DNA of 64,000 nucleotides from positions 1 to 64,000 of the forward strand of contig CAMDJW010000007.1 in the NCBI GenBank assembly GCA_945901025.1. Direction: 5' to 3'. The position numbers and the translations under genes are program-made. The notes below the pieces were generated by a model. That model did not search any database. It was not told the origin of the DNA and saw only the letters and a program-made list of their open reading frames with translations. The DNA is from Spirosoma fluviale. GTDB taxonomy: Bacteria > Bacteroidota > Bacteroidia > Cytophagales > Spirosomataceae. Shown here piece by piece: positions 1 through 64,000 of this stretch (position 1 is the stretch's first letter; every line of letters starts with the position of its first letter).

Positions 1-172
1 ATGATTTAAACATGATACCTCTTCTTTATTTCTATCAACACGTCAAAGAACTCTTTAAACTCGAACATTAATCTAGGTTATTTCTAACCACTTAATCCTC
101 TCGTCTATGCGCTAGCTGCGTTTAGCTAGCAATTGGGAGTGCAAAGATGTAGGATTAAATTTAAAATAGCAA
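1..172 (-). promoter_or_regulatory. rRNA operon promoter and leader; operon body lies off the left edge
   Basis: Read on the minus strand this gene-free stretch looks like the start of an rRNA operon. A -33 TTG (complement of 170-172) and a -7 box CATCTTTG (complement of 142-149, 7 of 8 to TAnnTTTG) are 20 nt apart. Downstream come a hairpin with 7-bp arms GCTAGCT/AGCTAGC (111-117 and 124-130), a second hairpin GGTTA/TAACC (76-80 and 85-89), and a boxA-like antitermination motif GAGTTCTTTGACG (complement of 41-53), which resembles the leader motif upstream of 16S genes in this phylum. No mature 16S sequence is visible in the remaining 40 nt. The order of signals is what I see; the rRNA operon itself is inference. 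From 173 to 308 I see only AT-rich spacer. Confidence 0.6.
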
Positions 173-308
173 ATCAAGGCCAAATCTTTTTCTAATAATT
201 TCCCCTTGATTAATTAACTGCGTAGCTAATCAACTGAATATCAAAGAATAAAAAACGAAAATAAATTGAAAAAAAATTAAGGATTTCTTTTAAAAATAAG
301 TCTAATGG

Positions 309-1937
309 CTATTTTTCTAAGAATGGATAACGGAAATCCGTCGGCGAAACAAAAACTTCTTTGATCGTTCGAGGAGAAACCCATCGCAATAAATTCAAGT
401 AAGACCCCGCCTTATCATTCGTGCCAGATGCCCGCGCCCCTCCAAAAGGTTGTTGGCCCACCACCGCCCCCGTGCACTTATCATTTAGATATAAATTTCC
501 AGCCGCATGGACTAAGGCCGACTTCGCCTCTTCCATCGCATAGGAATCCTGAGCAAAAATCGCACCGGTCAAGGCATAAGCTGATGTCTCATCCACCATT
601 TTCAAAGTCTTCGCCCAGTCCTTATCCTCATATATATATATCGTTAACACAGGACCAAAAATTTCCTCCACCATCGTTCTCGATTTTGGATCAGTAGTCA
701 ATAAGATCGTTGGCTCGACAAAATACCCTTTCGTATCATCACTCCCTCCCCCAGCAAAAATGCTAACAGCCGAATCTTTTTTTGCATCCTCTATATACGA
801 GACAATCTTAGCAAACGCTTTGGCATCGATCACCGCATTCACAAAATGACCAAAGTCCTCCGTGCCCCCCATTTGAATCGCAGCCAAATCCTCCCGCAAA
901 TATTCCGCCACCTGTGGCCATATCGATTTAGGAATGTAGGCCCGAGAGGCCGCTGAACATTTTTGACCCTGATACTCAAAGGCACCCCGCACCAATCCCA
1001 CCGCCAAGGCCTTCGGGTCCGCAGATGCATGTGCGACCACAAAATCCTTGCCGCCCGTTTCCCCTACAATCCTAGGATACGATTTATAGGTAGATATATT
1101 ATTTCCAATATTCTTCCAAATCGTTTGAAATACAGCCGTAGACCCAGTAAAATGAACCCCAGCAAAATCTCGATGAGAAAATACGACCTCCCCTGCTTCC
1201 AGCCCATCCGCAAAAACCAAATTAATCACCCCAGCCGGTAATCCCGCCTCCTCCAAAATTTCCATCAACAAACCCGCCGAATAAACCTGCGAAGGCGATG
1301 GCTTCCAAACAACCGTATTCCCCATCAAAGCCGGTGCCGCCGGTAAATTTCCCGCAATGGCTGTAAAATTAAAGGGGGTCAATGCATACACAAATCCCTC
1401 CAAAGACCTATATTCCACTCGATTCCACACACCTGCCGACGAAATCGGCTGATCTGAATAAATCTGAGAAGCAAAATGCACATTGAATCTAAGAAAATCC
1501 ACCCACTCACATGCCGCATCGATCTCTGCTTGATAAACATTTTTCGACTGCCCCAACATCGTTCTCGCGTTCAATTGCATTCGATATTTGGTCGCCGAAA
1601 GCTCCGCCGCCTTTAAAAAGATCGCTGCCCTCCTTTCCCATGGCATAGCCGACCAGCCAGCATGTGCATTCAAAGCTGCATCAATCGCCGCCGAAACTTC
1701 TTTCTTTCCCCCCTCATAATAATACCCTAAAATATGCTGATGGTCATGCGGGCAACTCATCAAAGTTTTTTGAGAACCCCGAACGTCCTTCCCACCGATC
1801 CGCATGGAAATATCAATTTGTTGGCCCCTTAATTCCGCGATCGTTTCTTGTAAACGATTTCGCTCAGCACTACCCTTTGCATAAGAAAATATAGGCTCAT
1901 TTATTGGGACAGGATTATTGAAAAAACCAGTTGACAT
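309..1937 (-). CDS. pruA: L-glutamate gamma-semialdehyde (1-pyrroline-5-carboxylate) dehydrogenase
   Basis: This 542-residue protein oxidises glutamate-5-semialdehyde to glutamate with NAD+, the second step of proline catabolism, in the cytoplasm. It is a stand-alone dehydrogenase, not the PutA fusion, and has the length usual for the single-domain P5CDH family. The aldehyde dehydrogenase signatures are intact: the cofactor-loop motif FTGSTAVF near residue 263, the general-base Glu293 in VGETGGKD, and the nucleophile Cys327 in GQKCSAASR. The gene follows the helix-hairpin-helix gene on the same strand after a 54-nt gap, so the two may be co-transcribed. No proline dehydrogenase gene is adjacent. 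The family call is secure; the operon link is only suggested by spacing. Confidence 0.93.
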   Translation of the reverse strand: MSTGFFNNPVPINEPIFSYAKGSAERNRLQETIAELRGQQIDISMRIGGKDVRGSQKTLMSCPHDHQHILGYYYEGGKKEVSAAIDAALNAHAGWSAMPWERRAAIFLKAAELSATKYRMQLNARTMLGQSKNVYQAEIDAACEWVDFLRFNVHFASQIYSDQPISSAGVWNRVEYRSLEGFVYALTPFNFTAIAGNLPAAPALMGNTVVWKPSPSQVYSAGLLMEILEEAGLPAGVINLVFADGLEAGEVVFSHRDFAGVHFTGSTAVFQTIWKNIGNNISTYKSYPRIVGETGGKDFVVAHASADPKALAVGLVRGAFEYQGQKCSAASRAYIPKSIWPQVAEYLREDLAAIQMGGTEDFGHFVNAVIDAKAFAKIVSYIEDAKKDSAVSIFAGGGSDDTKGYFVEPTILLTTDPKSRTMVEEIFGPVLTIYIYEDKDWAKTLKMVDETSAYALTGAIFAQDSYAMEEAKSALVHAAGNLYLNDKCTGAVVGQQPFGGARASGTNDKAGSYLNLLRWVSPRTIKEVFVSPTDFRYPFLEK

Positions 1938-1991
1938 ATTATTTTTTGTTTGTTGAATTGTAACACTAAATTAATCCTTTTAAAAGAATTT

Positions 1992-2708
1992 TCAAGGTTC
2001 ATAGGAAAGGTATGGTTTTAATCGAATCCAAACAGCCATATCCAAGCCTTGAATCTTCTCCAATTCTTCAAAACTTGATATATAAGGATGCTGCTTTCGG
2101 TAGGTTAAAAAAAATTTCACCTGCGCATAAGGTAGATAAGGATGCCTAAACTCGTTCCATGCCATTTGGTTTACTCGCAAAGTCCTAAAAACTCCTGTGC
2201 CAATTTTCAAATGTGATTTATTTTCATCCACCCACACAGAATCCAAGCCATAGACTTCCCTGAGTTGCAAAACCGCATTGAACCCGCCTAATCGTTGGCG
2301 ATACGCTAAAATACGCTTCGCAAAGCCTGGCCCAATCCCTTTCAAACCCACCCAAGCCACTGAATCTGCCAAATTAATATCCAAAGTCCATTGTTGGTTC
2401 GGTGCCCACTTCTTTATATACACCGGAAAATTAGCCCTTTTGAAATTGCCTGAAGACCCAAGCCTCCGCTCCCATTTTTTATGAACAGGATATTTAACCC
2501 ATTCTCGCGGCTTAGGCATTTTAACCAAAGCAGAGTTCCAAACCTTAGGCTCAAAAGAAGTGGCCAATTCGTCCTCTTCTATATAAGTATAATACATGGA
2601 CGCCAACACATAGATCAATAAAAGCAAAAACAAAGAATAAAGACCCTTAATCTCGCTTTGAGAAATGCCAAAAACAAATCTCAAATAATAGTGGATTTTG
2701 GCGCGCAT
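1992..2708 (-). CDS. Membrane-anchored helix-hairpin-helix protein (ComEA-like)
   Basis: The protein has 238 residues. A single hydrophobic segment near residues 22-42 probably anchors it in the inner membrane, followed by a basic, aromatic-rich linker. Two helix-hairpin-helix units follow: the first around residues 110-150 contains GLKGIGPGFAKRI and the second near the C terminus contains EELEKIQGLD. This layout resembles the ComEA/PF12836 family, whose members bind DNA non-specifically during uptake or repair. The role here is not known, and no com genes are adjacent. It is transcribed away from rpoB and toward pruA. Confidence 0.75.
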   Translation of the reverse strand: MRAKIHYYLRFVFGISQSEIKGLYSLFLLLLIYVLASMYYTYIEEDELATSFEPKVWNSALVKMPKPREWVKYPVHKKWERRLGSSGNFKRANFPVYIKKWAPNQQWTLDINLADSVAWVGLKGIGPGFAKRILAYRQRLGGFNAVLQLREVYGLDSVWVDENKSHLKIGTGVFRTLRVNQMAWNEFRHPYLPYAQVKFFLTYRKQHPYISSFEELEKIQGLDMAVWIRLKPYLSYEP

Positions 2709-2782
2709 GATATTGAATTGTTAGGTTTATATGCCTTTTTGAAAGGCATAAATCCAATTTGGATATTTTTTTTTACATATAG

Positions 2783-2812
2783 TTGACTTTCAAAAAATTA
2801 TCAGTAATTTTG
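2783..2812 (+). promoter_or_regulatory. Probable rpoBC promoter
   Basis: A -33 TTG at 2783-2785 is followed after 19 nt by TAATTTTG at 2805-2812, a full match to the Bacteroidota -7 consensus TAnnTTTG. Transcription from here would give a leader of roughly 190 nt before the rpoB start at 3011. A small hairpin TTCGG/CCGAA (2836-2840 and 2847-2851) lies just downstream. Spacing and both boxes are seen directly; activity is inferred. Confidence 0.6.
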
Positions 2813-2940
2813 CAAGCTATTTTAGGATACAAACCTTCGGGACTATCCGAAAAATGATTTCTGAAACACAAATCTCTTATCGTAGGGGAGGCTCAAAGGG
2901 AATTCATTTTTTTCATCTACGAGGCATTCAGCTTTTAATT

Positions 2941-2984
2941 TTCGCTTGATAAAGCGAGAAACTGTGCCCAGTTGGGCCTTTTTT
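2941..2984 (+). terminator. Attenuator-like tandem hairpins in the rpoB leader
   Basis: Two short stem-loops stand back to back: TCGCTT/AAGCGA (2942-2947 and 2952-2957) and GCCC/GGGC (2966-2969 and 2974-2977). The second is followed by C and a run of six T (2979-2984), the form of an intrinsic terminator, 26 nt before the rpoB start codon. It could end upstream transcription or act as an attenuator on rpoBC; sequence alone does not separate these. Confidence 0.45.
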
Positions 2985-3010
2985 CAATTTAATTTAAAAC
3001 GTATAAAGCC

Positions 3011-6000
3011 TTGAGTAACATCACTGCCACCGGAAGACATAGCTTTGCGAAAACGCAATCTGTGATCAATTATCCAGATTTTCTGGATATCCAAATCAAA
3101 TCCTTCCAGGATTTTTTCCAGTTAGAAACAGCTGCAGAAAACCGGACCGACGAAGGTTTATTTAAAGTATTTGCCGAAAATTTTCCGATCGCGGATTCGC
3201 GTGAGAACTTCGTGCTTTCTTTTGTTGATTATTCAGTAGATCCGCCGAAATATTCGGTAGATGAATGTATCGACCGAGGATTGACGTATTCGGTACCTTT
3301 GAAAGCCAAGTTGCGTTTGATCTGTAATGACACGGACAACGAGGATTTCCAAACCATCGAACAAGAAGTGTTCTTGGGTAACATCCCTTACATGACGGAG
3401 CGTGGATCATTCGTGATCAATGGCGCTGAGCGTGTTATTGTGTCCCAACTACATCGTTCACCGGGTGTGTTCTTTGCACAATCAAAGCATACGAACGGAA
3501 CAAAATTGTATTCGGCACGTATCATTCCGTTCAAGGGTTCTTGGATTGAATTTGCGACAGACGTTAATAACGTCATGTATGCGTACATTGACCGTAAGAA
3601 AAAGTTCCCAGTAACGGTGTTGCTTCGTGCGATTGGATACGGAAATGATAAAGACATTTTAGATCTATTCGGCTTAGCTGAGGAATTAAATGTGGATAAG
3701 AATACATTGAAGTCGACTGTAGGTCGCCGATTGGCTGCTAGGGTTTTAAAAACATGGCAAGAAGACTTCGTGGATGAGGACACGGGTGAGGTAGTTTCTA
3801 TTGACAGAAATGAAATCTTAATCGAGCGTGATACTGTTATTACGGAGAACGAAATTGAAACGATTTTAGATTCGGGTTCAAGCACAATCATTCTTCATAA
3901 GGACGATGTCAACGTATCTGATTATAACATCATATATAATACCTTGCAAAAAGATACTTCAAACTCTGAGAAAGAGGCGGTTGAAGTTATCTACAAGCAA
4001 TTACGTAATACGGATGCTCCGGATGAGCAAACTGCTCGTGACATCATTCAAAACTTGTTCTTCTCGGACAAGCGATATGATTTAGGGGAAGTAGGCCGTT
4101 ACCGTATCAACAAAAAATTAGGTCATGACATTCCGATGGAGGTTAAAGTATTAACCAAAGAGGACATCATTTCTATCGTAAAATACTTGATCGGTTTGAT
4201 CAATTCACGTGCGGTTGTGGATGATATTGACCACTTATCTAATCGCCGTGTTCGTACGGTGGGTGAGCAATTATATGCTCAGTTCGGAGTAGGTTTAGCA
4301 CGTATGGCTCGTACCATTAAGGAGCGTATGAACGTACGTGATAATGAGGACTTTAAGCCGGTGGATTTGATTAATGCCCGTACATTATCGTCTGTTATCA
4401 ACTCATTCTTTGGAACAAATCAGTTATCTCAATTCATGGATCAAACAAATCCATTGGCTGAGATTACACACAAGCGCCGTATGTCGGCCCTAGGACCTGG
4501 TGGACTTTCACGTGAAAGAGCTGGTTTCGAGGTTCGTGACGTTCACTACACGCACTACGGTCGTCTTTGTACGATTGAAACACCAGAGGGACCGAACATC
4601 GGTTTGATTTCATCTCTTTGTGTGCACGCGAAAGTGAATTCAATGGGATTCATCGAAACTCCTTACCGCATTATTGACGGTGGAAAAGTAGATATTTCGA
4701 CGCACGTTGAATATTTAACAGCGGAAGAAGAAGATGGTAAAAATATCGTTCAGGCAAATGCCATGATTGACAAAACGGGTAAATTCTTATCAGATCGTGT
4801 TAAGGCGCGTTTTGAAGGAGATTTTCCTTTGGTCAATCCAGCAGATGCACAATTCATGGACGTAGCACCAAACCAAATTGTTTCGGTAGCGGCTTCGATG
4901 ATTCCATTCTTGGAGCATGATGATGCGAACCGTGCCTTGATGGGATCCAACATGCAGCGCCAAGCGGTGCCATTGTTGCGCCCAGAGGCTCCGATCGTAG
5001 GAACTGGTTTAGAGCATCGTGTAGCGATTGACTCACGTACTTTAGTGGTTGCTGAAGGAACAGGGGTTGTGGAATATGTAGATGCATTACGTATCGTAGT
5101 TAATTATGATCAAACTGAATCTGAAAAATTAATCAGTTTCAGTGGTTCAACGAAGGAATACAATTTGATTAAATTCCGTAGAACAAATCAGGATACGACG
5201 ATCAACTTAAAACCGATTGTTTTCAAAGGAGATAAAGTATCTAAAGGACAGGCACTTTGCGAGGGTTATGCGACGCAAGCGGGTGAATTAGCCTTAGGTA
5301 GAAATATGAAAGTGGCGTTCATGCCATGGCAAGGATATAACTTTGAGGATGCGATTGTGATCTCAGAGAAAGTCGTTCGCGATGACATCTTTACTTCAAT
5401 CCACATTGAGGAATTTGAATTAGAGGTGCGTGATACAAAACGTGGTGAGGAAGAATTAACTTCTGAAATTCCAAACGTTTCTGAAGAAACTGTACGTAAC
5501 CTTGATGAAAATGGAGTGGTACGTGTGGGATCTGATGTGAAAGAGGGAGATATCTTAATTGGTAAAATTACACCAAAAGGAGAGTCTGATCCGACGCCAG
5601 AGGAGAAATTATTACGCGCCATCTTTGGTGACAAAGCGGGTGATGTAAAAGATGCTTCTAAGAAAGCACCACCATCCTTAAAAGGTGTGGTCATCGACAC
5701 TAAATTATTTGCTCGCCCTAAAAAGGACAAAGAAGAGCGTGATAAGTCGAAGGCTGAATTAAAGAAAGTGATGAAAGTATATGGCAAGGACCTATTGGAA
5801 ATTCGCCGCATCATGATCGAGAAGACCGTAGCTTTATTAGCTGGAAAAACATGTGGTGGTATTCGCCATAAGTTTGGAACAGTAATCGTGGAGAAAGGTG
5901 TGAAATTCAGTGCTAAGAATATTGAGGAATTATTATTCCCAGAGAAAAATATGTATCGTGATGAGTCAACATATGCGGTTCCTGAAGAGGCTAACTTATT

Positions 6001-6883
6001 ATCTGACTTAATCGTAGAAGATGCTACTGCAGATGCTGAAGTAAATGCAAATTTCTTACAATTGATCATAAATTTCCACGGACGCAGAAATGAAATCGCT
6101 GGACAATTCAAGCGTGAGCGTTTTGTATTAGAAGTAGGAGATGAATTACCTGCAGGTATTGTCAAATTAGCTAAGGTTTATATTGCCAAGAAACGTAAGT
6201 TAAAAGTGGGTGATAAGATGGCGGGTCGTCACGGAAATAAGGGTGTTGTAGCTCGTATCGTTCGTGAGGAAGATATGCCATTCCTAGAAGATGGAACACC
6301 GGTTGATATCGTATTGAATCCATTGGGAGTACCATCTCGTATGAACTTAGGTCAAATCTATGAAACAGTATTAGGTTGGGCTGGACAAAAATTAGGCAAG
6401 CGTTATGCGACACCTATTTTTGACGGTGGAACTGAGGCTGAAGTAGCGGCAGAATTAACCTTAGCTGGGTTACCAGATTGGGGCCGTACTTATTTGTACA
6501 ATGGTTTGACTGGAGATAAATTTGACCAACCCGTTACTGTTGGTATTATCTACATGCTGAAACTAGGTCACTTAGTTGACGATAAAATGCACGCACGTTC
6601 GATCGGGCCTTATTCATTAATTACGCAACAACCATTAGGAGGTAAAGCTCAATTTGGAGGTCAGCGTTTTGGTGAGATGGAGGTTTGGGCATTGGAGGCA
6701 TTTGGAGCTGCTAATATCTTGCAAGAGATTTTAACGGTTAAATCGGATGATGTCATCGGTCGTGCTAAGGCATACGAAGCAATCGTTAAAGGTGAGAACA
6801 TGCCTAAACCAAACATTCCAGAATCATTCAATGTATTGATTCATGAATTGAGAGGTTTAGCCCTTGAAATCACCCTTGAGTAA
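3011..6883 (+). CDS. rpoB: DNA-directed RNA polymerase subunit beta
   Basis: This is the 1290-residue beta subunit, which with beta-prime forms the RNA polymerase catalytic core. Conserved blocks are plain: the rifampicin-pocket region around residues 455-520 ([20 protein letters not shown], then [16 protein letters not shown]), the [12 protein letters not shown] block near residue 1070, and the C-terminal [20 protein letters not shown] clamp-contact region. The start appears to be TTG, reading [15 protein letters not shown] see no in-frame ATG nearby that would keep this conserved N terminus. Unlike the common rplKAJL-rpoBC order, no ribosomal protein gene lies upstream; the neighbour is a divergent helix-hairpin-helix gene. 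rpoC follows after 57 nt and is surely co-transcribed. Confidence 0.97.
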
Positions 6884-6940
6884 TAAAAATAGGGCTTAGG
6901 CCCTTATAAAGAGTTCATTTTCCAATAAAATACAAAGAAA

Positions 6941-9900
6941 ATGTCATTTAAAAAGACGAGAAAACTGAATAGCGATTTCCAAAAAGTGACCATCTCATTG
7001 GCATCGCCGGAATCAATTCTAGAAAGTTCAAATGGGGAAGTAACCCAACCAGAGACGATCAATTACCGTACTTACAAACCAGAAATGGGCGGTTTATTTT
7101 GTGAGCGTATCTTTGGACCTACAAAAGACTGGGAATGTCACTGTGGGAAATATAAAAGAATCCGATACAAAGGAATCATCTGCGACCGTTGCGGCGTGGA
7201 AGTTACGGAGAAAAAAGTACGTCGTGAACGTATGGGACACATCGAATTGGTGGTTCCAGTAGCTCACATTTGGTACTTCCGTAGCTTACCGAACAAAATC
7301 GGTTATATGCTGGGTTTGTCCACTAAGAAATTAGATCAAATCATTTATTATGAGCGTTATGTTGTAATCCAAGCAGGTATGTATGCTGAAGAAGGAAAAA
7401 TCGGTAGTCAATACCTGGATTTCCTTACAGAAGATGAATACTTAGACATCTTAGATAAATTACCTCGTGAGAACCAACATCTTCCAGATGAGGATCCACA
7501 GAAATTTATCGCCAAAATGGGTGCTGACGCATTAAATATGTTGTTGACTCGCATCGAATTAAATAGTTTATCTGCTGATTTACGTCACTCTGCTGATACT
7601 GAATCATCTCAACAACGTAAGGCTGAGGCTTTAAAGCGTTTGAAGGTGGTAGAAGCTTTCCGCGAGTCGATAGGTCGTATTGATAATCGTCCTGAGTGGA
7701 TGATCATTAAAATGGTTCCAGTAATTCCACCAGAATTACGTCCATTGGTGCCATTGGATGGAGGTCGTTTTGCGACATCTGACTTAAATGATTTATACCG
7801 TCGTGTGATTATCCGCAACAATCGTTTGAAGCGTTTGATCGAAATCAAAGCGCCAGAAGTAATCTTGCGTAATGAGAAGCGTATGTTACAAGAGGCTGTT
7901 GACAGTTTATTTGACAACTCACGTAAAGTAAATGCGGTTCGTTCTGAGGGTAACCGTGCCTTGAAATCTCTTTCTGATATGTTGAAAGGAAAGCAAGGTC
8001 GTTTCCGTCAAAACTTATTAGGTAAGCGTGTGGATTATTCAGGTCGTTCGGTTATTGTCGTAGGACCCGAATTGAAAATGCACGAATGTGGTCTTCCAAA
8101 AGATATGGCTGCTGAGTTATTCAAACCATTTGTTATCCGTAAGTTGATCGAGCGAGGAATCGTAAAAACGGTTAAGTCGGCGAAGAAAATTGTTGATCGC
8201 AAAGATCCAGTGGTTTGGGATATTTTGGAAAATGTCATGAAGGGACATCCGGTACTTTTAAACCGTGCTCCTACGTTACACCGTTTGGGTATCCAAGCGT
8301 TCCAACCGAAATTAATTGAAGGAAAAGCAATCCAATTGCACCCATTAACATGTACAGCTTTTAATGCTGACTTTGATGGTGACCAGATGGCCGTTCACGT
8401 TCCACTCGGACATGAAGCTATTTTGGAAGCCTCTTTGTTGATGCTTGCTTCTCATAACATCTTGAACCCTGCGAATGGTGCTCCTATTACGGTGCCATCT
8501 CAAGACATGGTTTTGGGTTTATATTATGTAACGAAAGGACGTAAATCAACTCCAGACCATAAAGTGGATGGAGAAGGATCTCGTTTCTATGGTTTCGAAG
8601 AGGTTGTTATCGCTTTAAATGAAAAGAAATTATCTAAGCATGCGAACATCGTGGTAAAAGCTACGGTTCGTAAGGACGATGGTACATTAGCGCAAGAAAT
8701 GGTGGAAACTGTGGCTGGCCGTGTATTGTTCAACTTATGTGTTCCAGAAGCTGTGGGATATATCAATGAATTGTTGACCAAGAAGAAATTGCAACAAATC
8801 ATTTCACAAGTTCATAAGATTTGTGGAATGGCTCGTACAGCACAATTCTTGGATGATATTAAAGAATTAGGATTCCAACAAGCCTTCCATGGTGGTTTAT
8901 CGATGGGTATAGGTGATGTTCAAATTCCTGCTGAAAAAGCTTCATTAGTGAAGAAGGCGCAGGCGGATGTTCAAGCGGTTTGGGATAACTATTTAATGGG
9001 TTTAATCACAGATAACGAGCGTTATAATGCGGTTATTGACATTTGGACTAAAGTTAACTCGAAGATCACTGAGACGTTAATGAAGCAAATGGAGGAGGAT
9101 AACCAAGGATTTAATGCGATCTACATGATGATGCACTCGGGAGCTCGTGGTTCTCGTGAACAGATTCGTCAATTGGGTGGTATGCGTGGTTTGATGGCAA
9201 AACCTCAAAAGAACTTACAAGGTTCGATTGGCGAGATCATTGAAAACCCAATCCTTTCTAACTTTAAAGAAGGTCTTGACGTATTAGAATACTTTATTTC
9301 AACACACGGTGCTCGTAAAGGTTTGGCAGATACTGCTTTAAAAACTGCGGATGCTGGTTATTTGACTCGTCGTTTACATGATGTGGCTCAAGATGTGATT
9401 GTGAATGAAGATGATTGTGGTACATTACGTGGTATCGAAGTGTTCCCGTTGAAAGATAATGAGGAAATTATCGAACCATTATCAGAGCGTATCCTAGGTC
9501 GTGTTTCGATTCATGATGTGTATGATCCAATTTCAGGAGAATTAATTGTTGCTTCAGGCGACGAAATCACTGAAATAGTGGCTAATCACATTGATGAAAC
9601 TTCGATTGAGTCGGTTGAAATTCGTTCGGTATTAACTTGTGAAACAAGAAGTGGTGTTTGTGCTAAATGTTACGGACGTAACTTAGCTACTGCGGCCATG
9701 GTTAATTTAGGTGAGGCTGTAGGTGTAATTGCATCTCAGTCCATTGGTGAGCCAGGAACACAGTTGACATTACGTACATTCCACGTGGGTGGTACTGCAC
9801 AAAACGTTTCATTAGATGCGAGCGTGAAAGCGAAATTTGATGGAGTTTTGAATTTTGAAGAAGTTCGTTCGGTAAGTTCGACTGACGCGGAGGGAAATCC

Positions 9901-11278
9901 AGTGGAAATCGTGATGGGTCGTTCGGGTGAGATTCAAATCTTAAATCCTGCGAATAAGCAAATTTTAATTTCTTCTAATATTCCTTATGGTTCATTCTTA
10001 CGTGTTAAGGAAGGCCAGACGATTAAGAAGGGAGACGAGATTTGTGCTTGGGATCCATACAATGCGGTGATTCTTTCTGAGGCTGAAGGTAAAATTGAAT
10101 TTGAGGCGATTGAAGAAAACAATACCTACAAAGAAGAGGCGGATGAGCAAACAGGTATGCGTGAGAAGGTAATTATCGAATCTAAGGATAAGACTAAAAA
10201 CCCATCTGTACTTGTTGTATCAAAAGGCAAAGAAGATTTAGTTTATAACGTACCCGTAGGAGCGCGTTTAGCGATTAGTATTGGGGATAAAATTAAGGCG
10301 GGTCAAATTATCGCTAAAATTCCTCGGGCTGCAGGTAAAACCCGTGATATTACAGGAGGTCTTCCTCGTGTAACGGAATTATTTGAGGCGCGTAACCCTT
10401 CTAATCCTGCGGTTGTTTCTGAAATTGACGGGGTAATTTCATATGGTATCATCAAACGTGGTAACCGTGAAATTATCGTAACGCCAAAAGAAGGAACTGA
10501 GCGTCATTATTTAGTGCCATTGACTCGATTCATTTTGGTACAAAACAATGACTTCGTACGTGCGGGTACTCCACTTTCTGATGGTGCGATTACGCCTTCA
10601 GATATCTTGAAAATCAAAGGGCCAACAGCCGTTCAGGAATATTTAGTGAATGAAATCCAAGATGTATATCGTCTACAGGGTGTAAAAATCAATGATAAGC
10701 ATATTGAATGTATTGTACGTCAAATGATGCAGAAAGTTGAAATTTTAGAACCAGGTGATACTCAATTCTTACAAGGACAAAATGTAGATCGTTTCGTATT
10801 CCGTGAGGAAAATGATTTGATCTTAGATAAGAAAGTCATTACAGATGCGGGTGATTCTGAAAAATACAAGGCGGGAATGATTTTATCAGCACGTGCATTG
10901 CGTGATGAAAATTCATCTCTAAAGCGTCGTGATATGAAAATCATGAAAGTACGTGATGCAGCTGCGGCGGTATCATCTGCTAACTTGCAAGGTATCACAC
11001 AGGCGTCCTTAGGAACAGAATCATTCATCTCAGCGGCATCGTTCCAGGAGACTACGAAAGTACTTTCTGAGGCTTCGATTCGCGCTAAAGTAGATACTTT
11101 AGATGGCTTGAAAGAGAACGTAATTGTAGGTCATTTAATTCCTGCAGGAACGGGTCTTCGTCGTTACAAAGACATCTTAGTTACTTCGGTTGATGAATTA
11201 AGGCAATTAGAAGCGAAAAAAGTAGCCGCTGAAACTGAGGCAGCTACTGAAGCATATCGCGCTTCTGTTGAAAACTAA
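6941..11278 (+). CDS. rpoC: DNA-directed RNA polymerase subunit beta-prime
   Basis: The 1445-residue beta-prime subunit carries the polymerase active site. The N-terminal zinc-ribbon cysteines are present ([20 protein letters not shown], about residues 66-85), as is the catalytic magnesium motif [14 protein letters not shown] with its three Asp near residue 475. The second zinc site is seen in [14 protein letters not shown] near residue 905. The trigger-loop and bridge-helix region ([19 protein letters not shown]) is intact. It is the second gene of the rpoBC unit and is followed by a strong hairpin terminator. Nothing unusual is seen in length or motif content. Confidence 0.98.
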
Positions 11279-11298
11279 TTGACGATTTATTTGAATAG

Positions 11299-11336
11299 AC
11301 CCCCGGCTTTTAATAAGTTCGGGGGTTTATTTTTTT
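11299..11336 (+). terminator. Intrinsic terminator after rpoC
   Basis: A GC-rich stem ACCCCCG (11299-11305) pairs with CGGGGGT (11320-11326) across a 14-nt loop and is followed by a T-rich tract. It lies 20 nt after the rpoC stop and marks the end of the rpoBC transcript. Confidence 0.88.
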
Positions 11337-11351
11337 AACCTATTATTTGAC

Positions 11352-11672
11352 ATGAATAATCCACAAGAAGAAAACCAATTAAACATAGAATTACCTGAAG
11401 AAATGGCAGAGGGATCTTATGTGAACCTAGCGCTCATCGCTCATTCTCCCTCTGAATTTGTCATCGACTTCATTCGGATATTGCCAGGAATTCCAAAAGC
11501 AAAAGTTAAGTCACGTGTGGTGATGACACCGGATCACGCTTACCGACTGATGTTAGCGTTGCAAGAAAATATTCAAAAATTCGAAGAGAACCATGGCGCC
11601 ATCATGAAAGAAGGAGAAGATTCAGGGTACCAATTTCCGATGAATTACAACGGGCCCATAGGCGAAGCGTAA
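11352..11672 (+). CDS. DUF3467 family protein
   Basis: This 106-residue acidic protein has no signal peptide or membrane segment. It contains the DUF3467 signature: an N-terminal ELPEEMAEGSYVNLALI, the motif HSPSEFVIDFIRILPG and the block AKVKSRVVMTPDHAYRLMLAL. DUF3467 genes are commonly found right after rpoC in Bacteroidota, which is where this one sits, although the rpoC terminator separates them. The biochemical function is unknown; the constant position hints at a link with transcription, which is inference. Confidence 0.88.
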   Translation: MNNPQEENQLNIELPEEMAEGSYVNLALIAHSPSEFVIDFIRILPGIPKAKVKSRVVMTPDHAYRLMLALQENIQKFEENHGAIMKEGEDSGYQFPMNYNGPIGEA

Positions 11673-11711
11673 ACGTTTTAGGTTTTTATTTCATCAAAAA
11701 GCTTTATTTTT

Positions 11712-11767
11712 TTGCTAATTTATAGGTAAAGATTACCTTTAGATTGCTTTACCTATGATAAAGCAAT
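11712..11767 (+). promoter_or_regulatory. Hexuronate operon promoter with nested inverted repeats (candidate operator)
   Basis: TTG at 11712-11714 and TACCTTTA at 11734-11741 (7 of 8 to TAnnTTTG) are 19 nt apart. The -7 box is embedded in a perfect inverted repeat AGGTAA-AGA-TTACCT (11724-11738). Immediately after it is another perfect repeat with 9-bp arms, ATTGCTTTA and TAAAGCAAT (11743-11751 and 11759-11767). AGGTAAAG (11724-11731) also pairs with CTTTACCT (11747-11754). Symmetry over the -7 box and the start region is what a repressor operator would look like. No regulator gene is adjacent, so the binding protein is unknown. Confidence 0.55.
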
Positions 11768-11786
11768 TCATTTTCCAATTTACATA

Positions 11787-13247
11787 ATGGCCATGCCTAT
11801 TTTAAATAAATCTTTGATTCATTCTGGTGACATCAACACCAAAACACCCATCGCACTTCCCAAAGCAGAAGTATTCGATTACCCTGAAAAAATATTGCAA
11901 TTTGGTACCGGAGTTTTGCTTCGCGGACTTTGTGATTATTTTGTAGATAAGGCTAATCGTTCGGGCCAATTTAAAGGCCGAATCGTCTTAGTTAAATCGA
12001 CTTCAAAAGGAGATGCGGATGCTTTTGAGACACAAGACGGATTATTTACCCATTGCATTAAAGGGATTGACGAAGGTAAAGAGGTAGAAGAATACATCAT
12101 CAATTCGTCCATTTCAAGAACGTTAACGGCTTCCAAAGAATGGGATGCTATTATGGCTTGTGCGTCAAGCCCTGATATGCAAATCATATTTTCAAATACG
12201 ACTGAGGTCGGCATTCAATATGTGGCCAATGACTCCATTACTGCAGCATGTCCTAGCTCCTTTCCAGCAAAGCTTTTAGCCTTCTTGCATGCGCGATGGC
12301 AACATTTCGCCGGTGCAAGCTCAGCCGGAATGGTCATCATCCCGACTGAATTAATTATCAATAATGGAGATGTATTAAAAGGCATTGTTTTACGCTTAGC
12401 AGCTGATCATTCGTTGTCGCCGGAATTTGTTTCTTGGCTTAACGATTCCAACCATTTTTGTAATTCATTAGTGGATCGAATCGTACCGGGAAGTCCTGAT
12501 TCGGCTACGTCAACAGCTATTTTAGGCCAGTTGGGGTATGATGACTCGCTGATGATTATTTCAGAAGTATATAGTTTATGGGCGATTCAAGGGGGAGCTG
12601 AAGTTAAGAAAATCTTGGGATTTGCGGCGGCCGACAAAGGTGTAGTGATTGCGGAAGACATTGAAATCTACCGGGAATTGAAACTGCGTTTGTTAAATGG
12701 AACGCACACCTTTATGTGTGGCATGTCCTATTTGTTAGGTTTCAGATTGGTTAAAGAAGTGATGGCCAATAGCTACCTAAGTAAATTAATCATGAATTTG
12801 ATGCTAAGTGAATTAGCCTTAGCCATCCCTTATAAAATGGATTTTAAAGTCGCGGACCGATTTGGAAGAGCGGTATTGGATCGTTTTAGAAATCCTTTTA
12901 TCCAACATAAACTCATCGACATCACGGTTCAGTATACCACCAAAATGCGGATGAGAAATGTACCCTTGTTGCTGAATTATTATCAAATATTTGGCAAAGC
13001 ACCTGAATTATTTTGCATGGGATTTGCCGCTTATTTGCAGTTTATGCATTCGGTTAAGGAAGAAAATGGCAAGTATTTTGGGGATTCCAACGGGGAATTA
13101 TATCCGATTCAATGCGACTATGCTGGATATTTCTACGAAGCATGGAAGGATTTCAATTTGACAAAAGTTTTAGCCGATAAAACATTGTGGGGAGAGGATT
13201 TAAGTGCGTTGCCAGGATTTGAGGCAGCATTAACGAAATATTTATAA
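11787..13247 (+). CDS. uxaB: Tagaturonate reductase (altronate oxidoreductase)
   Basis: This 486-residue protein belongs to the mannitol dehydrogenase/UxaB family and reduces D-tagaturonate to D-altronate with NADH in the cytoplasm. The N-terminal nucleotide-binding region has QFGTGVLLRGLCDYFVDKAN near residue 36 and the UxaB-type TSKGDADAF. The C-terminal domain has the catalytic lysine region (ELKLRLLNGTHTFMCG, about residue 300) and PYKMDFKVADRFGRAVLDRF. It opens the hexuronate operon; uxaC follows after 24 nt. Fructuronate reductase (UxuB) belongs to the same superfamily, but the length and motifs fit UxaB better, and no uxuA is nearby. Confidence 0.88.
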   Translation: MAMPILNKSLIHSGDINTKTPIALPKAEVFDYPEKILQFGTGVLLRGLCDYFVDKANRSGQFKGRIVLVKSTSKGDADAFETQDGLFTHCIKGIDEGKEVEEYIINSSISRTLTASKEWDAIMACASSPDMQIIFSNTTEVGIQYVANDSITAACPSSFPAKLLAFLHARWQHFAGASSAGMVIIPTELIINNGDVLKGIVLRLAADHSLSPEFVSWLNDSNHFCNSLVDRIVPGSPDSATSTAILGQLGYDDSLMIISEVYSLWAIQGGAEVKKILGFAAADKGVVIAEDIEIYRELKLRLLNGTHTFMCGMSYLLGFRLVKEVMANSYLSKLIMNLMLSELALAIPYKMDFKVADRFGRAVLDRFRNPFIQHKLIDITVQYTTKMRMRNVPLLLNYYQIFGKAPELFCMGFAAYLQFMHSVKEENGKYFGDSNGELYPIQCDYAGYFYEAWKDFNLTKVLADKTLWGEDLSALPGFEAALTKYL

Positions 13248-13271
13248 ATTTATTGAGGTTAACCAAACAAT

Positions 13272-14675
13272 ATGAAAGCGTTTTTAGATCAAGATTTTTT
13301 GTTGCAGTCGCCAACAGCCCAGACATTATACCATCAATATGCGGCTCCGATGCCCATTATCGATTACCATAATCATTTAGTCCCTCAGCAAATTGCGGAT
13401 GATCATCAATTTGAAAATATCACACAGGCATGGTTGTATGGCGATCATTATAAATGGCGAGCGATGCGGGCGCATGGGGTGGATGAGAAATACATCACCG
13501 GAAGTGCGAGTGATGAAGAAAAATTTATGAAATGGGCGGAAACCGTGCCTTTTACCATGCGTAATCCTTTGTACCATTGGACGCATCTGGAATTACAAAG
13601 GTATTTTGGAGTAACTGAAGTTTTGAATGCTGCCTCAGCCAAACGAATTTATGACCATTGTGCCGCTTTATTAAAAACGCCAGAATACTCGGTCAAAAAC
13701 TTGTTGCTTAAAATGAATGTAAAAGTTTTATGCACAACGGATGATCCAATAGATGATTTAGGCTATCATAAACAAATAAAAGCGAGTGGCTATGCAATCA
13801 AAGTGTTGCCTACTTTTCGTCCTGATAAGGCGATGGCTGTGGATGATGTGGCCACGTTTAATTCCTATGTTACATCATTAGCGCAGGTCGTTGGTTATGG
13901 TATCCAAGATTTATCTACGTATAAAAAGGCCATTGGGGAGCGCCATGATTATTTCCATGCTTGTGGAGGAAGATTAAGTGATCATGGATTGGAGCATATT
14001 TATGCAGAAGATTATATAGAGGAGCAGATAGCAAAGATTTTTGGCCAATTAGTTTCTGGTGCCAGCGTTTCAGATCATGAAAAATGGCAGTTTAAATCGG
14101 CGATGCTCGTTTATTTTGCTCATTTAGATCATGCCAAAGGATGGACGCAACAATTTCATTTGGGAGCTTTACGAAATAACAATGCGAGGCTTTTGGGTTC
14201 TTTGGGACCGGATACTGGATTTGATTCCATAGGAGATTTTGAACAAGCGAAGCCATTGTCCAAATTTTTAAATCATTTAGATTCGACGAACCAGTTAGCT
14301 AAAACTATTTTATATAATTTAAATCCGGGTGATAATGAATTATTAGCGACCATGACGGGTAATTTCCAAGACGGTACGATTGTAGGAAAGATGCAATTTG
14401 GTTCTGGTTGGTGGTTTTTAGATCAAAAAGATGGAATGGAAAGACAGATCAACGCCTTATCCAATATGGGCTTGTTGAGCCACTTTGTGGGGATGTTGAC
14501 TGACTCACGTAGTTTCCTTTCTTTCCCTAGACATGAGTATTTTAGAAGAATCCTTTGTAATTTAATGGGCCAAGATGTGGAGAATGGCGAATTGCCTGCC
14601 GATATTGAGTGGTTGGGCAAATTGGTCAAAGACATTTCATATACGAATGCGTCTGAATTTTTTAACTTTGAATAA
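13272..14675 (+). CDS. uxaC: Uronate (glucuronate/galacturonate) isomerase
   Basis: The 467-residue enzyme isomerises D-glucuronate to fructuronate and D-galacturonate to tagaturonate. It is a member of the amidohydrolase superfamily with a TIM-barrel fold. The N-terminal metal-site motif IDYHNHLVPQQIADD is present near residue 30, followed by CTTDDPIDD near residue 155 and HLGALRNNN near residue 300. The C-terminal FVGMLTDSRSF and PRHEYFRRILC blocks are typical of the family. The length matches known UxaC proteins. It supplies tagaturonate to the reductase encoded just upstream and is 3 nt from the kinase gene downstream. Confidence 0.94.
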   Translation: MKAFLDQDFLLQSPTAQTLYHQYAAPMPIIDYHNHLVPQQIADDHQFENITQAWLYGDHYKWRAMRAHGVDEKYITGSASDEEKFMKWAETVPFTMRNPLYHWTHLELQRYFGVTEVLNAASAKRIYDHCAALLKTPEYSVKNLLLKMNVKVLCTTDDPIDDLGYHKQIKASGYAIKVLPTFRPDKAMAVDDVATFNSYVTSLAQVVGYGIQDLSTYKKAIGERHDYFHACGGRLSDHGLEHIYAEDYIEEQIAKIFGQLVSGASVSDHEKWQFKSAMLVYFAHLDHAKGWTQQFHLGALRNNNARLLGSLGPDTGFDSIGDFEQAKPLSKFLNHLDSTNQLAKTILYNLNPGDNELLATMTGNFQDGTIVGKMQFGSGWWFLDQKDGMERQINALSNMGLLSHFVGMLTDSRSFLSFPRHEYFRRILCNLMGQDVENGELPADIEWLGKLVKDISYTNASEFFNFE

Positions 14676-14678
14676 AGC

Positions 14679-15689
14679 ATGAAAAAAGTTGTAACTTTTG
14701 GGGAAATTATGGGTCGATTCAGTCCTCCGGGATATGGAAAAATCATTCAATCTCAAAGTTTAAATCTCACTTTTGGTGGCGGTGAAGCCAATGTAGCCGG
14801 GGGTTTAGCCCATTTAGGTATTCCGGCCATGCATGTGACAAAATTCCCTGCCAATGAATTAGGGAAAGCAGCTGCTGGGTATTATGCTCGAGTGGGTGTT
14901 GACACCTCAGAAATTCAATTTGGCGAAGGTCGTTTGGGCCTATATTTTGTCGAATTTGGTGCTGCGATGCGCCCTATCCAAGTAACGTATGATCGGGCTG
15001 ATTCAGCTTTTGCTAATTTAGATCCGGCTGATTTTAATTGGCACGAAATTTTCAAAGATGCTTGTTGGTTTCACTGGACAGGAATTTCCCCAGCAATCTC
15101 TGAATCAGCAGCTCAGGCCTTGCGAGATGCAGTAGCGGTGGCCAATGAAATGGGCATTACAGTTTCTGCAGATGTCAATTACCGTAAAAACTTATGGCAA
15201 TATGGTAAAACGGTTCAGGAGGTAATGCCTGAATTGATTGAGGGTTGTGATATCATTGTTTGTGGAAAAGGGGATGCGGAAGATATATTAGACATTGTTC
15301 CTGATGGGTCAACAAAAAGTGGTTGGGAGTCTGTTTGTAAGCAAATTATGACGCGTTTCCCTCGACTTAAAAAAATCATTAATACTAAAAGAGGTCAAAT
15401 TTCAGCCTCACAAAATACCCTGTCAGCCGCTTCATTTAATGGCACAAAATCCATTAAATCCGAAACGGTGGAAATTAGTCAGATTGTTGACCGAATAGGT
15501 GGAGGGGATGCCTTTATGGCTGGATATATTTATGGAAATTTAATTTATTTTGATGAAGCTAAATCTCTTTCATTTGGGGTGGCTGCATCAGCATTAAAAC
15601 ATACGATTGAGGGAGACATTAATTTAGCAAATTTAGATGAGATAGAAACCGTGATGAATGGTGATTTATCGGGTCGATTAAAAAGATAG
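14679..15689 (+). CDS. kdgK: 2-keto-3-deoxygluconate kinase (PfkB family)
   Basis: This 336-residue ribokinase-type enzyme phosphorylates 2-keto-3-deoxygluconate to KDPG. The N terminus VVTFGEIMGRFSPPG and the substrate-binding LTFGGGEANVAGGLAHLG are typical of KDG kinases. The PfkB C-terminal signature appears as DRIGGGDAFMAGYIYG near residue 270, with GGGD where many relatives have GAGD; the catalytic Asp is kept. Gaps of 3 nt upstream and 2 nt downstream show tight coupling with uxaC and the aldolase gene. The substrate follows from motif and operon context. Confidence 0.9.
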   Translation: MKKVVTFGEIMGRFSPPGYGKIIQSQSLNLTFGGGEANVAGGLAHLGIPAMHVTKFPANELGKAAAGYYARVGVDTSEIQFGEGRLGLYFVEFGAAMRPIQVTYDRADSAFANLDPADFNWHEIFKDACWFHWTGISPAISESAAQALRDAVAVANEMGITVSADVNYRKNLWQYGKTVQEVMPELIEGCDIIVCGKGDAEDILDIVPDGSTKSGWESVCKQIMTRFPRLKKIINTKRGQISASQNTLSAASFNGTKSIKSETVEISQIVDRIGGGDAFMAGYIYGNLIYFDEAKSLSFGVAASALKHTIEGDINLANLDEIETVMNGDLSGRLKR

Positions 15690-15691
15690 TT

Positions 15692-16354
15692 ATGGCAAGA
15701 AATGCGTCAAGTATAGTATATAGTCGGATAGAGGAAACACCAATTGTCCCATTGTTTTTCAATGCAGATTTAACGGTGACCCAACAGGTTTTAAAGGCTT
15801 GTTATGACGGAGGCATTCGCGTATTTGAATTTACGAATCGGGGTGCAGAGGCTCCTACGATTTTTGCTAAGTTAATCGACTATTGTGAGAAGGAATGTCC
15901 AGATTTAGTTTTGGGTATTGGGACGATTTACGATGCTAAACAAGCGAATGAATTCATTGCCATGGGCGCTGATTTTATGTTGCAACCTTTTACGACTCCA
16001 GAAGTGGGCGAAGTGTGTGCCAAATATGATATTCCTTGGATGCCGGGAACCATGACACTGACTGAAATTAGAAATGCTGAAATCTTAGGGGCGAAATATG
16101 TCAAAATATTTCCTGGAAATGTGGTTGGACCTGGATTTGTTAAAGCGATCAAGGGGCCGATGCCAAAAACCAAAATTATGGTGACGGGTGGTGTTGAACC
16201 AAACAAAGAAAGTTTATCCTCTTGGTTTGGGGCTGGAGCTGCAGCTGTAGGGATGGGATCTCAATTGTTTCCTGCAGATTTGATTGCCAATAAAGATTAT
16301 CAATCTATTTCAAATACAATTTCAGACTTAATCAAAATTTACCGAGGCTTATAA
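15692..16354 (+). CDS. eda: KDPG/KHG aldolase
   Basis: The 220-residue class I aldolase splits 2-keto-3-deoxy-6-phosphogluconate into pyruvate and glyceraldehyde-3-phosphate, the last step of the pathway. Family motifs are complete: the Glu46 region IRVFEFTNRG, the GIGTIYDA strand, the Schiff-base Lys138 in KYVKIFPGNVVG, and the phosphate-binding end VTGGVEP with GAAAVGMGSQLF. It lies 2 nt after kdgK, and the transporter gene follows 26 nt later. Length and motifs are normal for Eda. Confidence 0.93.
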   Translation: MARNASSIVYSRIEETPIVPLFFNADLTVTQQVLKACYDGGIRVFEFTNRGAEAPTIFAKLIDYCEKECPDLVLGIGTIYDAKQANEFIAMGADFMLQPFTTPEVGEVCAKYDIPWMPGTMTLTEIRNAEILGAKYVKIFPGNVVGPGFVKAIKGPMPKTKIMVTGGVEPNKESLSSWFGAGAAAVGMGSQLFPADLIANKDYQSISNTISDLIKIYRGL

Positions 16355-16380
16355 CATTAGCCTCAAAAACACTCTAAACC

Positions 16381-17661
16381 ATGAATAAAATAGGAACTTA
16401 TCGCTGGCGAATTTGCGCATTGCTTTTTTTCGCTACCACAATCAATTATCTGGATCGACAGGTTATCGGATTATTAAAACCTGTATTGGAAGATCAGTTT
16501 AATTGGTCAGAGTCCGATTATTCTAATATCGTTATTACATTTCAAGCGGCTTACGCCATCAGCCTTTTAGGATTTGGCGGGATCATTGATCGCATCGGAA
16601 CCAAATTAGGTTATACCATTTCCATCATCGTTTGGAGTATCGCAGCAATGCTGCATGCCATGGCTACTGGCACAATGAGTTTTGCATTTATGCGAGGTTT
16701 ATTAGGCTTAGGGGAAGCGGGTAATTTTCCTGCAGCCATTAAAACAACGGCTGAATGGTTTCCTAAAAACGAACGTGCGCTGGCGACTGGAATATTTAAT
16801 TCTGGGGCCAATATAGGTGCCGTTGCCGCACCAATTTTAGTGCCTTGGATTCTAGGGGCATATGGCTGGGAAATGGCGTTCATCGCCACGGGAGCTATTG
16901 GTTTTGTTTGGTTGATTTTCTGGTGGTTTTATTATGAGGTGCCATCAAAACACAAGTCTTTATCAAAAGAAGAATTTGATTATATCCATGCGGATAAAGA
17001 AGAAAAAGATGAGAACCAAGAGCCGGTTAAATGGGCCAAATTATTTGGATTTAGACAAACTTGGGCCTTCGTTTTTGGCAAAATGTTTACGGATCCCATC
17101 TGGTGGTTTTTCCTATTTTGGTTGCCCTCGTATTTCTCTGAGCGCTTCCAATTGGATTTAAAAAAGCCGAGTTTAGAATTAATCATTGTTTATACTGCCA
17201 CTACGATTGGTAGCATCGGCGGAGGTTGGCTTTCAGGTTATTTAATCAATAAAGGCTGGCCTTCATTTAAGGCCCGTAAATTTACCATGCTTGGATTTGC
17301 TCTTGCCGTGGTGCCGATTATGTTGGCTCGTTATTGTGATAACATCTGGCAAGCAGTAGCATTAATTTCGTTGGCGGCAGCGTCACATCAGGCTTGGAGT
17401 GCCAACATATACTCTATAGCGACAGACATGTTTCCTAAGAAAGCGGTTAGTTCTGTGATAGGCATAGGGGGAATGGCGGGTTCTGTAGGAGGTATTTTCT
17501 TTCCTTTTATTGTCGGTATTTTATTAGATAAATATAAGTTGTTAGGTAACATCAATGATGGCTATAACATCATCTTTTTGATGTGCGGAAGTGCGTATAT
17601 CATCGCCTGGGCAATCATTTATTCGCTTGCTCCCAAATTAGAAATAGCGAATATCGACTAG
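16381..17661 (+). CDS. exuT: MFS hexuronate transporter (ExuT type)
   Basis: The 426-residue inner-membrane protein has about twelve hydrophobic segments and belongs to the anion:cation symporter (ExuT/GudP) group of the major facilitator superfamily. Supporting motifs are NYLDRQVIGLLKPVLE in helix 1, a loop with GGIIDRIGTKLG, and RGLLGLGEAGNFPAAIKTTAEWF in helix 4, the hallmark of hexuronate and hexarate carriers. As last gene of the operon it should import galacturonate and/or glucuronate. Its stop codon lies inside a 20-nt near-palindrome (17650-17669) centred on ACTAGT, which might act in 3' end formation. Confidence 0.87.
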   Translation: MNKIGTYRWRICALLFFATTINYLDRQVIGLLKPVLEDQFNWSESDYSNIVITFQAAYAISLLGFGGIIDRIGTKLGYTISIIVWSIAAMLHAMATGTMSFAFMRGLLGLGEAGNFPAAIKTTAEWFPKNERALATGIFNSGANIGAVAAPILVPWILGAYGWEMAFIATGAIGFVWLIFWWFYYEVPSKHKSLSKEEFDYIHADKEEKDENQEPVKWAKLFGFRQTWAFVFGKMFTDPIWWFFLFWLPSYFSERFQLDLKKPSLELIIVYTATTIGSIGGGWLSGYLINKGWPSFKARKFTMLGFALAVVPIMLARYCDNIWQAVALISLAAASHQAWSANIYSIATDMFPKKAVSSVIGIGGMAGSVGGIFFPFIVGILLDKYKLLGNINDGYNIIFLMCGSAYIIAWAIIYSLAPKLEIANID

Positions 17662-17697
17662 TTGATATTCCGTCATTTTAAAACGATTTTAAATTTT

Positions 17698-17748
17698 CAT
17701 ACTGTAGCTTTACTAACTTTTGAAAAGTTAGTAAAGCTTAACAGTATG
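17698..17748. repeat. Long near-perfect palindrome between exuT and an LpxH-like gene
   Basis: The left arm 17698-17721 (24 nt) is repeated in inverted form at 17723-17748. Only a single G separates the arms, and the only imperfection is a 2-nt TA bulge at 17739-17740. The arms begin CATACTGT and end ACAGTATG. No T tract follows, so it is not a classical terminator. It could be a transcript-end or processing hairpin, an operator, or the trace of a small palindromic element. Confidence 0.85.
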
Positions 17749-17835
17749 AGAGATAATTTATTTACTCACTCTTAACGTTTTGTTAACCATTCGGTTATTT
17801 TGAACTTATAGCTTTGGACTACCAAATTCGAACAT

Positions 17836-18648
17836 ATGGGTCGCAATGTACAACCCACTTACAAAACGATTGTTGTTTCCGACTTGCACTTGGGTAGCAA
17901 GGGAGCTAAGGCTGCGGAAGTCAACGAATTCCTCAAAGCAAATTCTTGTCATCAATTAATACTCAATGGAGACATTATTGACGGTTGGCAATTAAAGAAA
18001 GGCGGGTCATGGAAAAAGAAGCACACTTCATTTTTTAGAGCTGTCCTTAAAATGATGGATTCTTGGGACACAGAAGTCATTTACTTAAGGGGTAATCACG
18101 ATGATTTTTTAGAGCAGGTACTGCCTTTAAAAATAGGTAAGCAATTTTCAATCCGCCAAGATTATATGTTGAAGAGTTTTGGAAAAAAATTCTTCATCAC
18201 GCATGGGGATATTTTTGATAGCATCACGAGTCAAATGAAATGGCTAGCCTATTTAGGTGACATTGGATATACCTTTTTATTATGGTTAAATAAATGGTAC
18301 AACCAGTATCGCCATTGGCGTGGTCTCCCCTATTTCTCGCTGTCACAAACCATCAAACAAAAAGTGAAAGCGGCGGTCAATTTCATTTCCGATTTTGAAG
18401 AGAAATTAGCTGAATTAGCGAAGGCAAAGCAGGCAGATGGAATTATTTGTGGGCACATCCATAAAGCTGAAATCAAGGAAATCAATGGAATCATATACAT
18501 GAATTCTGGGGATTGGGTAGAGTCTTTAACGGCTTTAGTTGAAACACATGAAGGGGAATGGTCCATTATCCAATATCCAAATTACAATTTAGAGAAAGAA
18601 CTCGAGGAGATTTGGGACGACCAAACAACCGAAGAAATTAATTTATAA
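17836..18648 (+). CDS. UDP-2,3-diacylglucosamine diphosphatase-like metallophosphoesterase
   Basis: This 270-residue calcineurin-like phosphoesterase resembles the LpxH-like family. The two-metal motifs are complete: SDLHLGS near residue 16, NGDIID near 45, RGNHDD near 88, THGDIFD near 128 and CGHIHKAE near 205. LpxH proteins remove UMP from UDP-2,3-diacylglucosamine in lipid A synthesis; relatives outside that step are common in Bacteroidota, so the substrate is uncertain. A glycosyltransferase gene follows 4 nt later, which suggests a joint role in envelope glycolipid metabolism. A possible -7 box TAGCTTTG is at 17809-17816, without a good -33 partner. Confidence 0.75.
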   Translation: MGRNVQPTYKTIVVSDLHLGSKGAKAAEVNEFLKANSCHQLILNGDIIDGWQLKKGGSWKKKHTSFFRAVLKMMDSWDTEVIYLRGNHDDFLEQVLPLKIGKQFSIRQDYMLKSFGKKFFITHGDIFDSITSQMKWLAYLGDIGYTFLLWLNKWYNQYRHWRGLPYFSLSQTIKQKVKAAVNFISDFEEKLAELAKAKQADGIICGHIHKAEIKEINGIIYMNSGDWVESLTALVETHEGEWSIIQYPNYNLEKELEEIWDDQTTEEINL

Positions 18649-18652
18649 TCCC

Positions 18653-19831
18653 ATGGGAAAATTTATTTTCACTGTTCAGGGAGAAGGAAGGGGTCATTTA
18701 ACACAAGCTATTTCCATGACTCAGATCGCACGAGAAGCGGGGCATGAGGTCGTAGGATATGCGGTAGGTTCTTTTGAGGGCCGTAAAATTCCATCATTTT
18801 TTACTGAATTTATCGGAGATGTTCCTTTGATACAATATGAAAGCCCTTCCATAAGCTATGGAAATGGGAATTCAGTGCAATTGGGCAAAACGGCGATACA
18901 AGCCATTACAAGATTTAAGACCTATTGTAAAAGTGCCTCCTCTTTAGAAAAATTTGTGGACGAGCTTCAACCAGATGGCATCGTTAATTTTTACGAATCC
19001 ATTACAGGTTTATATTTCCTTAAGACGGGATCTAAGGTCCCATGTATGTCAATAGGTCATCAATATTTATTATTGAATCGGCATTTTAGATCAATACCTG
19101 AAAAGAGATTTGATCAGTTTTTATTGAATCTGAATACCAAAGTTACGGCCATTGGATCTAAAAAATTCCTAGGACTTTCGTTTAGAGAAATGCCTGATGA
19201 TTTGGAAAAAAATATTTATGTGGTACCTCCTTTATTGCGCCAAGAGGTAAAAAAGATTGTCCCCGTAGCTGGTAAATCTTGGCTCATGTATGTAACGCAT
19301 TATAAGTTAGCGGATCAAATTATTTCTTGGGCAGAAAAGAACAAAGAAATTATACTGGATTGTTTTTGGAATCATCCGGAGAAAAAGGATGTATTTAGTC
19401 CGACTACAAATCTAACCTTTCATCCAATTGACGCCGAGAAATATTTGGCGAAAATGTCCACCTGTGCCGGCTTAATTTCCACAGCTGGTTTTGAGTCAGT
19501 GGCCGAGGCCATGTACCTTAAAAAACCTGTCATGATGGTTCCCGTTCCTAATCATATTGAGCAGATGATCAATGCCTATGATGGAGAGATTTCCGGAGCT
19601 GGGATTTCGGCTAAAAGCTTTGACCTCGAAATTTTTAAAGATTACTTAATCCACAATAGGTTGGAAAATAATGAATATGAGGTTTGGGCGCAAAAGACAA
19701 GTTTAAAAATTAGTGAACAATTGGATAGCTTAATTAAAATCAAAACCCAGAAAAGTACATTTGAATTCTCTGATTTTTTCTTAAAAGGAATAGCCAAATT
19801 ACTTCAAATCAGTCCCTTAAAAAGCGCTTAA
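18653..19831 (+). CDS. GT-B glycosyltransferase, MJ1255/MurG-like
   Basis: The 392-residue protein starts with KFIFTVQGEGRGHLTQAISM, the glycine-rich N terminus of the MJ1255-type (TIGR00661) GT-B family. The C-terminal half has the nucleotide-sugar-binding pattern STAGFESVAEAMYLKKPVMM near residue 285 and PVPNHIEQMINA. It has no signal peptide and probably works on the inner face of the membrane. It is translationally close to the LpxH-like gene. Donor and acceptor are unknown. A short inverted repeat TGGGTA/TACCCA (19857-19873) follows the stop. Confidence 0.75.
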   Translation: MGKFIFTVQGEGRGHLTQAISMTQIAREAGHEVVGYAVGSFEGRKIPSFFTEFIGDVPLIQYESPSISYGNGNSVQLGKTAIQAITRFKTYCKSASSLEKFVDELQPDGIVNFYESITGLYFLKTGSKVPCMSIGHQYLLLNRHFRSIPEKRFDQFLLNLNTKVTAIGSKKFLGLSFREMPDDLEKNIYVVPPLLRQEVKKIVPVAGKSWLMYVTHYKLADQIISWAEKNKEIILDCFWNHPEKKDVFSPTTNLTFHPIDAEKYLAKMSTCAGLISTAGFESVAEAMYLKKPVMMVPVPNHIEQMINAYDGEISGAGISAKSFDLEIFKDYLIHNRLENNEYEVWAQKTSLKISEQLDSLIKIKTQKSTFEFSDFFLKGIAKLLQISPLKSA

Positions 19832-19957
19832 TATTCTCTTTACAGCACGTTAATATTGGGTATCTATTACCCATCAATTCATAACATTTTCTTAAATTTT
19901 TAACGATCATTAGTTAATATTTGATATGGAAATTTGTATATATTTAAATCTCTCAAG

Positions 19958-20884
19958 ATGAATAGACGATCTTCTATATTAAGATCTTTGGGTTTAATTG
20001 CAAGTGCAATAACAATCCCTAAATTGAGTGCCTTTGCTGAAGCGTCGACTTCAAAAAAATCCTTCCGAATTGCGCATATTACAGATGTTCACATGATGCC
20101 CTTGATAGGTGCATCAAAAGGATTTGCCAAGTGCTTACATCATATTCAAAATTTAGAACAACAGCCCGACTTAATTTTAAATAGTGGAGACTCCATCATG
20201 GATGCACATAGAGGCGGTCGTGCCGTTGCAGAAAAACAATGGAAACTTTGGCATGATGTATTGAAAAATGAGCTATCGGTACCCATTGTTCAGTCCTTAG
20301 GAAATCATGACATCTGGTGCAAATCAGAAAATATTGCAAGCATCGAGGATGGGAAAAAATGGGCGCTTGATGAGTTGAAAGAATCCCACAGATATTATTC
20401 AAAAGATTTAGGCTTCTGGCATCTACTCAGTTTAGATAGCATTAGTCCTGATAAAGAAGGTCGCTGGTATACCGGAAAAATAGATGAGGAGCAAATGGAC
20501 TGGTTGAAAAATGAGCTCTCTAAAATTCCAGCCAACAAACCCACTATGATCGTTTCTCACATTCCAATTTTATCTGCATCTGTATTTTTCGATGGGAAGC
20601 GTTTTGAAAAAAACCAATGGAATATCCCAGGAAAATGGATGCATGAAGATGCCACGGAATTAAAAGATTTATTTCTCAAATACCCCAATGTAAAATTGGC
20701 CATCAGTGGACACATCCACTTATTAGATCGAGTAGAATATAATGGAATCGCATATTGCTGCAATGGTGCGGTCAGTGGAGCATGGTGGGGAGGAAATTAC
20801 CAACAAACCCAACCCGGTTATGCGATTATAGATTTATTCTCAGACGGAACTTTCACAAATAATTATCATACATATACAACATAA
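19958..20884 (+). CDS. Exported calcineurin-like phosphoesterase
   Basis: I start this protein at the ATG at 19958 (308 residues), which gives MNRRSSILRSLGLIASAITI, a twin-arginine-like export signal ending near SAFA; an upstream TTG at 19934 would add eight residues before it. Metal-binding motifs follow: HITDVHMMP, LNSGDSIMD, SLGNHDIW, VSHIPIL and SGHIHLLD, in the right order for a two-metal phosphodiesterase or phosphatase. It is probably periplasmic, and the substrate is unknown. The NeuB-like gene starts 3 nt after its stop, so it is the first gene of a string running to the SMR transporter gene. Confidence 0.8.
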   Translation: MNRRSSILRSLGLIASAITIPKLSAFAEASTSKKSFRIAHITDVHMMPLIGASKGFAKCLHHIQNLEQQPDLILNSGDSIMDAHRGGRAVAEKQWKLWHDVLKNELSVPIVQSLGNHDIWCKSENIASIEDGKKWALDELKESHRYYSKDLGFWHLLSLDSISPDKEGRWYTGKIDEEQMDWLKNELSKIPANKPTMIVSHIPILSASVFFDGKRFEKNQWNIPGKWMHEDATELKDLFLKYPNVKLAISGHIHLLDRVEYNGIAYCCNGAVSGAWWGGNYQQTQPGYAIIDLFSDGTFTNNYHTYTT

Positions 20885-20887
20885 GGA

Positions 20888-21799
20888 ATGAAAAAAATAA
20901 AACTTAACACGGGAAAAGAAATAGGGAATGGATCCCCATGTTACATCATTGCAGAAATTGGAATCAATCATAATGGTTCTTTAGAGACTGCTAAATTGTT
21001 AATCGACGCTGCCGTTGAGGCTAAAGTGGACGCTGTAAAATTCCAAAAGCGTACCCCTGAAATTTGTGTTCCTAAAGATCAATGGGAAATCATGAGAGAA
21101 ACTCCTTGGGGTCCGATGACCTACATTGATTACAAAAGAAAAACGGAATTTGGTGCGTTAGAATATTCTGAAATTGACGCTTATTGCAAATCTTTGGGGA
21201 TTGACTGGTTTGCCTCCGCTTGGGATGAGCCATCGGTAGATTTTATGGAGAACTTTGAGCCTGTCATGTATAAATTAGCCTCTGCTTCTTTAACTGATGA
21301 CCATTTAATCAGAAAGATTTGTGAAACAGGCAGACCTATCATGATTTCTACAGGCATGTCTCGAATAGATGAAATCATTTTTGCTGTGGAATTGATTCGT
21401 GAATATGGAGATTATCCTTTGATGATCGCTCATTCAACATCAGCATATCCTTGTAAACCAGAGGAATTGAATTTGAAGATGATTCAAACGTTAAAAGATT
21501 TGTATCCAGAATACATCATTGGATATTCAGGACATGAAACTGGATTAAGTCCGACGGTTTCTGCCGTGGCATTAGGAGCTGAATTTGTTGAAAGACATTT
21601 CACATTAGACCGTGCTATGTGGGGTTCTGATCATGCTGCATCGGTTGAGCCACAAGGATTTGTTAAACTTGTGAAAGACATCCGTGACACAGAATTAGGA
21701 TTAGGTGATGGAATCAAAAAAGTATACGAGAGCGAAGTAGGTCCTATGAAAAAGCTACGTGTCAATATTACCGAGAACAGGATAATAGAAAAAGCATAA
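20888..21799 (+). CDS. N-acetylneuraminate synthase family protein (NeuB/SpsE-like), no SAF domain
   Basis: This 303-residue TIM-barrel enzyme belongs to the NeuB family, which condenses phosphoenolpyruvate with an amino-sugar aldehyde to make nonulosonic acids. Signatures: YIIAEIGINHNGSLETAKLL at the N terminus, VDAVKFQKRTPE, YKLASASLTDD, MISTGMSRIDEI and IGYSGHETGLSPT, then VERHFTLDRAMWGSDHAASV. Family members usually have about 340-350 residues with a C-terminal SAF (antifreeze-like) domain; this one stops just after the barrel at ENRIIEKA. The shortened form may be natural for a subfamily. It sits opposite an operon encoding SpsF-like and KdsC-like proteins, which supports a sugar-acid role. 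Confidence 0.85.
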   Translation: MKKIKLNTGKEIGNGSPCYIIAEIGINHNGSLETAKLLIDAAVEAKVDAVKFQKRTPEICVPKDQWEIMRETPWGPMTYIDYKRKTEFGALEYSEIDAYCKSLGIDWFASAWDEPSVDFMENFEPVMYKLASASLTDDHLIRKICETGRPIMISTGMSRIDEIIFAVELIREYGDYPLMIAHSTSAYPCKPEELNLKMIQTLKDLYPEYIIGYSGHETGLSPTVSAVALGAEFVERHFTLDRAMWGSDHAASVEPQGFVKLVKDIRDTELGLGDGIKKVYESEVGPMKKLRVNITENRIIEKA

Positions 21800-21803
21800 G
21801 CTT

Positions 21804-22616
21804 ATGCAATTGAATGCTGTAGAAATCTGCACCATACTTCTCGTCATTGGAAGTGCCGTGCTTATCTATTTAGAAAGGAAATTCCCCTACCGAAGGGGAA
21901 TTCCTTTTTTAAGAGAAGGCTTTTGGACTGATTTTATTGGCTATACACTAGTCCAAAGCTTCTTTTTGAAAATACTCATTTTTGATTATATCATTGTTCC
22001 CATACATGCCTCTATTTCTTGGGGTGATTTTCCGAAAGTAAGTAACTGGCCGATTGGCTGGCAAGTTCTATTTTTTCTCATCACGCATGATTTATATATC
22101 TATTGGTTTCATCGCTGGCAGCATGCCAATAAACTCCTATGGCGCACACATGAAGCGCATCATTCCAATAAATACATTGATTGGATTGCAGGTGCTAGGT
22201 CACATTCCGTTGAAATCTTAATTAATCAAACCATTGAATTTTTGCCCATTTTCCTTTTGGGCGCTGACCCGGTGGTAATCCCCATCAAAGGACTCATTGA
22301 TGGCTTATGGGGTATGTATATTCATGCGAATGTCAATTTCACTTTTGGTCGATTAAAATACATTTTAAATGGTCCTGAATTTCATTTATGGCATCACGCG
22401 AACCACAAAGAAGTATTTCATGCTAACTTTGCAACTAAGTTCAGTATTTGGGATGTTATGTTTGGAACTCTTTATGAGACGAAGGAAAAACCACGCTTTT
22501 GGGGTTTGTATTATAAGTATCCGAAGGATTACATCCGCCAACATATTTACGCGATCTACCGTTGGTATTTCGAGGATTTAAAAGAAAATAAATTAGATGA
22601 TAAAACCTTGGATTAA
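21804..22616 (+). CDS. Sterol desaturase / fatty acid hydroxylase family membrane protein
   Basis: The 270-residue membrane protein has hydrophobic helices in its N-terminal half and the histidine clusters of the fatty acid hydroxylase superfamily: HDLYIYWFHRWQH, RTHEAHHSN, and LWHHANHKEVFH later on. These ligate a di-iron centre for O2-dependent hydroxylation or desaturation of a lipid. It begins 4 nt after the NeuB-like gene, and its end overlaps the SMR gene by 20 nt, so the three are coupled. A lipid-carrier or membrane-lipid substrate would suit this neighbourhood, but that is inference. Confidence 0.85.
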   Translation: MQLNAVEICTILLVIGSAVLIYLERKFPYRRGIPFLREGFWTDFIGYTLVQSFFLKILIFDYIIVPIHASISWGDFPKVSNWPIGWQVLFFLITHDLYIYWFHRWQHANKLLWRTHEAHHSNKYIDWIAGARSHSVEILINQTIEFLPIFLLGADPVVIPIKGLIDGLWGMYIHANVNFTFGRLKYILNGPEFHLWHHANHKEVFHANFATKFSIWDVMFGTLYETKEKPRFWGLYYKYPKDYIRQHIYAIYRWYFEDLKENKLDDKTLD

Positions 22617-22974
22617 TATACTCATTGCGGCGATTTTCGAAACGGGTTGGACTTATGCTTTGAAGTACATGAATTTCAGCCAATTGAAAAATGCCTACCA
22701 AGCAGATTCGCTTATGAGTAAATCGGTAGGAACGGAACTAATCCCATTTTTAGCTTACATCATTTCGGGAGGTGGCAACATTTACTATTTATCGTTGGCC
22801 TTAAAAGATATTCCTACGTCTACGGCCATTGCAGTTTGGACTGCATTTTCACTGGTAATGATTAAAATTTGCGATATTTTTATCTTTAAAACATCCACGT
22901 CACTGATGGAATTTTTCTTTATGACACTAATCATCGTGGGCATCATTGGTCTTAAGAATTACAGCGCTAGTTAA
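22597..22974 (+). CDS. SMR family transporter (EmrE-like)
   Basis: A 125-residue protein with four hydrophobic helices, typical of small multidrug resistance proteins. The essential membrane-embedded glutamate is present as Glu15 in AAIFETGWTYALK, matching Glu14 of EmrE. ALKDIPTSTAIAVWTAFSLV in helix 3 fits the family pattern GxxYAxWxG only loosely. The insertion around residues 30-45 makes it slightly longer than EmrE. The gene overlaps the upstream hydroxylase gene by 20 nt and its stop overlaps the convergent KdsC-like gene by 4 nt. In glycan clusters such proteins can move lipid-linked sugars, an alternative to drug export. Confidence 0.8.
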   Translation: MIKPWINILIAAIFETGWTYALKYMNFSQLKNAYQADSLMSKSVGTELIPFLAYIISGGGNIYYLSLALKDIPTSTAIAVWTAFSLVMIKICDIFIFKTSTSLMEFFFMTLIIVGIIGLKNYSAS

Positions 22975-23498
22975 TCATTTAATTTAGCTTGAATAATCAT
23001 TTCCGCCATTTCGCGGAAACAACCTCTTCCGCCGTCAAGTGTTAAAACTACATCGGCTTCCGCTTTAACTTGGGGCAAAGCATCTGCAGGACAAAAAAAC
23101 ATACCTACTAAGGATCTTACGACCAAGTCGTTTACATCGTCCCCAATATACGCTAGCTCTTCCGTTTTTAAATAGTACCTTTTAAGGATCCGATTAACCA
23201 CTCCCTTCTTTTCCTTAACCCCTAAATTCAACTCAGTGATACCTAATTTTTCTGCCCTTTTAACTACTGATGGAGAAGATTCTCCTGTAATAATGCCCGT
23301 TGGTACTTGAACTAAAGTCCTCAGCCTTTCCACCCCCATTCCATCTCGAATATTAAACTTTTTCAGGTATTCACCCTGTTCTCCATAATATACTCCTCCA
23401 TCGGTAAGGACACCATCACAGTCAGTCAATACCCATTTTATTTTTGCTAGTTTTATCTGTAAATCTTCCATCTTAAATTGCTGTAAATCCTCCGTCAA
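22971..23498 (-). CDS. KdsC-like HAD phosphatase
   Basis: The 175-residue protein is a capless HAD phosphatase of the KdsC/NulO-9-phosphatase type. The nucleophile motif is TDCDGVLTDGGVYY near residue 20, followed by FNIRDGMGVERL, TGESSPSVVKRAEKLGI and YIGDDVNDL. KdsC removes phosphate from Kdo-8-P; close relatives act on nonulosonate 9-phosphates made by NeuB-type enzymes. It is the last gene of the minus-strand sugar operon and overlaps the SDR gene by 26 nt. The convergent SMR gene overlaps its last 4 nt. Confidence 0.85.
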   Translation of the reverse strand: MTEDLQQFKMEDLQIKLAKIKWVLTDCDGVLTDGGVYYGEQGEYLKKFNIRDGMGVERLRTLVQVPTGIITGESSPSVVKRAEKLGITELNLGVKEKKGVVNRILKRYYLKTEELAYIGDDVNDLVVRSLVGMFFCPADALPQVKAEADVVLTLDGGRGCFREMAEMIIQAKLND

Positions 23499-24270
23499 CG
23501 ACCAGATTAGCTCCTGTCATGTAGGCGGAAGCGTCACTGGCTAAAAACACTAAAGCACCTGCATAATCATCCGGTTTAGCCATGCGTTTTAACAGTGTTT
23601 TTGCTGAATATTGTTGCATAAAAAATTCTGTTTGTCCATTTTCTACACCCCCAGGTGACAGGGTATTTACTCGAATCCCATGCTCTCCCCAATAGGCCGC
23701 CAAATATCGGGTGAAGTTTATAACGGCTCCCTTGGTCGTTGGATAGGCAGGTGTCTTAAAAAATAATTGTTGGCCTTTTTCATCTTGATACAAGGATTGA
23801 TCTGGCCCAACTATACCATAAGTAGACGCAATATTAATAATGCTTCCTTGCTTATTTTTCAACATGATTTTCCCAAATTTTTGGGCACATAGAAATAATC
23901 CTTTCACGTTTACTTCCCACGACTTTTGAAACATGTCGACCGGGTAATTCTCAAAGGAGGATAAACTAAGTAAATCCGCTGAAGTCTGAAAATGATCATT
24001 GATAGCTGCATTATTGACCAAAATATCCAAACAACCAAATTCATTTTCTATCCAATCTGCACATTTTTCTACTTCGCTTTCCACCGATATTTCAAGGGCA
24101 AAACCTTTCGAATTATTCCCAAGCGTAGATGCAAAATTTACACATGCATCCAAAGACAAATCAGCTACAATAACCGTTGCGCCTGCCTGGGCCAAAGCCT
24201 TACAATGTTCCTTGCCAATGAGCCCCAATGCACCGGTAACCAATGCAATTTTACCCGTTAAATTAAACAT
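23473..24270 (-). CDS. SDR family oxidoreductase
   Basis: I choose the start at 24270 (265 residues, FNLTGKIALVTGALGLIGK), which places the Rossmann glycine motif where SDR proteins have it; ATG codons at 24285 and 24309 are also open. The NNAAI motif near residue 85, the catalytic Ser in INIASTYGIVG, and Tyr/Lys in AYPTTKGAVINF complete the classical SDR set, and GGVENG plus the C-terminal VVDGGFTA are typical. It would oxidise or reduce a hydroxyl or keto group of the pathway sugar. It lies between aminotransferase and phosphatase genes in the operon. Confidence 0.87.
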   Translation of the reverse strand: MFNLTGKIALVTGALGLIGKEHCKALAQAGATVIVADLSLDACVNFASTLGNNSKGFALEISVESEVEKCADWIENEFGCLDILVNNAAINDHFQTSADLLSLSSFENYPVDMFQKSWEVNVKGLFLCAQKFGKIMLKNKQGSIINIASTYGIVGPDQSLYQDEKGQQLFFKTPAYPTTKGAVINFTRYLAAYWGEHGIRVNTLSPGGVENGQTEFFMQQYSAKTLLKRMAKPDDYAGALVFLASDASAYMTGANLVVDGGFTAI

Positions 24271-24277
24271 GTCCTGA

Positions 24278-25615
24278 CTATGCATTTTTGGGTTTAATAT
24301 TATGTTCATTGATCTTTCTAAATACCGCTTCTAATAATTCACCTTTCAACAACGATTCCACTTGATTATTTTCTATTGCGATTTTAAGTCTAGGTAAAAT
24401 CTCTGCGTAGGCTTTGATGGTATATTCTAAATCTTCTTTTGAGTGGCTATATGAGATGTTATGAAACCCTCCCCAAAGAATACCTTTTTGTAAGAGTTCT
24501 TGTTGCATAAATGTTTTTAATGCCAAAGGATTTTGACCTTCTGATTGGTAGGTAAGCATAGACCTACAAGCATACCCGACACATGCCGTTATTTCTGACA
24601 TTCCTAGGTAGGAGGCCAACTTATTATATTCATTTTGTATCCATTCTCCTTTACTATTTAAAGCGGCTATCACATCATTTTTTTGCATGAATTCAATAGT
24701 TGCTTTACAAGCAGCTAACGATAATGCCTCTCCACCAAAAGTCGTATAAGAAAAAACATCTTTTTCGAAAAGCGACATCACATCTTTCCTTCCTGTTAAA
24801 ATAGCTAAAGGCATTCCATTCGCACAAGCTTTTGAAAAAGTAGCTAAATCCGCCTTCACTCCAAAATACTCCTGAGCGCCTCCTAGGGCTATTCTAAAAC
24901 CAGTCCACATCTCATCAAAAATCAATAAAGTTCCATTGGCCTTGCAAATTTCAGCTAACTCTTGAAGAAAATTATTTTGAGGTTTTTCGAAAATAAAAGG
25001 TTCCAAAATGACGCAAGCAACCGTTTCGTCTAGGGCATTTTTTATTGATTCAATATCATTAAACGGAAAGGTGAAACTCAAATTTTTTATTCCTTCGGGG
25101 ATACCTCCACTGCGGGAAGTGATACCGATATACCAGTCGTGCCAACCGTGATAGCCGCAGCAAAATACCTTATCGCGACCCGTAAATGCTCTAGCAATTC
25201 TTACTGCAGCAGAAGTTACATCGGCGCCCGTTTTACTGTATTTGACCACCTCGGCATTGGGAATAATTCCGTGAAGCATTTCAGCTAATTCCACCTCTAA
25301 TGGGTGCATTAATGAAAATGTAATTCCGTCTTTTAATTGGGCTTGAATCGCACCGTCAATTTCTGGGATGCAATAGCCAAGTGACAATGGGCCTATACCC
25401 ATATTAAAGTCGATGTATTCATTCCCATCCACATCCCAAACACGTGCACCCTTCCCTTTTTTCAAATAGACCGGTGCCACACCCTTAGAAAATTGCCCTG
25501 GTCCTTTGGCCAATGTTTGAGTGATGGGTGATTGAACTTTTAAACCCCTTTGATACATTTCCAATGATTTTGAAATGTTAGGTAAAGCCTCGTTAAATTG
25601 AACAGAATTAGGCAT
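24278..25615 (-). CDS. Class III aminotransferase, glutamate-1-semialdehyde aminomutase-like
   Basis: The 445-residue PLP enzyme resembles HemL but is unlikely to be the haem-pathway enzyme because of its context. Features: KYSKTGADVTSAAVRIARA, the cofactor-stacking CCGYHGWHDWY, IFDEMWTGFRIALGG with the PLP-binding Asp, and the Schiff-base Lys in LATFSKACANGMPLAIL. GSA-type aminotransferases also occur in sugar clusters, where they transaminate a terminal aldehyde or shift an amino group. Flanking genes are 8 nt away or overlapping. The amino group it adds is probably part of the final sugar; the substrate is not known. Confidence 0.85.
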   Translation of the reverse strand: MPNSVQFNEALPNISKSLEMYQRGLKVQSPITQTLAKGPGQFSKGVAPVYLKKGKGARVWDVDGNEYIDFNMGIGPLSLGYCIPEIDGAIQAQLKDGITFSLMHPLEVELAEMLHGIIPNAEVVKYSKTGADVTSAAVRIARAFTGRDKVFCCGYHGWHDWYIGITSRSGGIPEGIKNLSFTFPFNDIESIKNALDETVACVILEPFIFEKPQNNFLQELAEICKANGTLLIFDEMWTGFRIALGGAQEYFGVKADLATFSKACANGMPLAILTGRKDVMSLFEKDVFSYTTFGGEALSLAACKATIEFMQKNDVIAALNSKGEWIQNEYNKLASYLGMSEITACVGYACRSMLTYQSEGQNPLALKTFMQQELLQKGILWGGFHNISYSHSKEDLEYTIKAYAEILPRLKIAIENNQVESLLKGELLEAVFRKINEHNIKPKNA

Positions 25616-25623
25616 ATAGTAAA

Positions 25624-26526
25624 TTATTTTTGTATGAAATTTTGTATTTTTTCGACTAAACTTTTAGCATCCAAACCCTCATGAATGAGCACTTCGGCAA
25701 GTCGGCCTGGTTTAAACCAACGATCCTCAAAAGCGATCGAATGAGTAGGAATTAGAATTTGGTTTTTAACTAAATATTCCGCTAAAATGCTGAACAAACC
25801 GCCGGTTAAAAAATGATCTTCGATCGTAATAAAACAGGATGTTTGGCTAGCCAATTTTGAAATTAAATCCCCATCGAAAGGCTTTAAATTTCGTATATTA
25901 ACTAGGCCCACTTGAAAGCCCAAATCACTTAATAATTGATGCGCCTTGATGCTTTCTTCCAGCATAAAACCGTACGTTAAAATCGTGCAATCTTTTCCTT
26001 CAAATATTTGTTCGGCCTTACCAAAAACATAAGGTTTATGCTTAAGTAACGCTGGCCGAGTATTAATTCGGACATAGCTTGGATTTTCGGTAGCCCAAAT
26101 CTGAGGCAACATTTCGATCAAATCCTCTTCGTCAGCGGGTGCAAAAACCTCCATGCCAGGAATTCCACGCATGATGGAAATATCCTCAATCGCTTGGTGT
26201 GTAGGTCCGTTCCCATCCGATAAAACTCCGGGAATAAAACTGCTTAATTTGACAGGTAAATTGGCAATCCCAACAGAGGTCCTTGTAAACTCAAAAGCTC
26301 TCATGGTTAGGAAAGCAGACAAGGCATGAACCACAGGTTTTCTACCACGCAAAGCTAAACCCGCAGCAGCTCCTAACATCGTTTGTTCGGTAATTCCGGT
26401 ATCTATAAATCGATTGCCTAAAGACGCTGGCAAATTGCGAACTAAGGCACGATTTTCAGCGGTCATTACAATAAAACGATCATCCTCAAGGGCTGTTTTT
26501 TCTAATAATTTTTCGTAAGTCATCAT
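25624..26526 (-). CDS. Transketolase, C-terminal half (pyrimidine-binding and C-terminal domains)
   Basis: This 300-residue protein contains the transketolase pyrimidine-binding domain (FIDTGITEQTMLGAAAGLALRG style block with the catalytic Glu) followed by the C-terminal domain from about residue 170. It is the partner of the TPP-binding half encoded 8 nt upstream. Split transketolases of this type occur both in central metabolism and in sugar biosynthetic clusters. Here the pair is inside an operon with cytidylyltransferase and aminotransferase genes, which points to assembly of a dedicated sugar skeleton by two-carbon transfer. That role is inferred from context. Confidence 0.87.
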   Translation of the reverse strand: MMTYEKLLEKTALEDDRFIVMTAENRALVRNLPASLGNRFIDTGITEQTMLGAAAGLALRGRKPVVHALSAFLTMRAFEFTRTSVGIANLPVKLSSFIPGVLSDGNGPTHQAIEDISIMRGIPGMEVFAPADEEDLIEMLPQIWATENPSYVRINTRPALLKHKPYVFGKAEQIFEGKDCTILTYGFMLEESIKAHQLLSDLGFQVGLVNIRNLKPFDGDLISKLASQTSCFITIEDHFLTGGLFSILAEYLVKNQILIPTHSIAFEDRWFKPGRLAEVLIHEGLDAKSLVEKIQNFIQK

Positions 26527-26534
26527 CTTATTAT

Positions 26535-27389
26535 TTATCGTACAACCAATGTTTCAGCCACTAAATTGGCCCCAAATCCTTCATTTAATTCCACTAATAG
26601 TTCTTGGATTTCGGGCTGTGAAAAATTACAAAACCAACGATCCGCCCGCGCCTCTATCGAAGGCAATCCCTTTCCGCGTACCGTATCACATATTATAACC
26701 TGTGCGCCCGTTTGCCCCTTAATGTTGGAGAATGCTTTTTCTAAAGCATTGAAGTCATGTCCGTCAATTCTTTGAGTCATCATTCCAAAAGACTCAAATT
26801 TTTCAACTAAAGACTCGAGTGGAATTAAGTCTTCCGTGGCCATGTTGGCTTGGAAATTATTCCGGTCAATGATAAATGTCAGATTGTCTAGTTTGTAAGC
26901 GTTAGCAACTAAAAAAGCTTCCCAACAAGATCCCTCGTTCAACTCCCCATCTCCCATGACGCAATAAACTCGATTTTCACCTCCTCGAATGATGATGTCC
27001 ATCGCAACTCCGATAGACACAGAAGGCAATTGGCCTAATGAACCTGAGTGGAATTCCACTCCCGGAATGTTCCGATTGGGATGCCAATAGATATGATCTT
27101 CTGTGGACAAATGATTTTTTAATCGGTCCGCTTCGATCCAACCAAGCTCAGCAAATATTCCATATAAGGCAGGCACATCATGCCCCTTCGATAAAAATAG
27201 ATAATCCCTATTTTCATCCTTTAAATTTCCTTTATGCAGATTTAAATGATCCACATATAAATAAGTTAATAAATCAACCGCTGATAGAGAGGCCCCTAAA
27301 AAACAGCCGCCATCAGATGCCATAGGCACGATGTGATTTCTAACGCGTTTTGCAAACTGCTGAAGCTTTATAATTTTTTCTTCATTCAT
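26535..27389 (-). CDS. Transketolase, N-terminal half (thiamine diphosphate-binding)
   Basis: I place the start at the ATG at 27389, giving 284 residues (MNEEKIIKLQQFAKRVRNHI), 2 nt after the upstream stop; the longer open frame to 27452 would run into the SpsF-like gene. Motifs are the substrate-side LFLSKGHDVPALYG, GSLGQLPSVSIGVAMD and the TPP motif VMGDGELNEGSCWEA with a downstream IDRNNFQ. Together with the following gene it forms a split transketolase. Half-protein length is normal for this arrangement. Confidence 0.87.
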   Translation of the reverse strand: MNEEKIIKLQQFAKRVRNHIVPMASDGGCFLGASLSAVDLLTYLYVDHLNLHKGNLKDENRDYLFLSKGHDVPALYGIFAELGWIEADRLKNHLSTEDHIYWHPNRNIPGVEFHSGSLGQLPSVSIGVAMDIIIRGGENRVYCVMGDGELNEGSCWEAFLVANAYKLDNLTFIIDRNNFQANMATEDLIPLESLVEKFESFGMMTQRIDGHDFNALEKAFSNIKGQTGAQVIICDTVRGKGLPSIEARADRWFCNFSQPEIQELLVELNEGFGANLVAETLVVR

Positions 27390-27391
27390 GA

Positions 27392-28192
27392 TTATAACTT
27401 GGTTTGACTGGGCAGAATAGTTTTTAATTCCTCTAAATGATTTCGATACCAATTTACCCCCGCGAGGGATTGGTTGATTTGAAAAATCTCTGGTTCAAAA
27501 ACAAGTAAATCCAAGATATCCTTCAAGGTAAACCGAGGGTTTATTGGATATAATTTTTCATACACTTGATTTATAAACTCGTAATCTTCTGGATAATCTA
27601 AGGTAAATCGATGCGACATATCATAGGTAAAACCTGTTTCCCAAACTACGTTTCCCACTGAAAAAAGGTCTGGATTTTCCCAAAAATAAGGGGTGGTATG
27701 CTCTCGCTCTAATGGCCTGACGGCTTCTTTCCAAGCTCTTTCCAATGCCTTAAACGACATAATTTCTACATCATTTCCATCAGGATAGGATGCGGGATGA
27801 AGGTTACTTACATAATCAAAAGATTGCTCATTTTTCAGGTAATAGTTTAATACTCGGTCGATGACAGCGGTATCAATCAATGGACAATCAGAAGGGATTT
27901 TCACTATCGTCGACGCTTGATAAAAAACAGCTGCCTGATAGTGTCGATCTAATAAATCTAACAATGATCCCCTAAAAACTTCATATCCATATTTTATAGA
28001 CGTTGATTCAATAATATCATCTGATGGCTGGTCTGAAGTGATCACCACTATTTTTGCTACTGTTTTAATTCTAGCAATGCGATTGAGTTGATGAATCAAC
28101 AAAGGAATTCCCAAGACCTCCTTCATTATTTTCCCAGGAAAACGCGAGGAATTCATGCGTGCCTGAACCAAAATAAGTAATGGATTAGACAT
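27392..28192 (-). CDS. SpsF-like cytidylyltransferase family protein
   Basis: The 266-residue protein begins LLILVQARMNSSRFPGKIMK, the nucleotide-binding signature of SpsF/NeuA-type cytidylyltransferases. Further blocks are KIPSDCPLIDTAVIDRVL, YVSNLHPASYPDGNDVEI and HRFTLDYPEDYEFINQVYE, all typical for the SpsF family. It probably activates the sugar as a CMP derivative before transfer. Its start overlaps the upstream GT-B gene by 8 nt. SpsF proteins are often paired with NeuB/SpsE-type synthases; here that partner is on the other strand 6 kb away. Confidence 0.85.
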   Translation of the reverse strand: MSNPLLILVQARMNSSRFPGKIMKEVLGIPLLIHQLNRIARIKTVAKIVVITSDQPSDDIIESTSIKYGYEVFRGSLLDLLDRHYQAAVFYQASTIVKIPSDCPLIDTAVIDRVLNYYLKNEQSFDYVSNLHPASYPDGNDVEIMSFKALERAWKEAVRPLEREHTTPYFWENPDLFSVGNVVWETGFTYDMSHRFTLDYPEDYEFINQVYEKLYPINPRFTLKDILDLLVFEPEIFQINQSLAGVNWYRNHLEELKTILPSQTKL

Positions 28193-29219
28193 AGGTTTCC
28201 TTTTGAATACTCGTGGGCAATAGATTTAAAAAGGCTTCTTTTGAACCCGTAAATTCTAGATACATCTCGCAGATTTTAGCAATTCTTTGAGCGGATTCTC
28301 CTCCATTCTGAATAGGCATTTTTTCTAATAAATCATCAAGGTCAAAATATGAATGCACTTTTTTTCCTAAGGCAATTCCGGTATAAACAACCGTTGAATA
28401 CTGCGTAATTAATTCTTCACAATTGGCAATCATTTCATTCGTTGGCCCATCCGTAAAGATCAACGTATCAGCAGGACAATTATCTTTAATTTCTTGAATC
28501 GCTCGATCCTTTTTTTCATTAGGATGTAACTTAAAAAGTAGCTTTCTCCCTGAGGCGATTTCAACACATTTTTTTAGAAAATTCGGACGATTTTCATAGC
28601 GATAAGTCTCTCGCATATCCGTGGTAGCGACCATCACATATCCATGGTGTTCAAAGTCATTTTGAACATGCTGAATCAAATTATCGTAATTAGGAATACC
28701 TGTGACGGTAATCTTATTTTCATCTGCACCCTTGCTAATAAAATACTTCTTATATCCTTCAGATGCGGCACAATACACATCGCAAAGGTTTGATGTTCCA
28801 TTTAAAGACGTTCCAAAACTCCAATAGCGCGGTATACCCGTTTTTTGAATAAAGGCACTGAGCATGGTATAAGGATCTATCATTCCTTCTTGTACCCAAA
28901 TAGTTTTGGTATTCAAAAACTTTTTCGGGAAAAGCATATCTGAACAAAAAACAACCAATTCGTAAGTATTTAATTTAGCCTTATAATCATTTGGTAATTG
29001 GTGCTTTTGAATATACTCCTCCGCTCTTTTCCTTAATGGATTTCCCATGATGGTAGTATCCAAAATACCCCATTCAATAGCTTTTGAAATGAAAATATTT
29101 TCTGAAAAAAATTGGCTAAAATAACAATCGAACTGAGGCAAAAATTTTGAAATGGAATGCATTTGGATCGTTTGATTAATCGACCCAGTTAAAAATAGAA
29201 TTTTCTTTTTTCCCAACAT
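28185..29219 (-). CDS. Putative GT-B fold glycosyl/glycerophosphotransferase
   Basis: The 344-residue protein has no signal peptide. The pattern is that of GT-B transferases related to capsule and CDP-glycerol glycerophosphotransferases: KILFLTGSINQTIQMHSISK at the N terminus, LLFKLHPNEKKDRAIQEI and then EELITQYSTVVYTGIALGKK, where the conserved Ser/Thr near TQYST usually contacts the donor phosphate. It is the first gene of the minus-strand sugar operon, so it may transfer the operon's product to an acceptor. Family assignment is by pattern only, and the donor is unknown. Confidence 0.6.
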   Translation of the reverse strand: MLGKKKILFLTGSINQTIQMHSISKFLPQFDCYFSQFFSENIFISKAIEWGILDTTIMGNPLRKRAEEYIQKHQLPNDYKAKLNTYELVVFCSDMLFPKKFLNTKTIWVQEGMIDPYTMLSAFIQKTGIPRYWSFGTSLNGTSNLCDVYCAASEGYKKYFISKGADENKITVTGIPNYDNLIQHVQNDFEHHGYVMVATTDMRETYRYENRPNFLKKCVEIASGRKLLFKLHPNEKKDRAIQEIKDNCPADTLIFTDGPTNEMIANCEELITQYSTVVYTGIALGKKVHSYFDLDDLLEKMPIQNGGESAQRIAKICEMYLEFTGSKEAFLNLLPTSIQKETYV

Positions 29220-29427
29220 AATATACTCAAATGATTACTATAAATTTAGCTACCATCTTGATAAGATTGGAACGATAAAATTCATTTAATGATTATATAA
29301 CAAATGGGTTAATATTTACTAACAATAAGAAAATGATTTGTTAATTTAAGCTCGCAAGAATTAAACTATATCCGCTAAATAACCAGTAGAAAATGGACCA
29401 ATGATTGATCCTCCACTATCTATTAAA

Positions 29428-30204
29428 CTAAACTTTAACTTCCGCCCTTTTTAAAATCTCGTTAGCCAAGTTGATGTAACTTTTAGATCCGATGCTTAAA
29501 GGGTCATGTAACATGACTGGAATTCCGAAACTAGGAGATTCGCTTAAGCGAATATTGCGTGGAATGATGGTGTCAAAAACCAAATTTTTAAAATGTTTAC
29601 AGATCTCAGAAACAACTTGATTCGATAAGTTTAACCGAGTGTCAAACATGGTGAGCAAAATCCCTTCAATATTCAGATTAGTATTCAACCTTGTTTGAAT
29701 AATTTTAATCGTATTCATTAATTTCCCCAATCCTTCGAGTGCAAAATATTCGCATTGAACAGGAATGATGACTGTGTCTGAGGCGGTTAGGCTGTTGATG
29801 GTCAATAAACCTAGGGAAGGAGAGCAATCCAAAAATATATACTCATAATGACCACGAATACTTTCTAGGTGCTCTTTCAGAATGGTTTCCCGACTAATTG
29901 AATTAATGAGTTCTATTTCAGCACCGACTAAATTAATATCGGAAGGAATTAAATCAAGATTTTCAAACAATGAAGAGACGATGACACTTTTGATTTCAAT
30001 TCTACCCAATAAAATATCATAAATGGTGTATTCGCAGGTGCTTGGATCCAGACCCAAACCGGAAGTGCTGTTGGCCTGTGGATCGATGTCGATAATTAAT
30101 ACTTTTTTTCCTAAACTGGCTAAGCTGTAAGCCAAATTTATCGCGGTGGTGGTTTTGCCCACGCCGCCTTTTTGGTTTGCAATTGATATTATTTTCGCCT
30201 TCAT
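29428..30204 (-). CDS. parA: ParA/Soj family ATPase
   Basis: The 258-residue protein has a deviant Walker A motif [18 protein letters not shown] near residue 11, the switch region [14 protein letters not shown] and [16 protein letters not shown], and ends within the length usual for Soj-type ParA. Such ATPases move chromosomes, plasmids or cellular cargo along the nucleoid. No parB gene follows: the next 208 nt (29220-29427) hold no gene and then comes the sugar operon. It is therefore an orphan ParA with a small unknown gene upstream (6-nt gap). Whether it is the chromosomal segregation ParA or a cargo-positioning one cannot be told here. Confidence 0.9.
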
Positions 30205-30210
30205 CTGAAT

Positions 30211-30480
30211 TTATTTTCGGCTAAAATCTGCTAAATCAAAAAAATAATCTTCGTTTAATAAAAACAATTTCCACTTTTTCATAAACGTTTTATAATCATG
30301 GCCGATCAATTTATTTTCAAGGGTAACCCCATCGGTTTCTTGCAAATTAAATTTGATTACGAGCAACTCTTTTTCTTCCAAATACTCGAAACAGACGTTT
30401 TCACACCTCTCGTATTTTATAAACTCGAAACCATCTTGATAATTTCGAAATCCCACCTTCCTGATTCTAATATATTTCAT
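30211..30480 (-). CDS. Small hypothetical protein upstream of parA
   Basis: An 89-residue protein, rich in Lys, Glu and aromatic residues, without signal peptide or membrane segment. I do not recognise a family. It ends 6 nt before the parA start and points the same way, so the two are probably co-transcribed. A competing frame on the opposite strand (30298-30495) is shorter and I treat it as a shadow. The first 15 residues (MKYIRIRKVGFRNYQ) look like an ordinary cytoplasmic start. The 225-nt gap to 30705 holds AT-rich sequence where the promoters for this gene and the GNAT gene must lie. Confidence 0.55.
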   Translation of the reverse strand: MKYIRIRKVGFRNYQDGFEFIKYERCENVCFEYLEEKELLVIKFNLQETDGVTLENKLIGHDYKTFMKKWKLFLLNEDYFFDLADFSRK

Positions 30481-30705
30481 TTAAAAGTTTGGTAAATACC
30501 TAATAATTTTCACCAAATATAATTCAAACCCAGTGTAAAATTTATGTTAATTCAGATGTTTAATCATTTATTAATCGTAAGGCAATATTCAGGTTATTTA
30601 TACAATATTGACATCAAAATACTTAACTTTTTATTCACTTTAATTTCACAATTCTGTATTCAAAAGCTTTTGAAAGGACACTATGTTTGCTGAAAATTTA
30701 ACTTC

Positions 30706-31251
30706 ATGGATTTATATATCGGCACCTACCGAGAAATGTCAGAAAAAGATCAGATTGAGATTCAAGGGCTCATTATAAAAGGCAATGAGGCGAATGCTAG
30801 CTTGGTAGAAAACCGACTTTATTCCTCCGCATTAACAGCCTATTTTAAAGATGGGGATTCCATCATGGCAACAACCAGTATTAAAATCCCAGAAACGTAT
30901 TATATCAATGAAGTTTTTAGCAAAGCACTGACCTATTTGAATCCTTCGAAATACATCTTTGAACTTGGATATGTGTTTGTCGAATCGCGATATAGAAATC
31001 AAAAGTTGGCTTCCATTCTATGCGCTGAGCTAATGAATAAATTTAAAAACGAGCACTTATTTTCGACCACGAGGACTGATAATCTAGGAATGCAATCCAT
31101 CCTACATACTTTAGGATTTGAACCGTCAGGTAAATCTTACTTAAGCTTATCAAAGACAAAATTACTCCAACTTTACATTCGGAATTGCCCCGTAATTAAT
31201 CAAGTAAAATCTCAGGAATTAATCTTTGACGATTGCATGAGTCAGGGATGA
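30706..31251 (+). CDS. GNAT-like acyltransferase
   Basis: A 181-residue protein with an apparent GNAT fold. The block YIFELGYVFVESRYRNQKLA resembles GNAT motif A, with the acetyl-CoA loop replaced by RYRNQKL, and the C-terminal LGMQSILHTLGFEPSGK resembles motif B. A long N-terminal region carries a NEAN...L pattern seen in some acyl-homoserine-lactone-synthase-like and GNAT hybrids. Substrate unknown. It is transcribed alone, away from the parA pair. Confidence 0.6.
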   Translation: MDLYIGTYREMSEKDQIEIQGLIIKGNEANASLVENRLYSSALTAYFKDGDSIMATTSIKIPETYYINEVFSKALTYLNPSKYIFELGYVFVESRYRNQKLASILCAELMNKFKNEHLFSTTRTDNLGMQSILHTLGFEPSGKSYLSLSKTKLLQLYIRNCPVINQVKSQELIFDDCMSQG

Positions 31252-31368
31252 TTTTCAAAAGGCCATTTTGCAAACCTTATAATCATTGTTTATTAAAAAT
31301 AAGATAATTATTTAGTAACATATGGATTACATTTTGAAAGTAATTTTACAATCAAATCCTTTAAAAAT

Positions 31369-32886
31369 ATGAACAAAATAAAATTTATTTACCCTATTTT
31401 AGTAGCGGTTACTTTGTTTTCTTGTCAAAAAGATGAAATTGCAACACCTTTAGAAAATACACAAAATGAAGATTTAAGCGGATATCAAGAAATAGCTTCG
31501 ATTAATTTAGGAGGTTTAGGTGCTGCAGAAATTACCGCTTTCGACCCAAGCACGAATAGACTATTCGCCGTAAATAACGGCTCAGAAAATAAGATAGACG
31601 TTATTGACATTAGTAATCCCGCTAGTATTTCAGTGATAAAGTCAATCAGTATGACCCCTTATGGTGGCTACGTTAATAGCGTTGCAGTAAGTAACGGAAA
31701 GTTAGCTGCAGCCATCGAATCAACAGACAAGCAAGCTCCTGGTAAAATAGTGGTATTTAATACGACTACTTACGCAGAAATTAAATCCATAACGGTGGGT
31801 GCATTGCCAGATATGGTCACCTTTTCACCAGACGGAAATTATATAATTTCAGCCAACGAAGGTGAACCAAGTGCCAATTATCTAAATGATCCAGAAGGAA
31901 CTATTTCAATTATTAAAGTATCGGACTATTCAGTAACTACCTTAAATTTTGCTTCGTTTGAAAGCCAATTAGCTAGTTTAACAGCTAAAGGATTTAGAAT
32001 TTTTGGACCCGGCAAAAATTTTAATAAAGACATTGAGCCAGAATACATAACCGTCTCTGATGATTCAAAAACAGCCTATGTTACCTTGCAAGAAAACAAT
32101 GCCATCGCTGAAGTAGACATTGCAAGTGCTACCATTAAGAAAATTACCCCACTAGGTTTTAAAGATTATTCGTTGGCTCCAAATGCAATTGATGTGAGCG
32201 ATCGAGATAATAAAATTGAGTTTAACCCTGTATCAAAACTTTTTGGAATCTATATGCCAGATGCGATCGCATTTTTAAATTACAATGGAACTCCTTATTT
32301 ATTTACAGCAAATGAAGGTGATTCAAGAGAATACACCGCGTTTACAGAAATGAAAAGAGTTGGTGCTGTTTCTTTAGATGCGACTAATTTTCCAAATGCT
32401 TCAGCACTTAAAACAGATTTGAATTTAGGAAGATTAAATATTACAACCACATTAGGAGACAATGATTCAGATGGCGATTTTGATGCATTGTATTCTTTAG
32501 GATCTAGATCGTTTAGTGTTTGGAATGCAACAACGGGTAGCCAAGTATTTGACAGCAAGAATGAACTTGACATTAAAGCAAAAGAACTTTCGATTTACGA
32601 TGATACAAGAAGTGATGACAAGTCGGTAGAGCCAGAATCAGTTTGTGTAGGTCGAGTTGGGAACAAAAATATTGCCATTGTCGGCTTAGAAAGAGCAGAC
32701 GCGTTTGCTATTTATGACATAACTATTCCAACCGCACCGGTTTTCGTGAAAATGTTTAAGACAGGCGATGCCCCTGAAGGAATTATTTTTATCCCCGCAT
32801 CCAAAAGTCCCATTAAGCAAAGTTTAATTGTCATCAGTAGCGAAAATGACGGTTTAGTTAAAATATATAAGTCAACTAAATTATAA
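31369..32886 (+). CDS. Choice-of-anchor I family beta-propeller lipoprotein
   Basis: The 505-residue protein has a lipoprotein signal with lipobox LFSC at about residues 16-19, so it should be lipidated and probably sits at the outer membrane. After a short linker comes a beta-propeller: repeated strands such as AAEITAFDPSTNRLFAVNNG, ALPDMVTFSPDGNYIISANEG and AIAFLNYNGTPYLFTANEGD. This matches the choice-of-anchor I family, sometimes linked with alkaline phosphatases and 5'-nucleotidases, but no phosphatase domain is fused here. Function unknown. A terminator hairpin follows at 32957. Confidence 0.78.
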   Translation: MNKIKFIYPILVAVTLFSCQKDEIATPLENTQNEDLSGYQEIASINLGGLGAAEITAFDPSTNRLFAVNNGSENKIDVIDISNPASISVIKSISMTPYGGYVNSVAVSNGKLAAAIESTDKQAPGKIVVFNTTTYAEIKSITVGALPDMVTFSPDGNYIISANEGEPSANYLNDPEGTISIIKVSDYSVTTLNFASFESQLASLTAKGFRIFGPGKNFNKDIEPEYITVSDDSKTAYVTLQENNAIAEVDIASATIKKITPLGFKDYSLAPNAIDVSDRDNKIEFNPVSKLFGIYMPDAIAFLNYNGTPYLFTANEGDSREYTAFTEMKRVGAVSLDATNFPNASALKTDLNLGRLNITTTLGDNDSDGDFDALYSLGSRSFSVWNATTGSQVFDSKNELDIKAKELSIYDDTRSDDKSVEPESVCVGRVGNKNIAIVGLERADAFAIYDITIPTAPVFVKMFKTGDAPEGIIFIPASKSPIKQSLIVISSENDGLVKIYKSTKL

Positions 32887-32956
32887 GGTAAAATAGGTTA
32901 GTATGTAATTCGTCTCACCTAGTTTTTTCTAACGAACTCGGGAAAAGGTTTATATC

Positions 32957-32995
32957 AAAAGGGTTTATGAAATAGAAATCATAAACCCTTTTTGT
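32957..32995 (+). terminator. Intrinsic terminator after the beta-propeller lipoprotein gene
   Basis: A perfect 14-bp inverted repeat (32957-32970 with 32979-32992) has an 8-nt loop and a T run at its 3' end. It lies 71 nt after the stop codon at 32886. The arms contain AAAAGGGTTTATGA and its complement. Confidence 0.8.
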
Positions 32996-33195
32996 TAGGC
33001 AAAAATCCACTTCGATTGGATCAAGAGCAAACGCATTAGTAGATGTGTTTACTATGACCATTATCAGAAAAATAATTGCACTACTAGCATCATTTCTTGG
33101 GACAAAAACTCTTGTGCTCCACATAGGTTGACGATGAAGGATTAATGAAGAAAAGTCTTGGTACGGGGAAAGAACTGCCAACCAAGCTATCTTAA

Positions 33196-33357
33196 ATATG
33201 CTTACTAGAAAGCCCTTTATATGCCCCCGATGCTTCTAATGAACGTCAAGGCGAAGCCATATCATTCAAAGCCGATCAAACAGAATTTATGACCATTTCT
33301 GAGACTAAAGCCTATCCGAATGATGTTTCCAGAATTAACTTATATCTAAGAAAATAA
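33196..33357 (+). pseudogene. Decayed C-terminal fragment of a PE-PGRS/esterase-like propeller protein
   Basis: An open frame without a start codon runs from after a TAA (33193) to a TAA at 33355-33357 and reads SPLYAPDASNERQGEAISF, then KADQTEFMTISETKAYPND and VSRINLYLRK. This aligns by eye with the C terminus of the lipoprotein encoded at 51296-52249 (GEGIAFAADGNGYYTISE ... VRLYFYKKK): shared G-E-x-I-x-F, TISE and the L-Y-x-x-K end. Only this tail remains. The rest of the 525-nt interval 32887-33411 holds terminators and no convincing gene; a 25-residue ATG frame at 33055 looks signal-peptide-like but ends at once. Confidence 0.6.
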
Positions 33358-33386
33358 AAAGGGATAGAAAAAATTTCTATCCCTTT
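33358..33386. terminator. Bidirectional terminator between the gene remnant and susD
   Basis: A 13-bp perfect stem (33358-33370 with 33374-33386) has an AAA loop and is flanked by A-rich and T-rich tracts. It overlaps the end of the remnant on the plus strand and lies 26 nt after the SusD-like stop on the minus strand. It probably ends the SusCD transcript. Confidence 0.8.
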
Positions 33387-33411
33387 AAAAAACCATTTTA
33401 TGAAATACTAA

Positions 33412-34998
33412 TTATTTAATCAACCACATTGGGTCGTTGATATCATCTTTACCAGCATATTGACTATCAATAGCGGCTTTGTAATTCGTTGCGTTAGCTG
33501 TTCTTTCTGTCGCTGGATAGATCCAACGCAAAGCAATACGATTCGAGTTTCCATTACCAACCCCAGAAGAGAACGCTGGGAAACCTGTCCTTCTCCAGTT
33601 GAAATAAGCTTCCATTCCTGAGTTCATGAAGAAGGCTGCATATTTTTGAGAAACGATTTTCTCAATTCCTGAAGCTGCATCATATTTAACTGAAGATTGC
33701 TCATAAAACGTATTGAAGTTGAAGTTAACCGTATACTTTACTAAGTCGGCAGCATCACGTGCACCTGACTTCGAGTACGTCATTGTATTAGCGCCCTCTG
33801 CGATCCCGTAAAATGATTGAGAAGCTTTAATGCCCTTAATATACCAATCTTCCGCTGAACCTGTAGCCCAACCACGTGCATATCCTTCAGCGATGTTGAA
33901 ACATAATTCAGGATACCCCACAAGGAATGTATTTTCACCTGTATATGTTTGATAGTAACGCGAACGGTTTTGGAAAGAGTAGATACCGGGAGCAAAACCT
34001 GCACCATTCGATAAACCTGCATTTCTTGCCATATCATCAATATTATCACCTGAACCTGCTCCACGATAAGCTGTAAAGTCTGAAGCTAATTTACCAGCCT
34101 TCAAATCAGCACCTGCAGGCTCGCAAGTAGCCATCACACGTGGATCCTGTGTCTTAGATAAAAATGCTACATACGTAGAAGCCATGTTTTGACGCGTTGC
34201 ATCGAAACCGAAGTTATCTGGATTAGAAGGATACTTGTTGAAGTTGTTCCATACAAATTGCAACGACTCCGCATTCGAGCCAAGCATTGGATATTTCGTT
34301 GGGTTACCAAGCATCTCAGCGAATTTAGCTTTAACACCTAATTCCGCATCCGCATCTTTCTTTGATAACGTAATCAAAACACGTAAGCGATAAGCGTTAA
34401 CCACTTTTTGCCACTTTTTCAAATCTCCATTGAAATAGAAATCACCTGAGATAGTCTCTCCTTTGGCAGCTAAAGCTGTCATATCACTATTCGCATCATC
34501 TAACCACTTTAAGATTTGCGTGTAGATAACTTTTTGTGAATCGTATTTAGGAGCCGTGTTTTGAATCCCTTTCAAGGATTCCGTCATCGGTAAATCCCCT
34601 ACACGCTTCGACATTTGATCAAAGAAATAAGCACGGAAGAACTTACCTAAGGCAGAATATCCATTCACGTCAGCTAAACCTAACTTCTTCGCTTCCTCTT
34701 CCATCTTTACTACGTTTTTCAACGTAGTATATTGGTTTGGCATTTGACCCAAGTTATATTCATTATTTGCATAATAATTATAGTTAGAGCAATAAAATTG
34801 ATTGTAACGCATCTCCCCAGAGAATGGACGACCATTGTCGTTTATGACGTTTAATTCGATCGACTGTAAAACTAATGATGCAGGAACTTGTACCGCGCGG
34901 TTAGAGTCTTTCTCCAACTGGTCGAAGGTCTTCTCACAACTGCTTAATGCAATTAGAGAGAAGCTCAACATGCCTAAAATTATATTTTTGATTTTCAT
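33412..34998 (-). CDS. SusD/RagB family substrate-binding lipoprotein
   Basis: Starting at the ATG at 34998 the protein has 528 residues; an ATG four codons earlier (35010) is also open. The signal MKIKNIILGMLSFSLIALSS followed by Cys is a classical lipobox. The rest fits the SusD-like family: alpha-helical TPR-type region around residues 110-230 and C-terminal EAYFNWRRTGFP and ALRWIYPATER motifs. SusD proteins cap the TonB-dependent SusC channel on the cell surface and bind its ligand. The gene is 30 nt after the susC-like gene. No glycoside hydrolase is in sight, so the ligand is not obviously a polysaccharide. Confidence 0.9.
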   Translation of the reverse strand: MKIKNIILGMLSFSLIALSSCEKTFDQLEKDSNRAVQVPASLVLQSIELNVINDNGRPFSGEMRYNQFYCSNYNYYANNEYNLGQMPNQYTTLKNVVKMEEEAKKLGLADVNGYSALGKFFRAYFFDQMSKRVGDLPMTESLKGIQNTAPKYDSQKVIYTQILKWLDDANSDMTALAAKGETISGDFYFNGDLKKWQKVVNAYRLRVLITLSKKDADAELGVKAKFAEMLGNPTKYPMLGSNAESLQFVWNNFNKYPSNPDNFGFDATRQNMASTYVAFLSKTQDPRVMATCEPAGADLKAGKLASDFTAYRGAGSGDNIDDMARNAGLSNGAGFAPGIYSFQNRSRYYQTYTGENTFLVGYPELCFNIAEGYARGWATGSAEDWYIKGIKASQSFYGIAEGANTMTYSKSGARDAADLVKYTVNFNFNTFYEQSSVKYDAASGIEKIVSQKYAAFFMNSGMEAYFNWRRTGFPAFSSGVGNGNSNRIALRWIYPATERTANATNYKAAIDSQYAGKDDINDPMWLIK

Positions 34999-35028
34999 TG
35001 CTTGAATCATTTATTAAAATGAAGAATA

Positions 35029-38000
35029 TTAGAATACTAAGTTTAAGTTAACGCCATAGCTTCTAACTGATGGAGTTTGAGTACCTGTAGCGCCGTCCGT
35101 CAAGTACTGAGATAAATCAGTATCTTTTGCTTCAGCGAAGTACAATAGGTTACGTCCTACGAAAGAAATGTTCGCGCCAGAAACTGACTTACCGAACCAC
35201 GTAGATGGAAGTTTAACACCTACCACAACTTCTTTCAACATTCCGAAAGAACGGCTCATTAAGTTTCCTTCGTTTGTGTTATAATAACGACCCACATAAT
35301 CTTGTACAAAAGTCTTCACTGTGTTAGGCGCGAATTGTAATTCAGAAAAGTTAGTCACCTTTCCGTTTACATCGTATTTAATCGCAGCGCCATTCGAAAC
35401 AACCACACCTTGACCTACAAATGCTTTCACACCTAACGCGTCTTGTGGACGAGCTTCAGCGAAAATACCTTTTGTCGTTCCAATGTGACGACCACCACGG
35501 TACGTTTGTTGCTGTGTATAGTTAATAATTTTACCACCGATACGACCATCAAATAAGAAGCTTAAGCTTACATTTTTATAAGTAAACTTATTATTCAAAC
35601 CGAAAACGAAATCCGGGTTAGCATTACCTAAGTATTGCGACTGCGTTCCAGCTAATCTTTCTGGAATACCAGCTTTAGTATTAATGATTTCTCCCGTAGG
35701 GGTACGAACAAAGGCAGAACCATAAATTCTATCCGTACGATCCCCTACTTTTAAGAACGTATTTAAGTTCGTGATACCTGGATAAATTTCAGTTAACGTC
35801 TGCTGGAAAGTAGAGTAGTTCGCTAATACATCCCAGCTAAAGTCTGCTATTTGAATTGGCGTTCCTGTTACGGAGATCTCATAACCTTTCTTCTGCGTCT
35901 TGATACCATTCACTAAAGCAGATGTGTAACCTGAAGTAGATGAGATAGGTAAAGAGAAGATCGAAGGACCATCATTCGAGATGAAATAAGCCGCATCGAT
36001 TGCAATACGATTTTTAAGTAAGCGTAAGTCCATACCAAATTCCGTCTGAGAAGTCTCTGATGGATTTAAGTTTGGATTACTCAATTCGTTACCATACGTT
36101 GCTCCTGTTTGGTTATTGTAAAAGAAACCAGTTGAGTATACCGTGTTGTTTTGGTAAGATGGACCATCGTAAGGTGAGTTATAGTTTTCACCTGAATAAG
36201 TTCCCACGCGGTTATCAATCGTAGATGATGTCAAACCATCCTTCACGTTTGCAAATGAACCACGGAATTTCAAGAAAGAAACTACCTCTGGTAAATTCAC
36301 ATAATCAGATAAAACGGTAACCGCTCCAAATGATGGATAGAAGAACGAGTTTTTACCCGCTGGCAATGTTGACAATTTATCAACACGACCTGTAGCGAAA
36401 ACTGTCAAGTATTTCTTGTAAGAAAAATCTGCGGAGTAGTAAGCAGAAAGAACATTCATGTCAGAACCAAAATTACCAACTTGAACAGGCAGAGCCGAGT
36501 TCGAGAAATTATATAATCCTGGAACGTTCAAATAGTTTGTAGAAGCGAACATCGACTTGTATTGAAAAACACGTTGAGATGCACCCGCATTAATTTTTGT
36601 ATTAAAGCCTGGTAAGATATCCTTGTCAAACGTTAATAATAATTCTGTATTATTCTCAAACAATGAACGACGATCCTCACGATAATCGCCACGACGCTCA
36701 TCACGACCATACGTACCTGCAGAGTAAGGGAATTTCTCTGTACGAACCATATCCCAAGTGGTTACTTGCGTACGAGCTAATAAGTTCAAGTTTTCATTAA
36801 ACGTGTAACGCAAAGAGGCTTGACCGATGACATCCGTCTTGTAATGCGAACGTAACCACTCATATGACATGAAGTAAGGATTATTGTAACGCTGGTATTC
36901 CGCATAGATTTGTTGAACACCTTCTTTACCTTTTTGCCAGTAGTTTTTCATATCATCCATGTTCCAGTCTGCTCCTGCCCAATAAACGATGTTATATATG
37001 ATCGAGTTAGGACCGTAGTTTACGTCTGGAATGTTCGGTGTGTATTGGCGGTTGTATTGTAAGTTGGATTCAAACTTCAATTTATTTGAAAACTTATAAT
37101 CAGCCGTAATGTTAAAGTTCGTCATGTTCAATTGGGTATTTGGAACAATACCTTTTTGATAGATATGTGACGTAGAGAAACGTAAATTGTATTTCTCTCC
37201 TGTGGCAGATACTGAAATGTTATTAGTAGAAAGTATGCCCGCTTCTAAGAAACGCTTCAAGTTATCTTTTCCACGTGCAATCCAAGGCGTGCCTGAACGC
37301 TTACCTGTGATCGGGTCAACCGGTGAATCATACTGAGGAATTAATTGGCCATTAAATTTTGGACCCCAACCACCATCATAATCACCATCATTTAAACCAC
37401 CCCCTTTACCATCACCGAAAGCATAAGAACCGTGATCACCAGGACCATATTCATCTTGCACTTCTGTGATAGCATAAAAACCTGATTGTAATTGAGTAGA
37501 AGAGTTCACCTCCACAGAGAAACCACGCTTGTCAGCTGAACCACGTTTTGTTGTGATTAATATCGCACCATTTTTTCCACGGAATCCATAAAGGGCCGAA
37601 GCAGAAGCTCCTTTCAAAACGGAATAGGTTTCGATATCATCTGGAGAAATATTCCAAGTATCAGAGTTGATCGGCACACCATCTACTACATATAAAATTG
37701 TTGAACTACCACGTAATGAGATATTAGGTTTTCTCAATAACTCCGGTTGAGCACCCACGGTCAAACCAGCCACGCGACCAGATAATGCGTTGATTGCATT
37801 TGGCTCACGTGCTTTGATTGTGCTTGAACCATCTACCGATTGAATAGCCACACCAATACGACGAACATCTTTTTTAATACCTAAGGCTGTGACAACCACC
37901 TCTTGTAATTGGCGACTATCCACATCCAAAATAACCTTTAATGTAGATTGATTACCCACAGTAACAGTTTTGCTTGTATAACCAATCATGGAAAATTCCA

Positions 38001-38250
38001 AAATTGAGTTAGTTGACGCAGAGACTGCAAACTGTCCATTTGCACCTGAATTTGTTCCCTTGTTTGTTCCATTAACCTTAATGGAAACACCTGGAATACC
38101 TGCATTATCATCACTCCCGATGACCACCCCTGTAATCGAGCGCTCTTGGGCATGGGCACCCAAAAAGGCCAACTGGCACAAGGTGAAAATGAACCAAAAA
38201 CTCTTTTTTAGAGTCATTTTGGATCCATGATTATATAAATTCTTTGTCAT
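35029..38250 (-). CDS. SusC/RagA family TonB-linked outer-membrane transporter
   Basis: The 1073-residue protein has a signal peptide (a start at 38217, MTLKKSFWFIFTLCQLAFLG, would be the more usual form and ends at AHAQ). It then has a CarboxypepD_reg-like domain (SITGVVIGSDDNAGIPGVSI), a plug domain with the SusC signature RKPNISLRGSSTILYVVDGVPI and SALYGFRGKNGAILITTKRG, and a C-terminal 22-strand barrel ending in an aromatic (GVNLNLVF). It imports a ligand through the outer membrane in partnership with the SusD-like protein. It is transcribed away from the phosphonate genes, sharing a 264-nt intergenic region. Confidence 0.93.
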   Translation of the reverse strand: MTKNLYNHGSKMTLKKSFWFIFTLCQLAFLGAHAQERSITGVVIGSDDNAGIPGVSIKVNGTNKGTNSGANGQFAVSASTNSILEFSMIGYTSKTVTVGNQSTLKVILDVDSRQLQEVVVTALGIKKDVRRIGVAIQSVDGSSTIKAREPNAINALSGRVAGLTVGAQPELLRKPNISLRGSSTILYVVDGVPINSDTWNISPDDIETYSVLKGASASALYGFRGKNGAILITTKRGSADKRGFSVEVNSSTQLQSGFYAITEVQDEYGPGDHGSYAFGDGKGGGLNDGDYDGGWGPKFNGQLIPQYDSPVDPITGKRSGTPWIARGKDNLKRFLEAGILSTNNISVSATGEKYNLRFSTSHIYQKGIVPNTQLNMTNFNITADYKFSNKLKFESNLQYNRQYTPNIPDVNYGPNSIIYNIVYWAGADWNMDDMKNYWQKGKEGVQQIYAEYQRYNNPYFMSYEWLRSHYKTDVIGQASLRYTFNENLNLLARTQVTTWDMVRTEKFPYSAGTYGRDERRGDYREDRRSLFENNTELLLTFDKDILPGFNTKINAGASQRVFQYKSMFASTNYLNVPGLYNFSNSALPVQVGNFGSDMNVLSAYYSADFSYKKYLTVFATGRVDKLSTLPAGKNSFFYPSFGAVTVLSDYVNLPEVVSFLKFRGSFANVKDGLTSSTIDNRVGTYSGENYNSPYDGPSYQNNTVYSTGFFYNNQTGATYGNELSNPNLNPSETSQTEFGMDLRLLKNRIAIDAAYFISNDGPSIFSLPISSTSGYTSALVNGIKTQKKGYEISVTGTPIQIADFSWDVLANYSTFQQTLTEIYPGITNLNTFLKVGDRTDRIYGSAFVRTPTGEIINTKAGIPERLAGTQSQYLGNANPDFVFGLNNKFTYKNVSLSFLFDGRIGGKIINYTQQQTYRGGRHIGTTKGIFAEARPQDALGVKAFVGQGVVVSNGAAIKYDVNGKVTNFSELQFAPNTVKTFVQDYVGRYYNTNEGNLMSRSFGMLKEVVVGVKLPSTWFGKSVSGANISFVGRNLLYFAEAKDTDLSQYLTDGATGTQTPSVRSYGVNLNLVF

Positions 38251-38277
38251 AAATAATTTGGTTTATTAAAATTTTGA

Positions 38278-38285
38278 CAAAAATA
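38278..38285 (-). promoter_or_regulatory. Possible -7 box for the susCD operon
   Basis: The complement of 38278-38285 reads TATTTTTG, a full match to TAnnTTTG, 28 nt upstream of the annotated susC start. I do not find a TTG at the expected distance, so this is a weak call. Confidence 0.35.
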
Positions 38286-38514
38286 AAGAGAGAATTTATC
38301 ATGTCCCTTAAGCAAAAAATAAGAAATGATTAAGAAAAATAAGGCTATGTGACCAAATTGTTTTCTTTTGAATAAACGATGTGTTATCACGCACAAAACA
38401 TAATATTAAATACAGGAATAATTCAATTTTATTTCTTTAATAAAAAATTTATATTGCAGTAACATAAAGGGGAGATTGAATTTGTTAATTTTACCATCAA
38501 CTATTTCTCAAATC

Positions 38515-39252
38515 ATGAATCCAATCAAATTAGTCATCTTAGATATGGCTGGAACAACCGTGCTAGACCAACATGAAGTTGAGAAATGCTTCAAGGAGGC
38601 CGCTATTAAAAATGAATTGTGGGCAAGTGATGAACGGATTTTGGCCTTGCAAGGATATGCAAAATTAGAAGTGTTTACGATGTTATGGGCAGAACAACTC
38701 GGCTCCTCAGACGCTTCTATTTCAGCAAAAGCTTTACAATCCTTCGAAGATTTTAAGACAATTTTAGAAGACCACTATCGGAAAAACCCAGTATTTCAAA
38801 CGGAGGGATGCCAAGAACTTTTTGAATATTTACATAAAAACGGAATTTTCATTGCATTAACAACGGGATTTTATCGAACCGTTGCAAACATCATTTTGAC
38901 AAAACTAGGCTGGAGCCAATCCTTAAATTCTAATTTTATTAACCTTAGGAATAAATCAGGTATTCATCTTTCAGTGACTCCAGATGAAGCAGGTGAAGGG
39001 CGACCATCCCCTAAAATGATTCAGTTTGCTATGAAGCAAATTGGGATAACAAACTTATCCGAAGTTATCAATGTGGGTGACACGCCTGTTGACCTAGCTT
39101 TTGGTAAAAATGCCGGGGTGAGACTTGCCCTAGGCGTATGCAATGGAACTCATACACGTGAACAATTAGCCTCATTCCCTAATGATGGATTGTTACATAA
39201 AATAGATGACCTCATTCAAATTATCGAAGATTTAAAAAATGAAAAAATATGA
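38515..39252 (+). CDS. Phosphonatase-like HAD hydrolase (TIGR03351/PhnX-like)
   Basis: I start at the ATG at 38515 (245 residues); an upstream TTG at 38476 would add 13 residues before the conserved strand. The nucleophile motif is KLVILDMAGTTV: Asp10 followed by an Ala two residues on, the DxAGT pattern of phosphonoacetaldehyde hydrolases, not the DxD of most HAD phosphatases. Lys50 in ALQGYAKLEVF stands close to where PhnX has its Schiff-base lysine (Lys53), which is suggestive only. Later motifs are LTTGFYRTV and VINVGDTPVDLAFGKNAG. The FAD oxidoreductase gene overlaps its end by 14 nt, an arrangement known for the phosphonatase-like family. Confidence 0.82.
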   Translation: MNPIKLVILDMAGTTVLDQHEVEKCFKEAAIKNELWASDERILALQGYAKLEVFTMLWAEQLGSSDASISAKALQSFEDFKTILEDHYRKNPVFQTEGCQELFEYLHKNGIFIALTTGFYRTVANIILTKLGWSQSLNSNFINLRNKSGIHLSVTPDEAGEGRPSPKMIQFAMKQIGITNLSEVINVGDTPVDLAFGKNAGVRLALGVCNGTHTREQLASFPNDGLLHKIDDLIQIIEDLKNEKI

Positions 39253-40390
39253 TTTAATTGTTGTTGGCGGTGGAATTATAGGCACTTTTAGCGCATATCA
39301 TGCACTAAAAAAGGGGAAAACAGTTCTATTATTAGAGAAAGACTCACAACCTTTTGAAGCAAGTTTTCGGAATTTTGGACAGGCCGTTCCCTCGGGACAA
39401 TCCATGGACAAGTGGTTCGATTATGGCCGCAAATCATTGCAGATTTACAAGGACTTACAAAGTGAAACGAATATCTCCTTGGTTCCCAACGGATCCTGGT
39501 ACCTTGCTTCAGATGACCAAGAATTAACGCTCTTAGAAGAGATTCAGAAACTTTTTGATGAGCGAGGATATTCAAATAAATTACATTCAGCAGATGAATG
39601 TCAGAAATCAAATGCATATTTTAAAAAGGATTATGTCAAGGGAGGCTTATTTTTACCTGAGGAAGCATCCTTAAATCCGAGATTGATGGTGCACCGAGTT
39701 CGGGAATTTATGATCCAACATATGGATCTACACTACCAAAATTTGTGCGCGGTGGTTGGCGTAGAGAAAAAAAGAGGGATTGCGAGGGTATTCACAACAA
39801 CGAACCAAAATTTTTGGTCTGAAAAAGTGATTATAGCCAATGGCAGAGACACACAATTTTTATTGCCCGAACATTACCCAGCCACAGAGTTAAAAATCAG
39901 CAAACTACAAATGCTTAGATTGGCAGCGCAAAAGCCTATATTAAAACCAAATATTCTTACCGGACTCACGATTCGTCGGTATGAAAGTTTCCATTCTTGC
40001 CCATCACATAAAAAATTAACATCCACACCGGAACAAGCCCAACTGCAAAATAAAGGCATTCACATTTTATTCAAACAAGCGGATGACGGATCCATTATTT
40101 TGGGAGATTCCCATGAATATGTTCAAGCTGGCAAACAAGCTGACTTTGGGTTTGAGATCTCTTCAGAAATCAATGAAATGATGCTCAATGAAGCCAAAAA
40201 AATAATTGACCTACCACAATGGGATGTTGACGCCACATGGGCTGGATTTTATTTGCAAGGAACCCATTCAGAGGTATTCACCAAACAAGTGGATGATGTG
40301 ATTCACATTATCAATGGTATTGGGGGGAAAGGGATGACAACCAGTCCTGGATTTACTTCTGAGTATATTCAAAAACTTTATCAGAAATAG
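39239..40390 (+). CDS. FAD-dependent oxidoreductase of phosphonate loci (TIGR03364 type)
   Basis: The 383-residue DAO-family flavoprotein starts with the dinucleotide-binding motif DLIVVGGGIIGTFSAYHALK and has the second half FRNFGQAVPSGQSMDKWFDYGR. The C-terminal FAD-contact region HIINGIGGKGMTTSPGFTSE is typical. The TIGR03364 family is known to be linked with phosphonatase-like enzymes, and members have been reported to oxidise aminoethylphosphonate or its N-methyl form to phosphonoacetaldehyde. That would feed the HAD enzyme encoded just before it. Its end overlaps the convergent acetyltransferase gene by 10 nt. Confidence 0.85.
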   Translation: MKKYDLIVVGGGIIGTFSAYHALKKGKTVLLLEKDSQPFEASFRNFGQAVPSGQSMDKWFDYGRKSLQIYKDLQSETNISLVPNGSWYLASDDQELTLLEEIQKLFDERGYSNKLHSADECQKSNAYFKKDYVKGGLFLPEEASLNPRLMVHRVREFMIQHMDLHYQNLCAVVGVEKKRGIARVFTTTNQNFWSEKVIIANGRDTQFLLPEHYPATELKISKLQMLRLAAQKPILKPNILTGLTIRRYESFHSCPSHKKLTSTPEQAQLQNKGIHILFKQADDGSIILGDSHEYVQAGKQADFGFEISSEINEMMLNEAKKIIDLPQWDVDATWAGFYLQGTHSEVFTKQVDDVIHIINGIGGKGMTTSPGFTSEYIQKLYQK

Positions 40391-40821
40391 CAAGTGAATT
40401 TTTCATGCGAATTCCTGAAGCCCACAGCTTTATAAAATTCGTGCGCTTGTGTTCTCCGTTTATTGGAAGTTACCTCGATCGATTTTATATCATAAGGCTT
40501 TAATTCTTCTCGAACTTGATTGATTAATAATTGGCCTATCCCCTTTCCCTGATACGTTTGAGTAACTATTAATTCCTCAATCTCATACACTAATCCTTCG
40601 TGGTGCAATAATAATTGGCCCAAACAGGTAATAAAACCAATGATTTCTTTTTGTTCATTTTCAGCTGCAAAAAATAGCGCATTTTCTCTAATTAGGTAAT
40701 GCTTGAAAATATGCTGAAAAACAGTAGGGTCTGAAATACGATTTTCTAGTTCATCCAATAAGGTTCGAATAGCATTTTCATCGGTTTCGATAACTTTTCG
40801 AATGTTGAAAACTGCTTTCAT
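40381..40821 (-). CDS. phnO: PhnO-like aminoalkylphosphonate N-acetyltransferase (GNAT)
   Basis: This 146-residue GNAT protein resembles E. coli PhnO (144 residues) over its whole length. The blocks LLLHHEGLVYEIEELIVTQ, YQGKGIGQLLINQV with the acetyl-CoA loop, and SNKRRTQAHEFYKAVGF plus SHEKFTCYF line up with PhnO blocks that I recall (LHHVNWIGEIQELVV, NVKRHDAHRFYLREGY, SHFRFTKAL). PhnO acetylates the amino group of aminoalkylphosphonates. The gene is convergent with the FAD oxidoreductase gene in the middle of the phosphonate locus. Substrate is inferred from similarity and place. Confidence 0.75.
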   Translation of the reverse strand: MKAVFNIRKVIETDENAIRTLLDELENRISDPTVFQHIFKHYLIRENALFFAAENEQKEIIGFITCLGQLLLHHEGLVYEIEELIVTQTYQGKGIGQLLINQVREELKPYDIKSIEVTSNKRRTQAHEFYKAVGFRNSHEKFTCYF

Positions 40822-40924
40822 TTTATGAAATTGTTAAGGGTGCGTAAACAAAAGTATAATAAATCTTAGAACCCTTCGTTCCGAGGCTAATGCTTGCTAA
40901 TTTACATGCAAAATTTTAAAAAAT

Positions 40925-41470
40925 ATGTCTGAGATAATAGAAAAAGTAATTCATTTGTTTGAAAACCATGGGGATTCGCAATATGGAGGAGAGGCCGTAA
41001 GCCAATTGGAACATGCGTTACAAGCAGCCCATTTTGCCAATGAAGCAGGTGAAAAATCAAATATTATTGTCGCAGGAATTTTACATGATATTGGACATTT
41101 GTTGCATCACTTACCGGATGATGCCCCAGAAAATGGGATCGATGATTTGCATGAGAACTTAGCCAATGACTTTCTCCAACAATATTTTACGCCAGAGGTA
41201 GTGGAACCTGTTCGATTGCATGTGGCGGCTAAAAGATATTTATGTACGGTAGAGCCGGAATATCTAGATATTTTAAGTGAGCCTTCTGTCATCAGCTTAG
41301 GTTTACAAGGAGGTCCTATGTCGGCCGATGAATGTAAAGAATTTGAAAAGAATCCATATTACGCAGATGCGGTTAAATTAAGGCGATTCGATGATCAAGC
41401 CAAAATAGCCAATTTACAAGTAAAAGAATTATCGTTTTACGTTCCCTACATGGAGTCTTTTGTTAAATGA
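40925..41470 (+). CDS. phnZ: Phosphonate degradation HD-domain oxygenase (PhnZ-like)
   Basis: The 181-residue protein belongs to the HD-domain oxygenase family of phosphonate operons (TIGR03276). PhnZ is a mixed-valent di-iron enzyme that cleaves 1-hydroxy-2-aminoethylphosphonate to glycine and phosphate. The metal ligands fit: His30 in QLEHALQ, His54-Asp55 in GILHDIGH, later His residues in DDLHENLAND and RLHVAAKRY, and a C-terminal Asp. Tyr20 and Glu23 in SQYGGEAVSQ match the Tyr/Glu pair that binds substrate in PhnZ with a constant offset of four. The next gene overlaps its stop by 4 nt. No PhnY hydroxylase gene is visible. Confidence 0.87.
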   Translation: MSEIIEKVIHLFENHGDSQYGGEAVSQLEHALQAAHFANEAGEKSNIIVAGILHDIGHLLHHLPDDAPENGIDDLHENLANDFLQQYFTPEVVEPVRLHVAAKRYLCTVEPEYLDILSEPSVISLGLQGGPMSADECKEFEKNPYYADAVKLRRFDDQAKIANLQVKELSFYVPYMESFVK

Positions 41471-42729
41471 ACTCCATTAAAAGTCGAGTAAATTTTTCTG
41501 GCAAACTAATATTTACCCATCCATTATGGTCCATGGTAGCGGCTTTTGGCTGTTATTTTTGCGTATATGGATTTAGAAAACCTTTTACAGCGGGTTTATA
41601 CACAGACCAATTTTGGATAGGAATTCCATGGAAATCAATTTTGATATCTTCTCAGATTGCCGGTTACATGTTATCCAAATGGTGTGGAATATTCATCGTT
41701 TCAGGGATTTCGTGGGAAAAGAGAACGCGTGCTATTTTGATTAGTATTCTCATAGCAGAGCTTGCCTTGGTAGGATTTGGCCTAGTTCCAAGGCCTTACA
41801 GCATTGTTTTTTTAGTAATCAATGGATTGCCATTGGGTATGATTTTTGGCTACATTCAAGGCTTTTTGGAGGGCAAGAAAAATACCGAATTATTTATTGC
41901 GGCACTGGGAAGTAGCTTTATCTTAGCGGATGGCGTTTCTAAATCTGTAGGCACCTGGCTATTAAATATCTCCATCGCTGAACATTGGATGCCTTCGTTG
42001 GCAGGCTTGATCTATACTTTGCCTTTCGTATTTTTTGTATGGATGTTGACAAAAATTCCTAGGCCCACCGACCAAGACAAGGAAGACCGAGCGGAAAGGT
42101 CAGCCATGACTCATAAAGATCGCATCGCACTAGTTAAAGAGTTGTGGCCTGGAATTCTATGCATTAGCTTATTGTATTTATTTGCTTCGCTTTTAAGAGG
42201 AGTTCGCTCTGATTTTGCCCCTGAAATATGGAAATATTTAGGTTTTGTAGGCGAGGCATCTATCTATTCACAAACGGAAATTTGGGTTACGGTAGGAATA
42301 TTAGTCATCAACGGTAGCCTTGTATTAATTAAGAAAAACCACATCGCCTTTTTTATCAGTTTATCAGCCATTGCGACAGGCTATCTATTTTTGTTGATCG
42401 CTGGATTATGGGGGGTGAATCACTTAGATCCATTTTGGCTAATTGTATTAACAGGATTTGGTATCTATTTGCCTTATTTAACGATAACCACCTCCGTTTT
42501 TGAGCGGATGATTGCCATCACTAGGCACAAGGCAAACATCGGCTTTTTAATGTATATCGTGGACTCTATTGGATACTTAGGCTATAATGTGTTGTTAATT
42601 ATCACCGGTTTTATATTACCCAATTTAAATCTGCCGTCTATATTCTTCACTTGGATTGTGATACTAGGAATTGCGGGTCTTATAATAAGCAGCTTATCAA
42701 GCCTTTATTTTTACAGAAGATTGAAATGA
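41467..42729 (+). CDS. DUF5690 family MFS-like membrane protein, candidate phosphonate permease
   Basis: A 420-residue protein with about twelve hydrophobic helices resembling the major facilitator fold. The N-terminal block FTHPLWSMVAAFGCYFCVYG and FRKPFTAGLYTDQF, and the later SQIAGYMLSKWCGIFIVSG, fit the DUF5690 family. It overlaps the PhnZ-like gene by 4 nt (ATGA), so the two are translationally coupled, which suggests that it imports or exports the substrate of that enzyme. The transport role is inference; the fold and family call are firmer. Confidence 0.75.
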   Translation: MNSIKSRVNFSGKLIFTHPLWSMVAAFGCYFCVYGFRKPFTAGLYTDQFWIGIPWKSILISSQIAGYMLSKWCGIFIVSGISWEKRTRAILISILIAELALVGFGLVPRPYSIVFLVINGLPLGMIFGYIQGFLEGKKNTELFIAALGSSFILADGVSKSVGTWLLNISIAEHWMPSLAGLIYTLPFVFFVWMLTKIPRPTDQDKEDRAERSAMTHKDRIALVKELWPGILCISLLYLFASLLRGVRSDFAPEIWKYLGFVGEASIYSQTEIWVTVGILVINGSLVLIKKNHIAFFISLSAIATGYLFLLIAGLWGVNHLDPFWLIVLTGFGIYLPYLTITTSVFERMIAITRHKANIGFLMYIVDSIGYLGYNVLLIITGFILPNLNLPSIFFTWIVILGIAGLIISSLSSLYFYRRLK

Positions 42730-42862
42730 TATTAGGCTATTGCTTAGAATGTAATTTATAGGGATGAAATATTTCAAGCAAAAGTCGTACAAATTAAAAG
42801 AGAATCTAATTCATCATGTGATTTGAATCAATTCCTACAATAGAGTAGCCAATAAAAACAAG

Positions 42863-42891
42863 TAATGCCGAGAGGAAACCCCGCGGCATTA
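42863..42891. terminator. Hairpin between convergent genes
   Basis: TAATGCCG (42863-42870) pairs with CGGCATTA (42884-42891). It lies between the end of the DUF5690 gene (42729) and the minus-strand lipoprotein gene (ends 42917). The minus-strand side continues with a T-rich tract. A shared terminator is the simplest reading. Confidence 0.5.
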
Positions 42892-42916
42892 ACTTTAATA
42901 CACCAATATAAAATTA

Positions 42917-43465
42917 TTATAATGCTCCAGTAGATACCCAAGTATTTTTCTTTTTATCGTAGGTCAAATATTTATCGGGCCATTCTACGTAATGTTTCAT
43001 TTGCAAATATTCGTCTAAGTTTCCTTTCTTCATTAATTCACTAAAAAGGAATAATCCTCGTTCCTTAACTAATTCTTCACTAAAATGAGGCGTGTTAACC
43101 ACTTCCTCAAAATTTTCTGGCTGCAAACTTCCTTCTTTTAAAGTGAATTTGCCTACCACGCCGCGACGCAAACTTTTTAAATTAGCGACCGGTCTACTAA
43201 GCAGAAAGAAACAGTCTCCATTCTCTAATATAGTCAATTTGACAAAATGATAGAGCGGTAGGCGACTAACATATTCTGCTCTAAATTTCTTTTGAAACCT
43301 AGTGTCTAGATTAGCATAAACTGCATTTTCTGATACGAGGGTAATCACATTGGTTAATAAAGTATCTCGATCTGAGTCTGAGAAATAATATTCTGCTTCG
43401 TCCTTCGAATGGCAAGCTGAAAAAATAAATAAACTGATGAATATTGGTGCGAGTATCTTTTTCAT
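42917..43465 (-). CDS. Putative lipoprotein of unknown function
   Basis: The 182-residue protein has a lipoprotein signal peptide ending in FSAC (Cys18). The mature part is charged with no recognisable domain; motifs such as YHFVKLTILENGDCFFLLSR suggest a mixed alpha/beta fold. It follows the beta-solenoid lipoprotein gene on the same strand after a terminator, so it may be read separately or by read-through. I do not recognise a family. Confidence 0.65.
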   Translation of the reverse strand: MKKILAPIFISLFIFSACHSKDEAEYYFSDSDRDTLLTNVITLVSENAVYANLDTRFQKKFRAEYVSRLPLYHFVKLTILENGDCFFLLSRPVANLKSLRRGVVGKFTLKEGSLQPENFEEVVNTPHFSEELVKERGLFLFSELMKKGNLDEYLQMKHYVEWPDKYLTYDKKKNTWVSTGAL

Positions 43466-43477
43466 TGGTGTATTAAA

Positions 43478-43511
43478 AAAGGGTCATCTGAAATCTTTCA
43501 GATGACCCTTT
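43478..43511 (-). terminator. Terminator of the TonB receptor / beta-solenoid operon
   Basis: A 16-bp perfect stem (43478-43493 with 43496-43511) has a 2-nt core loop. On the minus strand it is followed by TTTTTT. It lies 13 nt after the stop of the gene ending at 43525. Confidence 0.85.
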
Positions 43512-43524
43512 AGTTTAAGCTATA

Positions 43525-45303
43525 CTATTTCAAATAAAGTACTGTGTTAGGAGCAAACTCAGCCCAAGTAGCTGTCCAGTCTGTATCCTTGAAAGCACCT
43601 ACGTAATCCGTAGCTGTAGTACCAGTTAAAGTAGGTAAGTTCGTTCCGATTAATGATTCAGATTTACCCGCTGTTAACGTTAAAGTAGGACGCGCTGACC
43701 ACAATGCAGTTGAAATACCTGTGTTTTCATGCGTAGTTAACACTTTGTTACCTGCAATTGCTTTAAACCAAACAGTAGGAGTTTGTGTTCCGATCAATAT
43801 AGGAAGGCTAGCATTTGCTTTTCCTCTTTGTTCTTCATTTGCAACTGCAACACCTAAACCCCAAATATTAGAGTTTGTAGAAACAGTTGAGAAACCTGTA
43901 CCTGCACCGTTTGCAGTTGAACTAGAAGGCCATCCTGGAGTTCCAGCGATAACCACATTTTTAACAACTAAGTCGCCTGCTAATGCATTTCCTTTTGCAT
44001 CACCTACTTGGCTATCAATGTATAGACCTGTAGGGTATCCCGTAATAAACGTGTTGTAGATTTTGATCTTGTTATTACGACGTAATTGCGCACCATTTTG
44101 GAAGTTAAAGTCTACGAATGATGTAGCAGAACCCCTTGGTCCAACGATTGATACGTTAGCAAATACTGGAGCAGTAAATGGAGTCTTTGCCGTTCCTGAA
44201 CCATCATTATCAACCTCAAATCCGTTAGAACCTGAACCATCGGCTAAGTTACCATCACGGTATCCTAAAGCAAATTGAACCTTTCCTACATAACCAAAGT
44301 CAACATCAAAGTCATCATCTGTTCCTTTGTAAGCAATTAAATATTTCGCATTTACTGTACCACCGAACCACTCGAATGAATCATCTAAACCATAAGAAGC
44401 TTGAATGTATTCTAACGTTGTACCAGAACCGACAGAACCCATGGTTAATGTATTAATCTCTGCGTTAGGGATGATAGGTACACCAGCATACTCAATACGA
44501 ACATATTTCAATGTACCAGAATTATCATCGTTCGTAGTTCCACCATGCCATCCTTTGTAAGCACCTTCTAATTCAATGCTAGCACCTTGGTTGTTTGTTG
44601 CTTTACCGCAAAGAACAACACCACCCCAGTCACCTGGATTACGTGCACCAACTGCTTGACCTGACGTAAATACGATAGGAGCAGCAGCCGTACCAATTGC
44701 GATCAACTTAGAACCACGGTGTACAACTAAAGTACCTTTCGTATCAATATCGCCGATAATAGTTGTTCCTGCCTCGATTGTTAAGGTACCCACTTTTGTG
44801 ATTGTACCAGCAACTAACTCTTCACCTACGCGAACGAAACCTTTCAAACGGTAGATTTTATCTTTTGTCCAAGTTACATTCCCTTCGATAACTCCTTCTA
44901 CATTAACAATAGTTTTAGGAGGGATAGCAGAAACCGTTACTGGAATAGCTACTAAAGAAGAAACTTGGTTTTTGTTATCTGTTACTTGAATAGTAAAGTT
45001 AACTGCAGTGCCAGCAGTTCCATCAATTACGTAATCCTTGATGTACTCATACGTTTTTTCGCCAGCTAAAACTTTAGAATCAAAAGATGCACCATTTTTC
45101 AAAACGGTGATTGACTTAATCCCAGCAGGAGCATTGATCGTAGCTTTTACTTGAACAGTAGCACCGATGATACCAGCTAATGTACCGGATGAACTAACAG
45201 AAGGAGCAGGAAAAACCTCTTCTTCTTTTTGACATGATTGTAACAGTGTAAATACTGCTAAAATAGCCGCGAATTTAAAAATTTGCAATTTTAAATGTTT
45301 CAT
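43525..45303 (-). CDS. Surface lipoprotein with beta-solenoid repeats, partner of a TonB receptor
   Basis: The 592-residue protein has a lipoprotein signal with lipobox LLQSC (Cys24) and a Glu/Pro-rich linker. One Ig-like region (about residues 35-125) precedes a right-handed beta-solenoid with stacked motifs such as LTIEAGTTIIGDIDTKGTLV and IVFTSGQAVGARNPGDWGG. It also has acidic loops (GTDDDFDVDFG, FEVDNDGSGT) that could bind calcium. This family is often encoded right after a TonB receptor in Bacteroidota, as here (44-nt gap). The ligand is unknown; the pair resembles SusCD in logic but not in sequence. Confidence 0.75.
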   Translation of the reverse strand: MKHLKLQIFKFAAILAVFTLLQSCQKEEEVFPAPSVSSSGTLAGIIGATVQVKATINAPAGIKSITVLKNGASFDSKVLAGEKTYEYIKDYVIDGTAGTAVNFTIQVTDNKNQVSSLVAIPVTVSAIPPKTIVNVEGVIEGNVTWTKDKIYRLKGFVRVGEELVAGTITKVGTLTIEAGTTIIGDIDTKGTLVVHRGSKLIAIGTAAAPIVFTSGQAVGARNPGDWGGVVLCGKATNNQGASIELEGAYKGWHGGTTNDDNSGTLKYVRIEYAGVPIIPNAEINTLTMGSVGSGTTLEYIQASYGLDDSFEWFGGTVNAKYLIAYKGTDDDFDVDFGYVGKVQFALGYRDGNLADGSGSNGFEVDNDGSGTAKTPFTAPVFANVSIVGPRGSATSFVDFNFQNGAQLRRNNKIKIYNTFITGYPTGLYIDSQVGDAKGNALAGDLVVKNVVIAGTPGWPSSSTANGAGTGFSTVSTNSNIWGLGVAVANEEQRGKANASLPILIGTQTPTVWFKAIAGNKVLTTHENTGISTALWSARPTLTLTAGKSESLIGTNLPTLTGTTATDYVGAFKDTDWTATWAEFAPNTVLYLK

Positions 45304-45347
45304 TTTGTTATTTGTTTTTTTATTTAGTTAATTAAATTTTAGAATTA

Positions 45348-48149
45348 TTATTTGTTAAAGGGAGAGATGACAACACCTAGAGAGATGACACGACCTGGCA
45401 TATATGATTGAATAGTTTGATCTTTACTTTTATCAAAAGAATTATCTCGGTTACCATCCTGTAAAATATAATTGTCCTGGTTTAATAGATCCGTAATTCC
45501 TCCTTTAATCATAATTGATTTAGTAATCTCTTTCGAGAAGTTAAAATCTATTACATTACGAGGCATCTCATACCAATCTGGATAGGGAGCCGGGAAGTTA
45601 TTACCTACTGCGAAGATACGCTTACCAATTACGTTGTAGTTAAAGTTCAATTGCAAACCGCGCTTCGCATCATTATAGTTTAATCCTGCGTTAATGATGA
45701 AAGGTGATTGACCTTGTAAAGGACGATCATCAGATTGAGTTGAAGCAATGGCTGGATCTAATTTAACTCGACTAAAAATATAGGTGGCATTAAAGACTAA
45801 ACTAGTCTTTCCTAAAAAAGTGGTAGGTGCATTTGCCGATAAATTCTTACGCATTTCCGCCTCGAAACCTGCCGAATAAGCTGATTGTGCATTTGCAAAA
45901 TTCAAGATGGGGTTAGAACCTGATTCGAAAACAACCTCAATTGGATTCGTAAAGTTTTTGTAGAAGGCAGCAATGCTGAATAATTCAGATGGTGTAGGAT
46001 AATTTTCAAAACGTAAATCAAAGTTTTGGATATCCGCATTTTTTAGATTTGGATTACCTGAGATTGAACGGTTGTTCACAAAATCATAGAAAGAGAAAGG
46101 TGCTAACTCACGAAACTCAGGACGGTTCAATGTCTGACCATAAGCTAAACGTAGTAACGTTTTCTCTGTAAAGTTGTAGGTAAAATTAACTGATGGCAAT
46201 AAATCCAAACGAGAATTGTCGTATTTGATCACTTTACCTAATTGATCAAATGAATTTAATTTCTGTGCATTTTGCTCTCCTCTTAAACCAGCAATAACAT
46301 TAAACTTCTTTCCTAAGGCGAAGTTCGCTGAAACATACGCTGCGATTAAGTTATTGGTCGCCTTGTAGGAGTCATTCGGATTTGTTTGCTCATCAATTCT
46401 GATACCCGTTGTGGTATTAAAGTTTTGCGGGTTAAATAATTGATCGATAGGCTGAGAAGTTTGAAAACTAGGAATTGATTTCACATAACCTAAGTTTCTT
46501 GCGCCAAAGTTTCTGGTTTTATCTTCATAAAATAAACCCGTTTTCAATTCTAATTCATTACCAGAATCCTTTGCCCCTACCGGAATTTTCTTCACGATAT
46601 TCAAGGCTGCCGTTTGCGCATTTTCGTTTAAATTAATAAAGGTTCTACCCAAAACAGCCGTTTGACCTGCTCCATTGGGAATCAATAAACTCGAATTTGA
46701 TCCATCTACATTATAACGGAAACGCTTGTAGTCTGGTTGGTTACGGAAAGCTGAGTTAAATCCAGCCATCCAGTCTAATTTCAAGGTACCCTCTTGGAAT
46801 TCGTGACGACCCGTTAACTGACCCGTGTAGATACCGCGGAATACTTGGTCAAAAGAGCGAATATCCCAAATGGACCCATTATCAAAACCAAAACGCTTTA
46901 TAAATTGTGTATTAGCTAATTGGTTATATAAATTCTTGAATTCAATTACTGATCCATTTGCGAAACGAGCAGACCAATTGTGCGCAATACCCACCCTTAG
47001 TCCATTACTAAATTGCGTATCTTTAAACTCAAATGTCTTTTCAGCCTTAGACGATGAATATAAATAATCATTACGTACCATATCAAACGTGGTCCGAGAA
47101 TTCGAATAGTTAATAGCAGTAATGTTACCGATTTTCGTCTCACCTAAATTGAACTTGAATCCGCCTGATAAGGAAGCACGCATATCTGGAAGCGCAGAAG
47201 ATTTATCGGCAACCCAAATATTTTTCAACGATGCTCCTGCCACATCACGAGCAGAACCAAGTAGGTTAATCAATTCCGTTCTTGAACCTGGGAAAAATTT
47301 AGGCAAATCAAAATAGCCCTGATCAAAACCTGTCCAAGCTAGGTTCGAGTTTTTGGTGGCATAGAAATCTGCTCCTGTGGTTCCCTCTCTATATGAACTA
47401 GAAATATCTAAAGTTAGGTAGTTATTTTCAGGGATCGACTTTGTGAAGATTTTTACCACCCCACCAGCAAACTCACCAGGAATTTCCGCAGAAGGCGATT
47501 TGAAGACCAAAATACGATCGATTTGACCTGCAGGAATGATATCAAAAGAAAAAGAACGCACATCAGTTTCCATCGAAGGAGCAAATGCATTATTTAATTG
47601 GACCGTATTGTAACGTTCATTCAAACCGCGGATATTAATAAAACGCTCACCAAAAATAGTAACACCAGGAACACGCTTCACAACTTCAGCGGCTGTACGA
47701 TCCAACGTTTTCGTGATCTGTGCAGCTGAAATTCCACTCACGACTAATTGCGCCGCTTTAATTTCCGAAATAACCGATACCTCAGTATTCGTTAAACGTT
47801 GAGCAACCACTTTTACCTCAGCTAAAGTGGAAGATTCCTCTGCTATCGTTAAATTCAAGTCAGTCACTTGGTCTGCCTCTACTTTAACATTTTCATAAAT
47901 TTTAGATTGATATCCTACAAAGGAGATCTTTAGCGAATAGGTGCCAACGGCCAATTTTCCAAAAGTGAAAAAACCATTAATGTCTGTGGCCGCTCCTTTA
48001 GTGCTTCCTTGTATTAGAACAGTAGCTCCAATGATATCTTCATTAGACTTTACATCTTTAATAGTTCCTCTGATAACCCCAGTTTGTTGCGCAAAAGTCG
48101 TGATTGAAAGAAACAAGAATGTGATTAAATAAAAATAGGTGCGCTGCAT
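45348..48149 (-). CDS. TonB-dependent outer-membrane receptor with carboxypeptidase-like domain
   Basis: Starting at the ATG at 48149 the protein has 933 residues and a clear signal peptide (MQRTYFYLITFLFLSITTFA); the ATG at 48161 would add four. Next come a CarboxypepD_reg-like domain (GVIRGTIKDVKSNEDIIGAT), a plug (TLDRTAAEVVKRVPGVTIFG, RGLNERYNTVQLNN) and a 22-strand barrel with an outer-membrane-beta C-terminal domain. Unlike the SusC-like protein above, it lacks the SusC plug signature, so it is a classical TonB receptor. It heads a two-gene operon with the beta-solenoid lipoprotein. Its upstream region holds a 25-nt tandem duplication. Confidence 0.9.
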   Translation of the reverse strand: MQRTYFYLITFLFLSITTFAQQTGVIRGTIKDVKSNEDIIGATVLIQGSTKGAATDINGFFTFGKLAVGTYSLKISFVGYQSKIYENVKVEADQVTDLNLTIAEESSTLAEVKVVAQRLTNTEVSVISEIKAAQLVVSGISAAQITKTLDRTAAEVVKRVPGVTIFGERFINIRGLNERYNTVQLNNAFAPSMETDVRSFSFDIIPAGQIDRILVFKSPSAEIPGEFAGGVVKIFTKSIPENNYLTLDISSSYREGTTGADFYATKNSNLAWTGFDQGYFDLPKFFPGSRTELINLLGSARDVAGASLKNIWVADKSSALPDMRASLSGGFKFNLGETKIGNITAINYSNSRTTFDMVRNDYLYSSSKAEKTFEFKDTQFSNGLRVGIAHNWSARFANGSVIEFKNLYNQLANTQFIKRFGFDNGSIWDIRSFDQVFRGIYTGQLTGRHEFQEGTLKLDWMAGFNSAFRNQPDYKRFRYNVDGSNSSLLIPNGAGQTAVLGRTFINLNENAQTAALNIVKKIPVGAKDSGNELELKTGLFYEDKTRNFGARNLGYVKSIPSFQTSQPIDQLFNPQNFNTTTGIRIDEQTNPNDSYKATNNLIAAYVSANFALGKKFNVIAGLRGEQNAQKLNSFDQLGKVIKYDNSRLDLLPSVNFTYNFTEKTLLRLAYGQTLNRPEFRELAPFSFYDFVNNRSISGNPNLKNADIQNFDLRFENYPTPSELFSIAAFYKNFTNPIEVVFESGSNPILNFANAQSAYSAGFEAEMRKNLSANAPTTFLGKTSLVFNATYIFSRVKLDPAIASTQSDDRPLQGQSPFIINAGLNYNDAKRGLQLNFNYNVIGKRIFAVGNNFPAPYPDWYEMPRNVIDFNFSKEITKSIMIKGGITDLLNQDNYILQDGNRDNSFDKSKDQTIQSYMPGRVISLGVVISPFNK

Positions 48150-48215
48150 AATGAAAGTCATGTTGTATGGTTAACTAGTGTATTACTGTTTCAATTCAAT
48201 AATGATTAATTTAAT

Positions 48216-48265
48216 GTTTGATGTCAACTTTTTACACCTCGTTTGATGTCAACTTTTTACACCTC
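48216..48265. repeat. 25-nt exact tandem duplication upstream of the TonB receptor gene
   Basis: Positions 48216-48240 and 48241-48265 are identical 25-nt units beginning GTTTGATGTC and ending ACACCTC. On the minus strand each copy contains AAAAAGTTGACATC, so the duplication doubles a possible -33 TTG element about 60-90 nt upstream of the receptor start. A weak -7 (CATTATTG) follows the nearer TTG at 20 nt. A duplicated activator site or promoter element is plausible. Confidence 0.9.
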
Positions 48266-48343
48266 CAAAATTAAGTTAATGAAAAACCTTACTAATTACG
48301 ATACCGTTAGTGTACTATTAAGAAATTGTTAAAAAAGATTTAG

Positions 48344-48365
48344 ATTTATTAACAATTTATTAACA
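48344..48365. repeat. Two 11-nt tandem repeats (PHO-box-like periodicity)
   Basis: ATTTATTAACA occurs twice head to tail (48344-48354 and 48355-48365). An 11-nt repeat period is one helical turn and is typical of OmpR/PhoB-family response-regulator sites. The region 48162-48570 has no gene, and both the receptor gene (minus) and the small exported protein gene (plus) start from it. Function is inference. Confidence 0.55.
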
Positions 48366-48570
48366 TCAATTTTCGCTACCACGATTGCAATTATTTTTCC
48401 TTTGAATCATAGGCAAATATTGAACTATTCAAAGAAATATAATTTTTTAAAGAAGAACTTTCTTGGATAATTTAAATTTTATGCGTATTTAATTGGTAGA
48501 TAACTTGAGAACACTAGTTTTAACTCAAGAAAACGGAAATAATTCCGCCTAAGTTTTATAAAATACGTTT

Positions 48571-48927
48571 ATGAGAAATTTCATTAACAAAAATTCAATT
48601 GCAGCTTTTATGTTTGCTGCTGTCATGTCTGTCTCTTCTGCGGCTAACGCATCAGAGTTAATCTCACCGGTCTACATCGAACAAGTGGGTAAAATGAAAT
48701 TTCTTGTTCGTTCTGAACCGAAGTCATCTTTAATTGTCATTATCTATGATCAAGAAAATAATATTCTTTTCAACGAAGTAATTTCAACGCAAAAATTATT
48801 CAGCTTTTCCGACCTCTCTGATGGAAAATATCGGATGGATATACTTAATTCACGCAAGAAATTAATTCAGTCAAAGTCGTTTAATATCCAAACTGAAGTG
48901 AAACGCGACTTAGTTGCGATACAATAA
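48571..48927 (+). CDS. Small exported protein of unknown function
   Basis: The 118-residue protein has a Sec signal peptide ending near ANAS (about residue 28) and a short mature domain with alternating strands (KMKFLVRSEPKSSLIVIIYD, GKYRMDILNSRKKLIQSK), consistent with a small beta-sandwich like that at the C-terminal ends of secreted Bacteroidota proteins. No lipobox. It is a single-gene unit between a long regulatory region and a strong terminator. I do not recognise a family. Confidence 0.65.
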   Translation: MRNFINKNSIAAFMFAAVMSVSSAANASELISPVYIEQVGKMKFLVRSEPKSSLIVIIYDQENNILFNEVISTQKLFSFSDLSDGKYRMDILNSRKKLIQSKSFNIQTEVKRDLVAIQ

Positions 48928-48947
48928 TATTTATAAAAATTAAGGTT

Positions 48948-48976
48948 AAAAAGGCGCAGAGATTCTGCGCCTTTTT
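48948..48976 (+). terminator. Strong intrinsic terminator
   Basis: The stem of 13 bp (48948-48960 with 48964-48976) contains GGCGCAGA/TCTGCGCC, has a GAT loop and ends in TTTTT. It lies 21 nt after the stop of the small exported protein and 43 nt before the helicase gene. Confidence 0.9.
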
Positions 48977-49018
48977 CCGTATTTTCGTAGCCCAATTACA
49001 CGCGATAAAAAAGAAAAT

Positions 49019-51295
49019 ATGGATTTTTTGGATGGCTTAAATGAGCCCCAACGACAAGCCGTTGAGTACATAGATGGACCCCTCATGATTATTGCCGGTG
49101 CAGGATCTGGCAAAACAAGAGTGCTCACCTATCGGACCGCTTACTTAATCCAAAAAGGGGTTGATCCATTTTCTATTTTGCTCCTAACTTTCACCAATAA
49201 AGCGGCTGGGGAAATGCGCCACCGTATCGAAACAGTCATTGGCGGCCAAGCAAAAAACATATGGATGGGAACTTTTCACTCCATCTTTGCTAAAATATTG
49301 CGTTTCGAAGGAGAGAAATTAGGCTATAGCTCCAACTTCTCCATTTATGACACAGACGACTCAAAATCCCTGATTCGGGCATTGGTCAAAGAGCAAAATT
49401 TAGACGATAAAGTATATAAGGTCAACCTAGTCTTAAACCGAATTTCAAATGCCAAAAATCGGCTTATTAGTCCCGAGCAATACCTAGCCTCCTCCATCGT
49501 AGAACAGGAAGATCGCTATGCGAAAATTCCCATGATGGGACAATTATATAAATCCTATTGCTTACGATGCTTTCAAGCGAATGCCATGGATTTCGACGAC
49601 CTATTATACCAAACCAACATTCTATTCAGAGATCATTTAGATGTTTTGAACAAGTACCAGCATAAATTTAAACATGTGATGGTGGATGAGTTTCAAGACA
49701 CCAACGTTTCCCAATATTTAATTACCAAAAAACTAGCCGCTGTCAATCGAAACATATGCGTGGTAGGCGACGATGCTCAAAGTATTTACGCATTTCGTGG
49801 AGCCGATATTCAAAATATTCTAAATTTTGAACGCGATTATTCCGATTTGAAGACTATTAAGTTGGAAGAAAATTATCGGTCCACCAAAGCGATTGTGGCC
49901 GTTGCCAATTCCATCATTGCCCGAAATAAAAGCAAATTAAAAAAGGATGTATTTACCTCCAATGAAGAAGGGGATCAAATAGAAATTATTCGGGCAGGTT
50001 CTGATAATGACGAAGGAAGAATTATTGCATCAACCATTTTTGAGGCTCGGCAAAAGGACGGACTTAAATGGTCTGACTTCGCTATTTTATATCGCACAAA
50101 TGCACAATCACGTTCATTTGAAGAATCTCTCCGTCGTTTAAATATCAATTATAGAATTATTGGAGGCCTATCTTTTTACCAAAGAAAAGAGATCAAGGAC
50201 GTGTTGGCTTACCTACGTTTTATCGTGAATCAAAACGACGAGGAAGCCTTTAAACGAATCATCAACCTCCCAAAAAGAGGGATTGGCGATACGACGATCG
50301 CTAAAATATCTGTCACGGCAGCCGAACACAAAGTTTCTGTTTGGGAAGTAGTTAGTAATATCAATCAATACCAAGGGGCAAGAGGAGGCGCATCCATCGA
50401 AAATTTTGCTGACCTCATCAAATCCTTTAAGCTTCAGGTGGAAGTTGAGCAAAAAGATGCCTATGAAGTAGCATCCCATGTGGCCAAAGCCTCAGGTTTA
50501 GTTCGAGAATTGTATGAGGATAAAACGGTAGAAGGACTTGCTCGCTATCAAAACGTCCAAGAACTCCTCAATGCCATCAAACAATTTGTTGACTCTGAAG
50601 AAAATGAGGACAAATCCCTCAGCACGTTCCTGCAGTCTGTGTCCCTTTTGACAAATGCAGATACCAACGAGGACCCCAATGATCGTGATAAAGTAACCCT
50701 TATGACGGTGCACTCCGCTAAAGGTCTTGAATTTAAAAATGTGTTTTTAGTAGGTCTGGAAGAGGATTTATTCCCTAGCCAAATGATGCTACAGAGTCAA
50801 GCCGATTTGGAAGAAGAACGAAGGTTATTTTATGTAGCCATCACCCGAGCAGAAAAGAAATTGATGATTTCATATGCTGAATCGAGGTATCAGTTTGGCC
50901 GATTAAAAAGTTGTGAGCCCAGTAGATTCTTAGATGAATTAGATTCTACTTATTTAAAGATGGCGAAGACCCCAGGTAAAAAAGAGGTCAGCTCCTTTAG
51001 ACCCGTGCAAAAAACGGGTTTTGTGGAAAAGTCAACGTCACCTTCTGCAGCCCAACTCATTCAAAAGCCCCAACAAAATACCAATTACCAGCATGTCCCG
51101 TCCGCAGACTTTAAGCAAACAGATGCCATGCAGTTGACGGAAGGCCAGCGAGTTGAACATCAAAAATTTGGATTTGGCGTTATTAAAAAACTAGAAATTA
51201 ATGGAGCAGAGAGAAAAGCTCACATCATATTCGAAAAAGGAATAGGAGAAAAAGTCTTGTTATTAAGCTTTGCAAAACTAATGGTGATTGAATAA
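49019..51295 (+). CDS. pcrA: UvrD/PcrA-type 3'-5' DNA helicase
   Basis: The 758-residue superfamily 1A helicase unwinds DNA in excision repair and replication-fork maintenance. Walker A is GAGSGKT (residues 27-33), followed by TFTNKAAGEMRHR, the Walker B box VDEFQDTN near 224, GDDAQSIYAFRGAD, LEENYRST, and motifs V and VI MTVHSAKGLEF and RRLFYVAITRAEKKL. The C-terminal tail holds a basic linker and a Tudor-like end (GQRVEHQKFGFGVIKKLEIN) as in PcrA. Its stop codon ends one base before the stop of the convergent lipoprotein gene. Confidence 0.95.
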   Translation: MDFLDGLNEPQRQAVEYIDGPLMIIAGAGSGKTRVLTYRTAYLIQKGVDPFSILLLTFTNKAAGEMRHRIETVIGGQAKNIWMGTFHSIFAKILRFEGEKLGYSSNFSIYDTDDSKSLIRALVKEQNLDDKVYKVNLVLNRISNAKNRLISPEQYLASSIVEQEDRYAKIPMMGQLYKSYCLRCFQANAMDFDDLLYQTNILFRDHLDVLNKYQHKFKHVMVDEFQDTNVSQYLITKKLAAVNRNICVVGDDAQSIYAFRGADIQNILNFERDYSDLKTIKLEENYRSTKAIVAVANSIIARNKSKLKKDVFTSNEEGDQIEIIRAGSDNDEGRIIASTIFEARQKDGLKWSDFAILYRTNAQSRSFEESLRRLNINYRIIGGLSFYQRKEIKDVLAYLRFIVNQNDEEAFKRIINLPKRGIGDTTIAKISVTAAEHKVSVWEVVSNINQYQGARGGASIENFADLIKSFKLQVEVEQKDAYEVASHVAKASGLVRELYEDKTVEGLARYQNVQELLNAIKQFVDSEENEDKSLSTFLQSVSLLTNADTNEDPNDRDKVTLMTVHSAKGLEFKNVFLVGLEEDLFPSQMMLQSQADLEEERRLFYVAITRAEKKLMISYAESRYQFGRLKSCEPSRFLDELDSTYLKMAKTPGKKEVSSFRPVQKTGFVEKSTSPSAAQLIQKPQQNTNYQHVPSADFKQTDAMQLTEGQRVEHQKFGFGVIKKLEINGAERKAHIIFEKGIGEKVLLLSFAKLMVIE

Positions 51296-52249
51296 CTATT
51301 TTTTCTTGTAGAAATAGAGGCGTACGGGACCCGATGATCCCAACTCAGATATCGTATAATACCCATTCCCATCAGCAGCAAAAGCAATACCTTCGCCTTG
51401 ATCTTCCATTTTATAAGGCACTGTTTTAGGTGTTCGTGATAAAGCATCAGAAATACTTTCGCCAGTCTTTCTTTTCCAATAGTAAATTTCTAGATAATTT
51501 TTAATCAATATTTCTGAGTTGTCAGGAGAAATCGACCCACCAGTAATATAGGCTGCGGTTATAAGCCTAGCATCTGTAGATATTGGTTTTGAAAAGTTCA
51601 ACTCGCGTATGAACTCAGCTTTTGCTGTTCCGCCTGCGACAACGCTAGAAGCAGCAATTTTATATAAGCGTTTACTGGTTTCTCTTTTACTGACGATAAA
51701 AACGTCTTTGGTTTTTTGATCCACCAATAAACATTCCATGTCTCTTGCCCCATCGGATAAAGTGAAAGATAATTTACTAACCTGCGAAATTATATTCGAT
51801 ATAGGGGTATTTGCATCCACAACGGGTTCTTTACACCAATACAAGGCGTATGAAGAGTAATTGGCATTATTATCACCAAAGTCGGCCAGATAAAGAGTCG
51901 CCGAGCCATCCGTCTCACTCACAATCCCCATGTCTTCCCAATCTCGATTTTCCGCCCCTTGCAATTTGAATTCCCGTTTCCCCTTGCCATAACTGTCGAT
52001 CAGAAAAATTCTATTTTCGTCTCCAGAATCATTGTGAGCCCATAAAGAACCTACATTCTTTCTACTTGACACGAGGCCTGAAGCTTCCTTTAACGAGGGA
52101 TTTTCAATAAGTCCTCTATCTTCAAATTCAGCATAATTCGATTCGGTTACTGTAACTCCAGGATCAGGTGTAGGTGTTTGAGTAGGCTCGCAGGAGACTA
52201 ACAAAAAATAAATACCCAATAAAAAAAATACCTTATTTTTTATCATCAA
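51296..52249 (-). CDS. Propeller-like lipoprotein (PE-PGRS/esterase-like family) in the gldD position
   Basis: The 317-residue protein has a lipoprotein signal with lipobox LLVSC (Cys20) and a Thr/Pro linker. The mature part has propeller-like motifs (ENPSLKEASGLVSSRKNVGS, LWAHNDSGDENRIFLIDSYG, NRDWEDMGIV, ATLYLADFGDNNANYSSYALY, GEGIAFAADGNGYYTISE). It resembles Bacteroidota proteins annotated as PE-PGRS or esterase-like. It overlaps gldE by 17 nt and occupies the place where gldD usually follows gldE; it is not GldD, which is shorter. The fragment at 33196-33357 is its decayed paralogue. Confidence 0.75.
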   Translation of the reverse strand: MMIKNKVFFLLGIYFLLVSCEPTQTPTPDPGVTVTESNYAEFEDRGLIENPSLKEASGLVSSRKNVGSLWAHNDSGDENRIFLIDSYGKGKREFKLQGAENRDWEDMGIVSETDGSATLYLADFGDNNANYSSYALYWCKEPVVDANTPISNIISQVSKLSFTLSDGARDMECLLVDQKTKDVFIVSKRETSKRLYKIAASSVVAGGTAKAEFIRELNFSKPISTDARLITAAYITGGSISPDNSEILIKNYLEIYYWKRKTGESISDALSRTPKTVPYKMEDQGEGIAFAADGNGYYTISELGSSGPVRLYFYKKK

Positions 52250-53597
52250 GATTCTCGGTCTCTACGATTGGCTTTTCAATTTTTAAAGTCGCTTTAATCT
52301 TTTTAATTCTTCTCGTGTCGACGGATTGGACTTTAAAGATAAAAGGTTCAAAAATCATTTCTTCATTGGCATTAGGAATTCGGCCAAATAATTCGATCAA
52401 TAACCCGCCGAGTGTTTCGCTTTCCCCCTTTTTATCCTCAAAATGGGTCACATCAACATCAAATATTTTTGAAAAATCATTTAAGGAAGTCTTCGCCTCA
52501 AAGATATAATTATGTTCATCTAATTTTTTATAATCTACTTCCTCATCATCAAATTCATCATTAATTTCTCCTAAAATCTCTTCGATAATATCCTCCATGG
52601 TCACAAGACCTTCTGTCTCACCATATTCATTAACAACGATTGCCATGTGAACACGCTTCTCTTGAAAATCATACAGCAAATCATCTATTTTTTTATTCTC
52701 AGGAACAAAAAATGGCTGATGCAATAAAGAGACCCAATCAAAATTTTCATCTTGATCTATATCTTTTAATAAATCTTTGATGTACAAAATACCTTCAATT
52801 TTATCGATGGTTTCTGTGTAAACAGGTATTCTTGAATAGCCATTTTTATTCACCTTATCCATTAGTTCATGAAAATCCATATCGGTATCCAAGGCCATGA
52901 TGTCCCTGCGCGCTTTCATAACTGATTTTACAGACGTGTTCCCAAAATTTAAAATCCCACGAAGAATATCTTTTTCCATTTCAGTCGTATTTTCATCTGT
53001 GGTAATTTCCAGCGCCTGATTTAATTCATGAGTTGTCAGTGTATAGGACTTACGTTTTATTTTTTTCTCAATTAAACTTGAAAAGCCCAATAAGACCTTA
53101 GATAAAGGGGAAAAAATGAAGGTAAAAAAATGAATTAATGGCGCGGTATACCTGGCAAAGTTCAGGTTGTTTTGTTGGGCCCACACTTTAGGAATTAATT
53201 CCCCGAAAAACGTAATGATAAAAGTAACCCCAAACAATAAAAACAAAGTAACCAATAATGTCCCCATGGACTGAGGACCCAAAACTAATTCGGTCAAGTA
53301 ATTTGACAAGGTAATGAAAATGATATTGACAAAATTAATGGCAATTAATAAAGTGGCTAGAAGCTGCTGAGGTTTTTCCAATAGATGACTTACGGCTTTT
53401 TCTGATGCTCCATCACTCTCTCTTAAACTAGCTCTTTGCTCTGCATTTAATGAAAAGAAGGCTACTTCAGAGCCAGCCAGTAAAGCTGAAAGCAATAATA
53501 AAATGATCAAAATTGCCCCTATAAGAACATAGGTGCTTGCATTAGCAGCAGGATTAATCAATAATAATAGCGGTATGGGATAGGGGTCGGGGTCCAT
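52233..53597 (-). CDS. gldE: GldE-type CNNM/CBS/CorC membrane protein
   Basis: The 454-residue protein has an N-terminal DUF21 (CNNM) membrane domain of about four helices (residues 20-190). A CBS-domain pair follows (VKSVMKARRDIMALDTD and KIDDLLYDFQEKRVHMAIVV with GETEGLVTMEDIIEEILGEI), then a CorC_HlyC domain (FEAKTSLNDFSKIFDVDV, ETLGGLLIELFGRIPNANE). In gliding Bacteroidota the gene next to mutY and ssb with this layout is gldE, needed with GldD for type IX secretion and gliding. The identification rests on that neighbourhood. It may also act in ion transport. Confidence 0.85.
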   Translation of the reverse strand: MDPDPYPIPLLLLINPAANASTYVLIGAILIILLLLSALLAGSEVAFFSLNAEQRASLRESDGASEKAVSHLLEKPQQLLATLLIAINFVNIIFITLSNYLTELVLGPQSMGTLLVTLFLLFGVTFIITFFGELIPKVWAQQNNLNFARYTAPLIHFFTFIFSPLSKVLLGFSSLIEKKIKRKSYTLTTHELNQALEITTDENTTEMEKDILRGILNFGNTSVKSVMKARRDIMALDTDMDFHELMDKVNKNGYSRIPVYTETIDKIEGILYIKDLLKDIDQDENFDWVSLLHQPFFVPENKKIDDLLYDFQEKRVHMAIVVNEYGETEGLVTMEDIIEEILGEINDEFDDEEVDYKKLDEHNYIFEAKTSLNDFSKIFDVDVTHFEDKKGESETLGGLLIELFGRIPNANEEMIFEPFIFKVQSVDTRRIKKIKATLKIEKPIVETENLDDKK

Positions 53598-53627
53598 ATT
53601 AATTAGGTACTAATAAAGCAAATTTAC

Positions 53628-53664
53628 AAAAAAGGGAATATGTTTCGATCAGATTCCCTTTTTT
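53628..53664 (-). terminator. Terminator between ssb and gldE
   Basis: AAAAAAGGGAAT (53628-53639) pairs with ATTCCCTTTTTT (53653-53664). On the minus strand it forms a stem followed by a T tract. It lies 10 nt beyond the ssb stop and 31 nt before the gldE start, so it probably reduces read-through into gldE. Confidence 0.75.
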
Positions 53665-53673
53665 AATAAAAAT

Positions 53674-54132
53674 TTAAAATGGAAGATCGTCTCCTTCTTC
53701 CATCATGGGAGGAAAAGCAGTACCATTATTTGAAGATTCGCCTAAAGAAACAGTTTCAGGTTTGGGCCTAGGCTCTGGAGAATCGCCTAATGGCCGATCA
53801 TTTTTGCTGCCAATTAAATTCATGGAGGTGGCCCGTATACGATAACCACGCATGGTAGCTCCCGATTTGTCCTGCCATTCTTCCGAACGAATTTTACCCT
53901 CAATGTATACTTGATTTCCTTTCTTTAAATATTGCTCAGCGATGGTGGCCAAATTATCCCATAATTCTACTCGGTGCCATTCCGTTTGTTCCACACGTTG
54001 ACCATCCTTGCCCGTATAAGATTCCGAAGTAGCAATGTTAATATTGGCTACTTTTACGCCACTAGGAAGCGCTCTAACTTCAGGATCACCTCCCAAATTT
54101 CCTAGAATAATCACTTTGTTTACACCTGCCAT
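53674..54132 (-). CDS. ssb: Single-stranded DNA-binding protein
   Basis: The 152-residue protein has the OB-fold start [20 protein letters not shown] and the conserved [20 protein letters not shown] and [15 protein letters not shown] blocks. The C-terminal disordered region is short and ends in the acidic peptide EGDDLPF, the docking tail for repair and replication partners. It binds single-stranded DNA as a tetramer. The gene lies between mutY and gldE as in many Bacteroidota. Confidence 0.95.
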
Positions 54133-54198
54133 AATATTGATTTTTTTGAGTTAGGTAGACAAAAAACCTTGTCCGCTATAAAGGTAATTTTGTTTAAG

Positions 54199-55278
54199 TT
54201 AAAACAAATTCTTCAATTCTAAATTATCAGTTATTAGATTTAAAAGCAATACGGGTTTTGCCAAATTAGTGAATTCCTGGGGCTCTATCCATCGAAACTG
54301 ATCATTTTCTGGGATTACAAAATGATCATTAAGTTGGACATGCCAAGCTTGGCAAAATATTTTTTGATGGCTTAATAAATGGGTAGGGGGAGAAACCAAA
54401 GAAGTTATTACACTTTGCTTGCATAGTTCTGTCAGTACACTGTCCTTCCCAATTATTTCCTCTAATGATTCAAGATGGGGCAACTCGACCAAATAAAACT
54501 CCCAAAGTCCCTGCCAAATATCTTTAGTGGCTCGTTGGCGCACTAAGATTTTCTCATTTTTTTCAATAATGAAATAAGCAAAAAATCGTTCTTTTTGGCT
54601 CTTTTTCTTTGACTTTAGGGGCAACGATTGTACTCTATTTTCTGAGAATGCGACACAGGTAAACTGTAATGGACAAGTTGGACAATTGGGAGAAGGCGAG
54701 CATTGTAAGCTCCCAAATTCCATAATGGCTTGATTAAAAATAGCAGGTTGATTTTTTGGAATCAACTCATCCGCTAAATCAGTAAACGTTTTTCGAGCAG
54801 ATGCATGTAAAATATCAACCTCTACACCAAAATACCGCGCAAGGATTCGAAAGACATTGCCATCAACAACAGGCTTAGGTTCATCAAAAGCGAAAGATGC
54901 AATAGCTGCAGCCGTATATGGCCCTATTCCAGGTAATTTTATCAATTCGGCATAAGTAGATGGAAATTTACCACCCCCCTCCGCAATAAATTTTGCTGTT
55001 TTGTGTAAGTTTCTAGCCCGACTGTAATACCCTAAGCCTTGCCAACACCTAAATAAATAATCTTCATCTGCGTTAGCTAAATCCATCACGGTTGGAAATG
55101 CCTCTAAGAGTCGATGAAAATAAGGTAATCCTTGTGCCACGCGGGTTTGTTGGAGTATAATCTCCGACAACCAGATCACATATGGGTCATTCGTTTTTCT
55201 CCATGGTAATTCACGGGCGTTTTTGGAATACCAAGTAATGATCGTTTCTGAAAAAGGGTGTTGCAAAAGCTTTGACAT
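54199..55278 (-). CDS. mutY: A/G-specific adenine DNA glycosylase
   Basis: I start at the ATG at 55278 (359 residues); an ATG at 55308 adds 10 residues not typical of MutY. It removes adenine mispaired with 8-oxoguanine. Catalytic Glu is in WLSEIILQQTRV and catalytic Asp in KPVVDGNVFRI after the helix-hairpin-helix LPGIGPYTAAAIASFAFDE. The iron-sulfur cysteines are in CSPSPNCPTCPLQFTC (C-x6-C-x2-C-x5-C). A NUDIX-like C-terminal domain with FFAYFIIEKNEKILVRQR reads the 8-oxoG strand. It is divergent from the HU gene. Confidence 0.95.
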   Translation of the reverse strand: MSKLLQHPFSETIITWYSKNARELPWRKTNDPYVIWLSEIILQQTRVAQGLPYFHRLLEAFPTVMDLANADEDYLFRCWQGLGYYSRARNLHKTAKFIAEGGGKFPSTYAELIKLPGIGPYTAAAIASFAFDEPKPVVDGNVFRILARYFGVEVDILHASARKTFTDLADELIPKNQPAIFNQAIMEFGSLQCSPSPNCPTCPLQFTCVAFSENRVQSLPLKSKKKSQKERFFAYFIIEKNEKILVRQRATKDIWQGLWEFYLVELPHLESLEEIIGKDSVLTELCKQSVITSLVSPPTHLLSHQKIFCQAWHVQLNDHFVIPENDQFRWIEPQEFTNLAKPVLLLNLITDNLELKNLF

Positions 55279-55446
55279 GTAAAAATCAAAGATACAAGAT
55301 TTCCTCATTTTGATATAATGTGGTAAGATTGAAAAAAATCATTTTATTCCGACTAAACGCTTGCCTCTCTTAAAGAAAAGCATTACTTTTGTGTCCCTTT
55401 TACAAGAGAAGGATTTAATTATTTTGAATTTAACGCATTAATTACC

Positions 55447-55740
55447 GTGACTAAGGCAGATGTAATTGCTGAGATTTCCAGCAAAACAGGGATTGACAAA
55501 AAAGATGTTTCTGAAACGTTAGAAAATTTCTTCCAAGTAGTAAAAGATAATTTGGCCAACCAAGAAAACATCTATGTTCGTGGGTTTGGAAGTTTTATCA
55601 ATAAAAAAAGGGCTAGAAAAATTGCTCGAAATATTTCAAAAAATACTTCGATCACCATTGAGGAGCACTATGTACCTAGCTTTAAACCAGCTAAGGTTTT
55701 TGTAGAACAAATTAAAACGAGCACTGACCCTGCTAAATAA
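55447..55740 (+). CDS. HU/IHF family DNA-binding protein
   Basis: The 97-residue histone-like protein begins at a GTG codon (VTKADVIAEISSKTGIDKKD is conserved right from the start). The DNA-binding arm signature is IYVRGFGSFINKKRARK, and PSFKPAKVFVEQIK closes the fold. It bends DNA as a dimer. A poor Shine-Dalgarno and GTG start are usual for this genome. The TPR gene follows 29 nt later. Confidence 0.93.
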   Translation: MTKADVIAEISSKTGIDKKDVSETLENFFQVVKDNLANQENIYVRGFGSFINKKRARKIARNISKNTSITIEEHYVPSFKPAKVFVEQIKTSTDPAK

Positions 55741-55769
55741 GGAGAATACTCTTTTTAAGGTCTTTTAAA

Positions 55770-56621
55770 ATGAATAAAACGCTTGCGATTATTTTATTTA
55801 TTGGACTAGGGTTAATTGCCCTTATTTCTCGCTTACCAAAGGGAAATGTAAGTGCAAAAACTGAAACCACTGCGAATGGGGGTGCCAATCGAGACGCGAA
55901 TGGTAAAAATACGGAAATAGATTCGTCCAAAACGGAAGAAACTCATGCTGAGCCGTTGACCCCTGGTCAACAAAAGCAAATCGCTGGGTTAAAATCTTCC
56001 TTAAAGTCGGCAAAAGATGAAGCTAGCCAAGCGCTTGCTTTGGAAAAACTGATGCGGGCATTTATGGGGTTTTCTAAATATGATAGTGCTGCGATATACG
56101 CGGGCCAATTTTCAGATTCACACCCTGGAATTACGCATATTTTAAGGGCAGGCCAAGCATATTTTGAAGCACAGGCTTATGCCATTAATCCCAAAAAAGC
56201 TAGCTTGATGGGGGAAAAGGCCAGAATTTATTTTGAAAAAGCATTGACACAAGATCCAAATAACCTTTTGGTTAAAACAAATCTTGCTATGACCTATGTG
56301 GACACACCTACTCCTATGAAAGGCATAACGTTGCTTAGGGAGGTGATTGAACAGGAGCCAACGTACATTCCGGCTTTGTTTAATTTAGGAATACTGTCGA
56401 TCAAGTCAAATCAATTTGGCAAAGGCCAAGAAAGATTTGCACAGATATTGAAGCTGGATCCAACAAATTATAAAGCCGCATTAAATCTCGGTTTTTGTTT
56501 GGCACAGTTAGATAAAAAAGAAGAGGCTAAAAAGATTCTCAAGCAGGTTGTTACGAATAGTAAGAACCCTGAAGAAACAAAAGCCGCGAAAGAATTGCTG
56601 GCAGAGATGCTGCAAAAATAG
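55770..56621 (+). CDS. Membrane-anchored tetratricopeptide repeat protein
   Basis: The 283-residue protein has an N-terminal hydrophobic segment (residues 5-18) that should anchor it in the inner membrane. A low-complexity, Thr/Asn-rich linker follows, and from about residue 75 a series of TPR motifs (YFEKALTQDPNNLLVKTNLAM, YIPALFNLGILSIKSNQFGK, YKAALNLGFCLAQLDKKEEA). It is probably a periplasmic scaffold for protein-protein contacts. This gene between HU and rng is found in the same position in other Bacteroidota. Confidence 0.85.
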   Translation: MNKTLAIILFIGLGLIALISRLPKGNVSAKTETTANGGANRDANGKNTEIDSSKTEETHAEPLTPGQQKQIAGLKSSLKSAKDEASQALALEKLMRAFMGFSKYDSAAIYAGQFSDSHPGITHILRAGQAYFEAQAYAINPKKASLMGEKARIYFEKALTQDPNNLLVKTNLAMTYVDTPTPMKGITLLREVIEQEPTYIPALFNLGILSIKSNQFGKGQERFAQILKLDPTNYKAALNLGFCLAQLDKKEEAKKILKQVVTNSKNPEETKAAKELLAEMLQK

Positions 56622-56702
56622 TATAGACAACATTTGTCTGAACAAAAAAATAAAGTTGAAAATCAACTTTACACATTATTTAAACATTAAACGCTAAAAG
56701 GT

Positions 56703-56792
56703 ATGCCTTGCGGAAAAAAAAGAAAACGTCATAAGATTTCAACTCACAAGAGAAAGAAACGTCTACGTAAAAATCGTCACAAGAAGAAGTAG
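56703..56792 (+). CDS. 29-residue basic ribosomal protein (AURKAIP1/COX24, mS38-like)
   Basis: The short frame reads MPCGKKRKRHKI, then STHKRKKRLRKNRHKKK: 18 of 29 residues are Lys, Arg or His. Bacteroidota carry such a protein with the AURKAIP1/COX24 domain, the bacterial counterpart of mitochondrial ribosomal protein mS38. It would be part of the small ribosomal subunit. It lies between a TPR gene and rng. Hairpins at 56652-56670 (arms AAAGTTGA/TCAACTTT) and, downstream, 56841-56870 flank it. Confidence 0.8.
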   Translation: MPCGKKRKRHKISTHKRKKRLRKNRHKKK

Positions 56793-56840
56793 TGTATTAA
56801 TTGCTTTTCCAGATGGAATTGTAGTTAGGTAGCGCAAGAA

Positions 56841-56874
56841 CAGGCCTTTTATCATCAGATAAAGAGCCTGCTTT
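56841..56874 (+). terminator. Terminator-like hairpin before rng
   Basis: Arms 56841-56853 and 56858-56870 form a 13-bp stem with one mismatch and one wobble (CAGGC...GCCTG at the base), loop ATCA, then CTTTT. It lies 49 nt after the small ribosomal protein gene and 69 nt before the rng start. It probably ends the upstream transcript. Confidence 0.6.
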
Positions 56875-56942
56875 TGGCGTTAAATTTGTTGTTTATTTTA
56901 AAGGGCTTATAGCTCTGCCACACATTCTTCTCAAATAAACTT

Positions 56943-58499
56943 GTGAGTAATGAATTAATCATAAATTCTACCCCAACGGGCGATAGAATTGCTCTTTTGC
57001 ATGACAAAAGAATCGTAGAATACCATATTGAACAATCTGAGCCAAAATTCTCTGTAGGAGACATCTATTTAGGTACAGTTAAAAAATTAGTTTCAGGGCT
57101 TAATGCTGCCTTCATTGATATAGGTTATGAAAAAGATGCTTTTTTGCACTATCATGACCTAGGGCCAAACCTAAATACCGTTCAAAAATTTACTCGGGAT
57201 GTCCTTACTAAAAAGGGTAAAAATGTCCGAATCGAAAATTATAAGCTAGACGAGGAAATCGATAAATTAGGTAAAATCGAAAAGGCTTTAACCAAAGGCC
57301 AACAAATTTTAGTTCAGGTTATTAAAGAGCCTATTTCAACGAAAGGGCCTAGACTTTCATGTGATATTTCAATTGCTGGAAGATTTTTGGTTTTGGTTCC
57401 CATTGCGAATGGAGTCAATATTTCGAAAAAAATCACTTCACGTTCTGAGCGTAACCGCCTTCAAAAACTGATGTCATCCGTTAAACCGAAAAATTACGGT
57501 GTTATCGTAAGAACGGTAGCAGAGGGAAAGGCGATTGAGGAAATGGAGCGCGATTTGAAAGACTCCATCTCTAAATGGGAAGAGGGAATTAGGAAACTAG
57601 CCGAAGCAAAATCGACCGATAGGATTATCGGTGAAATGAGTCGAGCCACTTCCATGTTGCGCGATTTATTGAACAATGATTTTGATAATGTCATCGTAGA
57701 CAACCCCGATTTATATAATGAGGCCAAAGAATATGTCCATACGGTAGCTCCTGAAAAGGAAAAAATCGTTAAGCTGCATACAGGTAAAATTAAATTATTT
57801 GAGCAAGTAGGCATCGAGAAGCAATTAAAAATGCTTTTTGGAAGGTCTGTTTCCTTGCCAGGTGGTGGCTATTTAATCGTGGAACACACGGAGGCATTGC
57901 ACGTCATCGACGTGAACTCTGGAAACAAATCCAATTCAGAAGCTGACCAAGAGGGGACGGCTTTAAGTGTTAACCGTGAGGCGGCGAAGGAAATTGCACG
58001 CCAATTGCGTTTAAGGGATATGGGGGGCATAATCGTCATCGATTTCATCGACATGAAGAAGGCGGATAATCGGAAACTGATTCAAGACATCATGCGTGAT
58101 GAAATGAAAACAGACCGATCAAAATTCACGATTCTTCCCTTGACGAAATTTGGTTTGATGCAGATTACACGTCAGCGAGTTCGTCCGGAAATGAATGTGG
58201 CTACGCATGAAAGCTGTCCTAGTTGCGGCGGTTCGGGTACCATTACAGCGAGTATTGCCGTATCAGATACCATTGCGCAGCATGTAGAACATTTGGTTTA
58301 TAAACAAAATGAGAAAAAGCTGACTTTATTAGTCCACCCGTTTTTACATGCGTATTTTACCAAAGGTTTTCCTTCTGTTCGTATGTCTTGGTTTATGAAA
58401 TATAAAACATGGATTTCAATTACAGAAGACTCCTCATTCGGAATAACGGAATTTAAATTCTTAAACCAAAATGGAGATGAAATTGAAATATCATCTTAG
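56943..58499 (+). CDS. rng: Ribonuclease G / RNase E family endoribonuclease
   Basis: The 518-residue enzyme starts at GTG (VSNELIINSTPTGDRIAL). An S1-like domain (GDIYLGTVKKLVSGLNAAFI, DIGYEKDAFLHYHDL) comes first, then the RNase H-like catalytic part with HVIDVNSGN and MGGIIVIDFIDM supplying Asp ligands, and the zinc-link CPSCGGSG near residue 420. It processes rRNA and mRNA. The length fits RNase G, without the RNase E scaffold tail. The TPR gene downstream overlaps its end by 29 nt. Confidence 0.95.
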   Translation: MSNELIINSTPTGDRIALLHDKRIVEYHIEQSEPKFSVGDIYLGTVKKLVSGLNAAFIDIGYEKDAFLHYHDLGPNLNTVQKFTRDVLTKKGKNVRIENYKLDEEIDKLGKIEKALTKGQQILVQVIKEPISTKGPRLSCDISIAGRFLVLVPIANGVNISKKITSRSERNRLQKLMSSVKPKNYGVIVRTVAEGKAIEEMERDLKDSISKWEEGIRKLAEAKSTDRIIGEMSRATSMLRDLLNNDFDNVIVDNPDLYNEAKEYVHTVAPEKEKIVKLHTGKIKLFEQVGIEKQLKMLFGRSVSLPGGGYLIVEHTEALHVIDVNSGNKSNSEADQEGTALSVNREAAKEIARQLRLRDMGGIIVIDFIDMKKADNRKLIQDIMRDEMKTDRSKFTILPLTKFGLMQITRQRVRPEMNVATHESCPSCGGSGTITASIAVSDTIAQHVEHLVYKQNEKKLTLLVHPFLHAYFTKGFPSVRMSWFMKYKTWISITEDSSFGITEFKFLNQNGDEIEISS

Positions 58500-59703
58500 A
58501 CATGCAGCGTTAATATTATTTTTTCTCCCATTGGCCTTCTCATCTCAAGGCCAATGGTGGAAAAAGACGGAGGAAGCGGAAAAAGAGCGTTCCAAAGGAA
58601 TGCTGCTTTTAACCTCTGAAGTGCAGATTGAGGCTACTCAAGCAATCAATCAAATGTATAATTTTAAGTTTCCTGAAGCTGAAAGGGAATTTAATTATTT
58701 AAAAGTCAAATATCCCAACCATCCCCTTCCTGATTTTCTACTCGGATTAATGCAATGGTGGAAGATTGTTCCCAACACCGGAAATGAAGTTTTTGATGAT
58801 CGCCTTGTTGAATACATGGACAAGAGTATCGCAAAAGCAGAGAAAATTTGGGATGAAACGGAGAACCCTGAGGCGGCATTCTTCATGGCCGCTGCTTATG
58901 GCTTTAAGGGCCGACTTCATGCCGAAAGAAAGAATTGGACCCGAGCGACATTGGCGGCGAAAAATGCCTTGAAATATTTAGAATATTCACGGCAGTTCGC
59001 AGATTTTAGTCCTGAATTGATGTTTGGCGATGGGCTTTACAATTACTACTATCATTTTATCAAACAAAATTTTCCTCTTCTAAGGCCCGTATTGTGGCTT
59101 TTCCCAAAGGCAAATAAGTTGATGGGCATCCAACAACTAGAAAAGGTAAGTTACCAAGCATTTTATACGCGCACGGAAGCCCGCTATTTTCTACTTCAAA
59201 TTTATGGGATGGAAAATATGTCGGATAAAGCCTATGATTTGGCAAAATATACCCATGAAAACTTCCCTGATAATCCATATTTCCATCGGTCCTTGGCCCG
59301 ATCTGCCTTCATGATTGGCAAATTAGATCAGGCCATGGAATTGTCAAAAGATATTTTATCAAAAATAGACCGACACCAAATCGGCTATGAGGCTACCTCC
59401 GGGAGGTATGCCAGTTATATTTTGGGCTATTATTATTTATATGTGTTTAAAAATCCACTCGACGCAAAAAAATATTTTAATGAATGCCTTTCATTTTCCA
59501 AACAAACGGATTCCATGGATTCTGGTTATTATTGGGCATCCGTTTTAGGCTTAGCTAGAATCGCATATCAAGAATTAAACTACGACCAGGCGGTTGATTA
59601 TTGCAAAGAAGTATTAGATAAAGCGGATCGTAAATCGTCCCAACATACGGAAGCCAAAAAGCTATTGGCCGAAGCAAAAAAAGCGAGAAGAAAGCGAAAA
59701 TAA
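58471..59703 (+). CDS. Exported tetratricopeptide repeat protein
   Basis: The 410-residue protein has a signal peptide (LRHAALILFFLPLAFSSQGQ) and a TPR-rich mature region, with pairs such as YNFKFPEAEREFNYLKVKYP, KAYDLAKYTHENFPDNPYFH and YDQAVDYCKEVLDKA, and a basic C-terminal tail (AKKARRKRK). It overlaps rng by 29 nt in another frame, so translational coupling is likely. Exact function unknown; probably a periplasmic scaffold. Confidence 0.83.
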   Translation: MEMKLKYHLRHAALILFFLPLAFSSQGQWWKKTEEAEKERSKGMLLLTSEVQIEATQAINQMYNFKFPEAEREFNYLKVKYPNHPLPDFLLGLMQWWKIVPNTGNEVFDDRLVEYMDKSIAKAEKIWDETENPEAAFFMAAAYGFKGRLHAERKNWTRATLAAKNALKYLEYSRQFADFSPELMFGDGLYNYYYHFIKQNFPLLRPVLWLFPKANKLMGIQQLEKVSYQAFYTRTEARYFLLQIYGMENMSDKAYDLAKYTHENFPDNPYFHRSLARSAFMIGKLDQAMELSKDILSKIDRHQIGYEATSGRYASYILGYYYLYVFKNPLDAKKYFNECLSFSKQTDSMDSGYYWASVLGLARIAYQELNYDQAVDYCKEVLDKADRKSSQHTEAKKLLAEAKKARRKRK

Positions 59704-59798
59704 ATTATTTAACAATTCCTTAATATCTTTATAAATACTCTTACATTGATATTAACCAACTTTAGTAAGTATACACAATATCTTAATTTATTTAACCC

Positions 59799-61256
59799 AT
59801 GTTTGGACTTGAACCCACTCTATTTTTCCTATTATTCTTTTGCTTGTTTGCCGCATGTGCTTTTGAATTTGTCAACGGATTTCACGATACAGCAAATGCA
59901 GTAGCCACTGTTATTTATACGCATTCATTAAAGCCTACGCAGGCTGTGGTTTGGTCAGGATTCATGAATTTTCTGGGTTTACTTACCGGTGGCGTAGGGG
60001 TTACGATGAGTATTATTGGCCTACTCCCCACTGAGCTCCTCATTGATTCTAACGTATATCATTCCATGGCGATGGCACTTTCTTTATTGCTTTCGGCCAT
60101 ATTGTGGAATTTAGGAACTTGGTTTTTTGGTATTCCAGCTTCCAGTTCTCATACGTTGATTGGTTCTATCATTGGTATTGGCTTAGGCCATGCCTTATTG
60201 CCAGAAAATTCGAATAAAAATATTTCGTCGGTCAACTGGGACAAGGTGATTGAGATAGGCCAAGCGCTATTTCTTTCCCCATTGTTTGGTTTTTCTTTGG
60301 CGATTATTTTGATGTATATCTTAAAGAAAACCATTTCAAATAAGGATATATTTAAAGAGCCTAAGAAAAATTCACCTCCCCCACTTTGGATCAGATCCAT
60401 CTTGATTTTTACCTGTACACTCGTTTCATTTTTTCACGGTAGAAATGATGGTCAAAAAGGAATAGGTCTGGTTATGGTTATTCTAATTGCATTTTTACCT
60501 GGATATTTTGCCATTAATACCACCCTGGATTTAAATATGGTTCAGAATAGTTTGAATACCGTTCAAACTGTTTCAGTCAAAATCGATACACTGCCCCTTT
60601 CAGAAAAAGAATTAGCTAGCTATCACCAGTTATTAGCCTCATCGGCAGATTTAAAGACTATTTTAGCTAATAAGCCCGACATTAAAAACCTAAGTACGAC
60701 TCAAAAATTCAATATTAGAAAAGCGGCCTTGACGATCAATAAAAATGCGAAAAAATTAATCGAGAGTGAATCTGTTTCCCTTTCCGATGAGGATAAATCA
60801 GCTTTTAAAAAGGCTACCCAAGGTGATAAAGCTCCATTCTTTGCCTTTGGTGCTTCTTCGGCCACAGGGATGGCTGGAGTAACCGATTTTGCTCCTGCTT
60901 GGGTCATGTGGATGATCGCACTTTCATTAGGCTTAGGAACGATGATTGGTTGGAAAAGAATTGTTGTAACCATCGGCGAAAAAATAGGTAAGGACCATTT
61001 AACGTATGCCCAAGGAGCGTCGGCTGAATTAATCGCATCAATAACCATAGGTTTAGCTACGGCATATAAATGGCCTGTGAGTACCACACATGTATTAAGT
61101 TCAGGTATTGCCGGCACCATGGTAGCGTCAAGAGGCATAAAAAATCTACAAGGAGGAACCGTAAAAAATATTGTGATGGCTTGGGTATTAACTCTTCCTG
61201 TGACCATCCTTTTATCAGCTCTACTCTTTGCCTTTTTCCGTTGGATCGTAGGCTAA
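59799..61256 (+). CDS. pit: PiT family inorganic phosphate transporter
   Basis: The 485-residue inner-membrane protein has about ten hydrophobic helices. The two repeated PiT signatures are present: FVNGFHDTANAVATVIYTHS near residue 24 and VSFFHGRNDGQKGIGLVMVI near 205, with SSSHTLIGSIIG and STTHVLSSGIAGTMVASRG. A larger loop inserts at about residues 250-345. PiT proteins import phosphate as a metal complex with protons. It sits alone; a phosphate-related function fits the phosphonate locus elsewhere in the window, but no shared operon exists. Confidence 0.92.
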   Translation: MFGLEPTLFFLLFFCLFAACAFEFVNGFHDTANAVATVIYTHSLKPTQAVVWSGFMNFLGLLTGGVGVTMSIIGLLPTELLIDSNVYHSMAMALSLLLSAILWNLGTWFFGIPASSSHTLIGSIIGIGLGHALLPENSNKNISSVNWDKVIEIGQALFLSPLFGFSLAIILMYILKKTISNKDIFKEPKKNSPPPLWIRSILIFTCTLVSFFHGRNDGQKGIGLVMVILIAFLPGYFAINTTLDLNMVQNSLNTVQTVSVKIDTLPLSEKELASYHQLLASSADLKTILANKPDIKNLSTTQKFNIRKAALTINKNAKKLIESESVSLSDEDKSAFKKATQGDKAPFFAFGASSATGMAGVTDFAPAWVMWMIALSLGLGTMIGWKRIVVTIGEKIGKDHLTYAQGASAELIASITIGLATAYKWPVSTTHVLSSGIAGTMVASRGIKNLQGGTVKNIVMAWVLTLPVTILLSALLFAFFRWIVG

Positions 61257-61275
61257 TAAACTAAAGTCATTTTTG

Positions 61276-61283
61276 TATCTTTG
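61276..61283 (+). promoter_or_regulatory. Possible -7 box for rsmG
   Basis: TATCTTTG is a full match to TAnnTTTG, 15 nt before the rsmG start codon; I find no TTG at the right distance because that place is the pit stop codon. It suggests that rsmG has its own start or none; weak. Confidence 0.35.
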
Positions 61284-61298
61284 TGTTTTACATGAAAT

Positions 61299-61925
61299 AT
61301 GAAGGCAGGGCTGATTAAAAAATATTTTCCAGAAATTACAGAAAAGCAGCTAGAGCAATTTGAGCTGCTTTTTCCTTTGTACCAAGAATGGAATGAGAAA
61401 ATTAATGTGGTTTCTAGAAAAGACATTGAGAACTTAATGATTCATCATGTGTTGCATTCATTGGCCATCGCAAAAATTATTCCATTCAGGCCTGGTACTG
61501 AAATTCTAGATGTGGGAACTGGAGGTGGATTTCCAGGAATACCCTTGGCTATCTTATTTCCGGAGGTAAAATTTACGTTGGTCGATAGCATAGGTAAAAA
61601 AATAAAAGTAGTCCAAGGCGTTTCGGAATCCTTGGGTTTAACCAATGTAACAGCTATAAACGTGCGAGCAGAAGATGTAGATCAAGACTTTGAATTTATC
61701 ATCAGTAGAGCCGTTACTCGTATAACACCCTTTTATTATTGGGTTAAAAAAAAGATAAGTCCTAACCATTTTCATACCCTAAGAAACGGACTAATTTGCC
61801 TAAAGGGAGGAGATCTGACGGAAGAATTAGTTGAGCTAGGTAAAAAACATAAAGTTTTTGAATTATCTTCCCTTTTTAAAGAAGAATTCTTTGAATCAAA
61901 AAAAGCGGTGTATGTACCCATGTAA
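61299..61925 (+). CDS. rsmG: 16S rRNA (guanine-527-N7)-methyltransferase
   Basis: This 208-residue enzyme (GidB) methylates G527 of 16S rRNA with S-adenosylmethionine. The SAM site is DVGTGGGFPGIPLAILFPE near residue 70, with VDSIGKKIKVVQ and the conserved IISRAVTRI around 138. It starts with a short helical part typical of RsmG (FELLFPLYQEWNEKINVVS). It stands between the PiT gene and a glycosyltransferase gene, on the same strand with a 42-nt and a 10-nt gap. Confidence 0.94.
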   Translation: MKAGLIKKYFPEITEKQLEQFELLFPLYQEWNEKINVVSRKDIENLMIHHVLHSLAIAKIIPFRPGTEILDVGTGGGFPGIPLAILFPEVKFTLVDSIGKKIKVVQGVSESLGLTNVTAINVRAEDVDQDFEFIISRAVTRITPFYYWVKKKISPNHFHTLRNGLICLKGGDLTEELVELGKKHKVFELSSLFKEEFFESKKAVYVPM

Positions 61926-61935
61926 AGCGTAAATT

Positions 61936-62922
61936 ATGTCAAAAATATCCGTCGCTCTTTGTACATATAATGGGGAGAAATATTTGCAACACCAATTGGA
62001 ATCCATCAAGAATCAAACCGTTGGTATTCATGAATTGATTGTATGCGATGATGGTTCAAAAGATCAAACAATTTCTATTTTACAAAATTTCAAATCGCAT
62101 GTCGACTTTAATATAGAGATTCATGTGAATTCTAGTAATTTGGGATCCAGCAAAAACTTCGAGAAATGCATCCAATTATGTACCGGTGATATAGTATTCT
62201 TATGTGACCAAGACGACTGGTGGTATGAGGAGAAAGTTGAGCGACAAATGAATTTTTTCAATGCCCATCCAGAAATTGACGCCGTTTTTTCAAACGCTGT
62301 CATGGTTGACCAAAAAGGTATACCCACGGGAAATACATCATTTGACCAAATAGAATTTTATCCTGAAATGCAGACCCAATGGAATTTGGGGCATGCATTT
62401 GAAATGTTATTAAAAGGATATGTGGTGACAGGGGCAACATTAGCCATTCGGAAAAAAATATGTGCAGAGGTATTTCCTGTTCCAGAGATAATTCCTGAAT
62501 TAATTCATGATGGTTGGATTAGTTTATACTTGTCGCGCCAACAAAAAATCGGGTTTATCAGCGATCCTTTAATCCAATACCGAGAACACGCGAGCCAGCA
62601 AGTTGGCCTACAAGGAAAAGAACCCATCATTACCCTTAAAGACCGCTTAATACGTTCTAGGGAAGATAAATTAGGGCGCTTAAAAAAGAAATTCAACGAT
62701 GCTAAAGCATTATTTGATTACTTTAGTGCTTTACCCTTAGCAGACAGCCATACCATAGAAAAAATAAAAGATCGCATGTTACATTATCAAATGAGATCAA
62801 ACCTTTCTAGCAATCGTATTAACAGATTTGTACCCATCTTTAAACATCTAATTAGTGGTGGTTATAAATTGCATGATGGAGGTAAATGGTGGAGACCAGC
62901 TTTAGGTGACTTATTCGAATAA
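61936..62922 (+). CDS. Family 2 glycosyltransferase
   Basis: The 328-residue GT-A protein has KISVALCTYNGEKYLQHQLE at the start, the DDGSKDQT loop near residue 38, and CDQDDWW (DxD-type) near residue 92. Later LIHDGWISLYLSRQQ supplies the catalytic Asp position. It resembles rhamnosyltransferases and other dTDP-sugar transferases used for surface polysaccharides. It adds a sugar from a nucleotide donor in the cytoplasm. It is followed at once by a second glycosyltransferase-type gene. Confidence 0.88.
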   Translation: MSKISVALCTYNGEKYLQHQLESIKNQTVGIHELIVCDDGSKDQTISILQNFKSHVDFNIEIHVNSSNLGSSKNFEKCIQLCTGDIVFLCDQDDWWYEEKVERQMNFFNAHPEIDAVFSNAVMVDQKGIPTGNTSFDQIEFYPEMQTQWNLGHAFEMLLKGYVVTGATLAIRKKICAEVFPVPEIIPELIHDGWISLYLSRQQKIGFISDPLIQYREHASQQVGLQGKEPIITLKDRLIRSREDKLGRLKKKFNDAKALFDYFSALPLADSHTIEKIKDRMLHYQMRSNLSSNRINRFVPIFKHLISGGYKLHDGGKWWRPALGDLFE

Positions 62923-62923
62923 A

Positions 62924-63634
62924 ATGATGTCTAAACGTGTTGCAATCATCATACCGGTTTATAAAAATACCTTAAACGCAAATGAGGCTAAATCTCTAGC
63001 ACAATGCAAAAAGGTATTACATCAATACCCCATCATTTTTGTAGCTCCTAAAAGTTTACATGCAGAATATTTTACTAGTGAAGATCAAGTCGTAAGATTT
63101 GATGACTCATATTTCAAAAGCCCTAAAACCTATAATAAATTATTAATCAACCCTATGTTTTATGAGCAGTTTATTGATTATGAATTTATGCTCATTCACC
63201 AATTAGACGCATACGTATTTAAAGATGAATTGGAAAAATGGTGTAATAAAGGGTATGATTATATTGGGGCTCCCAAACTAAAACTCAAGTTTTTAAAAAA
63301 GGAAAACCCTTTTGTTATGCCCATTTTTGAACCCATTTTATTTAATGGGGGCTTTTCATTAAGGCGAATTCAACCCATCATAAAATTCTTAAAGGTTTAT
63401 AATACTTTCATTCCTGCTTGGCCTGCGAATGAAGATAGTTTATTCTCTGTATATCACAAAAGGGCTTTTCCGCTGAGATTCATGTTAAAATTGCCAACTT
63501 GGAAAGAAGGTCTCTCATTTGCATTCGAAAAAAATCCCCAAATAAGCTACGGCCTACAAGGGGATTCTTTACCTTTCGGTTGCCACGCTTGGGAAAAATA
63601 CAATCCTTCGTTTTGGCAGAAATTTATAAATTAG
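62924..63634 (+). CDS. DUF5672 family protein, probable glycosyltransferase partner
   Basis: I start at the ATG at 62924 (236 residues), one base after the stop of the GT2 gene; an open GTG at 62906 would overlap it. The N-terminal MSKRVAIIIPVYKNTLNANE, MFYEQFIDYEFMLIHQLDAY and FLIHQ-like LDAYVFKDELEKWC block match DUF5672, which resembles GT-A enzymes. The C terminus has NEDSLFSVYHKRAF and GLQGDSLPFGCHAWEKY, normal for the family. No catalytic data are known. It most likely works with the GT2 enzyme on a surface glycan. Confidence 0.8.
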   Translation: MMSKRVAIIIPVYKNTLNANEAKSLAQCKKVLHQYPIIFVAPKSLHAEYFTSEDQVVRFDDSYFKSPKTYNKLLINPMFYEQFIDYEFMLIHQLDAYVFKDELEKWCNKGYDYIGAPKLKLKFLKKENPFVMPIFEPILFNGGFSLRRIQPIIKFLKVYNTFIPAWPANEDSLFSVYHKRAFPLRFMLKLPTWKEGLSFAFEKNPQISYGLQGDSLPFGCHAWEKYNPSFWQKFIN

Positions 63635-63642
63635 AACTAGGT

Positions 63643-63957
63643 TTAAGCTTTAAATTGTTCGCGCAATGGACGAACATTTCTTCGAGATATCGAAATAACA
63701 TCACCATTCACTAATCGAAAAGCCTTTTGAGACTTGAAATCAATATGTACAATAGAATCTGGGTTAATTAAAGCCGATTTTGATGGACGTATGAATTGAT
63801 ATTCAGTGAGCATCGTAGCAAAATACTTCAATGTCCTACAGGTTAAAAAACGCTTACCATCTTGGGTGAATATATTCGAATAGTTTCCTTCTCCTTTAAT
63901 AACTAAGATTTCTTTAACTGGTATCTTTACCGAACCCAGTACAACATATTCTACCAT
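63643..63957 (-). CDS. Stand-alone LytTR DNA-binding domain regulator
   Basis: The 104-residue protein is almost only a LytTR domain: VEYVVLGSVKIPVKEILVIK at the start, GNYSNIFTQDGKRFLTCRTL with the DNA-contact strands, then FIRPSKSALINPDSIVHID and NGDVISISRRNVRPLREQF. It lacks a receiver domain, so its activity would be controlled by another protein or by expression. It is convergent with the DUF5672 gene, 8 nt apart. Its targets are unknown. The last 43 nt of the window hold no other gene. Confidence 0.88.
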   Translation of the reverse strand: MVEYVVLGSVKIPVKEILVIKGEGNYSNIFTQDGKRFLTCRTLKYFATMLTEYQFIRPSKSALINPDSIVHIDFKSQKAFRLVNGDVISISRRNVRPLREQFKA

Positions 63958-64000
63958 ATTATTATGTTTTAACTTAAATTAGAAGCGTTTATAGGAACAA

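What the first reader, a model, noticed from the sequence alone, without database searches (positions are those of the whole stretch)
38515..42729. Compact aminoalkylphosphonate module without PhnW or PhnY
Five genes in 4.2 kb belong to phosphonate catabolism by motif: a DxAGT phosphonatase-like HAD enzyme, a TIGR03364-type FAD oxidoreductase overlapping it by 14 nt, a PhnO-like acetyltransferase, a PhnZ-like HD oxygenase with the Tyr20/Glu23 pair, and a DUF5690 membrane protein coupled to it by an ATGA overlap. The standard partners are missing: no PhnW transaminase before the HAD and no PhnY hydroxylase before the HD enzyme. The HAD/FAD pair could form a self-contained route in which the flavoprotein makes phosphonoacetaldehyde from (N-methyl)aminoethylphosphonate and the HAD cleaves it. 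The HD enzyme would then act on a hydroxylated relative. Two C-P cleaving enzymes side by side with an acetyltransferase suggests either two substrates or an undescribed branch.
Basis: partly seen in the sequence, partly recalled or inferred. Interest (0 to 1): 0.85.

Follow-up and report, generated by a model that had tools for sequence, protein, structure and literature searches.

The report
Bacteroidota phosphonate-scavenging locus with own importers
A Bacteroidota bacterium carries a gene set that very probably takes up natural phosphonates and splits them by two routes to obtain phosphate; the enzyme trio has been described before, but its pairing with particular outer- and inner-membrane importers and a shared, possibly phosphate-related control site is less well charted.

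Summary
The chemistry is not new: TIGR03364 flavoenzymes (PbfD) make phosphonoacetaldehyde from (N-methyl-)aminoethylphosphonate without PhnW (2023); a PhnX / TIGR03364 / TIGR03276 trio without PhnW is reported in Achromobacter (2024); an orphan PhnZ beside hydrolytic clusters was read as an (R)-HAEP route (2021). A SusC-SusD pair lies divergently upstream; the best genome-wide relative of this SusD lies within 20 kb of the HD gene in 17 of 24 Spirosomataceae genera and 8 of 9 genomes outside the family. DUF5690 lies within 20 kb of the HAD in 18 of 24 genera, and its profile aligns end to end, at modest score, with GlpT/UhpT-type antiporters. Where HD and HAD are apart, SusD is found with HD and DUF5690 with HAD-FAD, never the reverse: two sub-modules, fused here. 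A conserved TTAACAATTTCTTAA-like site precedes susC, a neighbouring TonB receptor, a Pit phosphate transporter and, elsewhere, a PhoX gene, suggesting phosphate-starvation control. All substrates are inferred. New variant of a known kind.

The parts
33412..35010 (-). SusD-like lipoprotein (PF12771)
   Evidence: 198.6 bits; its best genome-wide relative lies within 20 kb of HD in 17 of 24 genera
35029..38250 (-). SusC-type TonB-dependent outer-membrane transporter
   Evidence: TIGR04056, 444.6 bits, cut-off 368.25
38318..38337 (-). candidate regulatory site in the susC-HAD divergent promoter region
   Evidence: similar element in all 12 genus loci aligned
38515..39252 (+). phosphonatase-like HAD hydrolase
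   Evidence: closest to TIGR03351 (below cut-off); Asp10, Lys50, Arg163, Asp189 invariant in 22 and aligned with PhnX Asp12, Lys53, Arg160, Asp186
39239..40390 (+). TIGR03364 FAD oxidoreductase, PbfD type
   Evidence: 348 bits, cut-off 285.1
40381..40821 (-). GNAT acetyltransferase, substrate unknown
   Evidence: PhnO model below cut-off; in all 12 whole genus loci, not labelled in any locus fetched from other genera
40823..40837 (-). weak copy of the candidate regulatory site
   Evidence: one mismatch to the 15-mer; low matrix score (4.8)
40925..41470 (+). PhnZ/TmpB-type HD oxygenase (TIGR03276)
   Evidence: 231 bits; ligands and YxxE at least 95% conserved in 53
41467..42729 (+). DUF5690 membrane protein, organophosphate-antiporter-like carrier
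   Evidence: profile match to GlpT/UhpT/UhpC; Arg37 and Arg244 aligned with GlpT Arg45 and Arg269
43525..45303 (-). neighbouring lipoprotein of unknown family, beside the TonB receptor
   Evidence: no family hit; lipoprotein-like N terminus by eye
45348..48161 (-). neighbouring TonB-dependent receptor with two copies of the candidate site upstream
48317..48364 (.). two facing candidate regulatory sites upstream of the TonB receptor
59705..59724 (+). candidate regulatory site 75 nt before the PHO4 gene
59799..61256 (+). Pit-type phosphate transporter (PHO4)
   Evidence: PF01384, 297.9 bits

Best explanation
A phosphorus-scavenging locus for natural aminophosphonates, built from two sub-modules. 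Module A is HAD-FAD-DUF5690: an organophosphate-antiporter-like carrier (DUF5690) brings 2-aminoethylphosphonate (AEP) or N-methyl-AEP through the inner membrane, the FAD oxidase (PbfD type) oxidises it to phosphonoacetaldehyde, and the HAD enzyme cleaves that through a Schiff base on Lys50 to acetaldehyde and phosphate. Module B is SusC-SusD-HD: a TonB-driven outer-membrane pair imports phosphonates or their esters, and the HD di-iron oxygenase splits a ready-made (R)-1-hydroxy-aminophosphonate, most likely (R)-HAEP, to glycine and phosphate, so that no PhnY hydroxylase is needed. In several relatives an exported-looking esterase of the alkaline-phosphatase superfamily stands in module B. A site shared with the Pit transporter and a PhoX gene suggests control by phosphate starvation. 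Shown: family membership, active-site residues, conserved linkage, the split into two modules, no PhnW found in the genome. Inferred: every substrate, every direction of transport, the regulation.
For: FAD over its family cut-off; PbfD enzymes, of which PbfD1 is annotated TIGR03364, make phosphonoacetaldehyde from M1AEP and in part AEP (PMC10590968). HAD profile matches PhnX at 2e-35 with catalytic residues aligned and invariant in 22 of 22. HD over its cut-off with ligands and YxxE. One genome per genus, 24 genera: HD within 20 kb of HAD 15, HAD of DUF5690 18, HD of best SusD 17. In the 9 genera where HD and HAD are apart, SusD is near HD in 6 and near HAD in 0; DUF5690 is near HAD in 5 and near HD in 0. 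Outside the family, 9 HD-centred loci: HAD in 6, FAD 7, DUF5690 8, SusC 8. A phosphodiesterase or propeller-phosphoesterase gene in 6 of the 9 HD loci that lie apart from HAD. DUF5690 to OPA carriers. Shared upstream site. No PEP mutase hit, so catabolic rather than biosynthetic.
Against: No substrate was tested. The HD protein scores higher against TmpB (137 bits) than PhnZ (100 bits), so a trimethylated hydroxyphosphonate is possible. The HAD is below both phosphonatase cut-offs. The own genome has 7 PhyH genes and 1 TauD gene elsewhere. The window has no alkaline-phosphatase gene between FAD and GNAT, though 7 of 12 genus loci do. DUF5690 has a second, better-scoring copy away from phosphonate genes in the own genome. 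The 20-kb stretch around the FAD gene of one congener (L076, G011) has no HAD, HD or SusCD. In 7 of 24 genera the best SusD is not within 20 kb of HD, and in G132, G270 and G424 the linked best SusD is only about 30% identical. The OPA match is modest (probability 41); GlpT alone scores 22.5, hardly above one reversed control (21.8), and the structure prediction failed.
Confidence: 0.6

Rival explanations
1. The HD enzyme is the second half of a normal two-step oxidative pathway whose hydroxylase (a PhyH or TauD protein) is encoded elsewhere in the genome.
For: Seven PhyH genes and one TauD gene in the own genome; three PhyH proteins match the methylphosphonate hydroxylase model NF052437 weakly (47.7, 40.6 and 31.9 bits; cut-off 500), and for the third it is the best match.
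Against: No PhyH within 20 kb of HD in 27 genomes, as far as contigs reach; a PhyH profile from the own genome finds none among 1082 ORFs of the fetched loci, although leave-one-out it finds each of its 7 members at 2.9e-6 or better (the TauD search had no such control). Two of the three proteins score better against ectoine hydroxylase, and no own PhyH or TauD protein passes any NCBIfam cut-off.
Confidence: 0.15
2. The HD enzyme serves a different hydroxyphosphonate: (R)-1-hydroxy-2-trimethylaminoethylphosphonate (TmpB-like) or hydroxymethylphosphonate (GmPhnZ-like), delivered by SusCD.
For: Higher score to TmpB than PhnZ; NCBIfam TmpB 182.6, HMP dioxygenase 162.4 bits.
Against: Both are far below their cut-offs of 300; the YxxE and ligand motifs do not separate the kinds.
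Confidence: 0.2
3. SusC/SusD import a glycan or other carbon source and their neighbourhood to phosphonate genes is accidental.
For: SusCD-type proteins are numerous: the window SusD alone matches up to 13 places in one genome.
Against: The window SusD's best relative genome-wide is within 20 kb of HD in 17 of 24 genera and 8 of 9 genomes outside the family, also where HAD-FAD are elsewhere.
Confidence: 0.1
4. DUF5690 is a general organophosphate or sugar-phosphate carrier only incidentally linked.
For: Second own copy on C23 beside a TonB receptor, a metallophosphoesterase and a zinc dehydrogenase.
Against: Within 20 kb of HAD in 18 of 24 genera, with only 1-3 matches per genome.
Confidence: 0.25

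Closest known systems
Achromobacter phosphonatase cluster PhnX-HpnW(TIGR03364)-PhnHD(TIGR03276) (PMC11203657; passages read)
   Same: Same three kinds of enzyme together, PhnW absent from the operon; HAEP proposed as HD substrate by modelling
   Different: LysR regulator there; the passages read mention no SusCD and no DUF5690; PhnX there is a purified phosphonatase, here a TIGR03351-like HAD below both cut-offs
PbfD2 + PhnX route of M. fucicola (PMC10590968; abstract, section 8, section 15 part 1 of 2, and passages read)
   Same: FAD oxidase of the PbfD group replaces PhnW and feeds a phosphonatase
   Different: In what I read, PhnY/PhnZ appear only as a separate pathway and no outer-membrane importer is discussed
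Orphan phnZ beside phnWX or phnWAY clusters (PMC8154272; passages read)
   Same: PhnZ-type enzyme added to a hydrolytic pathway to process (R)-HAEP
   Different: There with PhnW; here PhnW-free and with SusCD
Phosphate utilisation systems, PusCD, of Flavobacterium (PMC8115612; sections 16 and 19 and passages read)
   Different: The phosphonate enzymes and carriers are not named in the text read; induction by phosphate depletion is shown there, only suggested here
AepP, a GlpT-like AEP permease (PMC8316502; passages read)
   Same: OPA-type major facilitator carrying AEP, with conserved phosphate-binding residues
   Different: DUF5690 is only remotely similar to GlpT and is a separate Pfam family

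Membership tests
PbfD / TIGR03364 | score over NCBIfam cut-off | tested here: met
   348 vs 285.1 bits
PbfD / TIGR03364 | gene beside a phosphonatase or phosphonatase-like gene | tested here: met
   14-nt overlap; HAD-FAD gap of 335 nt or less in 39 of 46 same-strand pairs (L067 and L096 are one contig)
PbfD / TIGR03364 | oxidises M1AEP/AEP to phosphonoacetaldehyde | not testable with these tools
   needs enzyme assay
PhnX (TIGR01422) | score over cut-off | tested here: not met
   79 vs 220 bits
PhnX-like (TIGR03351) | score over cut-off | tested here: not met
   169.5 vs 218.9 bits; only 2 of 27 genomes of the family exceed it
phosphonatase mechanism | nucleophile Asp in DxAGT, cap-domain Schiff-base Lys, Arg, acidic residue | tested here: met
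   aligned with PhnX Asp12, Lys53, Arg160, Asp186; invariant in 22 (residue roles recalled)
Phn-HD oxygenase (TIGR03276) | score over cut-off | tested here: met
   231.3 vs 214.6 bits
PhnZ/TmpB HD oxygenases | H..HD..H..H..D ligands and YxxE loop | tested here: met
   H30, H54-D55, H76, H99, D156, Y20, E23 (motif from PMC8177086, passages)
TmpB (NF049941) | score over cut-off | tested here: not met
   182.6 vs 300
HMP dioxygenase PhnZ1 (NF052439) | score over cut-off | tested here: not met
   162.4 vs 300
PhnY/PhnZ pathway | PhyH-type 2OG hydroxylase beside HD | tested here: not met
   0 of 27 genomes within 20 kb, as far as contigs reach
PhnO (NF007530) | score over cut-off | tested here: not met
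   61.5 vs 142
OPA antiporters (GlpT/UhpT) | end-to-end homology with the two substrate-site arginines (role recalled) | tested here: inconclusive
   hhalign score 39.7, E 2.8e-4, probability 41; R37/R45 and R244/R269 aligned; controls 13.1 to 21.8; no PDB hit
Phosphate utilisation system (PusCD) | SusC/SusD pair beside organophosphorus enzymes | tested here: met
Phosphate utilisation system (PusCD) | induced by phosphate depletion | not testable with these tools
   only a shared upstream site seen

The most novel reading that the evidence does not exclude
Bacteroidota have a complete surface-to-cytosol system for phosphonates: a dedicated SusCD pair feeds a hydroxylase-free HD oxygenase with pre-formed hydroxy-aminophosphonates released from glycans or lipids by exported esterases, while DUF5690 is a new family of aminophosphonate antiporters for the FAD/HAD arm. 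This would make hydroxy-aminophosphonate esters a recurrent natural phosphorus source and add a SusCD class with a non-carbohydrate cargo.
Probability: 0.45. Interest if true: 0.68.

Novelty: new variant of a known kind. Interest (0 to 1): 0.42.

Why it matters
The enzymes are known, but I found little on the transport side of phosphonate use in Bacteroidota. The linkage gives DUF5690 (no paper) and one SusD lineage testable functions, and a candidate Pho-type site from which a regulon could be read in this genus. If the HD enzyme really lives on pre-formed hydroxyphosphonates, (R)-HAEP or a relative must be common enough in nature to sustain dedicated importers.

Tried and rejected
Structure prediction of DUF5690 from 7 near-identical sequences failed (pLDDT 35) and was not searched. 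DUF5690 profile against PDB sequences: no hit; Pfam MFS_1 in only 2 of 23 members. Against single sequences the DUF5690 profile gives a partial match to UhpT (35.9) and weak ones to GlpT (22.5) and UhpC (20.9); only the three-member OPA profile gives the full-length match, so the claim is kept moderate. The 24 rotations of the reversed OPA profile all score 15.0 and are in effect one control; the rotated forward alignments are not controls at all, because local alignment recovers the match. A class-III aminotransferase in the window (24278-25615), first considered as PbfA, is closest to glutamate-1-semialdehyde aminomutase models, below their cut-offs. The other five class-III aminotransferases of the genome were not typed, so PbfA is not excluded. 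The clustering of the 15-mer in the window (4 of 9 genome-wide) is not independent evidence, because the pattern was drawn after seeing window sites; the independent part is the matrix trained without the window and the sites outside it. The gene picker drops some real genes where a longer ORF lies on the other strand (the HD of L085 was lost that way), so locus counts are lower bounds.
Full report
Observation. The five ORFs, the 14-nt and ATGA overlaps and most motif calls are right. FAD is TIGR03364 (348 bits, cut-off 285.1), HD is TIGR03276 (231, cut-off 214.6), DUF5690 is PF18943; the HAD is nearest to TIGR03351 but below cut-off; the GNAT is below the PhnO cut-off. The host is an unnamed 2.64-Mb genome, 98.6% complete; close relatives in genome contigs are titled Cytophagaceae or Spirosoma fluviale MAGs, so I call the family Spirosomataceae, by those titles only.

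Chemistry already known. PbfD enzymes oxidise M1AEP, and PbfD2 also AEP, to phosphonoacetaldehyde, replacing PhnW in M. fucicola; PbfD1 is annotated TIGR03364 (PMC10590968, abstract, sections and passages). Achromobacter phosphonatase clusters hold PhnX, HpnW (TIGR03364) and PhnHD (TIGR03276) without PhnW in the operon, with HAEP as modelled HD substrate (PMC11203657, passages). PhnZ homologues beside phnWX (15 of 1,186) or phnWAY (24 of 75) clusters, never together with pbfA, were read as (R)-HAEP processing; (R)-HAEP is natural (PMC8154272, passages). So the missing PhnW and PhnY can be explained without a new branch.

Missing partners. PhnW: two hits, both below cut-off, both cysteine desulfurases. 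PEP mutase: no hit. PhyH: 7 in the own genome, none on the window's contig; TauD: 1; none passes a cut-off in NCBIfam. In 27 genomes no PhyH lies within 20 kb of HD, as far as contigs reach; several assemblies are fragmented. A profile of the 7 own PhyH proteins finds none among 1082 ORFs of the fetched loci; leave-one-out it finds all 7. PbfA was not tested beyond listing six class-III aminotransferases, of which the window's was typed.

The larger unit. Gene order SusD-SusC-HAD-FAD-(alkaline phosphatase)-GNAT-HD-DUF5690 is identical in the 12 genus loci that hold susC and HAD whole, with the phosphatase in 7. Set aside before that count: L065, L066, L068, L097 and L098 (cut by contig ends), L096 (same contig as L067) and L076, whose 20 kb around the FAD gene lack the rest of the island. 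L063-L069 are contigs of genomes also searched as G handles. In 38 genomes of the genus, read off with FAD counted at E below 1e-60: HD and FAD both 22, HD only 2, FAD only 4, neither 10 (Fisher one-sided p = 1e-4; relatedness not corrected, and many are incomplete MAGs).

Wider linkage. TIGR03276 is found in 143 of 222 family genomes (69 over cut-off; a few of the 143 are weak hits) and TIGR03364 over cut-off in 183 of 222. One genome per genus with a real HD, 24 genera (HAD counted above 100 bits of TIGR03351): HD within 20 kb of HAD 15, HD of DUF5690 13, HAD of DUF5690 18, HD of the best SusD 17, HAD of the best SusD 11. In the 9 genera where HD is not near HAD (some assemblies fragmented), SusD is near HD in 6 and near HAD in 0, DUF5690 near HAD in 5 and near HD in 0. 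This separates two modules: SusC-SusD-HD and HAD-FAD-DUF5690. Of these 9 HD loci, 6 hold an alkaline-phosphatase-superfamily phosphodiesterase or a propeller-phosphoesterase. N termini of these esterase families look exported by eye in most of the examples printed, unlike HD and HAD and FAD; no signal predictor was run. In 296 genomes drawn from the phylum, 12 have a strong HD hit, 9 of them (7 genera) outside the family. In 20 kb around those 9 HD genes: HAD in 6, FAD 7, DUF5690 8, SusC 8; the best SusD of the genome is within 20 kb of HD in 8, though in G270 and G424 at only about 30% identity. A DNA-binding cupin regulator family seen in six of these nine loci was not seen beside the window locus.

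Enzyme sites. A 22-member HAD profile matches PhnX structures at 2e-35; Asp10, Lys50, Arg163 and Asp189 are invariant and align with PhnX Asp12, Lys53, Arg160 and Asp186 (the roles of the PhnX residues are recalled). HD residues Y20, E23, H30, H54, D55, H76, H99 and D156 are at least 95% conserved among 53 sequences and match the YxxE and ligand motifs described for PhnZ and TmpB (PMC8177086, passages).

DUF5690. A 23-member profile aligns end to end (25-414 to 32-434) with a GlpT/UhpT/UhpC profile: score 39.7, E 2.8e-4, probability 41. Single sequences: UhpT 35.9 (residues 20-106 only), GlpT 22.5, UhpC 20.9; LacY 16.5, AdeQ 15.7, PHO4 14.6, another MFS protein 13.1; their reversed forms 13.8-16.6 except PHO4 at 21.8; HAD, FAD and HD profiles 13.9-19.0; the reversed OPA profile 15.0 in 24 rotations. 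Invariant Arg37-Lys38 align with GlpT Arg45-Lys46 and invariant Arg244 with Arg269, residues named in salt bridges of the GlpT cycle (PMC10221096, passages). AepP, a known AEP permease, is a GlpT relative (PMC8316502, passages). This supports an aminophosphonate:phosphate antiporter but does not prove it.

Control site. The susC-HAD intergenic region holds a conserved TTTCTTAA-N2-ATTTCTTAT-like element in the 12 genomes aligned, least well in L075. A matrix trained on the 11 relatives' susC sites, without the window, gives as its four best window hits susC (29.1), the TonB receptor at 48161 (19.9 and 11.6) and the PHO4 transporter (12.3), all intergenic; the next hit scores 9.5 and is inside a gene. 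In the relatives' loci the second-best hits are before the TonB receptor in L063, L064 and L070 and before another outer-membrane protein in L072 and L075; in L071, L073, L074, L094 and L095 they are inside genes or again in the susC region. A 15-base form, drawn with the window sites in view, occurs 9 times with up to one mismatch in the genome (3 for the backward control). Of the 5 outside the window, 2 lie inside ORFs and 3 between genes: one before a PhoX-family gene, one before a TonB receptor, one beside genes with no phosphate link. I read it as a candidate Pho-type site; no experiment supports it yet. PusCD systems in Flavobacterium are induced by phosphate depletion and are said to lie with phosphonate-degrading enzymes (PMC8115612, sections 16 and 19 and passages); its text gave no Pho-box.

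Print status. Searches showed me no paper describing DUF5690 or a SusCD pair tied to a PhnZ-type enzyme. These are listings: searches listed 15 of 27, 10 of 110 and 10 of 19 matching papers. Only open-licence PMC papers are held, and no supplements were read. The one-sentence mention in PMC8115612 may overlap with part of this.

Verdict. New variant of a known kind.

Noticed in passing
window 43525-48161: TonB receptor plus large lipoprotein of no known family, with two facing candidate Pho-type sites upstream; resembles the low-phosphate TonB-lipoprotein pairs described for Flavobacterium.
   Followed up: partly
window 42917-43465: 182-aa lipoprotein-like protein with no family hit, conserved beside the locus in several genus members.
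   Followed up: no
window 59799-61256 and 19934-20884: Pit phosphate transporter with the candidate site 75 nt upstream, and a metallophosphoesterase related to ones seen in phosphonate loci of relatives, with a weak copy of the site (matrix score 7.2) 38 nt upstream.
   Followed up: partly
G000 C23 (L111: 7839-9122): Second DUF5690 gene beside a TonB receptor, a beta-helix protein, a metallophosphoesterase and a zinc dehydrogenase; perhaps a sister organophosphate locus.
   Followed up: partly
L153, L154, L156, L157, L159, L160: Family of HTH-cupin regulators (typed in L156) recurrently beside the phosphonate locus in other families of the phylum; a protein of like domains in L101.
   Followed up: partly
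L158 4183-8195: HD locus lacking HAD and TIGR03364 FAD labels but holding another DAO-family oxidase, a class-V aminotransferase and an aldehyde dehydrogenase: a possible alternative arm.
   Followed up: no
L076 (G011): Congener with the TIGR03364 gene but no HAD, HD or SusCD in the 20 kb fetched, beside PHO4 and a metalloenzyme-superfamily gene.
   Followed up: no
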